Assembly: GCA_030062745.1 (NCBI GenBank)
Contig: CP099841.1
Location: forward strand, 3,348,001-3,412,000
Source: Capitulum mitella
Taxonomy: Eukaryota; Arthropoda; Thecostraca; Pollicipedomorpha; Pollicipedidae
Reading direction: 5' to 3'
DNA length: 64,000 nucleotides
Position numbers and translations under genes: made by a program. This document shows, one piece after another, positions 1 to 64,000 of the stretch. The notes under the pieces are model-generated. The model ran no database searches, was not told where the DNA came from, and saw only the letters and a list, made by a program, of their open reading frames with translations. The number at the start of each line of letters is the position of its first letter. Positions within the stretch are counted from its first letter, which is position 1.

Positions 1-80
1 TTGTTGCGTAGTAAAACGCTAACAGTTCCAGAAACGAATTTTCACCCAAAAGAGAGTAATACGAACTTTCAGGACTTAAC
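1..80 (+). repeat. left copy of an inverted repeat
   Basis: About 80 bases that match, at roughly three quarters identity by eye, the reverse complement of 1981-2060. Shared blocks are AGTAAAACGC near the outer end and CGAACTTTCAGGACTT near the inner end. The copy begins at or before the window edge. The two copies could be terminal inverted repeats of a 2 kb DNA element or two independent insertions of one repeat family. No transposase frame lies between them. Confidence 0.6.
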
Positions 81-1330
81 CCGGCACTGCCTGGCGTGTT
101 TTTGTACCCGCGACGGGTACAAAAACCTGGGGTGTCAAAAAGGACACCTCCTGCTGTCTCAGGATCTAACCGTCGGATCTGAACCTGTCTACCACCAGTC
201 GATAACCCTGAGTCTTGCGATTTAGAAAGCACTATGTCAGGCCTGGTCACGTGGCTGATGACGTCACACGTCACGTAAAACGCAAAGCACGACGTCGGAA
301 AGCTGACATCGGTTTGTACTTCATATCATCGGCAGTAGTGGTCTTAGAGCCTTCAGTTGGGTATGAAACGAAAGATCGCGATCTAATGTATCAAATGCAC
401 GTCAAAATGTTAGAAAAATGCCAGGTCAAAATCAACCTAGGTCAGATGAAATACTGGTCCTACTTTACATGCCAAAGATCGATAATGACTCGCAGCCGTT
501 TTGATCTACGCGACAAGACGGATGCAGTTGAAATCTTCTTATGATCAGTTTTCCATCATCTGCGTTTCATTCGGTCAAGGTCAGCCTAGGCCAGCTCAGA
601 TAAGGTTGCATTATTCTTCCTGACAATGAGAGGTACAGAACTGAAATGACATATCGTGATAATCAAATATGCTCTGTCTGCTCTTTAGCGGGTCAAAGTC
701 AAGCCAGGTCAGGACAGATTGTCATTTGTCTTTTTCTGACAAGGAACAATAATTGCTGTCTGCTGCTACTGAACGATCTTCCACAGACAGTGTTGTATTT
801 CATTTCGTTTTGACGTGTACCTATGACGTGACCTGACCTGACATGATGTCACGTTGCATTTGGTGAACTTTGCTGAGAAGCGCAGCGCATTTAGACTTGC
901 TTGTCTGATTTGAACGATGGGGAAGGTCAGTGGCAACCACATCTATCAACCACAATGCGAATCAGTCCAATGGCCATCATGCATGTGACCTAGCATGACC
1001 TCTACTGTTGACATGTCACCATTGTATATCCTCTTGGGGACCGTCTTCTATGCAAATCTAAATAATCCACGCGTTATACTCGCAAATATTGCCAAACAAA
1101 CGAAACACCACCGCGCGACCACCCGAAGAGGCAAAAACAAGCTTGCAAGAGTTCATTTATGACATCATATCTCCATGACCTCACCGAGCATGGAAATGGT
1201 TTTAATGTCAAAATGTGTAAGATCGATTGCTAAACAGGTACTGAAGATTTGGTTGGACTGACTCTAGCATTTCACAAGTCATTCAAGAAAAACCGACAGG
1301 GTGCCCTATTTGAAACCCTATGGTGCTGGG
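81..1330. repeat. gene-free DNA with degenerate AGGTCA-bearing repeats
   Basis: No convincing coding frame. The half-site AGGTCA or its complement recurs at about 422-443, 573-599, 692-718, 825-842, 925 and 987-1001, in blocks about 120-150 bases apart. These look like a decayed tandem or dispersed repeat. Similar AGGTCA-rich text recurs at 24178-24240 and in a DENND4 intron near 56370-56390, which favours a dispersed family over a dedicated regulatory array. Confidence 0.35.
98..126. repeat. perfect 13-bp stem hairpin
   Basis: GTTTTTGTACCCG and its exact reverse complement are separated by three bases. A second, weaker stem (GGTGTC/GACACC) follows at about 132-149. No gene lies alongside. 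It may be subterminal structure of the repeat that begins at the window edge. Confidence 0.6.
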
Positions 1331-1424
1331 TTAAGATAATATCTCCGCCAGACAGAAGTATGTAAGCAGCTGACCAAGGAAAACGGAGAAGAGGGACGGG
1401 GAAGGGGAAAGAAATGAGACGATA

Positions 1425-1441
1425 CATATATATATATATAT
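1425..1441. repeat. (AT)n microsatellite
   Basis: Short uninterrupted AT run followed by a TGTGTG-like stretch. Simple repeat only. Confidence 0.85.
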
Positions 1442-1980
1442 GTTTGTGCGTGTGGGTGTGGGCGTGTGTTTATTTATTGTGATTCGCTGTGGGATCCAAT
1501 GTAATCGAATCCAGTACAGCCACGGTGTCATACGTAACACAAGTTAGCAACAATGACAAAAAAATACTCAAGCGATAGACCACTTAAAGAAGTATACCAA
1601 GATAAAGACGCACAGGAAGTCCAAAGGCGCAATACACGAATAAAGGCACACACAGACGTCACCTGCAACCGCAAACGAGCGCCGTTTTCAAACACTTCCT
1701 GAATGCACGCAGATTACTGTTACGCTACGTTTTAACTGGGGGAGCGTTCAACGGTTTGAAGATACGCGTGGGCACGGTTTTGTTTTGTAGCCTCTAGCCG
1801 ACATCATTTTGTGAGTGCCCCACGATCAGTGGTCTCTCTCTCCCTCTCTCTCTTTCTCTTCTGTGTATTCGACGCGCATTTCTCTATCATGTCTCAGTCC
1901 CTCTCACGCTTTTCTCCTGCTCTCCCCTTCCCATTTTTCTACGTCACCTTCTTACATACTTCTATCTGGTGTAGATGCTA

Positions 1981-2060
1981 TCAAAAGTCCTGAAAGTTCG
2001 CATAACTATCTTTGCTGAAAAACTCCGCTCTTAGCATTGTTTGCGTTTTACTTCGCGCAA
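1981..2060 (-). repeat. right copy of an inverted repeat
   Basis: Reverse complement partner of 1-80, sharing the GCGTTTTACT outer block and the AAGTCCTGAAAGTTCG inner block in mirror orientation. A short piece of the same outer block (GCGTTTTACTTCGC) recurs at 23945-23958, just past the LINE fragment, so the family is probably dispersed. Confidence 0.6.
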
Positions 2061-2124
2061 AAAATGTGTAAAAAGATATAATGTACCCTGCCACCACCCA
2101 ACAAAAACTTGCTGAGTGACACGG

Positions 2125-2127
<3 letters not shown>

Positions 2128-2160
<33 letters not shown>
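2128..2160. repeat. (AT)n microsatellite
   Basis: Uninterrupted AT dinucleotide run of about 33 bases. Confidence 0.9.
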
Positions 2161-2163
<3 letters not shown>

Positions 2164-5100
2164 GCTTGGTGCTGGGTTGGATGATGCTTGCGGTAAACGG
2201 CGTTTCAACTTCACTGACATGCTGGTAGTTTTTCTGTCTTCACCAACCAACCAACCAGCAAAAAACGATCGGCACCAATGCCTCTGAGCAGAGCTAATGG
2301 TCTCGGTTGGCACGCTCCCCTGTATTCGACCCTGCAATTGAGTCATTCGTAGTCCTGTAAGGCTGCATTTCCCCTCTTGTTTGGCACTTTAAGACGACGG
2401 ACGGTCTCGTCTCCCGGGACGAAGGTGAGCGGCAGCCCGACACCCGCCGCGGCCGACGCTCTGAAGGCTGACCAGTGACCCGTAGGCCACCAGTAAAATA
2501 ACAAGTCTGAGACCAGCAGGCCGCCAGTGGTCCCTAGTCTGACCAGCAGGCCGCCGATTAACCGTCGCCCGGCGGAGGAGGAAGACCTTTTTAGGACCCA
2601 CTGCGGTTTTTCTTAAACAACTTTTTAGTGACGGGAGATAGAACAATGATGTCTTCTGCAGTTAATTTGTTAACATTTATGCACCTTGAGTGAAATTTTC
2701 AGAATTTTTAATGCCATAGATCGTGATCTGTGACCTCTTTGTCAAGACTACGTCAGTCGTGTTTTTAACCAAATCAGACAATACATTTCATTTGTTGGAA
2801 ACTGGGCATTGCAATGTTGCGTGACATATTCGAATTACAAACGTTGGCACCAGTGACCTGATTCCAGTGTACGGGAAGGGTCAGGTCATCAGAGGGCAAG
2901 CTAGGTCAAACGTGCATTTCAAACATTGGCGTCAAATACCACTGGGTTTTGCATATGGGATAAGTGATACGCATTGGCAATTATTTTTTATTAACTCTTG
3001 AAAGGACACTTTATTACGATCCTCCACGTCAAAATGATTTTGACAGACATTGTTTGAGGTAATGCAAAACTAATTGGTAGGTCATGGTCACGCTGGGCCA
3101 GAGGCATTGGGAAATTCGAATTAGAGACTCATTTGCGCCCCTAGCAGTGGTCTTGAAAAACTGTCGCGACCACCACAGTGATATGCTAGGAAAGACAGTG
3201 CACCCGCCTACCTGCACACCAAATTTGGTGGTTCTAGCTCGAGTGGTTTTCGACAAGAAGCGATTTCCGTAAAACGACGTGAGCGCCCCTGGCGGTGACC
3301 TTGGGAACTATGGTGGCCGCGATCCCAAATACACCTCCCAGCCCGAGGAGCACCGGTGTATCAAGTCTGGCACGCCTGTCGTCGCTCGTTTGACTTGTGA
3401 CCCGACAAAAGTGTGGTGGGACTATCATGCCTCCCACTGCAAAGTTCAACTATGATGGCATTTTCGTGACCTGGGAGGTTACACATTGATCTAGGAACAA
3501 AAAGCATGCATTTTCCGATGGTTAAGACAGCGACCAACATGCTGGTGCCTACGGAGTCGATTCATTTTTCAACATTTTGGAAACTATATTACCGAGAAAA
3601 TTCAGACATATTTTGGCATGGCCGCTTTGAGGTCATTACCGTGACCTGGAAGGTTGCCTTTTGACTTGACACCAACAAGTTCGATGTTGTCGAGTTTCTT
3701 ACGTGACAATCGACACACTGGTTTTTATTGCGTTGCTCTATCTCTCCTGGTTCAAAAGTTAGAAGGAGGGGGGTCGTTTTAGGACCTCTCCGGGCGAGGG
3801 TTTAAAAATGTCCCCGCTGGGCAATGGTTAAGTCCCGAGTCTGGTCAGCAAGCCCCCGGTAAATTCCCGAGCCTCACCAGCTGGCCGCCGGTCAAGTCCC
3901 GAGTGTGATCAGCTGGCCGCCGAAAAACAGGCCTGATGAACCGAACGACCTGCGACGGTCTGCGGACGTGATCGATCGTTTTCATCCTGCCGGCCCCGAT
4001 GGGAGGCATCGGGCAAAAGACTGATTGATCTGCTGCGTCCGACCCAGAAGCCGGCAATAGCATGAAAAGGATCAACAGGTGCCCATGCTCCACGTGCATT
4101 TGCCCTTACGCTACCCAATGTTGTGCATTGATGAGGAAAACCTTGTTACGTATTCGTAACGAAACAAATCCCGTATACCCCTGTGGGGTCCCATTGATGA
4201 GATACAGTGTCCGAACACGGCATAGTACCGTGATAATACGGTTGATCTCGGAGCCTTGTAGGAAAACCTGAGAGCAGTTGTCTGAAAAAATGCTCCCCAA
4301 GAAAAGACGCGCAAATCACACGCGTATTTACCGGCGGATAACTGTGGTAATCCTGAAGTTTCACTGCCTAATTAGCGGCCGCACATTACAAAAAAAAACG
4401 CGGCGTATTTTTCGTGGGCATTTCTGGCGCCCGTTCTGTCGTCGGCGGCGGCTGGTTTGAATGGCCGAGTTCAGTTTACGTCAGACAGCTATCGGCCAAG
4501 TCGGGCGCCTGTCGACGCCATAAGACCGCTTCTACTCCGCGCCCGGGCCCATAAATTTCCGGCAGCCAACTCAATCTATCCTGATGAATTCATCTGAACG
4601 TCGCCGCAACTTCTATCTCCCTGCTGCGAAGAGTGACCTTTTCCGTCTCCCCAGCGCTGGGCCAGATGCCGCCAGGACAGAGCGCACAGGCGGATCCGGA
4701 ACCCTTTCCTCACAAGTAATTCCGCTGACAAAGGTTAAGGCTTGGCTAGCGTTGGGATAACCAAAAATGTTTTGGTTGGCAGGTGGTGAAAGGTAACGGA
4801 AATTGAATAAAACATTTAGAAACCGAAATGCACACTACATACTTGGCAGGAAAATCGAGTGATGCGAGCATATCCATCACATCCTGATACCCCTAAAAAG
4901 ATCAAGAGGTCTGTGAACACTAGTAAGTCACAGAGGCCAATGATAACGTCAAGCGCAGCGCAGAACTCCTGTGCTCCACAAAATGAGGCGAAGTCGGAGC
5001 AAAAATTAACTACAAATTAGTCGGAAACCCGTTGGTACCGCTAGCAGTAACAGCGCAAAGAGTAAAGGCAAATTAAAGGCAAAGCATTTACTGCGCAAAT

Positions 5101-6720
5101 ATGCACAATGAAGTAATGAAACAGTTATAGTTCGAAATGAAATCAACATGGCATTTAAGCGATTCCGTGTCAGAAAAGCAAGATTTCGTGGTTAAAGTTT
5201 CATGGACTGCGACCGATCACGGATGATTTTTCCTGCACGCAAATCAGTCTCTGCTGTCCCGATAAGGCAACAGCTTAATCACGCTGCCCCCAAGTGGACG
5301 CTGCTGAAGAAAACTCCACTGAAGGAATTCTCGAAATTTTGCTCGGAAACTTCACAAAGCGATTAGGAGAAACTTGCCGCTATAAAGGTTTAGTGGAGAC
5401 CTAAAGATAGACTCCAAGCTATTTCCGGGGTAAGGACCGGATATTTTGTTACGATGTGAGCATTCGTGGTACTTTGATATTTTCTACATGTGAGCAATGT
5501 AGAGTGTTGGTCATGATGAAATTTGCCAGCTGAACTGAGTAAGAGTTTCGATTCGCTCGGCTGCAGTTTTTGGCGTTTCATTTAGCTGCAGCTCAAGTGT
5601 CCTAGCTGACCCTCCTCTTGTTTCGAATATAAAGTTTCGACGGCATCAGATTCATCACTTTCATGTTAACTCACGTTTTGGCATCAAGTGTTTCCAGCAC
5701 GACACTATACAATGGAAATGTTTGAGATCGAATTTAACGTTATCTCTGAGATACCGAAATATGTGTTTACAAAATATAGAGATTACCAAAAGATATCGCC
5801 GTAAAAGTATTGGTGCAAACCCCTGAAAAACAAAACATTCACGGTTTATAAACATACCAGCAATACAGATGTAAATAAAGTAGTTTTGTTGTCAATCTCG
5901 CAACAATGCCTGCGTCTGACATTCTTTGCCTTATCGTTGTTTGTTGGTTTTATCTTGCCATGCGTGTCGTGTTCCGAGGAGTTTACTACGTCACATTCTT
6001 CGCCACTGAAAACCGGCAGGCCGGAGAAGGTTTACCTCCACCGTTTGGATAACACCCTGCATGTCGGATCGTGAAATGCGTCTCTCCGTTCTCTAAGTGC
6101 AGCAAAAAGAGTACTTTGGTACGGAGTAACGCTGTCCGGCCATTTCACACCCGAGCTGTGGCCTCTGAACTTCGAGCTTCCGGCTGTCATATCTGAATGT
6201 AAAGCGAAACAAAGGATTTAATATACCACTACAAACGCTAGGCGGTTGAACTGCAGCCAAAACGAAGCTAGCTGTTTGTTAAGATTATTCCTTAAACCTG
6301 CCTAATTACCAATATGTTATAAACATCATGAGGTACAGCACAACACGTTTCGTTCTTTCAGAAAACGAAAGTAAACTAACACAGACAAAGGGTTCGTTAA
6401 ATTGAACTCTTGTAGGGCTTCAAGGGTGTGTGTCTGATCTTTTCGGTTTTCCAAAAAAGAGATTCTAGTGGATACTCGACCCTAGTTATAATTTATGGCA
6501 GCAATGAAAAACGCATCTGGGGTTTTGAACAATGATAAATCACTGACATGATTTTGTTTTTGTTTTCAAATCCGCAATATCGATAGCTTCACGGATGCAA
6601 ATGCAGCACTAGGGGGCGGTAAAAGCAACCAATTAGCGGGCTGGAAACAATCAGTACGTGATATAAAAAATGGCGCACCCGAGACAAAACAAGATCACAG
6701 AATGCTCACATGTTCATGTA
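2161..6720. other. no recognisable gene
   Basis: All frames are short and broken. 2700-3800 has the look of old dispersed repeats (recurrent GGTCATGGTCA, CCCCTGGCGGTGACC). 3780-3910 carries a short repeated phrase around CAAGTCCCGAG and AGCTGGCCGCCGG. I see no RNA gene or splice-consistent exon here. Confidence 0.5.
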
Positions 6721-6777
6721 TAGTCATCCTGGGTTACGAATGGTTACCGGCAGTCTCAACCAAGGGTAACTTAGTAT

Positions 6778-6833
6778 ACCTTTGGTATGGAGCTTTCCAT
6801 ACCAAAGGTTGTTGGTATGGGACCCCATACCAA
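6778..6833. repeat. two adjacent perfect hairpins
   Basis: ACCTTTGGTATGG (6778-6790) pairs with CCATACCAAAGGT (6797-6809) across a 6-base loop. Immediately after, TTGGTATGGG pairs with CCCATACCAA across a 2-base spacer (6812-6833). Both stems are built on the same word GGTATGG, so they probably arose by inverted duplication of one motif. Confidence 0.7.
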
Positions 6834-7779
6834 TGTCTTGATCCATTGGGATATTTTCTTGCTGTATAAAATAATGTGTTGTAGAAACATTATACCAAAT
6901 TTGGGGCCTGATCAATGAATTTTTCCGTAGCAAAATTTGTTCCATTTCTACACCCATGGTCTCAGTGGTACTTGTTGCAACAAACCCTGATTCCTCCTCA
7001 CTTTTTTGTTTTGGGCGGGCCGTACTTTTGCAAAATATGTTGGGGAGGGGGACGGGCTGAGCAAGGAAAGTGGCTAATCCTACCCACAAAACAGACAGAA
7101 TTCTTCCCGGACTTGACCCACTTTCTTTCCAAAGTTGGGAGGGGGTTTGAACCAAAGTTAGGGGGTTCAAGCCTCCACCCTCCAACTGAATAGCAAACTA
7201 CACCCTTGGCTCTAGGCGTTATCTGCGCTTGATATCATTTGCAATGTAAACTGATTGCAGATAGTGGAGCCAGGTTCAAAACGGAATGTGTGAGTGCCAA
7301 GTCGGCTTCAGTTTGGCAGTTCCACGCTTGGGTGATATTGGTTATTCTTTTCTGTCAGACAGTTCATTCCTTTATTTATCAATACATTTTTGTTTACAAC
7401 AGCCAACAAGGTAGACATAGATGGATTTTTTACACCACTCTGCAGAATCAAACAACATTTAGTAAAATGACTATCAGTCATTTTCATAGAGCACATCAGA
7501 ATGCAATTCCTTTACATAATCAGACATTTGGAAATCTGATTCACTTGTGACAGTTTTCATCATCCATCTTAGGGTACATGGTAAATCAGGCAATGCCAGG
7601 TGCAGCCGATGCGAAAAAATACTTATTAACATGTAAAAAACAACACCCTTTTTCAGGTTGGGGTAACTCGGCCGTGTTCCTTTTAGTTTTTAGGACGATT
7701 AGTACCATCCTGCGTTGTATGGGCCATCCGCCGACGATTCCCAGAGTTTAACTACGCGGGGTGCAACGGCTTTCGGAGC
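6834..7779. other. no recognisable gene
   Basis: Open frames of up to about 100 codons occur on both strands but overlap each other and match no family I know. Nothing else supported. Confidence 0.45.
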
Positions 7780-8460
7780 GTGCTCCAGGAGCTTTAAGCC
7801 ACCCACAGCCCCCCCCCCCCGCCCTCCCAGCGCCAACTGTTCGGCCACTCCGGATGCGCAGACTCCTCGGCGGCGCCGACAGCTCCCGATGTGCAGATTC
7901 CTCGACCAGGCTGCCGTCGGCGCTGTATGTACCGACTCATTCACGGCGCCGGCCGCTTCGGTCGCGCCGACCCCTCTGCGCGCTCCGCGGCGGCGCCGGC
8001 GACGCCGGATGCGCAGACACCTCGGCCAATTCTGCAGCGACGCGGGCAGCGCCAACTGCTCGCCGCCCTGCGGCGGCGCCAGCTGTCCCGGATGCGCGGA
8101 CTCCTCGACCAGCTTGCCGTCGACGCCAGCAGCGCTGGATGCACCGATTCATTCACGGCGCCGACCGCTCCGGTCGCGCCGACCCCTCTGCGCGCTCCGC
8201 GGCGGCGCCGGCGACGCCAGATGTGCACTTCTCGGCCAGTACCGCGGTGACGCGGGCAGCGGCAACTGCTCGGCGCGTTCCGGCGGCGCAAGCCATGTCG
8301 GATGTGTAAACTCCTCGACGAGCTCGGCAGGGGCGCCTGCCGCGCCGGATGTACCGATCCCTCAGCGAGCCCGGCGGCGGCGCCAGACGCTGCTGTGTCT
8401 GGTGTGCAGACTCCTGACTACGGGTGTGCAGACTCCTCGGCGACTCGATGGCGACGGCGA
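7780..8460. repeat. GC-rich minisatellite with about 212-bp higher-order period
   Basis: A degenerate array of subunits starting GGATG(C/T)GCAGACTCCTCG. A larger unit containing GACCCCTCTGCGCGCTCCGC recurs exactly 212 bases apart (about 7970 and 8182). Alternate subunits carry ACCGACTCATTCACGGCGCC or GCGACGCGGGCAGCGCCAAC. The array keeps long frames open on both strands, but the translations are Arg/Ala/Ser/Pro low-complexity and no frame is preferred, so I read it as satellite DNA rather than a protein gene. Confidence 0.75.
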
Positions 8461-9363
8461 CTGCCTCAATGATATCGCCGATGGGCTTCGCGTTGCTCCC
8501 TGAACGAGCTAATGTCCTCCGCCGTTGGTCGGGCACCAGGGTTTACTTAGGAATGCATGCGTCGTGGGCAATCGGAGAACTTCGGACGTGGGCCAGAGAT
8601 GAAACCTCTTTCCTTAGAGCCACCATCAGCCGGAGCATCTCCGCAACGTTCGGGTAGCCCTTTGCAGCACGCTCTTGTCGCAGGGCGACGCTCCCCTTTG
8701 ATCGGCTGTGCATAGGGACTAACCTGTAAATAGTGATTGGTATTAGGCATCTGTGATGACTGACCCGCTTATATTTGGACAATGCACCACCTGTTAGTAT
8801 GACAGCGTGTAGCCTGTAAGAGGCCCAGTGCAATCATTCCAGCAGGCATTGCTGTCGCATGCTCAGGATGTGATTGTGCGATGAACATGGTACAAAATGT
8901 GAGTTATCAGCTGGGTTCTAGATAGCCCTGTTAAAACTACCGCCACTTGTTAGTAGGCACACCCACAAGCTGATTTCAGATTTGAACTATTCTGATGGCA
9001 TCGACAGTTCGCCAACAGGCTTATCTGCACCTTGCCAGTTGCCACAAAAAAACTGAAGCATTTTTGTTAATCTCTGAACTGGCATCACACTTGTGCAACA
9101 CACCCACAAGGTTTGCAACAGGTTTACGATAACTGCTGATGGCATCAATGGAGTAATGTTGTGCAAACAATATTACTTCTGGTGTTTTTACATTGAAATA
9201 CAGCCATGACGCATGTATGACAGCCTCTAATAGGGCAATTGGAACAGTTTATTCTGTTCATGCCTGGGAGGGCAAATGCCGGTTAATAATGTCAGTAACC
9301 TCTGACCTCATGAGTATCATTTAACCTAAGGACAACATTAGCCGTCCCCTAAAGTCATGTTAA
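8461..9363. other. no recognisable gene
   Basis: Unremarkable sequence with moderate CpG content between the minisatellite and the CpG-poor block. No family recognised. Confidence 0.45.
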
Positions 9364-10700
9364 TTGTTCTGACGCACACTTTACCATTTATGATTAAATC
9401 TGCACAATTATGTATTTCTTGCAGCAGGGTGAATGATGTGGGTAGCAATGTTCAAATGTTCAACCACCAGACAGCCACCATTACTTTGATGATGCTAGTG
9501 TTCCATGTAAATATCTATTGTCTGTCCATCATTAGCTGGTGGGCATTACTTATATTTACACACAACAACATTAACCCACAAACAATGATATGTGTGACTG
9601 CATCATTGCTGTTTTTTGCTTGAATGGGTTTAATCTAAACATCAGTCAAGTTCTAGGTTCTAGTTCTCCAAAAAATCAGCAAGCAATTTGGTGCATGCCT
9701 TTTTGTAAGCTGCTAAGTGATGACTGGGAGGGTGATATGCCAAAATGGCAAAGGGGCTGTTGTCAATTCCACATCTGCCGACCAGCAGTCAACAAAATGG
9801 CAGCCAACACACTGCATGTCAACTTTCTGTTCAGACACTCATCAGCCAGGCTTGACTATTTGCATTGGTTTCAAAACCAGATTCAAATATTCACCACAAA
9901 AGAACCCAACAACACAGCTAATGCCAAAGTGACGTACAAGAATGAACAAGAAGGAATAGCCTCACTGCTGAGCTACATAAGTGTGGTGCCAGGGCAGAGA
10001 ACACAATCATTAACAATCCAACCATCCATATCATTCCATACAACAGTTTGCAATAGCCGAAGAAAAAATAATTTAAAATCTATCTTGGGATATTGATCAG
10101 AATGCTCTATCTGTGCTCTCCATATCCCAAGAAATCTTTGACTAGGACTGTTCCTATGTCATCTGCAAACTTTTGTACTCAAAGATTTATTTTTCAACCA
10201 GGTTTCTGCTGGCATACAAAACTTTCCATCTGGCCCAATCACATCCTGAAACGCAAAATCTTCTGGAGTACAAGTACAGAAACAAACATCAGTTTTTCAA
10301 ACCCTGCAGGAAAGTTTCCATGACTGCTCAAGATATAAGTCTGAGGAAATTCCAACATATTTTTCAATCTAGGGTGGGGCAGGCTTAGCCAGCTATGGTA
10401 CTGAACAACAGCACCAAAATGTCACTTGTGTATGTTGCATGCAGCCAAGTTTACATTTAGAATATAAGAAAACATTCAACTATCGCAGTTTTGGCAGTTG
10501 ATATGTACTAAGCTGTCCAACTTTTACAGGAAAATTCATGCTTTATCCAACCAACTTCTAATCAGGAACCTGGAAAATTTTGAAAAAACCGAATTTGGAT
10601 TCAGGTAACACTAATTATGACCGCCCTTAGCTATCTGAAGTTCCTGGATATCTATCTTGTAGCAAAATACTTACGGGGGGCTAGATAAACAATTAGATAG
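9364..10700. other. CpG-poor block without a recognised gene
   Basis: I see no CG dinucleotide from about 9365 to 9778 and only a handful up to 10620, although flanking DNA is CpG-rich. TG and CA are abundant. The longest frame (9590-10096, plus strand, 168 codons) matches no family I know. In this window such deserts otherwise mark the starts of gene bodies, so an unrecognised transcription unit is possible. Confidence 0.45.
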
Positions 10701-10875
10701 TCTCATTAGGGGCATGTACACAGGGGTGGAGAATGTCGGCAAAAAGTCGTTCAACAAAACCTTTGCAATCAGACAGTCAAAACCCCAAGCAATGTACAAG
10801 TTTTTACCAACATACCTCTATAAGGCCCGGCCGCCAGGCTGCTGAGCTTGCGTTCACAGTCTACTGTCGTCGCCG

Positions 10876-10973
10876 ATCAGCTCGCAACTCGAAAGGCGAT
10901 TCGCTAGGGCACAGTTTGCTGTCATTGCTGACGAGCTCGCAACTCAAAAAATTATTCGCTGGGGCTAACGATA
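10876..10973 (+). repeat. short direct duplication
   Basis: Two neighbouring copies of a roughly 40-base phrase containing AGCTCGCAACTC and ATTCGCT(A/G)GGGC, about 57 bases apart. Confidence 0.6.
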
Positions 10974-11333
10974 TGTTATCAGTGCCATCGGTCTCACTTA
11001 GTGGAGAAAAGGAGCTGGAGTAAAACCGATAAATCTGTGCTGACAGCACGGTGTTGGAGTAATGGCAAACATCGGTAAATATTTGGCCGTCGTAGATCAA
11101 AGAAGGCGATTTGGGGAAAAGAAATGATACGTGACAATTCAGGCCAGTGTCCTCTTTGATCGCACGTATACAGCTAAAATTCGATATTTGACTAGACACA
11201 CTCCCTTTAAACATATCGGTATATAGCCTCTACTTCTCTTCTTTGTCACCTCATCTCTTTGAGAATGTTACAGAAAAGGAATGTAACCGTTCCGGGAAAC
11301 CAGATAGGTTGTTATTTCAATCATAAAGCGATG

Positions 11334-11335
<2 letters not shown>

Positions 11336-11380
<45 letters not shown>

Positions 11381-11393
11381 ATATATATATATT
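11336..11393. repeat. (AT)n microsatellite
   Basis: About 58 bases of AT dinucleotides with one phase break near 11370. Confidence 0.95.
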
Positions 11394-11948
11394 AGCTTGT
11401 CAATCGGTAAATTATAGCACACTAATGACATTTTGCGCCGACTTTCCTGAATCAACTTCAGCAGAGACAAAACAGGACGTTTTGTTTCTGCTGTTTCGAT
11501 ATCCCGTGAGTCCCCGGCACTGGGTCGCGACAGCGGCTGTTCGGTAGGCGTTAACAGGATGTCCCATACTGATGAAGCTTGCATCAGCCAGTGTTACTGC
11601 AGCTCGTTTCTCGACCTTTAAAATTCGGTGGCATTGAGCATTCCTCCCTCTTGGGAGACTCTCTCCCACCCACATGAGAAAGTTCTGAACCTCGTTATCC
11701 GCCTAGCCATGCCAGTTTCCGTAAATTCCTCTCACCAGTTCTCAGCAAATGACTCGACCTACGCACTGCACGCCTCGTCATACACGACAAGACTCCTCTG
11801 CCCAGCCCATTTGATGCCCTCATCGACCAGAAAGCCCGAACTTTAAGGTGCCATTTTCTCCCCCCAGTTCAAATCAGCCATCCAAAACAAAGAAACCGTC
11901 TTACGTTCCGGCTCATATTGCACCCTTTTTTGCGATGCGGCTCTCCCT

Positions 11949-11955
<7 letters not shown>

Positions 11956-11993
<38 letters not shown>
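11956..11993. repeat. (CT)n microsatellite
   Basis: Pure CT run preceded by CCCT-rich sequence. The reverse frame would encode Arg-Glu repeats, which is an artefact. Confidence 0.95.
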
Positions 11994-11995
<2 letters not shown>

Positions 11996-13374
11996 CTGAC
12001 GGCCGGGGGTGACGTCACGTGTCACCAGCCGGGCCCGCCGCCGGAGGCTAAGGCGTGAACACGGTTCGGCCGGCAGGCGCGGCGGGCCGACGGACGAGGC
12101 CCGACGCCGCGGCGCCGCGACAGACTCAGCGCGCCATCACCGACGCGTCGGTCCGGCGGTGCGACACTGCATAGCCACGTGCCGCCGCATCCCGGCTCCA
12201 GGCCGGCGGAGGTCAATTACGGCAGCGAGAATTGCCGACTTTACAGAGGCTGTCTTACCGACCTGATTTCCTCAGCCGCCAGCTTTTGACCTGAGTCGCA
12301 AAGTGCTTTCACTCGTTTTGATGTAATTAAAGACTCGCGATGTTTCGTCGCTTGCGTAAATTGGGAGCAAGGCCAACACTAAGTGGTCGCGACGCACTTC
12401 TTTATCACCTTGTCGGGTCTCTTATAAATTCTTTAAACCTACTTGATATCATTTAGATCCCTTGTTTTTCAAATATCCTTACATAACAGCACATTTTGAG
12501 GGTAATGGACTTATTTCTTACAGCTACGTAGTCAATGATTGCCCTGTTCTAAACTAGGGTGAAGTTGACAATAATTGGAAACATGACATAAGAGAAATAG
12601 GAAAAACGTAAACATCAAACAAATCTCACACAGAATTTCGCGAATTATTGAAATATATCAAAAATAGCATTCAGTGGTTCATTTGTAGCATTGATTTGCA
12701 TCGCACCATGAGGCGATTAAAGCATGGACCAGTTATGAAAACTGCGCCGGATGCCTCGGTGACCTCTGCGATAAACATGGCGCTATGCAGGGCAGTTTGA
12801 AAACAGGGCAGCATGAGTAAACTGTTGTGTTGGTTTTGGTTGCGTCGCCAAAAACCGTTTCCGACCAAATGTAGTTTCGCTTTTTTGAGACTTTGGTAGT
12901 TTTTTTTTAGAACAGATGGCATCACAATTCAGTGTGACGATCCGCGAGATGTTACATGGAGCACTGGTGAGTTCTTGCGCCCATTCAAACAATGCTCTTG
13001 TGCATGGTCCAAAGTTTAACGTTATATAAAAGGATGCCTTCATCACCCAAATTAAACCTTGCCCTAGATGGATCTGTCCCTGCATGAGACACAGCGGCTG
13101 GTTCCAAAAATAGGCGAGCTGTTTCGGCGGCCAGCTGACGACAATGACGGCCATCGGGAGACGCCTTTGCGGCAGTTACGGCGCAGAAATAGAGCGGCCG
13201 CCGCAGCCCTGCCAGGCTCCGCAGGTGCCGTATTTCACGCGTGGACGCTTCGCGGATCAGCCCCCCCCCCCCTCCGCCGGCACCCAATATCCTGCGCCCG
13301 ACGACAGCTGACGCGACAGAATGTAGACAGAGCAGCGGCGAGCATCGAGCACGGAACACCGACGATCGCCTCGT
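11994..13374. other. no recognisable gene
   Basis: 12000-12250 is GC- and CpG-rich; 12300-13000 is AT-richer. No frame shows a known domain and no splice-consistent exon was found. Confidence 0.4.
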
Positions 13375-13660
13375 ATAGGAGCACCGAGCAGGGGCACCCA
13401 GGAGCACCGTGAGTGGGGTCACCGAACAGGGAGCACGGAGTACCATCATTTGCAGGAGCACTGATCAGAGAGAATCCTGGCCCGCCGCTTGTAGGAGCAC
13501 AAAGCAGGGGGCGCCGATGACTGCCATTTGCAGGAGCACCGATCAGGGAATATCGACGATGGTCGATACGTCGGAAGCACCGGCGGCGAGTGTTCCAGGG
13601 AGCACTGATGAGGACGCCAGGGAGCACCGACGACTTTTCTTCAGGGAGCACGGCTCTGGA
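13375..13660. repeat. degenerate GGAGCACCGA array
   Basis: The word GGAGCAC recurs at about 13377, 13400, 13431, 13455, 13494, 13533 and onward, at irregular spacing of 23-40 bases. It looks like an eroded minisatellite merging into the cleaner 66-bp array downstream. Confidence 0.55.
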
Positions 13661-13690
13661 GCTCGGAAGGGGAACCCGTCATGAGACCGC

Positions 13691-13888
13691 GGCTGGGGGA
13701 GCACGTTAGCGAGCTCCTCGGGCAGCGCAGTCTTGGACCACAACCAGCCAGCTCACGGCTGGGGGAGCACGCTAGCGTGCTCCTCGGGCAGCGCAGTCTT
13801 GGACCACAACCAGCCAGCTCACGGCTGGGGGAGCACGCTAGCGTGCTCCTCAGGTAGCGCAGTCTTGGACCACAACCAGCCAGCTCAT
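13691..13888 (+). repeat. 66-bp tandem repeat, three copies
   Basis: GGCTGGGGGAG starts at 13691, 13757 and 13823, and GCAGTCTTGG at 13727, 13793 and 13859, giving an exact 66-base period. Units two and three carry a perfect 20-base palindrome, GGAGCACGCTAGCGTGCTCC (13764-13783 and 13830-13849). Unit one has two mismatches in it. Confidence 0.95.
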
Positions 13889-16723
13889 ACAGGAAACTTG
13901 CATCAACACAGCGTTCGGAGTCGCGGCGGCCCTGGCCAAAAGCGCGGTGGGAGGTGCGGCAGTAAAGCGCCGCGGAGTGCCCGGCAATTGCAGGCAGCGG
14001 ATTCCAGCGAGCAGCCTCGGCACGCTGTGGGGGCCGGACAGTTAACCGGAGACGGCGGTTGGCACGGCCTGGGACGGCGTTCCCGGCCAAGAGGGTCTTG
14101 CGCCGCGCCGCGCCCCGAGGGGAGGAGCTCGACAGAAACGGGTTCATTAGATTTGTGGAATTTACGCTCTTAATGAAGAGCGAATTTTGGCAGCGTTATG
14201 TGACGCACTCATTCGCAAGTCTGGAGCGACTCGTACTATAACGCCTAAAATGACATTTTCATTTCAAAGTCTGTTGTCCAAAGTTCGCGATCGGCCAAAC
14301 GTTGATGTAGTCTGCATTGAGAGTCATTCTGCATCTCATTTCTTTCTCTACAAAGAGCGAATACTTTAATCCTTTATTGTGAACACTCAGTCAAACCATA
14401 TCGTTCTCTTGTGAATGTTTTATCGTCGAGTGAGAGGTATGAGACTGACCCTGTTTTTCCGACGAAGTCATTTGTCAGTCATCACTGCCCAGTCATCTTT
14501 CATAGGATCGTTCCGAAGCCGACCATGTTTCTTCGGTGAGCCTGCCCCATCCTCACCAAGAATCGGCCCGCTAAATCCGCCACTTTGCATCTTAGCAAAA
14601 CGAAAACGACAACATACCGACAGCTAAAGGTTCAAAAGAAAACTCCCGTCTTCAGTGCAGCAAGGTATCAGAGAGAGAGCAGATTTTTTTCTGAGCTGTC
14701 TTGAACAGAACCGATAGAGCGTGGTTTTGGCAGTCATTCGATAAATCGGTAACCTGGCATAGCAACCACTGTCCCGGTGCTGCCCATCGACCAGTACGTA
14801 CCGCAGTGCTCGATAATGATCATTCAGCCTGAGACTCGGCCTGTCAGCGCACAGCGCGCAGTGAGCCAAGCGTCGTCTCTCTCCGCACGATCGGGTCCCT
14901 CGGAGACCCAGGGGTATCCGCCCTCCGCGCGTGCCTCCTTTCATTGGCCCCGAACTGTCAACAGCAGAGGATTCCCCCGATGGAGTGCAATTAGTCCCCC
15001 GCCCGGCCACCGGGGAGGTGCGTACGGAAGAGGCGGTCCCAGAGGAGCTCGGCCGGGCCGCGGGAAGCCCTGGTGACGACAGGCCGAAAGGTGCGCACAG
15101 GTGCGTTAGATTGATCGGCGGCGAGCCGCCTCGCGGGTCCGGCTCCCGGCGAGCAGCCGAATATACCGCCATCTCCCCGGCGACGACCAGGGCCGGGCTC
15201 GCCGGGAGGAACTCCGCCGTCGGAGCGCCCTCATGGTCCGAACAGGCCCGCTGCGGTTCGCCGCGGCCGGGCTGGGGACTGCGGGCCGTCCGGCGACCTT
15301 TGAGAGGCGGCCCCGCTCGGTCAGGACTCGAGACGAGGGATGGCCAGCAGGATCGGCGAGACCGCCCTCCGTCAGCGGACGCTGTTCTGGCGGCGGGTCG
15401 TCCGAATGGCTGACGACATTGGAAATGGCCCCGGCTCGAGCGGTGCAGGCTCTGATAAACAAATGACCCTTTGATAATGGCGGTCCAAGGCGGATGACGC
15501 GGCAGCATTAGAAACGATGCATCCATCAAAGAAGTCTGATGGGCGGCCGCTTAGGACGGCCATGCTGAAAATGCTTATTCATCGCTCCCTTGACCTCGGG
15601 TACATACCAGTTCTGGAGTGATAATGCCCGAGATATGACTGCTGTGTTGGAGGAAATATCGGAAGTTCCCAGAAACATGTCTTTCGTCGCACTAAGTTCA
15701 CATCACACAAATGAAATCATTCGTCCAATCTATTTCCAAATAGACGGCGAGATTTCTGCAGCTTTCACTTTGCACAAATGAAAACTGGTGAGAACTAGCA
15801 TCATGTTAGAAGCGTCCATCAAATCAAGTTTAAAAAAAACAAAATAATATAATTCCGAGGAAGTCTGGGTTTCGCCTGCCGCTTATTTCCAGTGGCGTTA
15901 TTTATGGATTCCATTGCTGTGATGAATTCTGTCGCAGTCTTTCCACCATACCATTTGTGACACCTCGATTTAACTTAGTGGCCGTCACAAACTTCGCATG
16001 TAACCCGAAGGAATGCTGCATACAGTGACTCCTTTCAGTCGTTCTTAGAGTAGCGCAACGACTCACTGCAGAAGGAGAGAAATGGGATGAAAAACGATAA
16101 AATAGTCAGGAAAGACCGATTAGTAACGAATCTGGAACCAAAGTACGAATACCTATACCTGGAGAAGAAAAACGGACGGGGACATTTGTGGGAGGGACGA
16201 CAAAGAAAACGCCTCCTGAAAGCTGTCTCCTCAGTTTTGCATTGACTCGATGACGACGCACCTCGCCTCCATTGCCCAGCTGTTCATCGTCACTCCACTA
16301 ATGTGCGATTCAGCCTCACAAAACACGCCAACAGCTGTTAGACGGCAGGGGCTGCCTCATCGAACGGTTCGGCTCGCTGGGCAGATCACCTCACTGCTAA
16401 TGAAACGACGGCTATCCAATTAAACCTGCCGCCACCCAAACCGCCAGCCTTGGCGGGACGTGGCCTTGCCTCGCCTTTGGAGCGATTATCTGACTCAGCA
16501 CCCAGGCTGTCGTTCGTGTAGCCACGTTAGCGCTCAGGTGGCCGTCTCCGCTCCCAGACAGATAAGCCGGTTCGCTCAGATACAAACCGACCCTCTCAAT
16601 TCCCAGCCGATCCGCTCAGCTTCCTGACGGTGCGCCCAGCTCCCAACCGGCGGGTTCAACCCCCCCCCAGCCCCCAGCCTGCCACCTCAGCTCCGCTCGG
16701 TCGGCGGCCGGCACGGTACTCAC
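13889..16723. other. no gene recognised
   Basis: Would be the intron (or intergenic DNA) downstream of the SLC16-like exon on the minus strand. 14880-15420 is GC- and CpG-rich with long open frames on both strands (up to 301 codons) of low-complexity composition and no recognised domain. No second SLC16 exon was identified. Confidence 0.4.
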
Positions 16724-17501
16724 CGAGCTCCGGTTGCTGGACGTGACGGAACTCTAGCAGCGTCAGCCGCAGCAAGAGACCGCTGGCCGCTTGCAGACCG
16801 CCCAGCGAGACGGCGGCCAGCAGCGCGCAGACGGCCACCACCCAGCCCCAGCCGGCCTCCGGGTAGTAGTGCAGGTAGATGGTCGGGAAGCGCTTGGCGT
16901 TGTTGGAGGTGGCGCTGTGGTCGCCGCTCGCCTCCTTCAGGCTGGCCTCCTCCGGCTGCACGTCGGCCGCCGACGCCTTCGAGTCGGCCCGGCCCGGCGG
17001 CAGCGTGCAGCTGGAGAGCGTGCTGCCCTGGGCGTCGAGTGGACCGCGGTGGCCGGCCGACGGCGAGCCGGCCGCCTCGCCGCCGTCCGTCTCGCCGCAC
17101 GAGTCCACCGTCTGGAAGCGCTTGAAGAACTTGAGTCCGGGCCGGTTGCGCATCGAGTCGGGCACGCGCGTGTAGGTGAAGATCTGCTCGAGGTCGGGCA
17201 TGGCCGGCGCCGCGCCGCCCTCCTGTGAGCCCATCTGGAACATGGAGCGCGTCTTGCCCACCTTGTCCAGCACGACGCGCGCCCTGTTGAGTGGCGTGGC
17301 CGGTGCCGCCGCCGCTGACGCTGCCGGTGCCGCTGCCGGTGCCGCCGCCGGAGACGGAGGTTTCCGCGGCGTCAGCCCGCCGTTCGTTGCCGGCAGCGGC
17401 TCGCGCCGGCACGTGCACACGTCGGCGGCGGGGGTCGCCGCGGCAGCCGGCGCCGCCAGCGGCCAGGAGAGGGTCCGCGACAAACGAGAGGCGTCGAACA
17501 T
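16724..17501 (-). CDS. first coding exon of an SLC16-like (monocarboxylate transporter) gene, partial
   Basis: An ATG at 17501 opens 259 codons that end in phase 1 at a strong donor, CTCG|GTGAGTACC (exon end 16724). Residues 1-90 are low-complexity Ala/Pro. Residues about 95-210 are hydrophilic and less biased, including PDLEQIFTYTRVPDSM and NRPGLKFFKRFQ. Near residue 217 comes YYPEAGWGWVV followed by a hydrophobic stretch. SLC16 proteins carry [DE]G[GS][WF][GA]W just before membrane segment 1; here it reads EAGWGW, one residue off. If this is SLC16, it would be a proton-coupled or facilitative carrier with the N-terminus in the cytosol. Later helices must come from further exons, which I could not find. 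The exon could instead belong to another membrane protein. Codon use is extremely GC-rich, with shadow frames open on the other frames and strand. Confidence 0.55.
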
Positions 17502-18100
17502 GGTGACGGCGCGGGCTCGCCTGCTGCACTGTAGCGGCGGCTGCGACCGGCGACCGGCTCAGGCCCCGCGCGCCATCACCTGCCGGAGACCGGCTCACGG
17601 AGGGGAACCGGCCGCGGACCGAGCCCGGGCTCCCGCCACCACTGCCCGGCGGCGGCCGGGCGACCACCCTCCGTATACGCGGGCGCCCGCGCCTGTCGAG
17701 GACGGCCGACTGAAATTGCACCAGCACCGTGTAACGGATCACATCCGGGCCGATCGGACGGCGAAATTGCCGCCTCCGCTCCGCGCCGGTCCCGCGATCA
17801 AAGCGCCGACTGGCCTCGATACGCGCCGGCCGCCGCCGCAGACGCCGCCGCCGCGCGCGCTCCGTCGCGGCCGACGAGCGTCGGAGCAGTGCGGCCGACG
17901 AGAGCGGCGGCGGCCGCCGCCGACACCTGGCGCCCGCCGCCGACGCAATTACGCCCGCCGCCGCCGACGCCGCCCCGCGGGCGGCGCCGGCCGCGCGGCC
18001 GGGCCCGCCGGGCGCCCAGGAGGCACAGACGCTCCGGCGGCGAGTGGGGAACAAGCGTGTGGCTCGGAGAGCTGGAGGGCGATTGCAGAGAACAGCGATG
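17502..18100 (-). promoter_or_regulatory. CpG-rich upstream region of the SLC16-like exon
   Basis: Very GC- and CpG-dense sequence directly upstream of the ATG at 17501, ending abruptly near 18060 where ordinary composition resumes. It is the natural place for a 5' UTR and promoter. I see no clear TATA box. Long frames here on both strands are by-products of GC richness. Confidence 0.45.
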
Positions 18101-19239
18101 TGATGAACCAAGTGCGTTGTGTCGCTGAGATGTCGACTGCCAGATGAAACCATGAACAAGCCTGAAATATTCTCCGCAAACTTTGTTGTTCATTCGAATG
18201 ACTCAACTCGAGATTTTTCGCAAGTCAGAGACTGGCACTTGCACCCTTCCAACACCAGTCGCTCCATTTTCATTAGCACAACTCTCCAAACACAACAGTC
18301 GGCGCCAGAAACTGCGATGCTGCATTACCGTGTCTTTTCATCAATGTGCCCTCGAATTACTCAACCGCCAGTATCGGTCATCGCCCAGTAAGGCTGAGTG
18401 CGGCTTGGGTCGCTGCGACGTGTGGCTCAGTGCCTCGCAGCTCCAGTCTAGTGCAGGCGTGCGTGCAGCACCATCGTGGAGGCGGCGTTCGGTGGCGGCT
18501 GATCATTAGTTAATGGAGTTGGTCGAACGTTGTTTATGATCTGCGGCAAACATCAGTTTTTATGAGCTACATCAATTCGGTTGTCGCGTCTGTTCAAGTT
18601 CGGGGCATTTATAGTTGTGGATGTGATGTATGGGAGTTGGACACGTCCATTCACATATTCAGTATGCTTCGTGAGTCATATGTGACCGTTATATGGCCGG
18701 GGCATGGTCAATGGGAATATGGCTCAGATTAAGTGGTCCGCTTGTTATTCGAATAACAGGTGAGTTCTCTGAGGCAAACACCTCAGAGAACCCAAACCCA
18801 AAAGTTAAATATTTCCATATATCTTGGCAGGTCATGCTCGCTGGTTCTTATCACTGACAATTGCCGAAAAGGTCGACATGTTTGTTTTCTAGCATTTTGT
18901 TACTTGGCAAATTCCCAACATTCTTTAAATAACTATTGTTGCACGGGAAAATAAGTTGGTTTAAATCAGGACATCAAATCTGTTATTACAGCGTCGCATA
19001 TTTCCCATCGAAAATGATATGGAAGAGCTGCATCTTCGTATTTATTGTTTTGAGAACACTTTTCACAATTTATTCTTGTGAGGACGGTCAAATAATTCGC
19101 CTATCCCTGCAAATGAGCAAGCTCACTTAGCTGAACGCTTACAATGGCCTTTGATGTCATGACTTAAAGAAGCAAATTATAAAAAGGAACTTTACGAGAC
19201 CACCACACCAACGGTCCACAATGAGCTTTGAAAACACCC
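18101..19239. other. no recognisable gene
   Basis: Ordinary composition, short frames only, nothing recognised. Confidence 0.45.
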
Positions 19240-19312
19240 CGCAGCCGGCAGAGCTCGAACCCACATTTTCTTATTCGCAGTCATACGCCCTAACCATTAA
19301 GCCAAGACCGCC
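19240..19312 (-). repeat. tRNA-like SINE head or tRNA pseudogene
   Basis: On the minus strand the sequence has an A-box-like TGGCTTAATGGTTAGGGC (TGGCTTAATGG at 19294-19304) and a B-box-like GGTTCGAGCTC (19251-19261) at tRNA-like spacing. Between them GACTGCGAATAAG resembles an anticodon arm with loop CTGCGAA. The stems are not properly paired, so it is not a functional tRNA. It is best read as the tRNA-derived head of an old SINE or a tRNA pseudogene. Confidence 0.55.
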
Positions 19313-19514
19313 AGTGAGCAGAGACTGTCTTGAATGGGACCGCTCAGTAAACTGCATTGCTCGCTCGCTCGCTCTAACAGGCACAAAAAAGAGTCGCAGA
19401 CGCACGGCACGTCATCAGTTGCACATTATATATAGTATTGTTGGATAACTCTAGTGATTGCAAACATACGCATTTAATTTTAGCCGTCTAGGTCTCTGTT
19501 TCCGGCGCTCGGGT

Positions 19515-19840
19515 GTCACGTGGATCGCACGTGGGTGCCAACGACAAAAGCACGCACCCACAAGTAGGGCTCATGTTGTCACCATGTCTTGAATCAACAG
19601 CATCCGAGGTTTGACCTGTACCCGTCCTTGTTTGAATTCTGCAGAGGTCCGGCTCGCGCCACTTGTCACGTGCCGCGCGTCACGAAGCACCTGTGTCGCG
19701 ATCGGCTGGCGCGGTCGGACGCTAGACGCTCGGAACCTTGAACACAGCGACTGGCGGACAAAGACCTCGATATGAACTTTTCCAAGCGAACGCCATGTAT
19801 GAAATTTCACTCGCGAAGAGCGTGCAAAGCAGGTCACGCT
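19515..19840 (-). repeat. dispersed repeat, copy A
   Basis: The reverse complement aligns along its whole length with 34735-35125. Shared blocks include TTTCATACATGGCG, TTCCGAGCGTCTAGCG, GGCGCGAGCCGGACCTCTGC, TTGGTGACAACATG-like text and GCACCCACGTGCGATCCA. Copy B has an insertion of a few dozen bases relative to this one. Class unknown; no coding frame is convincing. Confidence 0.8.
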
Positions 19841-22214
19841 TTCGCTTTCAGGTCCTTTGATTTTGAACTAATATGGAGTTACGTTTCAGCCGTAGACCAT
19901 CTTCAGAAGAAATAAGCTGCAAAATTCAAAAAGATGAAGTGCGTAAGTAAAAAACCGAACTCGGAACTGCAGACATCAACATGAACGGGAGAACGCAAAA
20001 AGGCATCAGTTACATCAATGCAAGTCGGCACAACCAAGAGCTCTTTATGTATTTTAAACCTCATTGTTTAAGCGGATGAAATGCAGTTTTACATCACATA
20101 TGCGAACAAAGATAGAACACCACAGATTTGTGACAATGCCATTCTACGTAATATAAGGCCTATAATGTATTTTGACCCTTCACAAACAAGTTCGGTTACA
20201 ACACGTTGGTCGGAGCAAAAAAAAAGAATGAAAAATCACGCCACCTTAGGAATGCGATAAACATCCGGTCCGACTGGACACTAGAGCGTATCCCGTATCC
20301 GGTATCCGGCCGGATATTTCCGTGATCCGGCCGAATATTGCCGGATATTTAGCCTCCCGGTATACGACCAAGACGTTCTAATGTTCGCCTACGAAACTCC
20401 GTTTCAGGAGAAATATGCCTTGTTATATTAGATTGTCGATGTCACTGGCAGTTTCAAGGTCTGTTTGGAGCACCACTCTTCCTTCGTAGTTTGGAAGGAT
20501 TGGGACATATTTTGCAAGAGTGAGACTCAGGCTCAAATCTGTGAAGCAATAGCCGGCATGTACTCAGCAGACCATTCCGTGGTGTATTATCTTTCTGTTT
20601 TCCAGACATTTATGTTTCTCAAATCCTCTGATACAAAGGCATTAAGGGACAGTGTACTTCAAGAGACATACGTCAGTATTCGTTTAGGATTCTTATCAAG
20701 CCAGGTATTCTAGTTCCACCAAGGCGCTGTAATGGCATTCTGCGTATTCTGGGGCATTTGCCATGGGTATAATCTTTGCGAGGCCTGAGGGGGCATGTCT
20801 TACATAGTTTTCCAGAAGTGGTGATATGTTCCACTATTTTTTTAAGTATCAAATAGATACATCCCATTAGCGACACAATGTCTTCAAATATGAAATCCCA
20901 CAGATTAATTTCAGTCATACGTTATCATGCAACGACCGAAAATATCATGCACCGCTTCCCCTTTACCTATTCTTGGTAGACTGTAGCCATTTTGTCCCCC
21001 CCCCCCAGTTTCTGTACCGTGGTTACACCCATGCCTTAGAATGCAAGGAGAGATGGCGAGCTGCGCTGTGAATGTTCTGTTCTTTGTTTATTTGTTTATT
21101 TTTTTTACAACGAAACCTATGGAAGCTTCACCGTTCGTGAAGTACGTGAAACGAAACATTTTATTCGCGACAGATTTAAGGAACATCTATGCAGCATGAC
21201 CATGAATACCGCACACGATTATGCAATGTATTATGCTGCATTATGTATGTATTATGCAACGACTATGCAATCTATGCAATGGTATAGAACTGGGAAAAAT
21301 TTTCTGATGGAAAAATAACTTCATCGAACTCTAAAATGTGACAGGGATAACTTTTAGCCTCTATATAGCATATATATACATAGCGTATATATAGCATATA
21401 TATAGCGTTATACAGCATTGTAAAGCACATAAATAGCATAAAGAGTATTTTGTTTTATAAAGCAAAAAACACATGAAAGGGTCAAGATAATGGTGTGGAA
21501 ACCTCCATACCAAAAGTAAACAAACTTACGCCCCTGCCTTTTGGAGAGAGCGTAGGGCCTCAGAACGTTTTAGCACGTAACATGCCCGACCATAACGAAC
21601 CCCACGACCGAAATTCTGGCCACCGCGAAGGACAATACGGACCTCAAAGTGCGGGAGTCTCTTCACATTCCTAAACTTCATCTGCCTCTTAAAACGCAAG
21701 CGAAAATAGAAATAAAAATCTGCCTGTTGCTCATAACAGGAGAAATGGTCGGGAAAAATGTACATGTATTTTGGCCGTAAACCTTCCTCATTACATACAC
21801 AAGTAAACATTCGATTCTTATCACGAAGTCGTACGTTTTAAAAAGTATCATACACTGTTCTTGGATAGCGCCACTTGGAGGAGCTTTACCGCAAAGAAAT
21901 AATTACTTAGCGTTGTCACATAGGACAGGCTTTACAAGGGTCCAGGAGGAAGTCATGGTGTGAAGGGTAGGTTTAAGGTGTCTTATTTGAATAGATTCTG
22001 TGATTTTTAATTTAGCGACATCTTTACAGACCAGGAGGGTGGGTATTTTGAATGAGTTTGCGTCATAGGTTTGAGTTGTCGTTCTTCTTTTATTACCATT
22101 AGGTTGCTTTTACTTCTATTTTCATCTGTAATAATGCTGCTCATTCCATTTCCTCTGTCTAATATTCGATAAAACGCAGGCTCCCGAAGATGGCCAATGG
22201 TTTAAACGTTGAGT
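19841..22214. other. no gene; simple repeats only
   Basis: Contains the CCGGATAT block and a TATATAGCATATATATA-type run at 21361-21412. The remaining DNA shows no domain-bearing frame. Confidence 0.45.
20285..20372. repeat. CCGGATAT-rich short repeat
   Basis: Cluster of overlapping GTATCCGG, CCGGATATT and ATCCGGCCG words, partly palindromic. Looks like a small degenerate simple-sequence block. Confidence 0.5.
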
Positions 22215-22255
22215 CTATATATATATATATATATATATATAACGTAAGACGTAAC

Positions 22256-22302
<47 letters not shown>

Positions 22303-22303
22303 T
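22215..22303. repeat. two (AT)n tracts around a short CG-containing spacer
   Basis: AT runs at 22215-22240 and 22257-22303 are separated by AACGTAAGACGTAACG. Open frames translating to Tyr-Ile repeats are artefacts. Confidence 0.95.
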
Positions 22304-22655
22304 AATGTAAATTCAAGAACAGAATACTCAAATGCTGCCAATCCTCACTGGCTTACCGTTTCTGTTACGCCTCGTGTAAGGCGTCTTACGTTGGGTCCAC
22401 GCTTCGTAACCTCCACCTCAGGATTCAGCAGCATTCAGGTAGATCTGACCACACAGGTCTCCCCTCTCCCACCCTGATCCCCCACCAACTAGAGATTGTT
22501 CCGCACCTTGTGACTCTTTAGAAAGTATTGAAAGTTTCACTGTCATTCGCAGATTGAGCAAAACTTTAGATTTACGTATTTTTAAATCGTTTTACACTGA
22601 AAAAGAGCAGCCCACCCTAAATACTATGGCTTTATCATTTCCACTGAAGTCTGCG

Positions 22656-22780
22656 TGTTAACCCGCCATTGACTGGGGTATTTTGCCACCTTCCATTGAC
22701 TGGGCGGGGTATTTAACGCCCCCCGTCCATCTCGAAAACCAATGGCCCCATTTGGATGCTTTAAACGGCAATCGATAGCA
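22656..22780 (+). repeat. left arm of inverted repeat pair around the LINE fragment
   Basis: Contains TTAACCCGCCATTGACTGGGG (a 21-base exact match to the reverse complement of the right arm), then a partial second copy of CCATTGACTGGG and TTTAACGCCCCC. It shares these motifs with 24860-24987 in the opposite orientation. Confidence 0.65.
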
Positions 22781-22857
22781 CCGGTCCGTGCAATCTTGTG
22801 AGACATACTTTTTTAACTTTAGGGCCACTCATGACGTCACAAGTCATGTCAAACACC

Positions 22858-23920
22858 TAAAAGTCCTTCTGAATAAGGTCGAGTGGTACGGTGTTGAGTC
22901 GGACTGGTTCGCCAGTTACCTGAGTGGCCGGAGGCAGGTGGTCGCTGGTGGCTCGGCTACCTTACCCTTGTCCCATGGAGTGTCCCAGGGTTCCATCGGT
23001 GGCCCAATCCTATTTCTAATCTTCATGAACGACCTATCCAGTTTCCTTCCTTGTGGCCGACTCCTTTCCTATGCCGACGACACCCAGCTTCTCGACCACG
23101 CCGTACCCGACACCCACAATCCATCATGTCTCAAGACCCGAATCGAGGATTCCATCTCGTGCCTTCAAAACTGGTTTCGGTCCAACAGTCTAAAAATAAA
23201 CCCAGGAAAAACGGCCTTCATGCTCATTGGCACCAGAGCCTCCATAAAAAAAGACGAAAAATTTTCACATGGACATTTCGGGTTCCATCATGATTCCAAA
23301 AAAGTCTATGAAGGTACTTGGTGTAATCGTCGACCGACATCTTACTTGGGAAGAGCACATATCCACCATTGTTGGGCGTTGTAATAACATCATTGTCCCA
23401 CAATTCAAAATTCGTTTCTGCTTCACTCCAGACGTCATGAAGCTCCCCGTCCACTCCCACGTCTTCCCTCACATCCTTTACTGTATCGCTGCGTGGGGAG
23501 GAGCCGCCGGTTGCCAGCTGAGCAAAGTCCAAAAGGTGATTAACTTTGCTGCGAGGTTGGTGACCGCGGGCGCGACGCGGGATCCACATTAACCCGTCTC
23601 TGGAAGCCTTGGGGTGGAGTCGGGTGGAGGACCTGGCCAGAACGCGTGACCTCCTGAAGGTCTACAACGCTTTGCGCTCCCCCACGTGCCCCTCCGCCAT
23701 ACGTGCTCTGTTCCTTACGCGTGCCCAGGTCTGCTGCCGCCGCACCCGCGCGGTCGCTATTGGCACAGGTGCCATACATCTGCCTCGCGTGCGGCTGGCG
23801 GCGACCCAGCGGCTCTTCTCCTACCGAGCCGCAGTGGCTTGGAACCGTCTGCCTCCGGCAGCCTCGAATGCCGCCCCACGCGCATCGTTTTTAAAACATT
23901 TGAAACATCTGACACCGTGA
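22858..23920 (+). mobile_element. 5'-truncated, frame-shifted non-LTR retrotransposon (reverse transcriptase fragment)
   Basis: Translation shows LINE-type reverse transcriptase blocks in order: WFASYLSGRRQ, then HGVSQGS-GGPILFLIFMNDL, then the catalytic YADD box in LSYADDTQLL, then LQNWFRSNSLKINPGKT. A C-terminal tail follows in two other frames: KVLGVIVDRHLTWEEHI, and after another shift LFSYRAAVAWNRLPP. The reading moves from frame 3 to frame 1 near 23265 (next to an A-run) and to frame 2 near 23590, where a stop interrupts. The endonuclease and the 5' part of the RT are missing. Motif spelling suggests a CR1/L2 or Jockey-like clade; I cannot choose. The copy cannot be autonomous. Confidence 0.9.
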
Positions 23921-24859
23921 CTGCCGTTCGTGTTCAAAATGAGTGCGTTTTACTTCGCCTGACAAGTGACTATGTATCATCGTTTTTTTAATTTTGACGA
24001 GAGGGCAGAATAGCCACGGCGTGGACGCCTTCAATATATACATACATACAGAAAGTGATCCTTTCGTCCAGAGTTGATGATCACAGTGGAAAACAGACCG
24101 AGACTGACGTTTCGATGGCAATTTATCTCAAGAGACTTGGCGTACCATGCTGAATGCTACCTGACTCAAAGCCATCAAAGGTCAAGGTCACAGACTGTGT
24201 CAAATGTGACGTCTGTGATGACGGGTCATGCCATACGTGTTGCCGGCTTAATTTGGCACGGGGATTCTAAAAAAGGCACTTTCAAAGAGCTTTGAACACA
24301 GGTAAAGGGTTTAAAGGCTCCGGCTTGCTGTGCACTTGCAATATCGCAACATTTTGTGCTTTGAAATTCGGAGTAACGCGAACACACTAGTGGCCTCGAT
24401 CTGGGGCCCTCTGAACGACCCAGCAACGACCTTTTCAAGTTTGGCTCTTGTTGCACACTTTCACGTCGCGGAATGTTGCACAATGTTGAAAAGAAATTGC
24501 TTTACCTTTGAATTGCACATCTTATCATTCCCGGGCTGGAAAAAACTTATTTTGTACCAAACATCATCGAAATGCCTTCCTTCTTTCGCTTCTTCCCATG
24601 TACATATCATCTAAAACTCGACATTTCTCCATAAATATTTGACCTAAGATGACAGTGTGGGGTTACGGGTGACGTACATCGTACATCGAGCTCTCGTGGC
24701 TCCATGACGTACAAAACAAGCCACCGTCGCCATGCTGAAGAATTCTAAATGTAACTATGAAACGAGGTAAAACTGTGCGTCAAACCACAAAACATGGTAG
24801 TCTTTATGACGTCATATAGACATGACCCAGGATGAACTTGATCACCAGTTTTTGTCGGT
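23921..24859. other. interior of the inverted-repeat pair, no gene
   Basis: Follows the LINE tail. Contains AGGTCAAGGTCA-like sequence near 24180 but no coding signal. Confidence 0.45.
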
Positions 24860-24987
24860 ATGTGCCAAATTGACGTAAAAAAAGGTACTGAAAGTTTCAA
24901 CCCGCTGCGGTCACCCGTTTCGGAGATATTTAGAAAATGCGCCAGGGGGCGTTAAACGTCCCCCCCCCCAGTCAATGGCGGGTTAAA
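24860..24987 (-). repeat. right arm of inverted repeat pair around the LINE fragment
   Basis: Mirror partner of 22656-22780, carrying CCCCAGTCAATGGCGGGTTAA and GGGGGCGTTAAA. Further inward it has text such as CGTTTCGGAGATATTTAG typical of a dispersed repeat end. A C-run of about ten bases sits in the middle. Confidence 0.65.
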
Positions 24988-25236
24988 CTCCCCTTATACA
25001 AATATGTGTACACCAATATTTGTGTGAATGTCCGACTCGTCTTTTTTCTCTTCGCACAGACGTTATTTTGTACTGTTTTCTGATTCACTGTGTAATACGT
25101 GGTCTGATTTTGCTCTCCTGAAGATGGCACCGTATAATGTCGCCGAAACGTCGTGATCTGTATGTATGCAAAAGTGAAGAAAGTACTAAAGGAAATACGA
25201 ACGACCGAAAAACATTTATTTATTTCAAGATAAATC

Positions 25237-25267
25237 CATATATATATATATGTGTGTGTGTGTGTAT
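25237..25267. repeat. (AT)n(GT)n microsatellite
   Basis: AT run passing directly into a GT run. Confidence 0.9.
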
Positions 25268-28200
25268 GTATCTTTGCTTGTAAACCCAGGTTTCTGACTG
25301 TGTGAAGTAGGTAATCCATTTTGTCTCCTTTTACAAGGTTTTATTACGCATCAGATAAGCCCATGGTGCACCTATAAGCCTCCTTCCCTTCGGGTTTGCT
25401 CCTGGCGACCAGGTGGTTATTGGCCGCTCCAACGGACAGATCTTTAAGTAACTATTCCTATGTCATTCCACATATGTAATCTTAAAAGAAAAAAAATAGG
25501 GGAATACAATTTCTCTTCCTCCCTCCGTTGCTAGGCCTCCGGTCTGCTGGACGACCAGAAACTCTCGGAGTCGGCGAAAGCGACGACATTCGCCCAGCTG
25601 CCGTCGCGCCGTCGCCACAAAAACCGCCGACGAGGCAGCGTCGCGTCGACGCCGACTATTTGTCGACGGCCGATGACTCGGACCGGCGACGGCGTCGGCC
25701 GCGGCGCACGTGACATACATAGCGCCGCCGGTGTTGGTATTCTGAGATACGCATTAATCCTTGTCAGACACGCTGAAAAGTTTATGCCCATTTCGGTAAG
25801 GCGGGCTGAGATCAGCGTTACCAAAGTTTTGGCCCTTTCAGACCTTTGCCAGCCTTCCCGCGCTATGGTCGTTTCAAAATTTAACTTTGTCCTCATTCAC
25901 CGTGTCCTAAAAGTTTCCTCAAAACGAGAACCTTTGCTAAGAATCCCCCAGAACTGGTTGGAGGTGCCTTGTCTCTACTCAGCAGGCCGTTGGTGGTCAT
26001 GTAAAAGAACTCAAGGCTTCGCCATTGCCAAGGCTGGAGCCAGGCCCACGCCGTAACCCTTTGTGGAAACTTTAAATTTAGCCCTAAAGTAGAGTATTTT
26101 CTGGTAATGCTCGTGCATGCTGTCTGGGGTTTTACAAGAAGACGCCCAGTTTATACCATGTGCAGCTCTTACGAAAAAGTTTGATGTTCTTTGGGTGCGA
26201 AAAAAGAAAACAGAAAGCGGTGACGGCGACGGCGCCGCCTGGCAAGACGCGCCATCGGCCATTGGTCTAGTGCGTGAGCACTGACGGGTTAGTCTGCGCC
26301 GGCGAGCACAGAGGTACAGCGGGTCATCGTCCACGACGCCCAGCCAGCTGTCCCGTGTTTCCCTGTCCACGCTGGAACGGACGAGGAAGAAATAAAAAGC
26401 AAGCTATCGACGTCCATGCCTAAACGCACCGGACTGGGCCAACTTCCCATTTAAAGCAGACTTAAACAGTAACTTCCCATTTAGTCGGTTTACCGCTTGG
26501 CGACATAGCAGTGATGTTGGCGTCGTCCGGCCTCCTTTCTCACGAACAGAGAGCCAGATCAGCGGTAGGGCGCGTCTTGCCAGAACGGAGAGACCTGGAG
26601 CTCGGAGATCGTGAACCATGATGTAGGTAAAAACTGACTATGCGTCCAACAACAGCGTATAATAGGTTTTCGCATAAGTAAATCATAGAATGCAGACGAA
26701 TCTAGGCTAGGAATTTGGCCTTTAAGGAATGAACCTAGAAATTCAAGCTAACTGACCACCAATTCGTGCTCTGAAATCGATGTATCATAAACGACGGGGT
26801 TAAGTGAGACCTATACCTACAGGAGGAATAAGCAAAGACTTGCAGATAGGAACACGTAAGAATGTTCTCCAAGTCAAGCACGGAATCCCACTTTACAAAC
26901 GCTAGTGGTTTAACTGACTTTCCTTCCTGCGGCGTTCGTGAACCTGGTGGAGCGTGACAATGGTTCCGATACGTGTCTTATTTTGGGGTTAGGAGGTGCG
27001 TCTTTGTAAGGCTTATAAACATGGCAACTTTTTTGCCAAAATTGCTCATGGCTTACGCAAATGATTCGTTGCTGACTTCAAACAGTGGACGCAATATTGT
27101 GCTCTACGTATATGCGAATTCCCACCTGTTGCCTGAGATTCCAGCTGATGACTTCAACAACCTGTCGCTGGTAACACCGACGGCGAGGGCGTTATTACAG
27201 CCCACATGGCGATTGTTAAGTATAACGTAATCATTACATTTATTTCAGTGGTTGGCCTTGATGGTTTATCCTCGGTCATGTTTGTTTATTTTGTCTGATT
27301 TATGTGATATCGTTTGCATTGGCATTTTGACATATTGATTTCGGGGTCTCTGAAACCAATTGAAATTGAATTTATACTATTGTTCGTTGTATCTCATTTT
27401 TTTCTCTCAGTAATTGCGCATAAATCATTAAACGATAGTACACGCTTGAATCAGATGATAATTCTTTGGTTTACAAATTTCGGCATGCGCCAGGAGATGA
27501 GCACTAAACAGTGTCAACAGGAGTGAAGCAATAGGAAGCCCCATGGGGCGCATTGCGAGCGCGACCTCTCGCGTTTCTCTTCGAATCTGGAAAGATGTTG
27601 CGGATATTCATCGATCTATTTTAGTCTTTTGCCACCAGGAAGTTACGATTCTAAACGCCACCCCACTCATGATGTCGTTTTCTGTAATTACTGAAAGACT
27701 CAGTTGGTACCTCAGAGAAAACGCATCCAACAAGAAAAAAGCATTGCTTTTGGAACAGCCATGCAACGAAATGAGTTTGCAAGCTCTCTGTGGATGGAAG
27801 TGCTGATTTTTTTTTTTAAGAACTGAACTATGTCATGGTGACGACTTTATTGTTCAGTGCCAGTAGCTGCTGCGAAAATAATGGCTTGCCGAAAGCTTTA
27901 TGGCCTGACCGACCAGTCGTTGAACTTGGTTCGTTCGAACAGTTGATGTGAGACTCACTTGGCCCACGGCACGCTTGTAATAATTTTACTCGTTATCGTC
28001 ATAAGCCCATGTACCTACGACCGTGACCAAAGATACGCCGTCATTTGTATGAATGACTTGGTCAACAACTGTACATCATAACAAGTCCTGTTCCCACCTC
28101 AAATCATCAAAAAGACAATCAGCTATCGGAAGATATCCTATGATACGGGACACCAACAATGATCTGGACTAAAAAGCAAGGATGGCGTACTAAAGTGCCA

Positions 28201-29673
28201 CTGCCCCACGTTACCCTATCTTGCATAGGCAGAGTTGATGTCGCTCTTCTTTTAATGCCTATTTATCGTTGACGAGACTGTCAAACAATGACATAGGGCA
28301 CCTGTACACTGCAATGTCATTCTTACGAGTAAACAGGGCACGATTTTTTTTTAAATTTACTGGAAAGCGTTCTTTTGCACGTTTATGATACCAAGACTGA
28401 TCGTTATCTCAAAAACCAAAAGTCGAGCATTTCTCTGCCAAATGTTAATCGTGTTTCGAATTAAAGGTACCCTGATCTTTCCCTAAATCCCGCTGTGCCT
28501 TGGTGTGTCCATCATACCAACGGCTTCCCCCGTCAACAGGCATTCACCGCGCCGTAGCCGTCAACACAGAATGCCTTCAGACGCTGCACACTGCGGGCTG
28601 TAAGCGACAGCAAGCACTGTAATGGCGAAATTCGTCGGACATGCATAGAAAGGTATCACCTTTTTTATTTATTGTATCACCATCATTTTTTTACAAACGG
28701 ACCAAAGGTCCCTATTTAGGCCAAATGCTCTTCAGGACGTAGGATTATTTATCCACGAAAAACGAGTCAATGAAATGGAACCCTTTGAAGTCCTGCCTCA
28801 GTCGTAGACAAATAAAGCGTGCGAAGAGGATTTCCTGAGTCAAACAAGCATCACCAATGCCTGTATGCGCGTGGCATACGTTGTCTACAAGCTTTGCGTT
28901 TAGATTTTGCGTTTATTTGTACAGACTGGACTGAGATAGGGCACAGCAATCGCGTTTTTGTTTTCGCAGGATTCTGTCCCAGATCAATGACAATGTATTC
29001 CCACGACGGACGAAGATATCGTCATTTGAGGGAGTTTCTGCCTTGTGGTCGTTGAGCGAATAATTACGGGCACCCCTATATCGAACGACGCATCGTTCTC
29101 TTTAAATCGTGTCAACCGAGGTGTTGACCCGTAAGCGTCTGACGAGGCTTGGAGTTGGATTACCATTGTTCGTCTCGGATTTTCTCCGCAGTAAGTTTGT
29201 ATTTCAACTCGGGTTCATAGTGACCCGGCCTTCCCAATAGCTTGGTGCTCCTAGGCAGAGGTGAAGCCAAGATTTCGCCGAGAAGGGGCCAGGATATACC
29301 TAACTCGCTAATAACGGAAAACTCCACGGATTTCAGCCATTTTATAGTCGATTTCCGGCAATTCCACGGGGGTCATGGTCCCTTGTCTCCCCTCCCTTCT
29401 TGGCTCAACGCCTACTCTTCGGCGAATGCATGTGTTGAACCACCAGTGTTTTATGCACAGGCTTACATCGAAAGTCGGGCCGACACTGTCTCGCTCGACC
29501 TGCCCAGGACGGCAACAGCGCGTGACATCGTCTCACGCTCGCGACACGCCGCACGACTTGACCCGCCGCAAGGACCCAGACTCCAGCCGGCGCAGTTCGC
29601 CGGCGTCACGCGCCGCCGGCGAGCCGCGCCAAAATAGCCGATCGTGATCGAGGGCGTGCACGTCCCGGCCGGT

Positions 29674-29697
29674 GGCGGCGGCGGCGGCGGCGGCGGC
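29674..29697. repeat. (GGC)8 trinucleotide run
   Basis: Eight GGC units inside a CpG-rich block. The plus frame would read poly-glycine, but no gene is recognised. Confidence 0.9.
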
Positions 29698-31004
29698 CGG
29701 CACCCGGAAGCCCGACCCATTATCGGAGACAGAGCGGCACTTGGTGGGCCGCAACCAGGCCCGATTAGTGCCGTAACGACGGCGGCAATACGCCACAATG
29801 GCCCGCGGCGGCGGCGGCCCGCGCCGCCCAGCCCGACCGGAGGCAGACTGTCCAGGTCAGCGGCGGGAGGGGCGCTGTCAGGTCGGCAGTCAGGGGAGGG
29901 GGCAGGACGGACTGTGCAGGTCAGCAGTCAGGGGGCAGACTGTACAAGTCAGCAGTCCGGGTCAGAATGGGTCAGACAGGCACAGTGTGCTCACCGGCGG
30001 CGACCGGGGAAGGGGAAGGCAGGGACGAGCAAGCACAGGTTGGGGAGCTGTTCGTGGGCTTTAGCGACTGCATGGTTACATGGCGTCCCCATGGCCGTGG
30101 GTCGACCGGGACGGAGAGCGCGGAAGTGGGAACAATCGGTTCTCGTTAGCGGGAAGGAGTGGAGGTGGCCGGGGGGATCGATGACAGAGGCTGAGTCAGG
30201 AATGTGGTTGTCGTTTTTTCACGCGTTGCATCCCCAAAGGTCCGGCTTGTCGGTTGTCTGAGGCGAAATGTTCAGACACGGTACGCAAAAGTTTATCGAT
30301 GGTGTCTGAAGTCGGGAGAACTTAACAGTTGGCAAAGACGGAAGAAAAACCTCATTTTCGTCATGTAATGACATCGATGGCGATAACTAAAGATTTTAAA
30401 ACAAATGTTAATTGGTTGTTTTCATATAAGAGATGTTTAAAAAACACTCAGAGGTCGTTCTAATCCAGAGTAAAACTAGACTCTGACCCAGCTCTAAGGT
30501 AGCGCCATCATCCCTTGTACGCACGATGGTGCTATTGAACCTTGTTTTAATCAGATTTCATCGGCTCTAAATCCACAGTAAACACAATGTATCGTGTCAC
30601 GGAAATTTCATGTCCTCGTTGGTGCCAGCCAAGTCCGCATGTTTATATAGCGTACCTTTCCAACGTTCTTGTTTGCAGGTACGGTATCAGTTTAATTAAT
30701 CGAGCCGGATTTACGTTACTTTACGGAAGTGTGACCGGCAGCGGCGCAGAAAGCACCGCGCGCCTGGGTGTTGCAACTTTCCCGGCAGCCAGGGGCGTAG
30801 GCAAGGCGGGAGAGGGGACAACACGTGCATGACCCTCTTTGTGACTGAGAACTGAACCTGTTTTACGTATCAAAAATGGGAGCAGATAAACATTTCCGGA
30901 ACTCGAAAATAAAGCGGTCGATATCCGAGGAGTGTTCAGTTTTGAGGAGGGGTCGGTTGGTCCTGGCCCTCTCCTTGGCAAAATCCTAACTGCGCTCCTG
31001 CCGC

Positions 31005-31308
31005 CAGCTCACTGTTCCCGTCATGCCACACCCTGCGGCGGCCACACACAACGGTCGGCGATCCTGACAACACCGTCCGCCAGCTCACTGTTCCCGCCAT
31101 GCCACACCCTGCGGCGGCCGCACACAACGGTCGGCGATCCTGGCAACACCGGCCGCCAGCTCACTGTTCCCGTCATGCCACACCCTGCGGCGGCCACACA
31201 CAACGGTCGGCGATCCTGACAACACCGGCCGCCAGCTCACTGTTCCCGCCATGCCACACCCTGCGGCGGCCACACACAACGGTCGGCGATCCTGGCAACA
31301 CCGGCCGC
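31005..31308 (+). repeat. 76-bp minisatellite, four copies
   Basis: CAGCTCACTGTTCCCG begins at 31005, 31081, 31157 and 31233, an exact 76-base period. Units are nearly identical and differ at a few positions (CGTCATG versus CGCCATG, CCTGACAAC versus CCTGGCAAC, one CCGTCCGC versus CCGGCCGC). The high identity points to recent expansion. Confidence 0.97.
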
Positions 31309-31369
31309 CGGGGAACAAGCAAACTCTCGGCTGGCCGGCGCCGCCGTCTATTCAGGTAGCCGAGAACCA

Positions 31370-31625
31370 GGGTTCACAGGCAGCAGTCAGCCGGGAACGC
31401 GTGCTCACAGGCAGCAGAGGCCGCCGGGGATGTGGGTTCACAGGCAGCGGTCAGACGGGAACGCATGCTCACAGGCAGCAGAGACAGCCGGGGACGTGGG
31501 TTCACAGACAACAGAGGCAGCCGGGGACATGGGCTCATAGGCAGCAGAGGCCGCCGGGGACGTGGGTTCACAGGCAGCGGAGGCCGCCGGGGACGTGGGT
31601 TCACAGGCAGCACAGGCCGCCGTCC
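31370..31625 (+). repeat. about 33-36-bp minisatellite, seven to eight degenerate copies
   Basis: Built on CACAGGCAGCAGAGGCCGCC followed by GGGGACGTGGGTT. Some units are the variant CAGGCAGCGGTCAGACGGGAACGCATGCT. It starts about 60 bases after the 76-bp array. The open frame through it is low-complexity. Confidence 0.85.
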
Positions 31626-31739
31626 CGGCCTCCGAGCCAGCCCTCCGACCGAAACCGGTCGGACCGCCGCAGGCTGTCGGGGCCTCTCACGGCGGCTCCG
31701 CTGACCTGAGCCAGCCTCGGGGCGTTCGGAGAGGACACT

Positions 31740-32125
31740 GCGCTAGAGGCCTGACGTGGCGCCGTGTAAGGGCCTGATGCAGTGTGGTGTAGAGGCCTGT
31801 CGTACCGACGAGAAGAGGCCTGATGTGACGCTGTGTGGAGGCCTGACTTGGCGCGGTGTAGGGGCCTGGTGTGGCGCCGTGTAGATGCTTGATTTGGCGC
31901 TGAGTAGAGGCCTGATGCGGTACGGTGTAGAGACCTGATGTGGTGCGGTGTGGAGACCTGATGGTGGCGTGATGAAGAGGTCTGATGCAGCTCTGTGTAA
32001 ATGCCTGATTTGGTGCTGTGTAGAGGTCTGGTGTGGTGCTGTGTAGAGACCTGATGTGGCGCGATGTAGAGGCCTGATGTGGCGTGATGTAGAGGTATGA
32101 TGTGGCGCTATGTAGAGGCCTGTGC
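31740..32125 (+). repeat. about 23-24-bp minisatellite, some sixteen degenerate copies
   Basis: Variants of GAGGCCTGATGTGGCGCTGT plus GTA repeat head to tail, with GATGTGG/GATGCGG and CGCGGTG/CGCTGTG alternatives. It is the third distinct array in 1.1 kb. Confidence 0.9.
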
Positions 32126-33514
32126 CACCGTGTAGCCACCGGTGCGGGCCGACCGGCGCGGCAGCGGCTAATGCACCTGAGGCCCGTCTGGGTCTCCGGG
32201 GGCTGGATATTCGAGCGTGTCAGAGACTGATGTTCTCCGACAGTGGAGGGGCCTATATACCACCGCATGCAGCGCTGAGATGCTGTGGCATACGCTGAAT
32301 ATCCGACAGCTGGTTACCACCAGCCAGCAAAAAGGGAGACTGTGAACAGTTTTAGCAATAATAATCTTTTGAGAGGCATACACATCCCACGGTGTCAAGT
32401 TTGGACTCAGGTGGTCATATCCCACTCGAGCGTAAACGGAGAGTTAAGGCGGCTATCAAAATGCCATGATGGCATGGTCATAATGCCATGACCCCTGTGT
32501 TGTTGGCGGTGTTTGCAACTTATTCAGAAATTCCGGGAGCAGCGAGCATTCGTTTGCTTGATGGAATTATAACATAAACGTTCAAAATAGAACATTTTTT
32601 GCAGCCCAGCTCGTGAAATGCCACCAGACGGCCATTTCGAACAAAACTTTAGCACGTCTGAGATAAAAACACGCACCAGCGGATCATCATTAACCCGACA
32701 GACGACATTTCACTGCAGCGAGGTCCGGCAGTCTAGTTTGTTATGCTCCATGGCGGACAAAGCAAATGTCCCCACAACGGAGATATTTTCCACCACACGT
32801 CACGACCAACGGACGTTACGATCTCGCCGGGACCCTTTGCCGTTCCGTTGCTGTTAGGCCACAAAAACCAGTCGTCGTCAAAATAAGTATATTCTCCAGG
32901 AGCGACGGTTCTCACCGCCGATATAAGCGTGACTGTGTGACACCGATCTCTACTGCGCGAAGCAACTGATACAGGAATGCACCGCGTTCACTGCTCGACC
33001 GGCCACCGCTGGTACTTGATTGGCGCTGGCCGCCGGTTCGGCACAACCTCCGGCCGTAAACATCCGGCGGGCAGCCACCAGAGCCCCGTCTGCCGAGCAC
33101 TACGTGCGTCGGCGCGGCGCGGGCGGGACTCCGGCCCAATCATCGGCGGATATGGGCCGCCGACGTTCGGGCCGCCGTAAAACTAACGCAAGCACCGCGG
33201 CCAGTCTGTAATAGCGCGCCACGGCGGCGTCCCATCTGAGGGTCCGACCGCCGGCCCGGGCGGCCGCGGGGGTGACGGCGTCACGGGACCGGCGTCACGG
33301 AGCCGCCGGCGCGGGACGGCGGCGGCCGGCCCGGCGCTCGATACGGAGCACCGGGCCGCCGCCAGGGGGACGCCCGGTTACCGCCACGGCCGGGCTCTGC
33401 GCGAGCTCAGCCGAGCTCAGCAGCACGGGCCGCTGGCGCCGGGACACCGGGCAGGGCGGGAGGCCGACCGGACCGGCCGCTGGCCCGCCGCCGGGCCCGG
33501 GCCGCCCGGCCCGC
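32126..33514 (-). other. region downstream of the CLIC stop codon, probably containing its 3' UTR
   Basis: Directly 3' of the CLIC stop at 33515 on the minus strand. I looked for AATAAA or ATTAAA on the minus strand in the first kilobase and saw none, so the polyadenylation site is undetermined. 33000-33480 is very GC-rich and CpG-rich. Confidence 0.4.
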
Positions 33515-33595
33515 TCAGTCGACCTGCACGGACGCCGGGATCGAGGTGGTGAAGGACGGCGTCTCCAGCTCCTCGTGCTTCTTCATCTTGGTGCC
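33515..33595 (-). CDS. CLIC exon 6 (residues 230-255 and stop)
   Basis: Acceptor CTCCCGCAG|GGC. Encodes GTKMKKHEELETPSFTTSIP and a short tail ending VQVD, then TGA at 33515-33517. The tail is typical of arthropod CLIC C-termini. Confidence 0.95.
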   Translation of the reverse strand, partial: GTKMKKHEELETPSFTTSIPASVQVD

Positions 33596-36500
33596 CTGCG
33601 GGAGAGGCGCGTCTGTCACGGCTGAGCGCCTGTCCGACGGCGGCGGCCACCGCGCCGACAAAGAGAAACGATGGCGGCATCTCGAGCGTTTTTCCCACGT
33701 GGGATGTAAAATCAATACGTCGACAGCCCAGGCTCGGTCAAGCCGTGACGACGTGCTACATGGCATGTGATCTAGAGGCATGGTGGCCTAACCTACACTG
33801 AATGACATATCCTGCAAATAAGGGATGTTTGCTGATGGTCACGCGTGCTCCGTTCGCAAACAATGGTCGTGTTTACCTAGCAGTTTGGCAAGCTAACCAT
33901 GCTTATGAAGGAAACGAGCATCCGCAGCCCTATTCCCTTCATAAACCTTTCAGATGTTGGCTAATACTGTGCATTAGTGACCAACTCGACCATGCATTAA
34001 GGACGCACTCAGGACCACACGCTAAAGCCCATGTCATTAGCGCCTTTAACAGGACTATCCAAGGACCTGTTCGTATTAGTTCCGTCCTCCTTACCTGTTG
34101 ACCCGTCTGACTGGGGTGTTCAACTCATAAACCAGGCGAGACGCCGTTGAATTAGAGCGATACGTTTTCCCTTCACACTGGACTGCGTCTGACCAATCAT
34201 CATCCGCGTTACATCCCGTATCAGATCTCGACTAATCAGCGTCCGACCCCCCCGAAAAGTCCTATAAAGGGATATGACTCCGGCCCAGCCGGTTCTGTGG
34301 AGCCTGGCTGCCATATCCCGGGACGAAACAGGGCCTTGGACGAAACAGTCTAAGCGACTACGAACATCCGCAACCATCTTCATACACAGTGAATATAGTA
34401 CTCATTTGGTGGAATTCTGTGGTAGTCATTTTCTGTTTAATGCTCTAATGCAATGATCTAAAATGTAAATTTTACCCTCCAAAAGATAACTCTGAGATAA
34501 CCGGAGATATTCCTAGCAATTTTTTGTTAGCAATAACACACTTATTAACCATGTTTTCCAAACAACCAAACCATTACTTGTTTCTAGTACATGCCGAACA
34601 GCACTTATCTGGCAAAACGCATTTGCTATACAACGCGATTGCTCTTTCGTCCTCGAGGTACAGATGCGTATACGTAAGCAGACACGGAGAAAATGAAGAA
34701 CAGGAATTCAAAGGAAGGAGCTACAAGCGTGTTTTGCAGGCTTTAAACGAGCGAGATTTCATACATGGCGGTCGCTCGGTAAAGTTCAGATCCAGTTGTT
34801 TGTCATTCAGTCCGTCAGTCAGTCGGTCCGTCAGGCCAAGCTTCCGAGCGTCTAGCGCCCGAACGCGCCAACCGATCGCAACGCAAATGGCACCAACGGG
34901 TGCGCCGACTCGGCGGACATATTGTGATGCAGGTTTTGAAACGATTCGTGGCGTGTAGCGCGTGCCACGTGGCGCGAGCCGGACCTCTGCAGATTCAGTT
35001 AACCATGGTTACAGATCAAACGGCGGGTGCTGCTGACTAAAAACTTGGTGACAACATGGGCCCCACTTACGGGTGTGTGCTTCTGTGCGGTTCGCACCCA
35101 CGTGCGATCCATGTGGCGATCCACAGGCACGTGTTTCGATTTGGCATCAGGAGTCCACGAGTGCTAAATGACCCAAGAGGCTGAAATTTGGTGGGTAGAT
35201 AGGCCAGCACTGGACTATCGACTGATACCCCATATGATGGGCATGGTCCAATGGGCCACCTGCAGCGCACGCGCGCTTCTTTCCCATCCGTTTTTCTTAT
35301 GGGCTAATTGCTGGGACGCAAACGGCGTAGTTCGGTGCGATGATGGCGGCCTGGCAAGGTGGTCGAGCACCTGAGCGATCAATTTCGATCGATGCAGGTC
35401 GAAACGGGGTGTCTTGCACGTGACGCGACAGATGCCCAAAATTAACACCCCTCGTTCATTGCCGCAAATCTACAACCGCTGGGATGCTGAAGATTGGCCG
35501 GCAGGAGCACGTGATACGTGGCATTCAATATATATGGCTGTGTTGCACGCCAAGAGCTTCAGCCTGGTGCGTGCGGGAAGCACGTGCTGAGGTGTATCCC
35601 TTTGCCATTCACGTCTTAGGTTTAGGAACCGTTAATGTTGGTGGCTCCAAATTTTGTGGTGGGCAGCCAAGTCACAAACACCATCGAGGACAACTAGGAT
35701 TTAAAGCACGAGTGGCAAGATGCTGTGGGGGCAGAATCTGACCCCTCTAACCAGGAGCGCAGAACAGGGTTAATGTATTTCGATTTTGAACTCAAAACAC
35801 TGCCGAAGCGCAATGGTTTGCATCTAGTTTACCATTCCGTTAAATATCCCAAAGTGCAGACAGCCATGCAACATGGCGGCCAGCAACTTCGTGGGACATG
35901 CAATGCAACAGGAGCAGGAAGACCTTTGTAACACGGGCGCATCGACCTCCATCAAAAGGACCGTGTCGACGTAAACATTATGCCACCACCATAAGAACAT
36001 GTCATTACAAATGACTACCCCACGGCCCAAACACACAGCGGACGGCAAGCAACACCAGCTCTGGCGCGACGACCCCACGGCGGCTACCCTGTTGTTTAAT
36101 CAATGTGCACTCATTAATTTTTTCCCGTTCGGACGGCTCTTTCGATGGGTGGTACCGGAGCGCCGCCCCGGCCGCCCAATCACCACGTCGACCCGCCGCC
36201 GGCGCCGTCGGCCGCGTCAAGCTCAAGGTCACTCTCGGCTGCTGCTGCTGCCGACGAGGAGACCCCCTGAGAGCCGTCTGTCGACCGGCAAGACCGGAGA
36301 AAGACCTCGACCCGTGTAAAGCGGATACTTCTGCAGCCGTGAACGTGCCGTGCAATCAACGCTGAAATTCCTTCCCGGCCGTGGCGTCTTTCCAAATGCT
36401 GCAGCCACACCAGGCCGGAGTCCGGCGGAAACAAAAGAACATTTGCAGCGCCGGGCCGCCGCGTCAACAGCTCGTCCCGCTGCGGCCGGGCGGAGCGCGG

Positions 36501-39500
36501 CGCAGCTCGCAGCTCCAACAGAGCGTCGGACGTGCCACGCGCGGACTAAACGCCGCGTCCACCGGAAGACCGGACATCCGGGCGGCTTTGTTGCGTCAGC
36601 TGTGTGCCGCACGACTGTCCGCCGCCACTGCATCAGCGACGACAGACGGGGACCGAAAAGTTGGCCCGGCCGGCCGCGCGCTCGCCATAACTCGGCGGCC
36701 GGACGCTGCGATGATGGCCCGCTCCGAACCGGCCTTCGGGCGGCGACGTCCGCCAGCTTGCCCGGGGGAGATGAGAGATGAGGAACACGTCGGACCCCCC
36801 CCCCCCTCTCGACGTCTCAACGCTGCTGGCCTCCTTGCACCGTCTAGACTCAAGTACCATTGCCATCATCCATGAGCTACGGTATCGTCATATAGCGGGT
36901 CGCGAAACATCGAACGCCAGAGTGATGCGATGGTCGCTACGTCCCAAAAACATCTTTCTCCCTCCTGGGAGGAGCCTGAAGGAAGACGCGTCACGAGCGT
37001 CTTCACTTCTCGCGAAGCTTCGCTGAAAGCATCGCTCTAATGCAACGCGGCTCGCATTCTAGGCCAATTTTCGCCAGCCCAACACCAAGTTATTCCTGCA
37101 TCACCTTCTTCCCTTCCGCATCGTTCATTGCACTGAGCCCCAGTAATTCGGCTTTCAGGTATCAGTATTTTGATGACGCCAATTATTCCGCGAACACCGC
37201 TGCCCGGTCGCTGATTCAACCGAGCCAGTGAACCTTCGGGCGCCGATACGTCGAAACGGCACCAGGAAAACGGCTCGGGACGCCGGTCAAGCAAAACGGG
37301 AACGAGACAACTCAGATGGTAAACAGCACGCAACCGGTGCGAAACACGCAACGACAGGGAAAACGGGACAGACGGAAACACCAGGATAGCCCTAAACCGA
37401 CCTACATCGCAAGAAATGGAACACGTAAGCATGTGGTTCCCGCCCGGCGTTCGTAAACTGAGGCAGACGGGACGTCGCAGTGAGGCGAGACGGGAGCGGA
37501 CGGGACCGAGCGGGGTCACTCGCCTGCTGCAGCTTGTAGTGGTTGATGATGTCCTGGTCGGCCGGACACGACTGGGTGAAGGCGTCCAGCAGGTACATGT
37601 GGTGCATGTACCGCCACAGGTTCTCGTACTCTGCCGGGATCTCGAAGTCCTGGAAAAACTTGCCTGAAACACGGGCGGGGACCAGGTCGGTTGGCTATCA
37701 AGGAACGAGATACCATAGAACGTGATACGGAGCATTTAGTAACGTCAATACCATCCGTAATGTTCACAAGTCGATTGACTTTGCGACAGCAAATACCACG
37801 TTCACGGTGCCTGAGACCCGTCTCATCACGGGAAACGACACCATCTTGAGTCGGGCGCGCCACTCTGCCACGCAGCCCCGTCAGAACCCGGCTCGGGCGC
37901 GACACAACCACCACCGTCCTCCCCCGCCACCCCCTCCACCCCCAGGCGAGATTCCTTCCTAATCGAACGCGTTCAGTGCGGCGCGCGGCCGGCCGGCTCG
38001 GCGTCGTGAAGGCACCGTTCCTGGCCCGCTTTATCGCGGTCTTACGACGCGCGGCGATCGTGGCGGCGGCCGTCAGCGGCGCGCCCGGCGGCCGATCGGC
38101 ACTTTGTCGCCCGGCCGACACCGGCCGAAAATTGACCCATCAGACGGAAGGCGCGGCGTACGCAGGGACGAGCGCACAAAAACGGGGCGCACGAACATGG
38201 CACGTGAACGTGACTGATGACGACGGGGACTCGTGAACGACTGAGCCGGACGGTCAGTTGTTCAGGACTCGTGACCAACTGGTAGGGTACGGTCTTTAAA
38301 CGCATTTTACAGTGTTCCACACTACGAATGATTTCAGAAGTTCGACCGCAGTTGATTCTCGGTACTCCGTTCATGCCGTAACGCTTGGTCATTGGGCTGC
38401 TAATACGGCAGGCTCCTTCTCAACACAGTAGATTACAAGTAACCTAAACGTTTTCCATCAAGAATAGCTGGACGATATACCAAAACACACGAGAACGTCC
38501 CGGAGAACGCTTCGAGCACGAAGAGGAGAACGGTCCGGTTCGAGCCGCTCCGACCATACCGGCCACGCGGATGTGCTGTAGTTTAGGCATCAGCTCGCAG
38601 TCGAAGCAGCAGAGCGTGTCGCCGGTCAGGAAACGACTCTTTTTCTGGCCCAGATGATCGTCGATCTTGCGCAGCACCGAGAGCAGCACCTGCTTCGAGT
38701 GGTCGTCCCCCTTCATCAGCATCAGCTTGAATTTCTGGGGGCAGATGGAGTCGTGGTCAGCGTCTGCACACAAATCACCACTGGTGATTTGTGTGGCCAA
38801 ATCACCAGTGGTGATTTGGCCACTGGTGATTCACTCAAATCACCAGTGGTGATTTGGCCGCACACAAATCACCACTGGTGATTTGTGTGCGGGGCTGAAA
38901 GAACGGGGCAGATGAGTTGATTTTAACCGAACCATTCTTCCCACGTGACCTTACTGTACTGAGAAAAACGTGAACTTTTTATCGCGTGTACTCATGAATC
39001 AATTACAAAACCACGAAATGAGTTTTTCGAGTGTTTCCCACCGTTAAATGTACATCATTTTCACATTTCCAGGTCCTCAACGAGGTATTTCAAGGTCCAT
39101 TTTTCAACAGTGGTTCAAAATTTACGGCGTAACCGCAAGAATATCTTACCCGCAAGCCAGCTTCTTCCACGTGTAATACCATTCATACTTCATCTATCAA
39201 ACGCACCACAAGTGACTCACTCGTGACTCTGTGACTCAATGCCCGTGTTAAAATTAGACGGTGCCTGTCAACTCCCACTCCCCACGTGACCCCATTCCCA
39301 GTGCGGCCCCGCCCATAAGCACCCCCGCAGACAACCACAGCCCTAGAAATACCTGTTGCAGAGCGCCGCAACCAAATCAGTTCAGCCGGAAATAACTCTC
39401 ATGGTGGGCCGGCCGCGAGCTCCGAGGAGGCTCCATCCCGCTACCGAATGAGCCATCCGTCTTCCGCGGAAAGCCAGTACCCACAGCGGCCGCGTATTAA

Positions 39501-42500
39501 CTGTCCTCCGTCCCACCCGCCATAAATCCGGAGCCGCGCAGCAAATCCCCGGCTGAGAGGGCCCGAGCCGAGCACCCAGACCGATCACCGACCACCGGAC
39601 CGTCCGGACCGACCCCGGCCAGCGGACCGACCGGACCGTCCGGACCGCCCCCGACCCCGACCACGGCGCCGTCAGGGCCGGCCCCCGACCGTCCGGACCG
39701 GCTCCCAGCTGCTAGACCGTCCGGACTGGCCCCGACCGCCCGGACCGTCCGGACCGCTCCCCGACCACCGGACCATCTGCAGGAGACCTGGCTGTCTCCC
39801 CCGGGGGCGGCCGGACCAGACAGCCAGCCACCCGGCGCTGTCCGCCCGGGTGGCGGCCAGGCGGGGACTCTCGCCCCTCCTGCCACGGTCCCGTGACGAC
39901 GTGAGATACAACAGGCGGACGACGCGTGCACGTGTACGGCGCGGGGAAATGCAATTACGCGGTACGCAACGCAGATGGCACGCCGCCGACAGACGTCACG
40001 ATATTCATCACGTGCGGCTGCAGGCATGCAATACTGAAAAACTGAACAGCATGAGTGCTATACGTCAGCACCAGAAAATGCTTTTTTTTGCGTCCAGAGA
40101 CAATCAAAAGGGATACTTTTCAATACATATGTATTCCTCCAAAACAACAAAATATTATGAATACCAAAAAGCATGGTCCATATTCTACGGACACCAAAAT
40201 TTACCCTCCACATAAGAATATACAGTTTCGGTGCCACGAACAATGCATACGTTTCTTACAATGAACATACCACTTGGACGTGTCGCCCTGAGGATGGATA
40301 CCGGGGAACGCTAAAGGCTCGGGAAATTTTCCCGACCCACACCCCACGAAAGATCCGGCAGGGCAGCTATAACAAACGCCAGAACGGCTGCCGTCAACTT
40401 TTCATTCCAGCCACGGCTGGATAACAGCTGCGACCCTGCCTCTCCCTCCCCGTTCCAGCTGCAGCTGAGCGGCGGCCGCCGCCGCCCCTGCTTCTGGGAA
40501 GGCCAGAGACGGGCTGGAAAACCCCAGCCCCTCCCTTGGAGAACAAGAGCCGCCTCCTGCCGACTGCAGGCCCCCCCCAGCCGAGCAGTGCCGCGGGGCA
40601 TACAGACCGGCGGCGGCGGCGGCAGGAGCCGGGACGCACATTCAGACATAGCGTGAGACGACGCCCAACACGGCTAATCCAGCCCGAACACAGCGATGGC
40701 GGGGCAGGCTGAGAGCCGCGTCACCCTGCGCTCCCGGCCGACGCGCTCCAGCGCGCTCGGGGCACGGGCCATGCACCCAGCTGGATATTTTTATGAGACG
40801 GCGTCGGTTTCAGGAAGCGAGAGCTACCGCCAAAATTATGCCCATTTGTTCTCAGGCGCTTAAGTTGGCGACCACCTTTGGCAACGTCCCGATTTTACGC
40901 TTGGGTACGTCGGAACAGATAGGCTGCCGTCCAAACATATCCAAAAGAATGAAATGCGCCGAGCATCGGACACCAGAACCATTCACGCCCAAATCGTTGC
41001 GGAGCAGCACGTTAAAGGCAGTATAGCTGACCGTTTACAACAGACGCCATTCAAAACATCACGCAGACTTTCGACAAAAGATTCACCAATGAAGGTTACG
41101 AAAAAGCTGAACAAGGAGCACCTAGTCACGCTGAACACGTCAATACCTGAATATACTGCGGTCGGACATCAACGCACGACGATCCGCACATGCACACGCA
41201 CACACAAACACGCCGGCGGCTGGCGGCGCGCGGGAGGCGCGGGCGTTCAAAGCCGGGATCGATCCCGCCATCCGTCCAGTGTCCCCCACCTGACGCGGGG
41301 ACCGCACCGGCGCTATCGAGGCATTCATATGTAAAGTCGGGCCGGCGCGACCCGATTGGACGACGTAAACAGGCTCAGGCGGCGGCAGCGGCGGCCGCCG
41401 GTCGGGCCTGCCCGGGACGGCGCGCCGGGCGGCCTCCGCCGGCGGCCAGCGCCGTCCGACTCGATCACGGCCCGTCCGCGGTCATATTGCCACTGCGGCG
41501 ACGACGACCGCCCTCAGGGGATCAGCGGGCTATTTTCCTCAGGCGGCGGCCGTTTTTCTGGCATCCGGGCCGCAATGGACACCACGCAGCGCCACGTAAC
41601 ATGAAAGCGTTGTGGGCATAACGCTTTCAATGACGGGAGCCAAACAATGCCATAAATCGTCTTCCAGACAATTTACATCGTTTATAAATACGCACTCAGC
41701 GCATGCTAGAAGTGTTGTTCTTTTTCAGGTGCTCATCACTCTCCAATGAGCGGTTTCACTCAGAACTACATCCCCTTAAATCATTGTTCAAACGCTGCTA
41801 AACATGTTCTGGAGATATTCACGAGCACGGTCATTTACGTTTAAATGTACTGCTGACAACTTCCAGAGCAGCTCCGTCGTAGACAACCTACATGGGAACC
41901 ATACCTGACTGTGGTCTTTTCACACAAACCTCGGCATCTTGAAAGGCGCACCACCATTATCACAAAGACTCCCAACACAGCGCCATGTCACCCATAAACC
42001 GGCCTTAATTTCAGTTCAATGGTCTTAAATGGTCCCGGGACAGGATTTCATTCTGCAGTGAACTTTATCTGCACGTAAACCAGACAGTCTGGCGACAACA
42101 CATAACCTGCATGTCGACATAAACGAATGCCGTGAGCGGAGATACGGTGCCATTCATGTCCTTTAAATCGGCAGTCGAGAAATCGTTTAATCGCCGAGCC
42201 GTGTACCATTCCACGAAAGACGGACATCGTGACCCGCTTGAACCCAAGCCCCCTCCCCTCCCGGCGCGCCTTTTCTATCAGTGCCCGCAGGTCTCGGTGG
42301 TCAACCTCCCCCCCCCGTTCCGGGATCCTTGCCGACACTCACACTGTAGACGTTCTCGATCTTGGCGGCCACCTCCTTGTCCTGGACGAACAGGTTGTGT
42401 CCGCCGGGCACGTTCTTCATGATGTGCCGCTCGATCTTCTCGTTCTCCAGCACGGCCAGCCCGTTGTCGACCAGAATCGGCGGCTGGGTGGCGTCGAAGT

Positions 42501-45500
42501 TGGACCTGCGCGCCGGGGGACCAGGTCACGCCGCCGCCGTAGGCAAGACGGTCAGTGGCGGCCGCACAGCGCAGAGGCCCGAGTCCGCGAGGGTCTCCAG
42601 CCACTGCACGGTGCTGGGCCAAATCAGCCCCAGTTCTAGCCGCTACTGACGGACGACAACGGACGACGCATTCCTCTCAATTCCGAATTTGGCAAGGGCG
42701 CTTCGGTACTAGCATTGCTGCGTGGTTAGATGAAATATTTCGAGGCTTCTTGCTCGGATAACGAACTTCATGAGGAATTATGGAAAGTTTTCTCGACCAA
42801 GCGAATGCGCCAATAGCGACATAGCGACATCGTCAGACGGCATATGGTGATTCACGTAAGCGCATGTTACAACTGAAATGTGCACCGTACGAAACAAAGA
42901 ACACCATGCAAACAAGTCTGACATACAAAGACATGCAAACATAATCCAGTGGACCAGCAGCAAATCGGTGCACGGCTAGTCCGCCGTCGTGAAACAAGGT
43001 GTCCCAGGTTTTCGTGTCAATGGCCACTAAAACCTGTGTTGTAAATGCGTGCTTCACTAAATTACGATTTGTAGTTTCTCTGCGCACACCGCACAAACGG
43101 GCCATGTTTTCGGAAAATTCGACATACTCACATCTAAAACAAAGCAACAAAAGGGCCACATCCATTTCCTTGCCCCAATATCCGGCACTCCAGGCGTTGT
43201 TCAGAATATTACAGGCGGCCTCAGCTTAGTCATCTCCAGCCTCGCAGCTGCTAGGCACGTGACGCCATTTTGTTTTATTTTTAATTTATATTTCTTCTTA
43301 CGCACGTGACGTGGTGCGTCCAGTTTCTCTAAGCGGGCCAGATCGGACATGTCCGGCACGGATCGGGGGACTGAGGACTTCAGTGATCCTGGGAATGAAT
43401 GATCCCCCTCGGCGGTACTGTCCCTTCTCAGCGCTATCAGGTCCAGATCGAACGCTGCCGCGGGGGAGGGTTCCCGGCCCGCGCGCACCGCCGCCGGCGC
43501 CGGAAGCAGGGCGTTTCCGGCGGCGATGAGCGGCGCGTAAGGCCGGCTCTATCGGCTGACGAACTCCTCCAATCATCTCAGCCGAGACCGTTTACGGCCA
43601 CTCCTTGACGAAAAGTGGACCCGGACGGTGGGCCGCCCCGCTGCCAGAGCGTGTACCAAGAACTCAGGGGCCGTGCAGAGATGGTACAGCTCAGTCGCTG
43701 GTGTATGTTGGTGTAAGCATCACCAATGCAGTTCGCTTATACCTACAAGCAACCTAACATTATGGGATCAGAATTCAAAAGCCACGCGTGCAAAACACCG
43801 CATGCTTCGGAAAAGCATTGGCCTGTACATGACTGAATTACAACCAGGACGGTCATTCCGCTGACATTGCCAAATGTTCACCATTTTTATTTGACGAAAG
43901 CCGAAAGAAAGGACAGCGAGAAGCAAAGTCGGCTCCACGGCTAAGGGCAAGACATCAGGGTCTGGAACAAACAAATACGGCGCAATAACACGGAGCCCCG
44001 TCGCGGTCTTACCAGCCACGTGGTCCACATCAGAGATCCCAATACCGCGGAGCAGCTGGCGCGCCAGAACGTTAAAAACTTGCCAGTTCTCCGACAAACA
44101 GCCGCCTCCAGCCTCAACGGCCTATCAAGAGGCTCCTCTCAATCCCCAGCGGTGTGGCGCCCTCCCGCCTGCAGCGTTAGCTGGCGGTAATCGAGCTCGA
44201 CTGTAAACAGCTCCCAGACGCCGCCCGTCGGCGCGCGGCTGCCGCCGGCACAGGGGAGGCCGATATCAACGACCCAGCGCATCCAATTGAGCCGCCACCC
44301 GCCGCTTCCCATCCCCGCCATCCGGACTCGGCACGACTTGGCGGCGGCGGCGGCGGCGGCGGCGGGCTCCTCCGCTTTGGCCCCGGGGGCACGCATCGGG
44401 CGCCGCGGTGAGCCGTGACGCCGGGGACCGACTGGCGGCCTGCCGGCGCCCCGGGCGTCGGGTGTTGACCGCCGCCGGCCGTGATCGATGTCGCATCCAT
44501 TACTCGAGTGCCGCCAGGTCCGTAATCGATTGGTGCTGACGGCAAGCCGGCGCGTCGGCAGCCGAGACCAGCGTCCCGGCCGGCTCGGGAGGGCAGCCCC
44601 CACCGCGGCCGTCGGCGGCAGCGGCGGGCCCGCCTCGACCGCGGTCTGACGCAAAGCGACCCGTCGCGACCCCGCGCCGGAGTTCAGCGGGTCGGCTCAC
44701 GGCGAACCTGGTGACCCGCGTTCAAGGATTTAATAGAACCAGGACGCTCGGCAACGGCGGCGGTCGACCACAAAACCCCCGCGCTCACTTTGGCGAGGTT
44801 ACAGTAGTCCAGCCAAATCCCCTGCCCGTGATATCACCAAAATAACCCCGGACTCTACATGAAGACCAATGACCAGGATGACAAATAATTATACCTACGT
44901 GGCCTTAAAATAACGTATGACTCCACACTGTTCGGGACAAAACACAATCCTAAGTTTCTTTCCTCCCGATTCCATACAACACAAAGCGTCACGAACAGCT
45001 CAATTTTCCTTACATACTTAAATACGGAAAATGACGACAATCTCCAGACAGGCTCCAGCACAAGGCTCAAGTTCCAATCATAGATATCCCCATTTTTTTC
45101 GAAAGCACGCATCAAAATATCATCTTCCCTCGCTGCCCACCCGACATCTGACGGTCGCCAACGCAACTTCAGGTTCTCTCACCGGAAGTCCGGCGGCGGT
45201 TTGAGCATGTCGACGGTGGTGACCTTGAGCGAGATGGTCTTCAGCTCGGCCAGCAGGTACAGGTCCATGAAATACTCTTGACAGAACAGACAGGCCCCCT
45301 TTCGCCGGCCATCGATGGTCGAAGCCTGCCGGGCACAGAGAACACCGTCAGAACGGTTCCGAAGCCACAAAAGCATTTGCAGACAGGCATGACCATTTTG
45401 TCCGGACAAAAACTGTCCAGCCGGTGGCTTCTCTTGAAATGCGCCTGGATTCAGGTCATACATCCGAAAAAATGTCAATTCTCACAAACCGGCTCGGGTC

Positions 45501-48500
45501 TCCTCTTATTGGATTTGATGACGCTTGATTCATACGTAACCACTTCCTCAAATGATGATTTAAGCGTATAATTCATTCCATAAAATTGGAAGGATATTAT
45601 CATCAGCTCACCATGGCGAGAGCCACTGGATGGGTATTTTAACGATCGTGTTGGCCCACTGCCACAACTAGTGCCACAACTATACATTAATTTTCAATGG
45701 AATGAAAAGACCCCAAAATTCAACAGCATCCGAAGTACACGCTATACGGATTCCAGAAAAGCACTGTTTCACTCGCGTACGATGCAGCATAAAAAGGCAG
45801 ATAAAGACTTCCGGCTACTTCTGCACAAATCCGCGTTAACGCCACGACGCTGGTCTGTCACGTGCGGACCACATCGGTCGGAGCTCGTCGTCAGTCCTCT
45901 AATCAGGCAGTATACTGCTCACCCAAGAATAAAACTACCGCACTAGAACGACCATTTTCCACGTGCAAGTACCGCCCACGGCTGGTCCTCGCTGTTAGGC
46001 GAAACAGGACTGGCATCCACGCCACACGACAAAAAAACAATAACTTAGACGGAATTAAGTCGCGATATTACCCATAATGTGGGGCTTCACACAGTTCGTG
46101 CCCTCCTAACGCTTTCCCCCGTCCCACAGCGTGTCAGAAACACGTGCGAAGTACGAAGCCGCTATGGCTCTGGCTCTCGCAGACCTCCAGCTCGAGGCAA
46201 CGCAAATGGTGTCGGTGCGATCGCGCCACAAGCCTACCGCCCAGCACGAATGAAAACCCCACTAGCGGCGCCAAGACACGGCGCCATCTCCATATACTCC
46301 GGTTTCTAATCAGGATCTGAACGAGACGAGCCCAGAATCGGTATCGGAAATATCACACCTGGGACTGAACAACACCTGCACGATTACGCCGTTGAGTAGG
46401 GTGACGATACGAGGCGAGTGCACGTCACTGCAACGATGACAGCGTGGGTTCCTTTGATAGCGGAGCTATCGGACGGAAACGTTACCAGAAAGGGAAGCCA
46501 GGCATAAGGACTGAAAAACTTAAATTTTGAGGCCCCACGAATAACTAATCACAACAAATTTAATGGTTACCAAATATTGATGATGACCTATTAAATCTAG
46601 CTATTATTCTCAACAAAACGACTACGACTCAACAAAACCTGCATGCTTCAAAGGGAAATGGCACTGCGATGGGACCGAAACAGACCAAAAAACATTCACC
46701 CGGTTCAGGGAAGAAGAGAAGCAGACAGATTGACCTCGTGACGCAGGGTTCTCACCGCTGTGCGCCACATGGTCTCGTTATCATCCGCTTGATAAACCGT
46801 CACATGGTTAAAAGGAAACAGCCGATTAACGGCAGTAAGCGAAACAGCAGAGCGCGGGCAGACTGCAGGCGCCGAGCTCCACAGCCATGAGTAGCTGATC
46901 ACTGGTGCCAGCCAAGGCTCTGCCTGTCGCAGTGCTCCGTCGTCTCGATGCAATGACCAAATACGCAACAAGCGGGCTTATCATACTCGAATGCCACTTT
47001 CGACTCATTCGTCCTGGCAGTTTCGCTGCTGCTGACGCAAACAAGCCTTGTATAAACGGAGGCTGACATGAAGGACCGGTTTGCGCTACTCGCGACTGAT
47101 CGCAGGCAAGTCCCAGCAGCAGGCACGGCCGCCGCGCCCACGGCGCCGGACCGGCGCGAGCCGCGGCGTGTTGTCAGAGAACGTCAGGCCCGCGCGGCTG
47201 CCACCCCCATCACAGCGCGCAAAAACGCCGGCAAGAACGCGTCACGTCACGTCACGTCACGCACCTCTCCGGCGGCGGGCGGCGTCCGCAGAAAAACGTC
47301 GCCGACTCCGGGCATCCAGCCTTCCCGCCCACCCCTGCCCGCCCTCGACCAGGCCAGTAATTCATCACGGTCTGGGGAGGTCGTGACCCAGTTCCGAGTC
47401 GGCCGCAGTCGCCGGCGGCCCGTGCAACTCCGCGCCATCCGCGCACCGCAGCACGGCCCAGCACGCCGGTGCGCCGCTGAGACTGGGAAACAGCAGGTCT
47501 GAGGAGTGTTCGGGCCGGCCAAAACACAGCGCACTGAGCGCGGGCCGGCAAACGGGCTGAGAGAGGCGTGTCCACGTCCCGCAGCCGAGGCAGCACCGCC
47601 AGGCAAGGAAGAAGCGCGACTAGTCACACAGCTGCGACACAGACGAAAGAACAGTGGAGGGGGGTTCGAAACTGATTTGCGTACTCGATCATTCCATAAT
47701 CACGAAAACCGTCATTCCGTTGTGTAGCCGCGAATCTCGCGTGACTTTCCACGCACCTAGTGACCCAGGGAGCTCCTGCTGTTGCGTGATTCACGACACG
47801 TGGAAAAAACATGACTTCCGCCGAGACCAGGAAAAAACCTTCGGCGCACCGCACGTTGAGTCCAGCGCGCAGGCTGTTGAGTAACACAGTCGGAATGCTT
47901 CGTTCTGCCCCGTAAAACATGCCCAAAAGTCGACATGGGTGGCTTCGCCGAGTCGGATACAAGCTGATATGGTCCATATCGAGTCCGACCTCTCCTCAAG
48001 TCATCTGTACTGCAACTGACAATCGGACCACCCCACAGTAACCCAAGGCAGCCGATACGTACCCGTTTTATTTACGGTAAGACAACCTGAACAATGGACA
48101 TGACAACCGGCATGTGATGCTCGCTGAGTTGTGCATACAACAAGGCAAACGGCAGGCAGATAAGCATACTTGATTTCCAGGTAGCGTTCGCGGTAGGCGA
48201 ACTGCCGTTTGCGATACCAGAGATCAAGCCGACGCTCTCTGCGGTTTCTTCTGCGGCGCACAAGTACAGAGTTCTGTTTTGCGTCTGGGACCGGCACGAC
48301 ACACCTCGCCGGGCCCTTCGCCCGTGCAGCTGCCGCGTTAGTCATGAGCTGACGTCACCAGAGACAATGCTCGCGACTGTTCTGACTACTGCGAATGTCC
48401 AGTCTCTCGCTCCGACAGCGCCAACTGCACATGGGATCCGCAAGAGCGTCAATAACAGCCGTGTGCTGGACAAACAGCTCCGCAAGGAGACGCGAATCAG

Positions 48501-51371
48501 GGGCATGTCAGACGTAGAGGTCAGTAACGGCTGTGTTTCCAGTCGCCAATCTAAACGCGCGGCTTCGAAATCTCCGCCGATGTCGACAAACGTCCGACAC
48601 TGTGCGGGTCCCGTAAAGCCAGCCACTCCAGCCACTGAGCCAAGTCATCAGCGGCAACACATAAACGAGGAGATGACGCAATGCGGCTTCCAGGAGACGT
48701 AAACGAGAGAGAAAGGGAGGGTAAAGAAGTGATGAAACGACGTCTGACTCCCGGAACCGCCAGTTCATGCCACGTACGAACGGAAGCCAGTTTCTATGAC
48801 GGATTTCTCCTCCAATATTTGAAATCCAGTACGTTTTCTGCCAATGGTTCATCACTTCCCGGGAATCCATCTACCCCTACACCAAACGTGGAGCCTGTGG
48901 CCTTTTGTCGAACAGCAGGGTGAGACCAAAGAGAGGCGCGGCGATTAAGGCGCTCTGGTCACGATTTCGGAGGCCACTGTTTCGACAGAGGCCTCGCAGG
49001 CGTTGCCAACACTGACGGGACGACGGACCTGCATGGGCCGGAGCGAGGATTCGGACAGTGTCCGACCCCGTAACTGGCCGAGACATTGACGGTATCGCTG
49101 TCACTGTGTGGCTCGGACAGCCGTCCTAAGCGCACAGTTCGTCAGCTGCCCCCACTGATAGCCACACACTTGTGGCAGAGTAGTACAATAGCACTGCCTG
49201 CAGGCAGCAGGTCTAACACAGCAACCAATGCAATGAAGACAAAAATGTCTCCATCAAAGCAAACTTGAATGGGTCCTCAGAGAAAACAATGTGATGATGC
49301 CACACACAATGCAAGTGTGTCAATGGTCCCACATAATGCAAAACTCAAATTCATACACCAATTACCCTTGCCAAAATGTGATGGCACCACACCAGTGTAA
49401 ACTGCAACACATCACATTTAAAAGCTCATCTGTTTCAAGTAATTTATAATACATTCTAATCATGGCAAAGATTGTGCAATGCAATACAACAATGATGCCA
49501 CTGAAATCCTGATAGCCTGGGCACTGGGCACATTGCTGCAGAACCACAGGAATGGCATTACCACCACTGGCTGACCAGCTGCAGTATTCAAAGGTACAAA
49601 GGAATTGCAAAAAAAATCATTACTTTGCCCTATCCCCACTGACTGACCATACATCTCTTAGTAGTCAATGACATCAGGTTGTATCAATAACACTAAACAA
49701 AAGATCATCAACATGGTTAGATAAAGGAAGAAACCAAAGAGAAAACAAACAATGGTGATCACCAGGTTATGTAAGCATAACAGCTTACATGATCACATAA
49801 TGGCTGATAACATAATGAATTGATATTGATAACATACCAAAGATATAGAACAATGAAGACCAAAATGTGGTTATGTGAGTTCAAAGGACAGCCATAAAGC
49901 TAGTGCCTTCAGTGAGATATCTGCCATATGAAGAACACCTGAAGAAATTGAACCTTCCAAGCATGTTGCACCAATGTGCAAGAGGATATGACCCTAGTAT
50001 ATCAGGTACTGACAGGAAAATTCAAAGGGGATTTCTCATGCTCTCTGACTATGGCTCCTGAGCAGCAATGTACTAAAGGACACCCTCCTAAAACAATAAA
50101 AACCACAAACAAACAGGCACCCAAGACAGCTGTATTTCTCAACAAGACTGATCAATTCTTGGAGGAACAGTCTCCCTAGACATTTTGTTTCAGCACAAAC
50201 AGTCTCATCCTTCAAATAAAAACTGGTTGAACACTGGGCAAGCAAGAAGTAACTGATGAGATTGAAGTCAAGACAGCAACAAGACCAGAGCTGCAAGGGA
50301 TTCTAAGGGAATAAACTGAGTGAGAGCACATAGACTCATGATGAGCCTTAATGTCCTATACCAGTTATTATATTATCGTATCATATTATATTTTGTCATA
50401 GGTTTCACAGCTGCCAAGCATTGTAGCACATACTGTCATAAACACAGAAGAGATGATATTAAATCATATTATGGTGCTGTCATAGGCATCGGAATCAACA
50501 AGCATTGTAGCATGTACTGTCATAAGTGAATAAGTGATCAAGCTACTATGCATACAGGAATACTGATAAGCTCCACAGTATCATCATATGCACAGTAGCA
50601 CTGCTGTGCATGCAGGAGTGCTCCTGTAGACATACTGATATTGCTTGTCATAAGAGGGCTGCTCCAAGGTTTGCCACAGGCCTAGGAGCACTGCTGTATT
50701 TGTAGATGCACAGGCACAGAAGTGGTCATGTTGGACCACACTAAGTTGGGTTGAATCTGATCACATTAAATTTGGTTAAGTTTGGCAAAACGGTGTTATA
50801 TTTATTGCATTACTCCTTCTGATCAAAAGTTGTGCCAATAATACAATAAGATGTCACAGTCAGACATTAAGAACACTGCTCATTTTCAGATACACCTGCC
50901 AACCAAAATTTAACATAAACAAAATGTTCCTGTCATTCCTACTGAAGTTTCTCACAAATATTACACTTTGATGCTGATGCACAACAGAAACAATTCATAT
51001 CAGTTTTGTGCAGCAAATTTCACATTTTCTCCAACTCCTTTGGCTTGGACATGGAATAAATTCAAAAAAGCACAACATTTTAAAAATATTTTCATGGTAC
51101 TTCAGCATTCATTACAAAACACACTATCACATAAATATCTGTATATATACATATACCATTGTACTACATATATTATGCGGATATATGCATTACATATATA
51201 CATATATGAATAAATATATCAGTAATGGTCCTAACAATGCTCCATTGTAATAAGATCCTTCTCCACATACGTCAGAACGCAAAACAGCATTCCTTTCTTA
51301 CTCGCCTTAATGATAAGTTCGACCTCGGGAACGCTTCCGTTTTCATTTTCATTCGTCTGATCATCAGCCAT
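33515..51371 (-). CDS. chloride intracellular channel (CLIC) protein, complete, six exons
   Basis: Joined exons are 51371-51306, 45325-45183, 42505-42343, 38734-38560, 37663-37524 and 33595-33515: 768 bases, 255 residues plus stop, close to the size of insect Clic. CLIC proteins have a glutathione-S-transferase omega-like fold and move between soluble and membrane forms; metazoan members act in redox, vesicle and tube-forming processes. Residues 1-20 are an acidic leader (MADDQTNENENG). Residues about 17-115 form the thioredoxin-like N-domain, with a CLFC redox site at 34-37 and the putative membrane segment just after it. Residues about 125-255 are the all-helical C-domain, with GDTLCCFDCELMPKLQHIRV at 162-181 and SCPADQDIINHY near 213-224. 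Phases run 0, 2, 0, 1, 0. Introns 1 and 5 need GC donors. The gene is divergent from DENND4. Intron content is GC- and repeat-rich. Confidence 0.96.
34735..35125 (+). repeat. dispersed repeat, copy B (in CLIC intron 5)
   Basis: Partner of 19515-19840 in the opposite orientation, with an extra stretch of GTCAGTC/GGTCCGTC simple sequence around 34806-34836. It lies inside the last CLIC intron. A frame of about 145 codons crosses it but carries no known domain. Confidence 0.8.
37524..37663 (-). CDS. CLIC exon 5 (residues 183-229)
   Basis: Acceptor GTTTCAG|GC. Encodes KFFQDFEIP through HHMYLLDAFTQSCPADQDI to HYKLQQ. Ends in phase 0 at CAG|GCGAGTGAC, again a GC donor. A GT donor one codon later would be phase 1 and break the frame. 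Confidence 0.95.
38560..38734 (-). CDS. CLIC exon 4 (residues 125-183)
   Basis: Acceptor CTGCCCCCAG|AAA, donor GCCG|GTATGG, phase 1 out. Encodes the start of the helical C-domain with the family-diagnostic GDTLCCFDCELMPKLQ. A palindrome array lies only 32 bases upstream of its 5' end in the intron. Confidence 0.96.
38766..38890. repeat. array of palindromes in CLIC intron 3 beside the exon 4 acceptor
   Basis: At least four near-perfect palindromes built on AAATCACCA(C/G)TGGTGATTT. The outer two have CACACAAAT...ATTTGTGTG flanks (38767-38795 and about 38861-38889). One inner unit has GGCCAAAT...ATTTGGCC flanks (38795-38821). A partial unit, CACTGGTGATT, and another full one lie between. The whole block is itself roughly symmetric. 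In CLIC pre-mRNA these hairpins would fall directly upstream of the polypyrimidine tract of intron 3. It may be a small MITE-like insertion with internal amplification. Confidence 0.9.
39577..39775. repeat. CCGGACCGTCCGGACC-rich low-complexity tract
   Basis: About 200 bases dominated by CCGGACCG(T/A/C) words at 10-15 base spacing in CLIC intron 3. A decayed simple repeat, partly self-complementary. Confidence 0.75.
42343..42505 (-). CDS. CLIC exon 3 (residues 70-124)
   Basis: Acceptor GCGCAG|G, donor AGT|GTGAGTG, phase 0 out. Encodes the end of the thioredoxin-like domain including the cis-proline region TQPPILVDNG and the helix NEKIERHIMKNVPGG. Confidence 0.95.
44339..44365. repeat. (GGC)n trinucleotide run
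   Basis: Nine GGC units in CLIC intron 2 inside a CpG-dense block (about 44.1-44.7 kb). Confidence 0.9.
45183..45325 (-). CDS. CLIC exon 2 (residues 23-70)
   Basis: Acceptor CCCGGCAG|GCT, donor TTCCG|GTGAGAG, phase 2 out. Encodes ASTIDGRRKGACLFCQ, the CLFC site and the amphipathic stretch used for membrane insertion in CLIC proteins, ending KPPPDF. Confidence 0.95.
47241..47260. repeat. (GTCAC)4 pentanucleotide run
   Basis: Four exact GTCAC units in CLIC intron 1, within a CpG-dense stretch. Confidence 0.9.
49142..51176. other. CpG desert in the first part of CLIC intron 1
   Basis: Reading line by line I find no CG dinucleotide from 49142 to 50376, and only about three from there to 51176. 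Sequence on the other side of 49140 is CpG-rich. TG and CA are frequent, which is the footprint of deaminated methyl-cytosine. The desert is the part of CLIC intron 1 nearest the start codon. Confidence 0.8.
51306..51371 (-). CDS. CLIC exon 1 (residues 1-22)
   Basis: ATG at 51371 opens an acidic leader ending in VPEVELIIK, the expected entry into the first beta strand. No upstream in-frame coding is required. The exon ends in phase 0 at AAG|GCGAGTAAG, a GC donor with otherwise consensus positions. The nearest GT (one codon later, phase 1) would break the frame into exon 2. Confidence 0.93.
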
Positions 51372-52631
51372 TTTGAGGACGGCTTAATTCGTTGAAATTA
51401 CCGGTCCACGTATCAAATCGAGCCAATAATTGACCTCCCTCACGACGTATGCCACGCAAGAATCCAACTAACCGCCGCGCCCTGCGTCACCAAACAGCCA
51501 ACCAATTCGCGCCAATACTAGTCACTTTTGCCGTTGTGAACATTTTACTTGACCTTGAAAGGATGTCAGCTGATTCTGGGTCTACCAGAGAACTAGGTAG
51601 GTGTTTATAGAATATGGAAGGGCAATCAAATGAGATATATTCAGTTTGCTTCGTTTAAACTGGTAGCTCTTCTATCCTGTACGCTTGTTTATACTTTTAA
51701 GCGCGTTTCTTTGCTAACAAATTTTTCATCTCATTAAAATTTATAACATTTCTGCGAGCTCTTGTGCTTTCCAAATAACCTGTACATTCGTAATTTGTAT
51801 GGCTATATTCCAGTAACGGAGAAACTTCTGTAGAAATGAAAGGGATTCGGATTTTTAGTTTGTTTCTTTCCAGGCACTGTTATAGGGCTTTTGTTTCATG
51901 CTACCCCAAATTTGGGTGAAAGGGAAAAGGAAACGTGATTTTTACCTCGTTACTTTCCATGAACCGCGATAGGGCTTACTTTAAATGTTGCGCAAAGTAG
52001 GGAGCAATAGGGCAGCTGCCCACTTGCTTCCCTCCCGGTTCCTACGCTCCTGCTTTATTTTATTTTGAATATATTCAGCATGTTTCAAAAGATGCCTTTA
52101 ACTATCTGCCATTTACGGTTTGCATAACTGTGTACAAATTCTGAGCAAAAGCCAAAAAAAGGAAATGTTTCTTTTAATCATTACATCAAAAAGCATTGCA
52201 TTAGTCTATTATTTCTGGAGTTTTGTACTAGCAGTGGAATTCCTACTCGAATCAGCTGAGCTGTGCCTGACCTACGAGCTTGCTACGAGGCATCTGCTTG
52301 ACGCAAGGCGAGGTGCGTGTTGTCTCATACTCACTGCGAGTGTGTTCCCGTGCGTCCGAAGCAGGTAAGATGGGAAGGTTGTGTAGGTCGGTACGAGGGA
52401 TAGAATATTTGTTAATGCGATAGAACAGGACGTTAGATTTGGAGTAGATCTGGTTTTGATTAGACACGAGTTGACTCTGCATAATGGTTACCCCATGTGG
52501 GCACAAGCGGCCTTCGACTGGGTTACGGTCGTAGCCATTCCAGCTTGGTTCCCATTAGGACAGGGTGAATTATAGGCTCCTTTGTTCTAACTGGCTCGTT
52601 TTTAGATCCCTCTTGGTTACTCAAGTGTACG
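51372..52631. promoter_or_regulatory. CpG-retaining upstream region between CLIC and DENND4, candidate shared promoter
   Basis: The only CpG-normal stretch between two CpG deserts, lying just 5' of the CLIC ATG and upstream of DENND4. It would hold the CLIC 5' UTR and probably the DENND4 start site. A strong donor, GAAGCAG|GTAAGATG (exon end 52364), on the plus strand is a plausible end for a non-coding DENND4 first exon. I see no convincing TATA box. Start sites are not determined by the sequence alone. Confidence 0.5.
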
Positions 52632-55362
52632 TAGGTGTCTTTTCATATCTTCAGACACCAAGGATTTGTATAGTTGGACAGTGCATGCAGTAGTATTTCA
52701 GACAAAATATTGAAAAACAGGGTAGCAGAAACTGGTATTGGCAGGGCATTATATTTTGTGATACAGATGCAATTTATTAAGTTTCAGATTTGGAAGAAAA
52801 AAGACTGTGTGTGGTTTGCACATCATCCTGTTCCAAGAAACATCAACATTTAGCAGAGCATCTGTTATTTAATGCTTTTGTGGTTTCCATGTAGCATTGA
52901 CAAATTACCACATCAAAGACACTCAAATAACTTGTGCTTGAGCTTCAGGTTTGCTTTTGTTTGGTGGCCCATACCAATCCAAACTGCTGTTGTGAAAGCA
53001 GATGTAAAGTAAAGACTGCATGAAACTTCTTTCTTGAGCATATAGTTTGTGCAAATTAGGGTAGGGACCAAAACTGGAAACCAGATGCAACTTTGGTAGG
53101 GTCTGTATCCCCAAATTTTCATAGATCTAAATGTGAAATGCCAGGAAAGAATTTGTTTGAAATCTGATGCTGACTTCACACTAATTTTTGGAAATATTCA
53201 GTCATGGTTGAGATGCAAATGACAAAAAATCAGTTAGCTTAGTATGAGCCCACAGGTCTCAAGGATTGTACATGTTGACATGGCCAATGCTGGTCCATTC
53301 TGATCTTTTGATGCATTTATTTTTCAGTCATTGTTAACCATTTATTAGTATATATGGTTTATTTATTATTAGCCATTGATCTGCAGGATTTGTCTCATAG
53401 CAGAAAGTCATTTGTCAATGTATTCACAGCACAAGAATTGTGTGCATTGCTTGTGCACAGTAAGCACTAGTTCTGCAGATAATGGGATGCTGGACATTTA
53501 TCTTTATATTTTGTAAGCATCTTATCTTTGTTTTGTGTGTATGTGCTCAACTTAACAAACTGATTTGCTTCTAACTCTGAGTCTGCCTCACTATGCTGGC
53601 TGCCTTTTATCCTACCTATAGATGAATGCTCTAGTTTTTTTCCATTAGTTGTAATGCTTGGATGTTAAAAATGTTTGATACTTGGTAGTCATGTTAGCAG
53701 TAGCAGTCTCAGCTTGTGTTCAGAGTAAGTTTGTGTTCTTTCAGGTTTCTTCTGTTCATTGAATGTCCAGGCATTTTGAATGGAACTATGCTATGTACAT
53801 GACAACTTTGGTTTCAGTGCTTTAAAACAGCACTTTCCAGAACAAATGTGGAAAGGGAGAAAATGGCCCTTTAAAGGGCACTATGCATGGTGATTTTCAT
53901 TAAAGCTAGACCATTTTCTGTTTGAATTTCTATGTGGTTTGCAAGGAAGAATACAAAATACACATGTATAGCACTAGAGCATGAGTCTGATTATGGCCAT
54001 GCTTGTTCTTCCAGAATGATGTTGATGTTGTAATAGCATTCTTGATGCTACTCTTAATAAAGCCAAAAGGAAGTTTGGTAGTTATATGTGCCTTGAGGCA
54101 TGGAGACATTTGAAAAAAAATCAGGCAGAATCCCTCTGAGATTGACCATAATTTCAACCATCCACTTCAAGTATTGGAATGACAAAAGGGAGTGTTGAAT
54201 AGAAAGCAGAAGGCTGTATAGCTAATAGATTACATAATTCAGCTGCATGTCATTCAGTGTTCATTGCCATCATGTGGTATCCATATTGTTCTCATGTTGT
54301 TTGTATTACTCATGTTCTGATGTCCAAAGCACACTTGAAAGGGAAATGATTCTTGAAAAGCTCACCAGATCCTGCTTAAATCTTGCTGTGCTTCTAGACT
54401 CACTAAAAGTATCAGTCACTGTTCATAGTAACCATATTGTCATTTTTTGACATGACTTGTTGGGCATCAAGCCTGCCACAAAAACATAACTGTGTTGAAT
54501 GTATTGTTGACCATACAGCCAGGTGGAGCACCTTGCAGGAGGAGCAGTGGGAGCAATTGCCATCAAGCTTGATGAAAAATTTAGTGGCACATCCTAATGG
54601 TGATTTAGGAAAAAAATAGATTCAGGAGTGCTGTTTCCCCTGACTGGCCTCAGTGCTAAATGCTGCCTCTGCCAGCAGACATTGGCACTTGTAGTTTAAG
54701 TGTTGTGTGAAAAGAACCAAATCTAAATGATACAAAATGATCAGTGGTGAATGTCAAACTTCTGAGTAAAGCAGCCATCCTTGTGCTATCTCCCATCCGC
54801 TGACTCTGTCACTGCTGCACATGAGAGACTAGGTGCTGGTCAGTCTTTTATCACAGTACTAAAAGTATACCTGAATGTGTACCAGCATTTGGCATTATAG
54901 CATAAATTAACCAGAAATATCAAAAATATTTTCCAGCAGGGCTGATAAAACAAAAAAAAGTAAGGAATGATGATTTTCATTGAGCCTTTGAGAAAAGCAG
55001 TATGACTTTAATGAGACAGTGAGAGTGTGAGTGAAAATGGCAGGACATGAGTAAAAATTGGCTAACTAATAATTATTGTCCCTCATGAAAACCTGGACCA
55101 GCAGCAGTGGCTATTAAGGGGTCTGATCTTGTACCCAAGCGAGCTGAAGCATGCTTCATTTTTATCTTTTTTACTAAGTCATATGACACTAAAGGGTTTT
55201 CTGTGAGCAGTCTGTGCCACATACATCACATGAGTAACCAACCTGCTGATCATCTGAACATGCTGCCACAGCCTAAGGCTTGAAGTTGCAATGCTGATAG
55301 TTGGGAAAGGGAGTTCTTGATGATGGCTACACAAACATACTACCATGTTATTCAACTTCCAG
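52632..55362. other. CpG desert upstream of the DENND4 start exon, probable 5' UTR intron
   Basis: No CG from 52632 to 54797, then just one more (about 55140) before the exon. Composition is AT-richer with many TG/CA steps. If DENND4 has a non-coding exon ending at 52364, this stretch is its first intron, ending at the acceptor TTCAACTTCCAG (55351-55362). No coding frame recognised inside. Confidence 0.7.
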
Positions 55363-55375
55363 GGTGCTTGCTGTT

Positions 55376-55390
55376 ATGGAGCAGCCCTGA
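55376..55390 (+). promoter_or_regulatory. minimal upstream ORF in the DENND4 leader
   Basis: ATG-GAG-CAG-CCC-TGA sits 31 bases before the main ATG, inside the exon that begins after the acceptor at 55362. Such a short uORF could lower translation of the main frame. The effect is inference. Confidence 0.45.
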
Positions 55391-55421
55391 TCAACGGTCA
55401 GCGAGCGCGTGAAGAGCCGCC

Positions 55422-55626
55422 ATGGAGTCCCAGACGGACAGGCAGGTGGCCGACTACTTCGTCCACTGCGGCCTGCCCGACAAGCTGGAGGAGCTGGACG
55501 CCCCGCTCGAGGACTTCCCGATGAAGCCGTCTCACAACTATGCTCCGATCACGGACGTGACCGTCATCTTCCCCGCCGAGGAGCCCGTGCCGGCCGGCTT
55601 CCGGTGCATCGAGAAGACGCCCACTG
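55422..55626 (+). CDS. DENND4 coding exon 1 (residues 1-69)
   Basis: ATG at 55422 follows an acceptor-led leader (exon start 55363). Encodes [19 protein letters not shown] and the first MABP strand [14 protein letters not shown]. Donor ACTG|GTGAGTC, phase 1. The intron that follows carries a 19-base direct repeat (ACCAGCCGAGAGACACGG at about 55653 and 55722). Confidence 0.95.
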
Positions 55627-58600
55627 GTGAGTCTGTCGACCTGGGCGCGGCCACCAGCCGAGAGACACGGGCGCCGAATGACCCTGCAGTCGGTGCGCCC
55701 CTAAGCCCCAATAACCAACCAACCAGCCGAGAGACACGGTCGCTGTGGGGCAGTCTTTCCACCGGAGTCGCTTTCTCGGCCTAGCTTTGAAGTAAAATCT
55801 TTTTCGTCTATTTTTGTGGTACATGTGATTCAAGTACGTGTTGTTTGGAAGCTGTACCGCAGTATTTTTATGTTGATTTTTTTGTTTATTTATTTAACTC
55901 TTCGTCTGATGCATGTCTCTCCGTGACGCCGGCCATCCCCCAAATCCGCGCCCAGCCTCTCGTAATTTCGGCGTGCCGATAGCGCCCGCCTGAGACGCCG
56001 CCGCCGTCCGCAGGCCTGTCGGCGGACCTGAACCACGGCAGCCTGCGCAGCCCCGAGGTGCTGCTCTGCTACAAACGGGGCTGGGACAAGCCGCCGCTGG
56101 TCGACATCGGGTGAGTGGGGCGCGGCCGAGGCGGCTCGGCGCCGGTCGGCGGCAGCCGTTCCGCCGCGATAATCAACATCCGGGGCGTCTGTCAGTGCCG
56201 CGGCCGCTTTTTCCGCGTCCGTGACGTGTTTTGAGTCATCTGATTAACCCGGGGAGGAGGCGTCAGACGACCAGATTTCCTTCGTCGTGGTACTCCGTAA
56301 CCATACGGGGTAGTGCCGTCAGTTTTTTCAGTTTACCTCTTTAACAGCAGTTAGACACATGATGGAAAAGGTCAGGGTCATCCAAGGTCGGATCGAAAAT
56401 GACATAACGTCTATCGTGTTTTCGTATTTAGGGTTTTTTCTAATTTGCTAGTTATTCCCCGTTAGTCTCGTGACGTCTTACCCTTCGAAATAGCCAACAG
56501 TATGCAGCATGTGCTCTGTCATAAGAGGTCTTTGTAGAAACACTCCAGCACACACACACTGTCATGTGGAAGGTTAATTTAATTGCACTTTGTCAAAGTG
56601 AATACACATTTATGCCACACAGCCAGTTGTGACAGTCATTTGAAGATTTTTCTGGCGCATACACGAATATTGAATATGGACGTTTTGTAGAGTTTTGTAG
56701 TTTGTGTATGGAATGTAATTCTTTGATTAGGCGCTCTGTTAACCTGACATATTTTACTTCTGAGTATCACATAAGCTAGTGTGACTTGTGCCACCATTTC
56801 ATCAGGTAAATGTGTATTGGTATCTCATGCATACGTTTGAAAGTTTTCCGGCCTTGAGATATTTTGCGGACATGTGCTGAGATCCCAGTAGATTGCAGGT
56901 TACCTTCGTTTTGTGTCGGATTCTAAGCCGACCAGGTTGGGTGTTCCATCGCCTTGGCAGTGCTTTGCCCTTGATGGGCACCACCTTTCCGAGGTGACGC
57001 AGTGACCTGCCCAGGTCAACGGGGGTTAAATACGACAAGGGGATAGCATGTATTCGATCAGGACACAGGTGGATATCTGGATACCTTTAATCTTTCGTTT
57101 GTACAAAAATAGCGGCATTCTCCCTAGTGGTCATGTGTCGGCTATTGACGTGACCCGTGACCTGATAAATGATATTAAGTTCCAATGTATGACGAAGCCA
57201 GAGTCGTACGATAAAGGGCAATTGGTTGCCGTTTGAATCAGCCGAATCGGTTCATTGTTAGCGGCGTTTTTGAGCAGGGGTGTCCGGCATCCCTCCCCCA
57301 TCCTGTCAATCCCATCAAGAAAAGGTGGTGACAAACCCCATCACCTGGCGTGTCAATGTCTGCTTACGTGCGGATGATGTCCTACAGTAGCCCTCGCTGC
57401 TTTATGATGGATGCTACTCAGGCGTGCTGTCTGATTTCCTGTGCTGTCCATGTTTTGCGCGTTTGCAATGGTTGCTGGGCATCGGCACCCGCGTCAGAAA
57501 ATCGATTGGCATGACGTCTGAAGGCGAATTGCAACTCTGTTTTGGTGGATTTAATGTGTGGTTTGGGCTGGGCTGCAAGGAAATTGAATAATTGGTAGTG
57601 CGTTGTAGTTTTGAAACAATGGTTTGCTTGCTCACAAAAATTCATTTTGCCCAGAATAATGTAGTGGAAAGTATGTGTGTGATTCAATGACAGTGGACCG
57701 TTTTGTTTTTCACGACAATTTACTTATTGCTGTTATATTCGTGCGCGCTTACAAATGTGTTCACAAACATCCTGGCTGGCCTTGCAACTGATATGCCCTT
57801 GTGGTTCTTGGCTTCCCGTGTTGTTGTCCTCGCATTGGGACAGCTTTTGTTGTGTCGTGAATGATTCACGTGCCCCTTAATTCCGTCCGAATTAGCCTGG
57901 GCCATGTAACAGCTAGCTGTCCAAGCCAAGAACCTTCCTAGCCAGCGAGCGGGATGACGCACACTGCCTTGTTCGCATTCCCCCCCCCCCTTCCCCGGCG
58001 ACCGCGCCGGCCGCTGACGCCCGCACTTTGCCTCTAGGGTGCTGTACGACGGCAAGGAGTACGTCATGCCGGACTCGCAGGTGGTGGAGTTCACGCCGGC
58101 CGGCCGCATCGCCAACGTCAACAACAGCACGGCGCGCACCTACATCACGTACCGGCGCGCCGCCGACTCGTCCCCCTGCAACGAGCTGGTGGTCACCGAC
58201 ATCTGCGTCATCGTGCTCACCAAGGACGAGGTTGGCGGCCGGGTCAGGGTCGGGGGATAGGTCAGCAGCGGGATCAGGAGCGAGGGGTAACAAGAGGTCA
58301 GCGCTCGGATGAAGGGACAGAGTTGTGCAGGTTGGGATAACGGCGTAGATTACGGGGGATGTGGGTGGCGAGGCTGTTGGACTCGTTCACGAAGGACCGG
58401 GTCGGGACGGAGTGCATTTCATGTATCGTGCGAACTGGGTGACGATGCCTGGACGATTCTGGTGCCGGAGAGGTAGGGTTGGGTTACATAACTTATATCC
58501 GCTTTGGACAAAGTGAAGGTGACATTGAGGTTTTCCCTGTTTGGGGATCTTACATGGGACAGGCATCAGGACTTTGCAATCTTGCAGACTACTTGTGAAT

Positions 58601-61600
58601 TGGCGAGGTTGCGTTTCTCCAGGGTGGATCGTCCGTGAGCACGAAGTTTGACTGTCTGAGTCTCCACCATCGCGGCTTGTCAGAACGAAATGGTCATCCC
58701 TACCATATTGCCAGCCTTACCTGCACGAAATGGCCCACTTGTGTTTTGTGACGTATGGGGTGCTTTGTATTCTGGGGCTATCTTACTCCTCGTCTGGGTG
58801 ACCCAGAGTAGGATTCGTAGTTGGACTTTTGGAAATGACGTTTACGTTTTTCTTTCTGGTTAGTCTGATGACGTGGGCGTTTGTAGCGGATCTGCATTCC
58901 TTCAGTTTGGTATCTTTTTTTTTTTACTTTTGTTTACTGTTCCAGGTGCCTCCGCACACGTACTGCATCATTCCCAAGACTCTAAACAAAGGAATGGTGG
59001 GCTCCGATGTGTACATTTGCTACAAAAAGTCGATGCGACAACCAACGAAAGTGGTGTACAAGCCCGGTAAGATCTTCATTTCCAATGATTTAAGTGCTTT
59101 GTTGGCTCAGAAATGTGTTGTCTGCCTAAATGCGCCAGTGAATGCGATAATGCTACTTTGGTGATGTGTGCATCTGCATAAGTTCAGGTTCTTCGTTTTT
59201 GTGATACCGTTTATTTGTGTTGTTATGTATGAGTAAGAATGATGACATGTTTTTGAGAACAGCCGTAATCGTCATGTAATATAAAATTTGGCAGTTTTAC
59301 TCTTTATCATTGTTTGTGTTTCTTTCACAGGCATTGTGCCTTTAATATCGATTTTCCCACCACAAGCTCACCTGTCTGCTGAGAAGTGTAAAACACCAGG
59401 CCCTGTGTCTGAAATGCTGGACACTCTAGAAACGTTCCAAGTTCCTCTCCCCGCGAACACCAGCAGAGCCCCGCGTCCTGTCCCTTTTTACCGGCCGGCA
59501 TTGTCTTTCCCCGCTGTCCGCCGTGTACGTCATGTGACCGTCCCGATGTCCACCGTCTCTACCCTCCCCGCCGCCCCCGTGTGACGCTGTCCAAGCGTCC
59601 AGCCCACCTTGTTCCCAGCTGCCGCCCTCTGACCACCCGTGACCTGGCTTAACAGGCCTGCTGGGTCGGTTCCCGCTGGAGGACCGGCCCTACTTCCCGC
59701 TGCCGGAGTCGGTGCCGCTCTTCTGTCTGCCGATGGGCGCCACCGTCGAGTGCTGGCCGGCGCAGGCCGCCACGCCCAAGCCCGTCTTCTCGACGTTCGT
59801 CTTCACGGTGGCGGACGGGGCTGAGAAGGTGGGTGGCGCGCGCAGGCGGCCGCTGCGCTCCCGGGGAGTGACTCCCTGTCGGTAGCGGTCGGCGAGGTGG
59901 TGGCGTTCGGGATGTGTCCGGCACGTTTGGCAGGTGGTCGAGGCTAGGCTTTTTTCGTGTTCTTCACGTAAGCATTATGTTGGACGGGAGTCACGTGGTG
60001 TGCTGTTTTTTTGTGATTGTTGGGCCCCATCCCCATTTTTGCACTTCAGGTCAGATGTCAGATTGAGGCTGTATTGTGTTTTTCTGAATATAAGCATTGG
60101 GTGTCGTCGCTATCACCGTGGGTTTTAGCTCCACCTGTCTTTCAGCAGTAGTCAGATTGTTTTGATATGTTTTTATATCGTTATGTTCGTGCCAATGCCG
60201 CACGTTTCCCGTGTTGATAATTGTTTGGAGTTTTGTCTTTTAGTGTGCTGTGAAGGCTGTAATCCTGATATGTTGTTGCAGCCTTTTTGGTTTTGTTTTT
60301 TGTGTTCTGTTCCATATTGGCATTATGTGTAAACCTGACCAGGAGGTTTTCCAGACAAGCATAGTAACGATGTGTGTCATTCAGCCTCCTCTCCGCCCCT
60401 GTCCGCCGCGGTCAATAACCGTCGGCGGCTCCGGCCGGCGCCAGGTGTACGGCAGCTCGATCACCTTCTACGAGCGATACCCGGAGAGCCAACTGACGGA
60501 GCAGCAGCGGCTCCAGCTGGGCATCGACACCCACCACCCGTCCGAGATCTCGGTCAACACCAACAGGTCGATCGGCGTGCTCTCGCACTGGCCGTTCTTC
60601 GACACGTTCGAGAAGTTCCTGCAGTTCCTGCATCAGACGGCCATCTCCGGCCGGCCCACCTCCGTGCCGCTGGAGAGGTCAGCTACGCTCGGTTGGAGGG
60701 GGGGTAGTCGGACGGCCGTGTGGAGTGTAGGGGTCCGAGGGTCTAATCTTTTAGTGCCGTGCCAACTGGAGCTGACGTGTGTAAAGCAGCATTGGAGAAA
60801 GTGAACTGGTTTGTCATGGGCACCTGGTGCATTAGTGCTTTGTGGCGGTAAAAAGACGCGCTTCCCATGATGTGCCTGATTTTTTTTTTTAGATTCCTGT
60901 GATGCATCATTGTTTCGTGGCATTTCCGTTGCCTTTTTAAGCTTATAATTGTGATGTTGACCACACATGTTTCGTTTGTGCAGTACTCAGAACACTATCA
61001 CGACATTGAGACGTGCGTATGACCATTATCGTCTGAGTTTCGTCGACCTACGTTGTGCCGTGGCGCCATTGGACCATCTCTCATTTCCTGATCTCTTCAG
61101 TGATCCGCCGCCCCCAGTACTCGGAATCTCAGTCGAACGTAGCCGCCGTCTGATCCGCCGACCACGCACCACCGGGCTCTGCCACTCAGCGCGGTCTAAC
61201 GCGGCCCGCCTGCGGCCCGGCAGGTACATCAGCCACGTGCTGCTGGAGGTGCCGTTCCCGTCTGTGGCGCGGCCGTACGTGCACGTGCAGCTGGACGGCG
61301 GCGCGCCGATCGTGGTGGCGCAGCCCTACTTCTCGCCGCTGCCGCAGAGCGGCGCCAGCTTCTGCAAGCTGCTCAAGAACCTGGGCCCCGACAACAGCCT
61401 GCTGGTGCTGCTGTTCGCGCTGACGGAGCAGAAGCTGCTGCTGCACAGCCTCCGGCCCGACGTGCTCACCAGAGTGGCCGAGGCCGTCTCCATGGTAACC
61501 GCCGACGCCTGGCGTGCGGGCGGCATGCGAGACGCTTTGTTGGTTAGCTCTGGTTTCTTCATCGTTCAGATTTGCGCAGTGTTGCTTTTATCTTCAGCAG

Positions 61601-63719
61601 TTTGCAGTAGCCGCGGTATGAAGTGAAGATATCGGTTTGCGTGATATTTATTTTCATCCTTGGCGCCTCGTAACTTTCTGGCGCCTCATCTTCCGAGAAG
61701 GCTTTGCTGGGATTTTGTAGCATGGCACTGGGATGTATTCTCCGGCAGATCATTCTCCGAGCGGTTAGGTTTGCAGTAGCCGCAGTGTGGAGTTAAGACA
61801 TCGGAGGCGTGAAATTTATTCTCATCACTCATGCCTCAAAACTTTCTGGCGCCTCATGTTCCGAGAAGGTTTTGCGGAGATTCTGTAGGATGAAACTGGG
61901 TTCTATCTGGCAGATCATTTTCCCGTGCGTCTGGCAATGTTCCTACATCCCACTTTGTGCTCCGACAGATGATCTTCCCGTGCGTGTGGCAATGTCCGTA
62001 CATCCCGCTGTGTCCGCTGGGCCTGGCCGACATCCTGTCGGCGCCGGTGCCGTTCCTGGTCGGTCTGGACAGCCGCTACTTCGATATGTACGACCCGCCG
62101 CCGGAGGTCACGTGCGTCGACCTCGACACGAACACCATCTTCATGTGAGGAGCAGACGGCGTCGGGCCGGGCGACGGTGCTCTGCTGGTGTGGAACTTGT
62201 CTTAAGTCTCTAGCCTCGCTGGTGGTCTTGAGTCTTCAGTCTTAAGTCTGACTGCCAGGGGTCGGAGTGATCTGGCTAATGCATTGACAGTATTTGTTCC
62301 TCGTATTGCATTTGTCACCGAAGATGTTGCCTCGCAGATTCCGCCCGGGTTGACGAGTTGGTGTCAGTTTAGCTGGTATGGCATGACTGAAGCCCGGAGT
62401 TGCGGCCTTTGCAAACTGGCCCTTACGTGTTACTCTGCGTCCTCGACGTTTTCGTCAGAAGGCGCGTGACAACACCGAGGCTTAGAGGTTGAATCGCGGT
62501 GTTTCGTGATTTCAGCGCTGAAGAAAAGAGACACCTGGTGACGAAACTCCTGCCCAGGAAACCCTGCAAACAGCTGCGACACTCTCTGGAGGCCGTTTTT
62601 GACCGGCTCTACTCAATGTCCAGGAAAAGGGTAGGGTTTTCTGCTGAAAGGGTATGACGTGTGTGACCTGATGGTGTACACCTGGGAGCTTCATTTCTGC
62701 GGCGTTTGCTGATGGATTAAAAAAAACTAGTTGGACTGCAAAGATGGCCTTTCGTTGCCTGAATTTGTATGTTAAAAATGGCCTAAATGTCGGCGTAATT
62801 CAGCGTCGTCTCATGGGATGTTGAATAGACTGCAGATTTGTGCTGTCTCAGGAGTATTTTCATGAAGCTCATGGATGATAGCAAGCCTCTTCCTTCGTTA
62901 GGTGAAAGGTGGCAGTCCTGAGATGGACCTAAAGGTGCAGATGATGGAGCATCAGTTGGAAATGGAGATCCAGGAGGCATTCCTCAGGTAAAGTGATCGG
63001 TTTGCCGTCTTCGTGTTCTTGAGACAATGTGTGTGTTCTGCAGTGCTTTCGACTTTGCCACTTCCATAAGATGTGTTCAAACCTTGGCTGTCACCATTTC
63101 GTCTCTTATTTAATGCCCCAGAAGCCATGTGGGCGTGTGCATGTCTTTCATCTGGTGTGTACCTGTACGATGACATATTTCCTGTTGCCCTGGTCAGGTT
63201 CATGGCGAGCGTGCTGCGCGGGTACCAGGCTTTCCTGAAGCCGATCAAGTCGAAACCGACCATGGGCACCACAGACCCCAGCTCCCTCTTCAATCTCGAA
63301 GGTAGGATGACGTAAGAGGTTGTGACCCATTGGTTGGGAGTAACTTGTTTTGTCGGAAAGGTGCACAAAATCACCACCCTGTGCCGAAATGTTTTGTCTA
63401 TGATGCTTCCATATTGTACTCCTTGTCGGGATGGAAGCATTCAAATGTCTAGCCTGGTTTATGTCATGCTGCAGATATACGGGTCGGTTGTGGCAAAACA
63501 TTCAGCTAGTTCTGGACTTCCGAATGCGAATGGCGCCGCGAGTTCGTTTTTTCAGACAGTCGTTGTGTTTCAGGCTTCCTGAAATCGCGCGACAAGGCGC
63601 ACCACCAGTTCTACCAGATGATGATGAAGACTCAGTCGTTCATCAGGTTCATCGAAGAGAGGAGTTTTGTCTCTGACAAGGATGCTTACCTTGTCTTCTT
63701 TGACGAGTGCCTGGCGAAG
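55422..63719 (+). CDS. DENND4/Crag Rab guanine-nucleotide exchange factor, N-terminal 640 codons (12 exons, continues beyond window)
   Basis: Twelve exons joined in consistent phase give 640 codons without a stop. DENND4 proteins (Crag in flies, a calmodulin-binding Rab10/Rab11 exchange factor) act in polarised membrane traffic. Residues about 41-200 form the MABP domain ([37 protein letters not shown]). The upstream DENN part follows, with [15 protein letters not shown] near 225-239, [13 protein letters not shown] at 264-276 and [15 protein letters not shown]. The central DENN part has [20 protein letters not shown], then the hallmark CPYIPLCP and [14 protein letters not shown] near 440-480. 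The downstream DENN part has [10 protein letters not shown] and [13 protein letters not shown], reaching the edge. All are close to vertebrate DENND4 spacing. The C-terminal half lies outside the window. Confidence 0.96.
56014..56110 (+). CDS. DENND4 coding exon 2
   Basis: Acceptor GTCCGCAG|GC, donor ATCGG|GTGAGTG, phase 2 out. Encodes [18 protein letters not shown] and [10 protein letters not shown] of the MABP domain. Confidence 0.95.
58038..58230 (+). CDS. DENND4 coding exon 3
   Basis: Acceptor GCCTCTAG|G. Encodes [29 protein letters not shown] and [13 protein letters not shown]. Ends phase 0 at GAG|GTTGGC, a weak donor (T rather than A/G at +3), but the frame and homology across the junction are exact. 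Confidence 0.93.
58946..59066 (+). CDS. DENND4 coding exon 4
   Basis: Acceptor ACTGTTCCAG|GTG, donor CCCG|GTAAGAT, phase 1 out. Encodes [28 protein letters not shown] and KVVYKPG, the end of the MABP domain. Confidence 0.96.
59656..59828 (+). CDS. DENND4 coding exon 5
   Basis: Acceptor CTTAACAG|GC, donor GAGAAG|GTGGGT, phase 0 out. Encodes [31 protein letters not shown] and [14 protein letters not shown], the beginning of the DENN module. Confidence 0.96.
60445..60677 (+). CDS. DENND4 coding exon 6
   Basis: Acceptor GGCGCCAG|GTG, donor GAGAG|GTCAGC, phase 2 out. Encodes [17 protein letters not shown], a variable His-rich linker and [18 protein letters not shown]. Confidence 0.95.
61224..61494 (+). 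CDS. DENND4 coding exon 7
   Basis: Acceptor CCCGGCAG|G, donor TCCATG|GTAACC, phase 0 out. Encodes [50 protein letters not shown] and [16 protein letters not shown]. Confidence 0.96.
61600..61968 (+). repeat. 169-bp tandem duplication in DENND4 intron 7 with a copied exon start
   Basis: GTTTGCAGTAGCCGC begins at 61600 and again at 61769, an exact 169-base offset, and the two units stay alignable through TTTCTGGCGCCTCAT and TCCGAGAAGG. The second unit ends with CAG followed by about 45 bases (61914-61958) matching the start of the next exon. That stretch would translate [15 protein letters not shown], against the real [15 protein letters not shown]. The offset between the copied start and the real exon start is 55 bases, so splicing to the copy would shift the frame. 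Confidence 0.85.
61969..62144 (+). CDS. DENND4 coding exon 8
   Basis: Acceptor GCTCCGACAG|ATG, donor TTCAT|GTGAGG, phase 2 out. Encodes the most conserved DENN core, [36 protein letters not shown] and VDLDTNTIF. Confidence 0.96.
62516..62630 (+). CDS. DENND4 coding exon 9
   Basis: Acceptor GTGATTTCAG|C, donor AAAAGG|GTAGGG, phase 0 out. Encodes [19 protein letters not shown] and [16 protein letters not shown], linking central and downstream DENN parts. Confidence 0.92.
62902..62987 (+). CDS. DENND4 coding exon 10
   Basis: Acceptor CCTTCGTTAG|GTG, donor CTCAG|GTAAAG, phase 2 out. Encodes [18 protein letters not shown] and IQEAFL. Confidence 0.92.
63198..63301 (+). CDS. DENND4 coding exon 11
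   Basis: Acceptor CCTGGTCAG|G, donor GAAG|GTAGGA, phase 1 out. Encodes [17 protein letters not shown] and [11 protein letters not shown] of the downstream DENN part. Confidence 0.95.
63574..63719 (+). CDS. DENND4 coding exon 12 (last in window)
   Basis: Acceptor GTGTTTCAG|GC, donor GCGAAG|GTATGT, phase 0 out. Encodes [35 protein letters not shown] and FFDECLAK. No further exon is seen in the last 280 bases. Confidence 0.95.
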
Positions 63720-64000
63720 GTATGTTAGCAGCACTGCAGTTAATCGTTTCTGTGGTGACCTTGTGTCACGCTGTTGCTGTCTGTTGCTGTTGAGTGGTCC
63801 TCGTATTGTGACTGGGTAGTATCCTCTTTACCTGCCTTGCTGTGAACTTTACTTATTTAATATCCGTGTTAAACTGGCTATGTGCTGTAGGCAACTTTTG
63901 GTATCAACAAAAACAGCATTGTTTGATTTTGCTACACGGTAGTTTTGCCACTACGGCGCTGCCAAGTCACTGATGGCCACCAGCTAGTGCGTAGTTTCTC

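Follow-up and report, generated by a model that had tools for sequence, protein, structure and literature searches.

The window (the whole 64-kb stretch of Capitulum mitella DNA under analysis) carries a CLIC gene on the reverse strand and a DENND4-like gene on the forward strand, with a CpG-retaining interval between their starts and a CpG-depleted domain on either side. A third depleted domain was found beyond the window, in intron 1 of an MKK7 gene. Coordinates of these features are given in Table 1.

Table 1. Genes, CpG-depleted domains and CpG-retaining interval (positions relative to the window; o/e, observed/expected ratio)
Feature	Position	Strand	Details
CLIC exon 2 (at least)	45182-45325	-	PF22441 CLIC-like_N, E 1e-06
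Left CpG-depleted domain	49143-51267	-	4 CG, 415 TG+CA; o/e CG 0.05, TG 1.72, CA 1.58
CpG-retaining interval	51268-52635	.	Contains CLIC start and putative DENND4 start
CLIC exon 1, coding part	51306-51371	-	ATG at 51371; followed by GC-AG intron 51305-45326
DENND4 5′-UTR exon (putative)	52300-52364	+	Donor GT at 52365; given start arbitrary
Right CpG-depleted domain	52636-55393	+	2 CG, 510 TG+CA; o/e CG 0.02, TG 1.53, CA 1.59
DENND4 exon 2	55363-55625	+	ATG at 55422; acceptor AG 55361-55362 read from sequence
DENN domain exon, taken as DENND4	61222-61497	+	PF02141, E 4.4e-18
Third depleted domain, MKK7 intron 1	95045-98095		11 CG, 545 TG+CA

Residues 4-70 of the peptide encoded by CLIC exons 1 and 2 could be aligned without gaps to residues 10-76 of CG10997-PA (2yv7; E 1.4e-33). 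The GC donor was preferred because, together with the AG acceptor at 45326, it keeps this match whole. Two GT donors were rejected: the one at 51323 is in frame but loses six aligned residues, and the one at 51301 breaks the frame. The forward-strand gene is presumably DENND4; a Pfam search with its exon 2 gave no match. For its putative exon 1, the donor is the single GTRAG occurrence on the forward strand between 51401 and 52750, and the choice of this exon was partly guided by its position inside the CpG-retaining island. Intron 1 would then span 52365-55362, and the right desert would correspond to the first intron of a DENND4-like gene.

Not a single CG was present in 49142-50376 or in 52632-54797 (bordering CGs at 49140 and 50377, and at 52630 and 54798), so that the coordinates given in the original prediction were correct to a single base. 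The longest other CG gap in the window was 406 bp. Base composition predicts 49.8 CGs in the left CG-free stretch and 76.2 in the right, and 1000 shufflings of each gave minima of 31 and 51, respectively. Because stray CpGs were tolerated in drawing the depleted domains, these are wider than the CG-free cores; residual CpGs are located at 50377, 50490, 50791 and 51178 in the left domain and at 54798 and 55140 in the right. CpG o/e was 1.01 for the whole window, 1.13 for 40.0-49.1 kb and 0.93-0.95 between the deserts, where many CpGs had indeed been noted.

With a GC content of 38-40%, compared to 51% for the window, the deserts could owe their scarcity of CpGs to chance or base composition, as AT-rich introns or parts of a low-GC block. 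However, 102 AT-rich 500-bp windows (GC 0.34-0.43), drawn from 264 kb of the window and neighbouring sequence minus five depleted segments of at least 1 kb, had a CpG o/e of 0.95 (s.d. 0.21, minimum 0.56) and a longest CG gap of 307 bp, and the deserts fell far below all of them. In addition, GpC was not depleted (o/e 1.16-1.36), the raised dinucleotides were TG and CA, and the CpG-retaining island kept an o/e of 0.93 although its GC content was also low (42%). The GC-matched control ruled out AT-richness as the cause, and chance or composition has almost no probability as an explanation.

The deserts have undergone CpG-specific decay, in which CG was converted to TG or CA: both TG and CA were raised, balancing the loss of CG. 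When sites were reverted within 49142-51178, 52632-55394 and 95251-98000, one number per domain (92 left, 124 right and 111 in the MKK7 domain) returned CG o/e to 1.00, with TG at 1.16-1.20, CA at 1.06-1.24 (window, 1.12 and 1.15, respectively) and GC content at 0.42-0.43. That a single number restores CG, TG and CA to near bulk values is the signature of methyl-CpG decay. Thus, the depletion that was expected to persist at matched GC content, and a gain of TG and CA that balances the CpG loss, were both found. Residual CG/(TG+CA) was very low, 17/1470 summed over the three domains, which in a simple two-way model implies CpG loss at about 40 times the back rate; such a ratio could also suit some other CpG-specific process, such as an enzymatic deaminase acting on transcribed DNA or selection that disfavours CpG in early introns. 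A transcription-linked deaminase, however, would be expected to hit C in every context and on one strand, whereas CC, TC and AC were at 0.81-1.02 and TG and CA were raised on both strands. We regard these processes as very improbable, and these dinucleotide patterns point to methylation as the likely cause of the decay.

Both domains lie close to gene starts. The left domain occupies the 5′ 2.1 kb of the 6.0-kb CLIC intron 1, its edge being 38 bp inside the intron; the proposal that the desert covers the start of this intron therefore holds for the whole domain, but the CG-free core alone does not reach the very start. The right domain sits in the putative DENND4 intron 1, beginning 271 bp past the exon 1 donor, and ends 31 bp inside exon 2. 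In all three domains, the coding strand had more G than C and more T than A; the sign of this skew is opposite in the left and right deserts, as expected from divergent transcription. In the intervening segment (51179-52630), o/e was 0.93 for CG, 0.99 for TG and 1.05 for CA, and a search of a phage collection with the island sequence gave no match. Gene anatomy suggests that this interval of approximately 1.4 kb is a shared divergent promoter of CLIC and DENND4 that has probably been unmethylated. In vertebrates, CpG-island promoters also retain CpG between CpG-depleted flanks, and the interval resembles them in this respect. However, unlike in vertebrates, the remaining genome sample was undepleted, indicating that here the flanks and not the island are exceptional; no vertebrate-type global CpG depletion was found in the 264 kb or in five 10-kb stretches.

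Two-state segmentation of the 264 kb (bulk CG/(TG+CA) 0.53, CpG o/e approximately 1) yielded 13 depleted segments totalling 14,238 bp, five of them above 1 kb. Near-total loss (o/e 0.10 or less) was observed in three of these five, namely the left, right and MKK7 domains. The other two were weaker (8707-10582, o/e 0.22; 150958-152508, o/e 0.35; window-relative), and no recognisable gene was detected in either. The MKK7 domain is about 40 kb from the CLIC/DENND4 deserts, and the gene was identified by a later exon (E 3.1e-27). The domain has its near edge at -8 bp relative to the exon 1 donor and stops 160 bp before exon 2; MKK7 exon 1 was looked for at the end of its desert, and two of the three first exons (DENND4 and MKK7) were picked with the desert in view. 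Short depleted patches were also present deeper in gene bodies (56495-56831, 4 CG; 93964-94188, 0 CG).

Elsewhere, depletion was limited. Within the 100 kb to the left of the window, which carries what we take to be transporter-like exons whose first exons are unplaced, the segmentation gave no depleted segment of at least 1 kb. None of this size was found beside the gene at 79.7-84.0 kb (window-relative), whose first exon is also unplaced; judged from its peptides this gene is presumably sorbitol dehydrogenase-like, and one peptide piece of it had no Pfam match above the cut-off. The 20 kb to the right were free of deserts, with CG gaps of at most 203 bp and a 500-bp o/e that never fell below 0.36, as were five random 10-kb stretches (CG gaps of at most 209 bp, o/e 0.84-1.08). 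With such undepleted regions, and with depleted segments in which no gene was recognised, a depleted intron 1 was not established as a rule for all genes.

Each desert might instead be a CpG-poor transposable element, or the product of element-targeted methylation spreading from insertions. A frame at 49879-50176 in the left desert resembles, in our judgement, the tail of a non-LTR retrotransposon reverse transcriptase (a Pfam search with 49879-50058 gave no match), and the MKK7 desert contains a 256-bp repeat with a copy on another contig. However, blastn within the analysed sequence detected no match of the deserts to one another, which led us to reject one common repeat as their cause, and in CLIC and MKK7 the desert edges follow the position of exon 1. 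The repeat gives a single pair for comparison, with no outgroup. The outside copy lies in CpG-normal DNA and has six CGs, at which the desert copy has CA (three), TG, TA and AG (one each); C>T plus G>A changes numbered 20 versus 12 in the opposite direction, and at one further site a CG of the desert copy faces a CA of the outside copy. In this pair, then, CpG state seems to be tied to place and not to sequence. An origin in transposable elements, or in methylation targeted to them, appears highly unlikely.

The coding exons examined in DENND4 and CLIC were spared. In 12 pieces of these exons, 100 synonymous CpGs were observed versus 96.7 expected, and NCG codons numbered 83 versus 2 for NCA. 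Codon-boundary CpGs numbered 13 in DENND4 exon 2 (12.7 expected; NCG 8, NCA 0), 15 in the DENN domain exon (12.4 expected) and 4 in CLIC exon 2 (5.2 expected), and the enrichment on coding exons (2-4) that arthropod 5′-biased gene-body methylation would predict was not seen in the pieces examined. Conceivably, whole gene bodies were methylated, as in termites, and exons and later introns kept their CpGs through selection or GC-biased conversion. The GC-rich third positions of DENND4 exon 2 (0.94) could counter decay, the two small downstream patches would fit, and DENND4 at 55-64 kb showed a mild TG/CA excess (kb-window maxima of 1.42 for TG and 1.49 for CA; CG o/e 0.75-1.07), which leaves room for mild loss beyond intron 1. 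Nevertheless, both the synonymous CpGs and CLIC at 37-49 kb, mostly intron with a kb-window CpG o/e of 0.99-1.24, argue against this reading, which we consider very unlikely.

Our preferred explanation, which we hold to be quite probable, is that CpG methylation persisted in the germline for a long time over approximately the 5′ 3 kb of intron 1, around an unmethylated shared promoter, and left the deserts as its fossil traces. In ancestors, CLIC and DENND4 would have been heavily methylated from the vicinity of exon 1 to roughly 3 kb downstream, chiefly in the 5′ part of intron 1, and deamination of methylated C to T on both strands would have turned CG into TG or CA until nearly none was left. 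The intergenic interval, which would have kept its CpGs because it is the shared divergent promoter, as well as exon 2 and most downstream sequence, would have been unmethylated. Our guess is that methylation may have been recruited by chromatin just past the active start. The original reading of these regions as methylated gene starts thus gains from a CG loss that is balanced by TG/CA, independent of GC, near exon 1, flanking an undepleted interval and repeated in a third gene. Because no CpG is left in the desert cores, bisulfite cannot read methylation there.

In Nasonia and Daphnia, methylation affects only some genes, is low in 5′-UTRs, climbs just past the start and falls along the gene; in Nasonia it is lower than in the UTR once 2 kb have been passed, and in Daphnia it peaks at exons 2-4 (PMC3794928, PMC6097596). 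In Nasonia, 11.9% of exonic versus 0.7% of intronic CpGs are methylated, the intronic ones near exon junctions, and methylation is near zero in Daphnia introns (PMC3794928, PMC6097596). The domains described here similarly lie just downstream of gene starts, with CpG loss and TpG/CpA gain, but their trace is in intron 1 while the examined exons were spared. The arthropod gene-body precedent that had been invoked for this locus therefore applies to position, and not to exons, which keep their synonymous CpGs. The termite Zootermopsis has considerable intron methylation, CpG depletion that tracks methylation, and methylated genes described as having unmethylated promoters (PMC5111047); there, however, methylation spans exons and introns and runs past genes, whereas near-total loss here ends within approximately 3 kb. 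In a crustacean, the copepod Eurytemora, CpG o/e has been read as reflecting gene-body methylation in the past, with a coding-sequence mean of 0.5 over genes (PMC11706791); here, the coding sequence examined is undepleted and the loss is local to introns. Our literature search, which covered few subscription papers, returned no barnacle methylome or DNMT study among the matches listed; the words 'methylation' and 'CpG' are absent from a barnacle genome paper (PMC11331182), and 'barnacle' and 'Cirripedia' from an ecdysozoan DNMT survey (PMC8821070).

A more tentative proposal, to which we give somewhat less than even chances, is that these domains represent a lineage-specific mode of methylation, in which compact germline-methylated domains would extend from exon 1 over approximately 2-3 kb of intron 1, sparing exon 2 and nearly all of the remaining gene, and would be placed by distance from the start and not by exons, with decay exceeding back mutation approximately 40-fold or more in the two-way model. 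Should the pattern prove general across genes, bare sequence could suffice in this lineage to locate promoters and first introns, and arthropod gene methylation, usually viewed as centred on exons, would include a case where the target is set by how far it lies from the start and not by exon identity. Near-total erasure of CpG would also provide a way to study how hypermutable CpGs are in the germline of an invertebrate.

CG dinucleotides were absent from 49142-50376 and 52632-54797, as originally predicted to the base (the neighbouring CGs lie at 49140/50377 and 52630/54798), and the next longest CG gap in the 64-kb window was 406 bp. Base composition predicts 49.8 CGs in the left stretch and 76.2 in the right, and the minimum found in 1000 shuffles of each was 31 and 51, respectively. 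CpG observed/expected (o/e) was 1.01 in the whole window and 0.93-0.95 in the island between these deserts. AT-rich composition as a cause of the deserts was ruled out by 102 GC-matched 500-bp windows (GC 0.34-0.43), taken from 264 kb of contiguous sequence (the window plus 100 kb on each side) outside the five depleted segments of at least 1 kb. The longest CG gap in these controls was 307 bp and their o/e was 0.95 +/- 0.21 (minimum 0.56), so the deserts stay exceptional once GC content is allowed for, in agreement with the original prediction. The o/e histogram of overlapping 500-bp windows had a mode near 1.0 and a separate minor peak of 21 windows at 0.0-0.1. Five further 10-kb stretches, taken from five contigs (o/e 0.84-1.08), were free of deserts, as were 20 kb to the right.

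In both the CG-free cores and the full depleted domains around them, CG alone was depleted: o/e was 1.16-1.36 for the GC dinucleotide, 0.81-1.03 for CC, TC, AC and GG, and 1.46-1.89 for TG and CA. Such loss, restricted to the CpG context and affecting both strands, is the pattern expected from deamination of methylated CpG. We reversed it with a single parameter, the number of sites restored to CG (half from TG, half from CA) until CG reached 1.00. This required 92 sites in 49142-51178 and 124 in 52632-55394, after which TG/CA was 1.20/1.24 and 1.16/1.11, respectively, close to the whole-window 1.12/1.15; the island required just 6.

Two-state segmentation of the 264,000 bp, which set the domain edges, yielded 13 depleted segments totalling 14,238 bp, five of them longer than 1 kb (see table). 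Pooled CG/(TG+CA) was 17/1470 over the three strongest domains vs 0.53 in bulk sequence. In a model in which CG is gained from TG and CA at rate v and lost at 2m, with symmetry and equilibrium approached from above both assumed, m/v comes to at least about 43 for these pooled domains, which were picked for being extreme. Single-domain values were 25, 52 and 128 (lower 95% limits 14, 20 and 35), as against 11 and 7 in the two weaker segments.

Depleted segments and other features (positions relative to the window start)
Feature	Position	CG	TG+CA	Remarks
Left domain	49143-51267	4	415	Two-state segmentation
Right domain	52636-55393	2	510	Two-state segmentation
MKK7 domain	95045-98095 (C3:3443045-3446095)	11	545	Near-total CpG desert
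Weaker segment	8707-10582	17		o/e 0.22, TG and CA 1.58; no gene start recognised beside it
Weaker segment	150958-152508			o/e 0.35; no gene recognised there
854-bp patch	6751-7604			o/e 0.27, yet little TG rise (TG 1.13, CA 1.60)
Short depleted patch	56495-56831			DENND4-like gene
Short depleted patch	93964-94188			MKK7 region
Decayed reading frame	49879-50176			Left desert; no Pfam match in the part tested; resembles a non-LTR retrotransposon reverse transcriptase near its end
Two diverged direct copies	50380-50525			Left domain; 62-63 bp, 76% identical, starts 83 bp apart
Three adjoining tandem arrays	31000-32122			Periods 76, 33/66 and 23 bp
Further tandem array	13690-13887			66 bp
Exon, minus strand	16716-17276			No Pfam match; presumably monocarboxylate-transporter-like

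CLIC is transcribed leftward from an exon 1 ATG at 51371, and the peptide of exons 1 and 2 aligned without gaps, from query residue 4, to CG10997-PA (E 1.4e-33), which we take to be Drosophila CLIC. The alignment fits an intron 1 with non-canonical GC-AG ends (51305 to 45326, minus strand); a GT donor at 51323 is likewise in frame, but costs six aligned residues. The left domain begins 38 bp inside this intron and spans its first third, the other 3.8 kb being CpG-normal. The right-hand gene has a DENN domain (PF02141, E 4.4e-18), and we presume it to be DENND4. An acceptor AG at 55361-55362 precedes the exon of this gene that carries ATG 55422; 52365 was the sole plus-strand GTRAG in a scan for such donors over 51401-52750, and a first exon with this donor is therefore proposed. 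If that proposal holds, the right domain starts 271 bp inside intron 1, fills the rest of it and runs on for 31 bp past its end.

The third domain is in the first intron of MKK7/MAP2K7; one of the later exons of this gene matched MKK7 structures (E 3.1e-27). Exon 1 was looked for at the domain end, so that its placement was not blind to the desert. By phase it splices in frame to exon 2, and the domain edge falls just within exon 1, 8 bp from the donor. Exon 1 resembles the MKK7 docking region and had no Pfam match. A 256-bp repeat in this desert recurs at 75% identity on another contig, where the surrounding DNA is CpG-normal. The six CG sites of the outside copy read CA (3), TG (1), TA (1) and AG (1) in the desert copy, whose one CG is matched by CA in the outside copy; 20 differences were C>T or G>A, and 12 ran the other way. 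In this one pair, compared with no outgroup, CpG state seems to follow place, not sequence.

Downstream sequence was near normal, though not perfectly flat: in 1-kb windows, o/e was 0.99-1.24 over CLIC (37-49 kb) and 0.75-1.07 over DENND4 (55-64 kb), where TG reached 1.42 and CA 1.49. Across 12 pieces of DENND4 and CLIC exons, codon-boundary CpG was retained (100 observed vs 96.7 expected), and NCG outnumbered NCA codons 83 to 2. Since germline methylation should have erased both, these exons were apparently spared; the high GC3, 0.66-0.98 over 13 exon pieces, could mask part of any exon CpG loss.

Exonic vs intronic CpG methylation is given as 11.9% vs 0.7% in Nasonia, with a strong 5' bias (PMC3794928), and Daphnia is described as most methylated at exons 2-4, with introns near zero (PMC6097596). 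In the species tested in an arthropod survey, exon methylation exceeded background in all but one; two crustaceans reported there showed little exon/intron difference, and loss of gene methylation was inferred for them (PMC7343188). Intron methylation along genes is described in a termite (PMC5111047), and DNMT3 was not identified among the copepod orders covered by PMC8821070. The pattern seen here is closest to 5'-biased gene methylation but lacks its exon feature, and thus appears to be a variant of it.

On the coding strand, G exceeded C and T exceeded A in all three domains. Because this bias is shared, the G/C and T/A skew flips between the two deserts, as would be consistent with divergent transcription out of the island. 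From the observed signature, we infer as the best explanation, and probably the correct one, that the 5' part of intron 1 in CLIC and DENND4 would have been methylated in the germline over the long term, beside a divergent promoter, in the interval between the deserts, that would have been left unmethylated.
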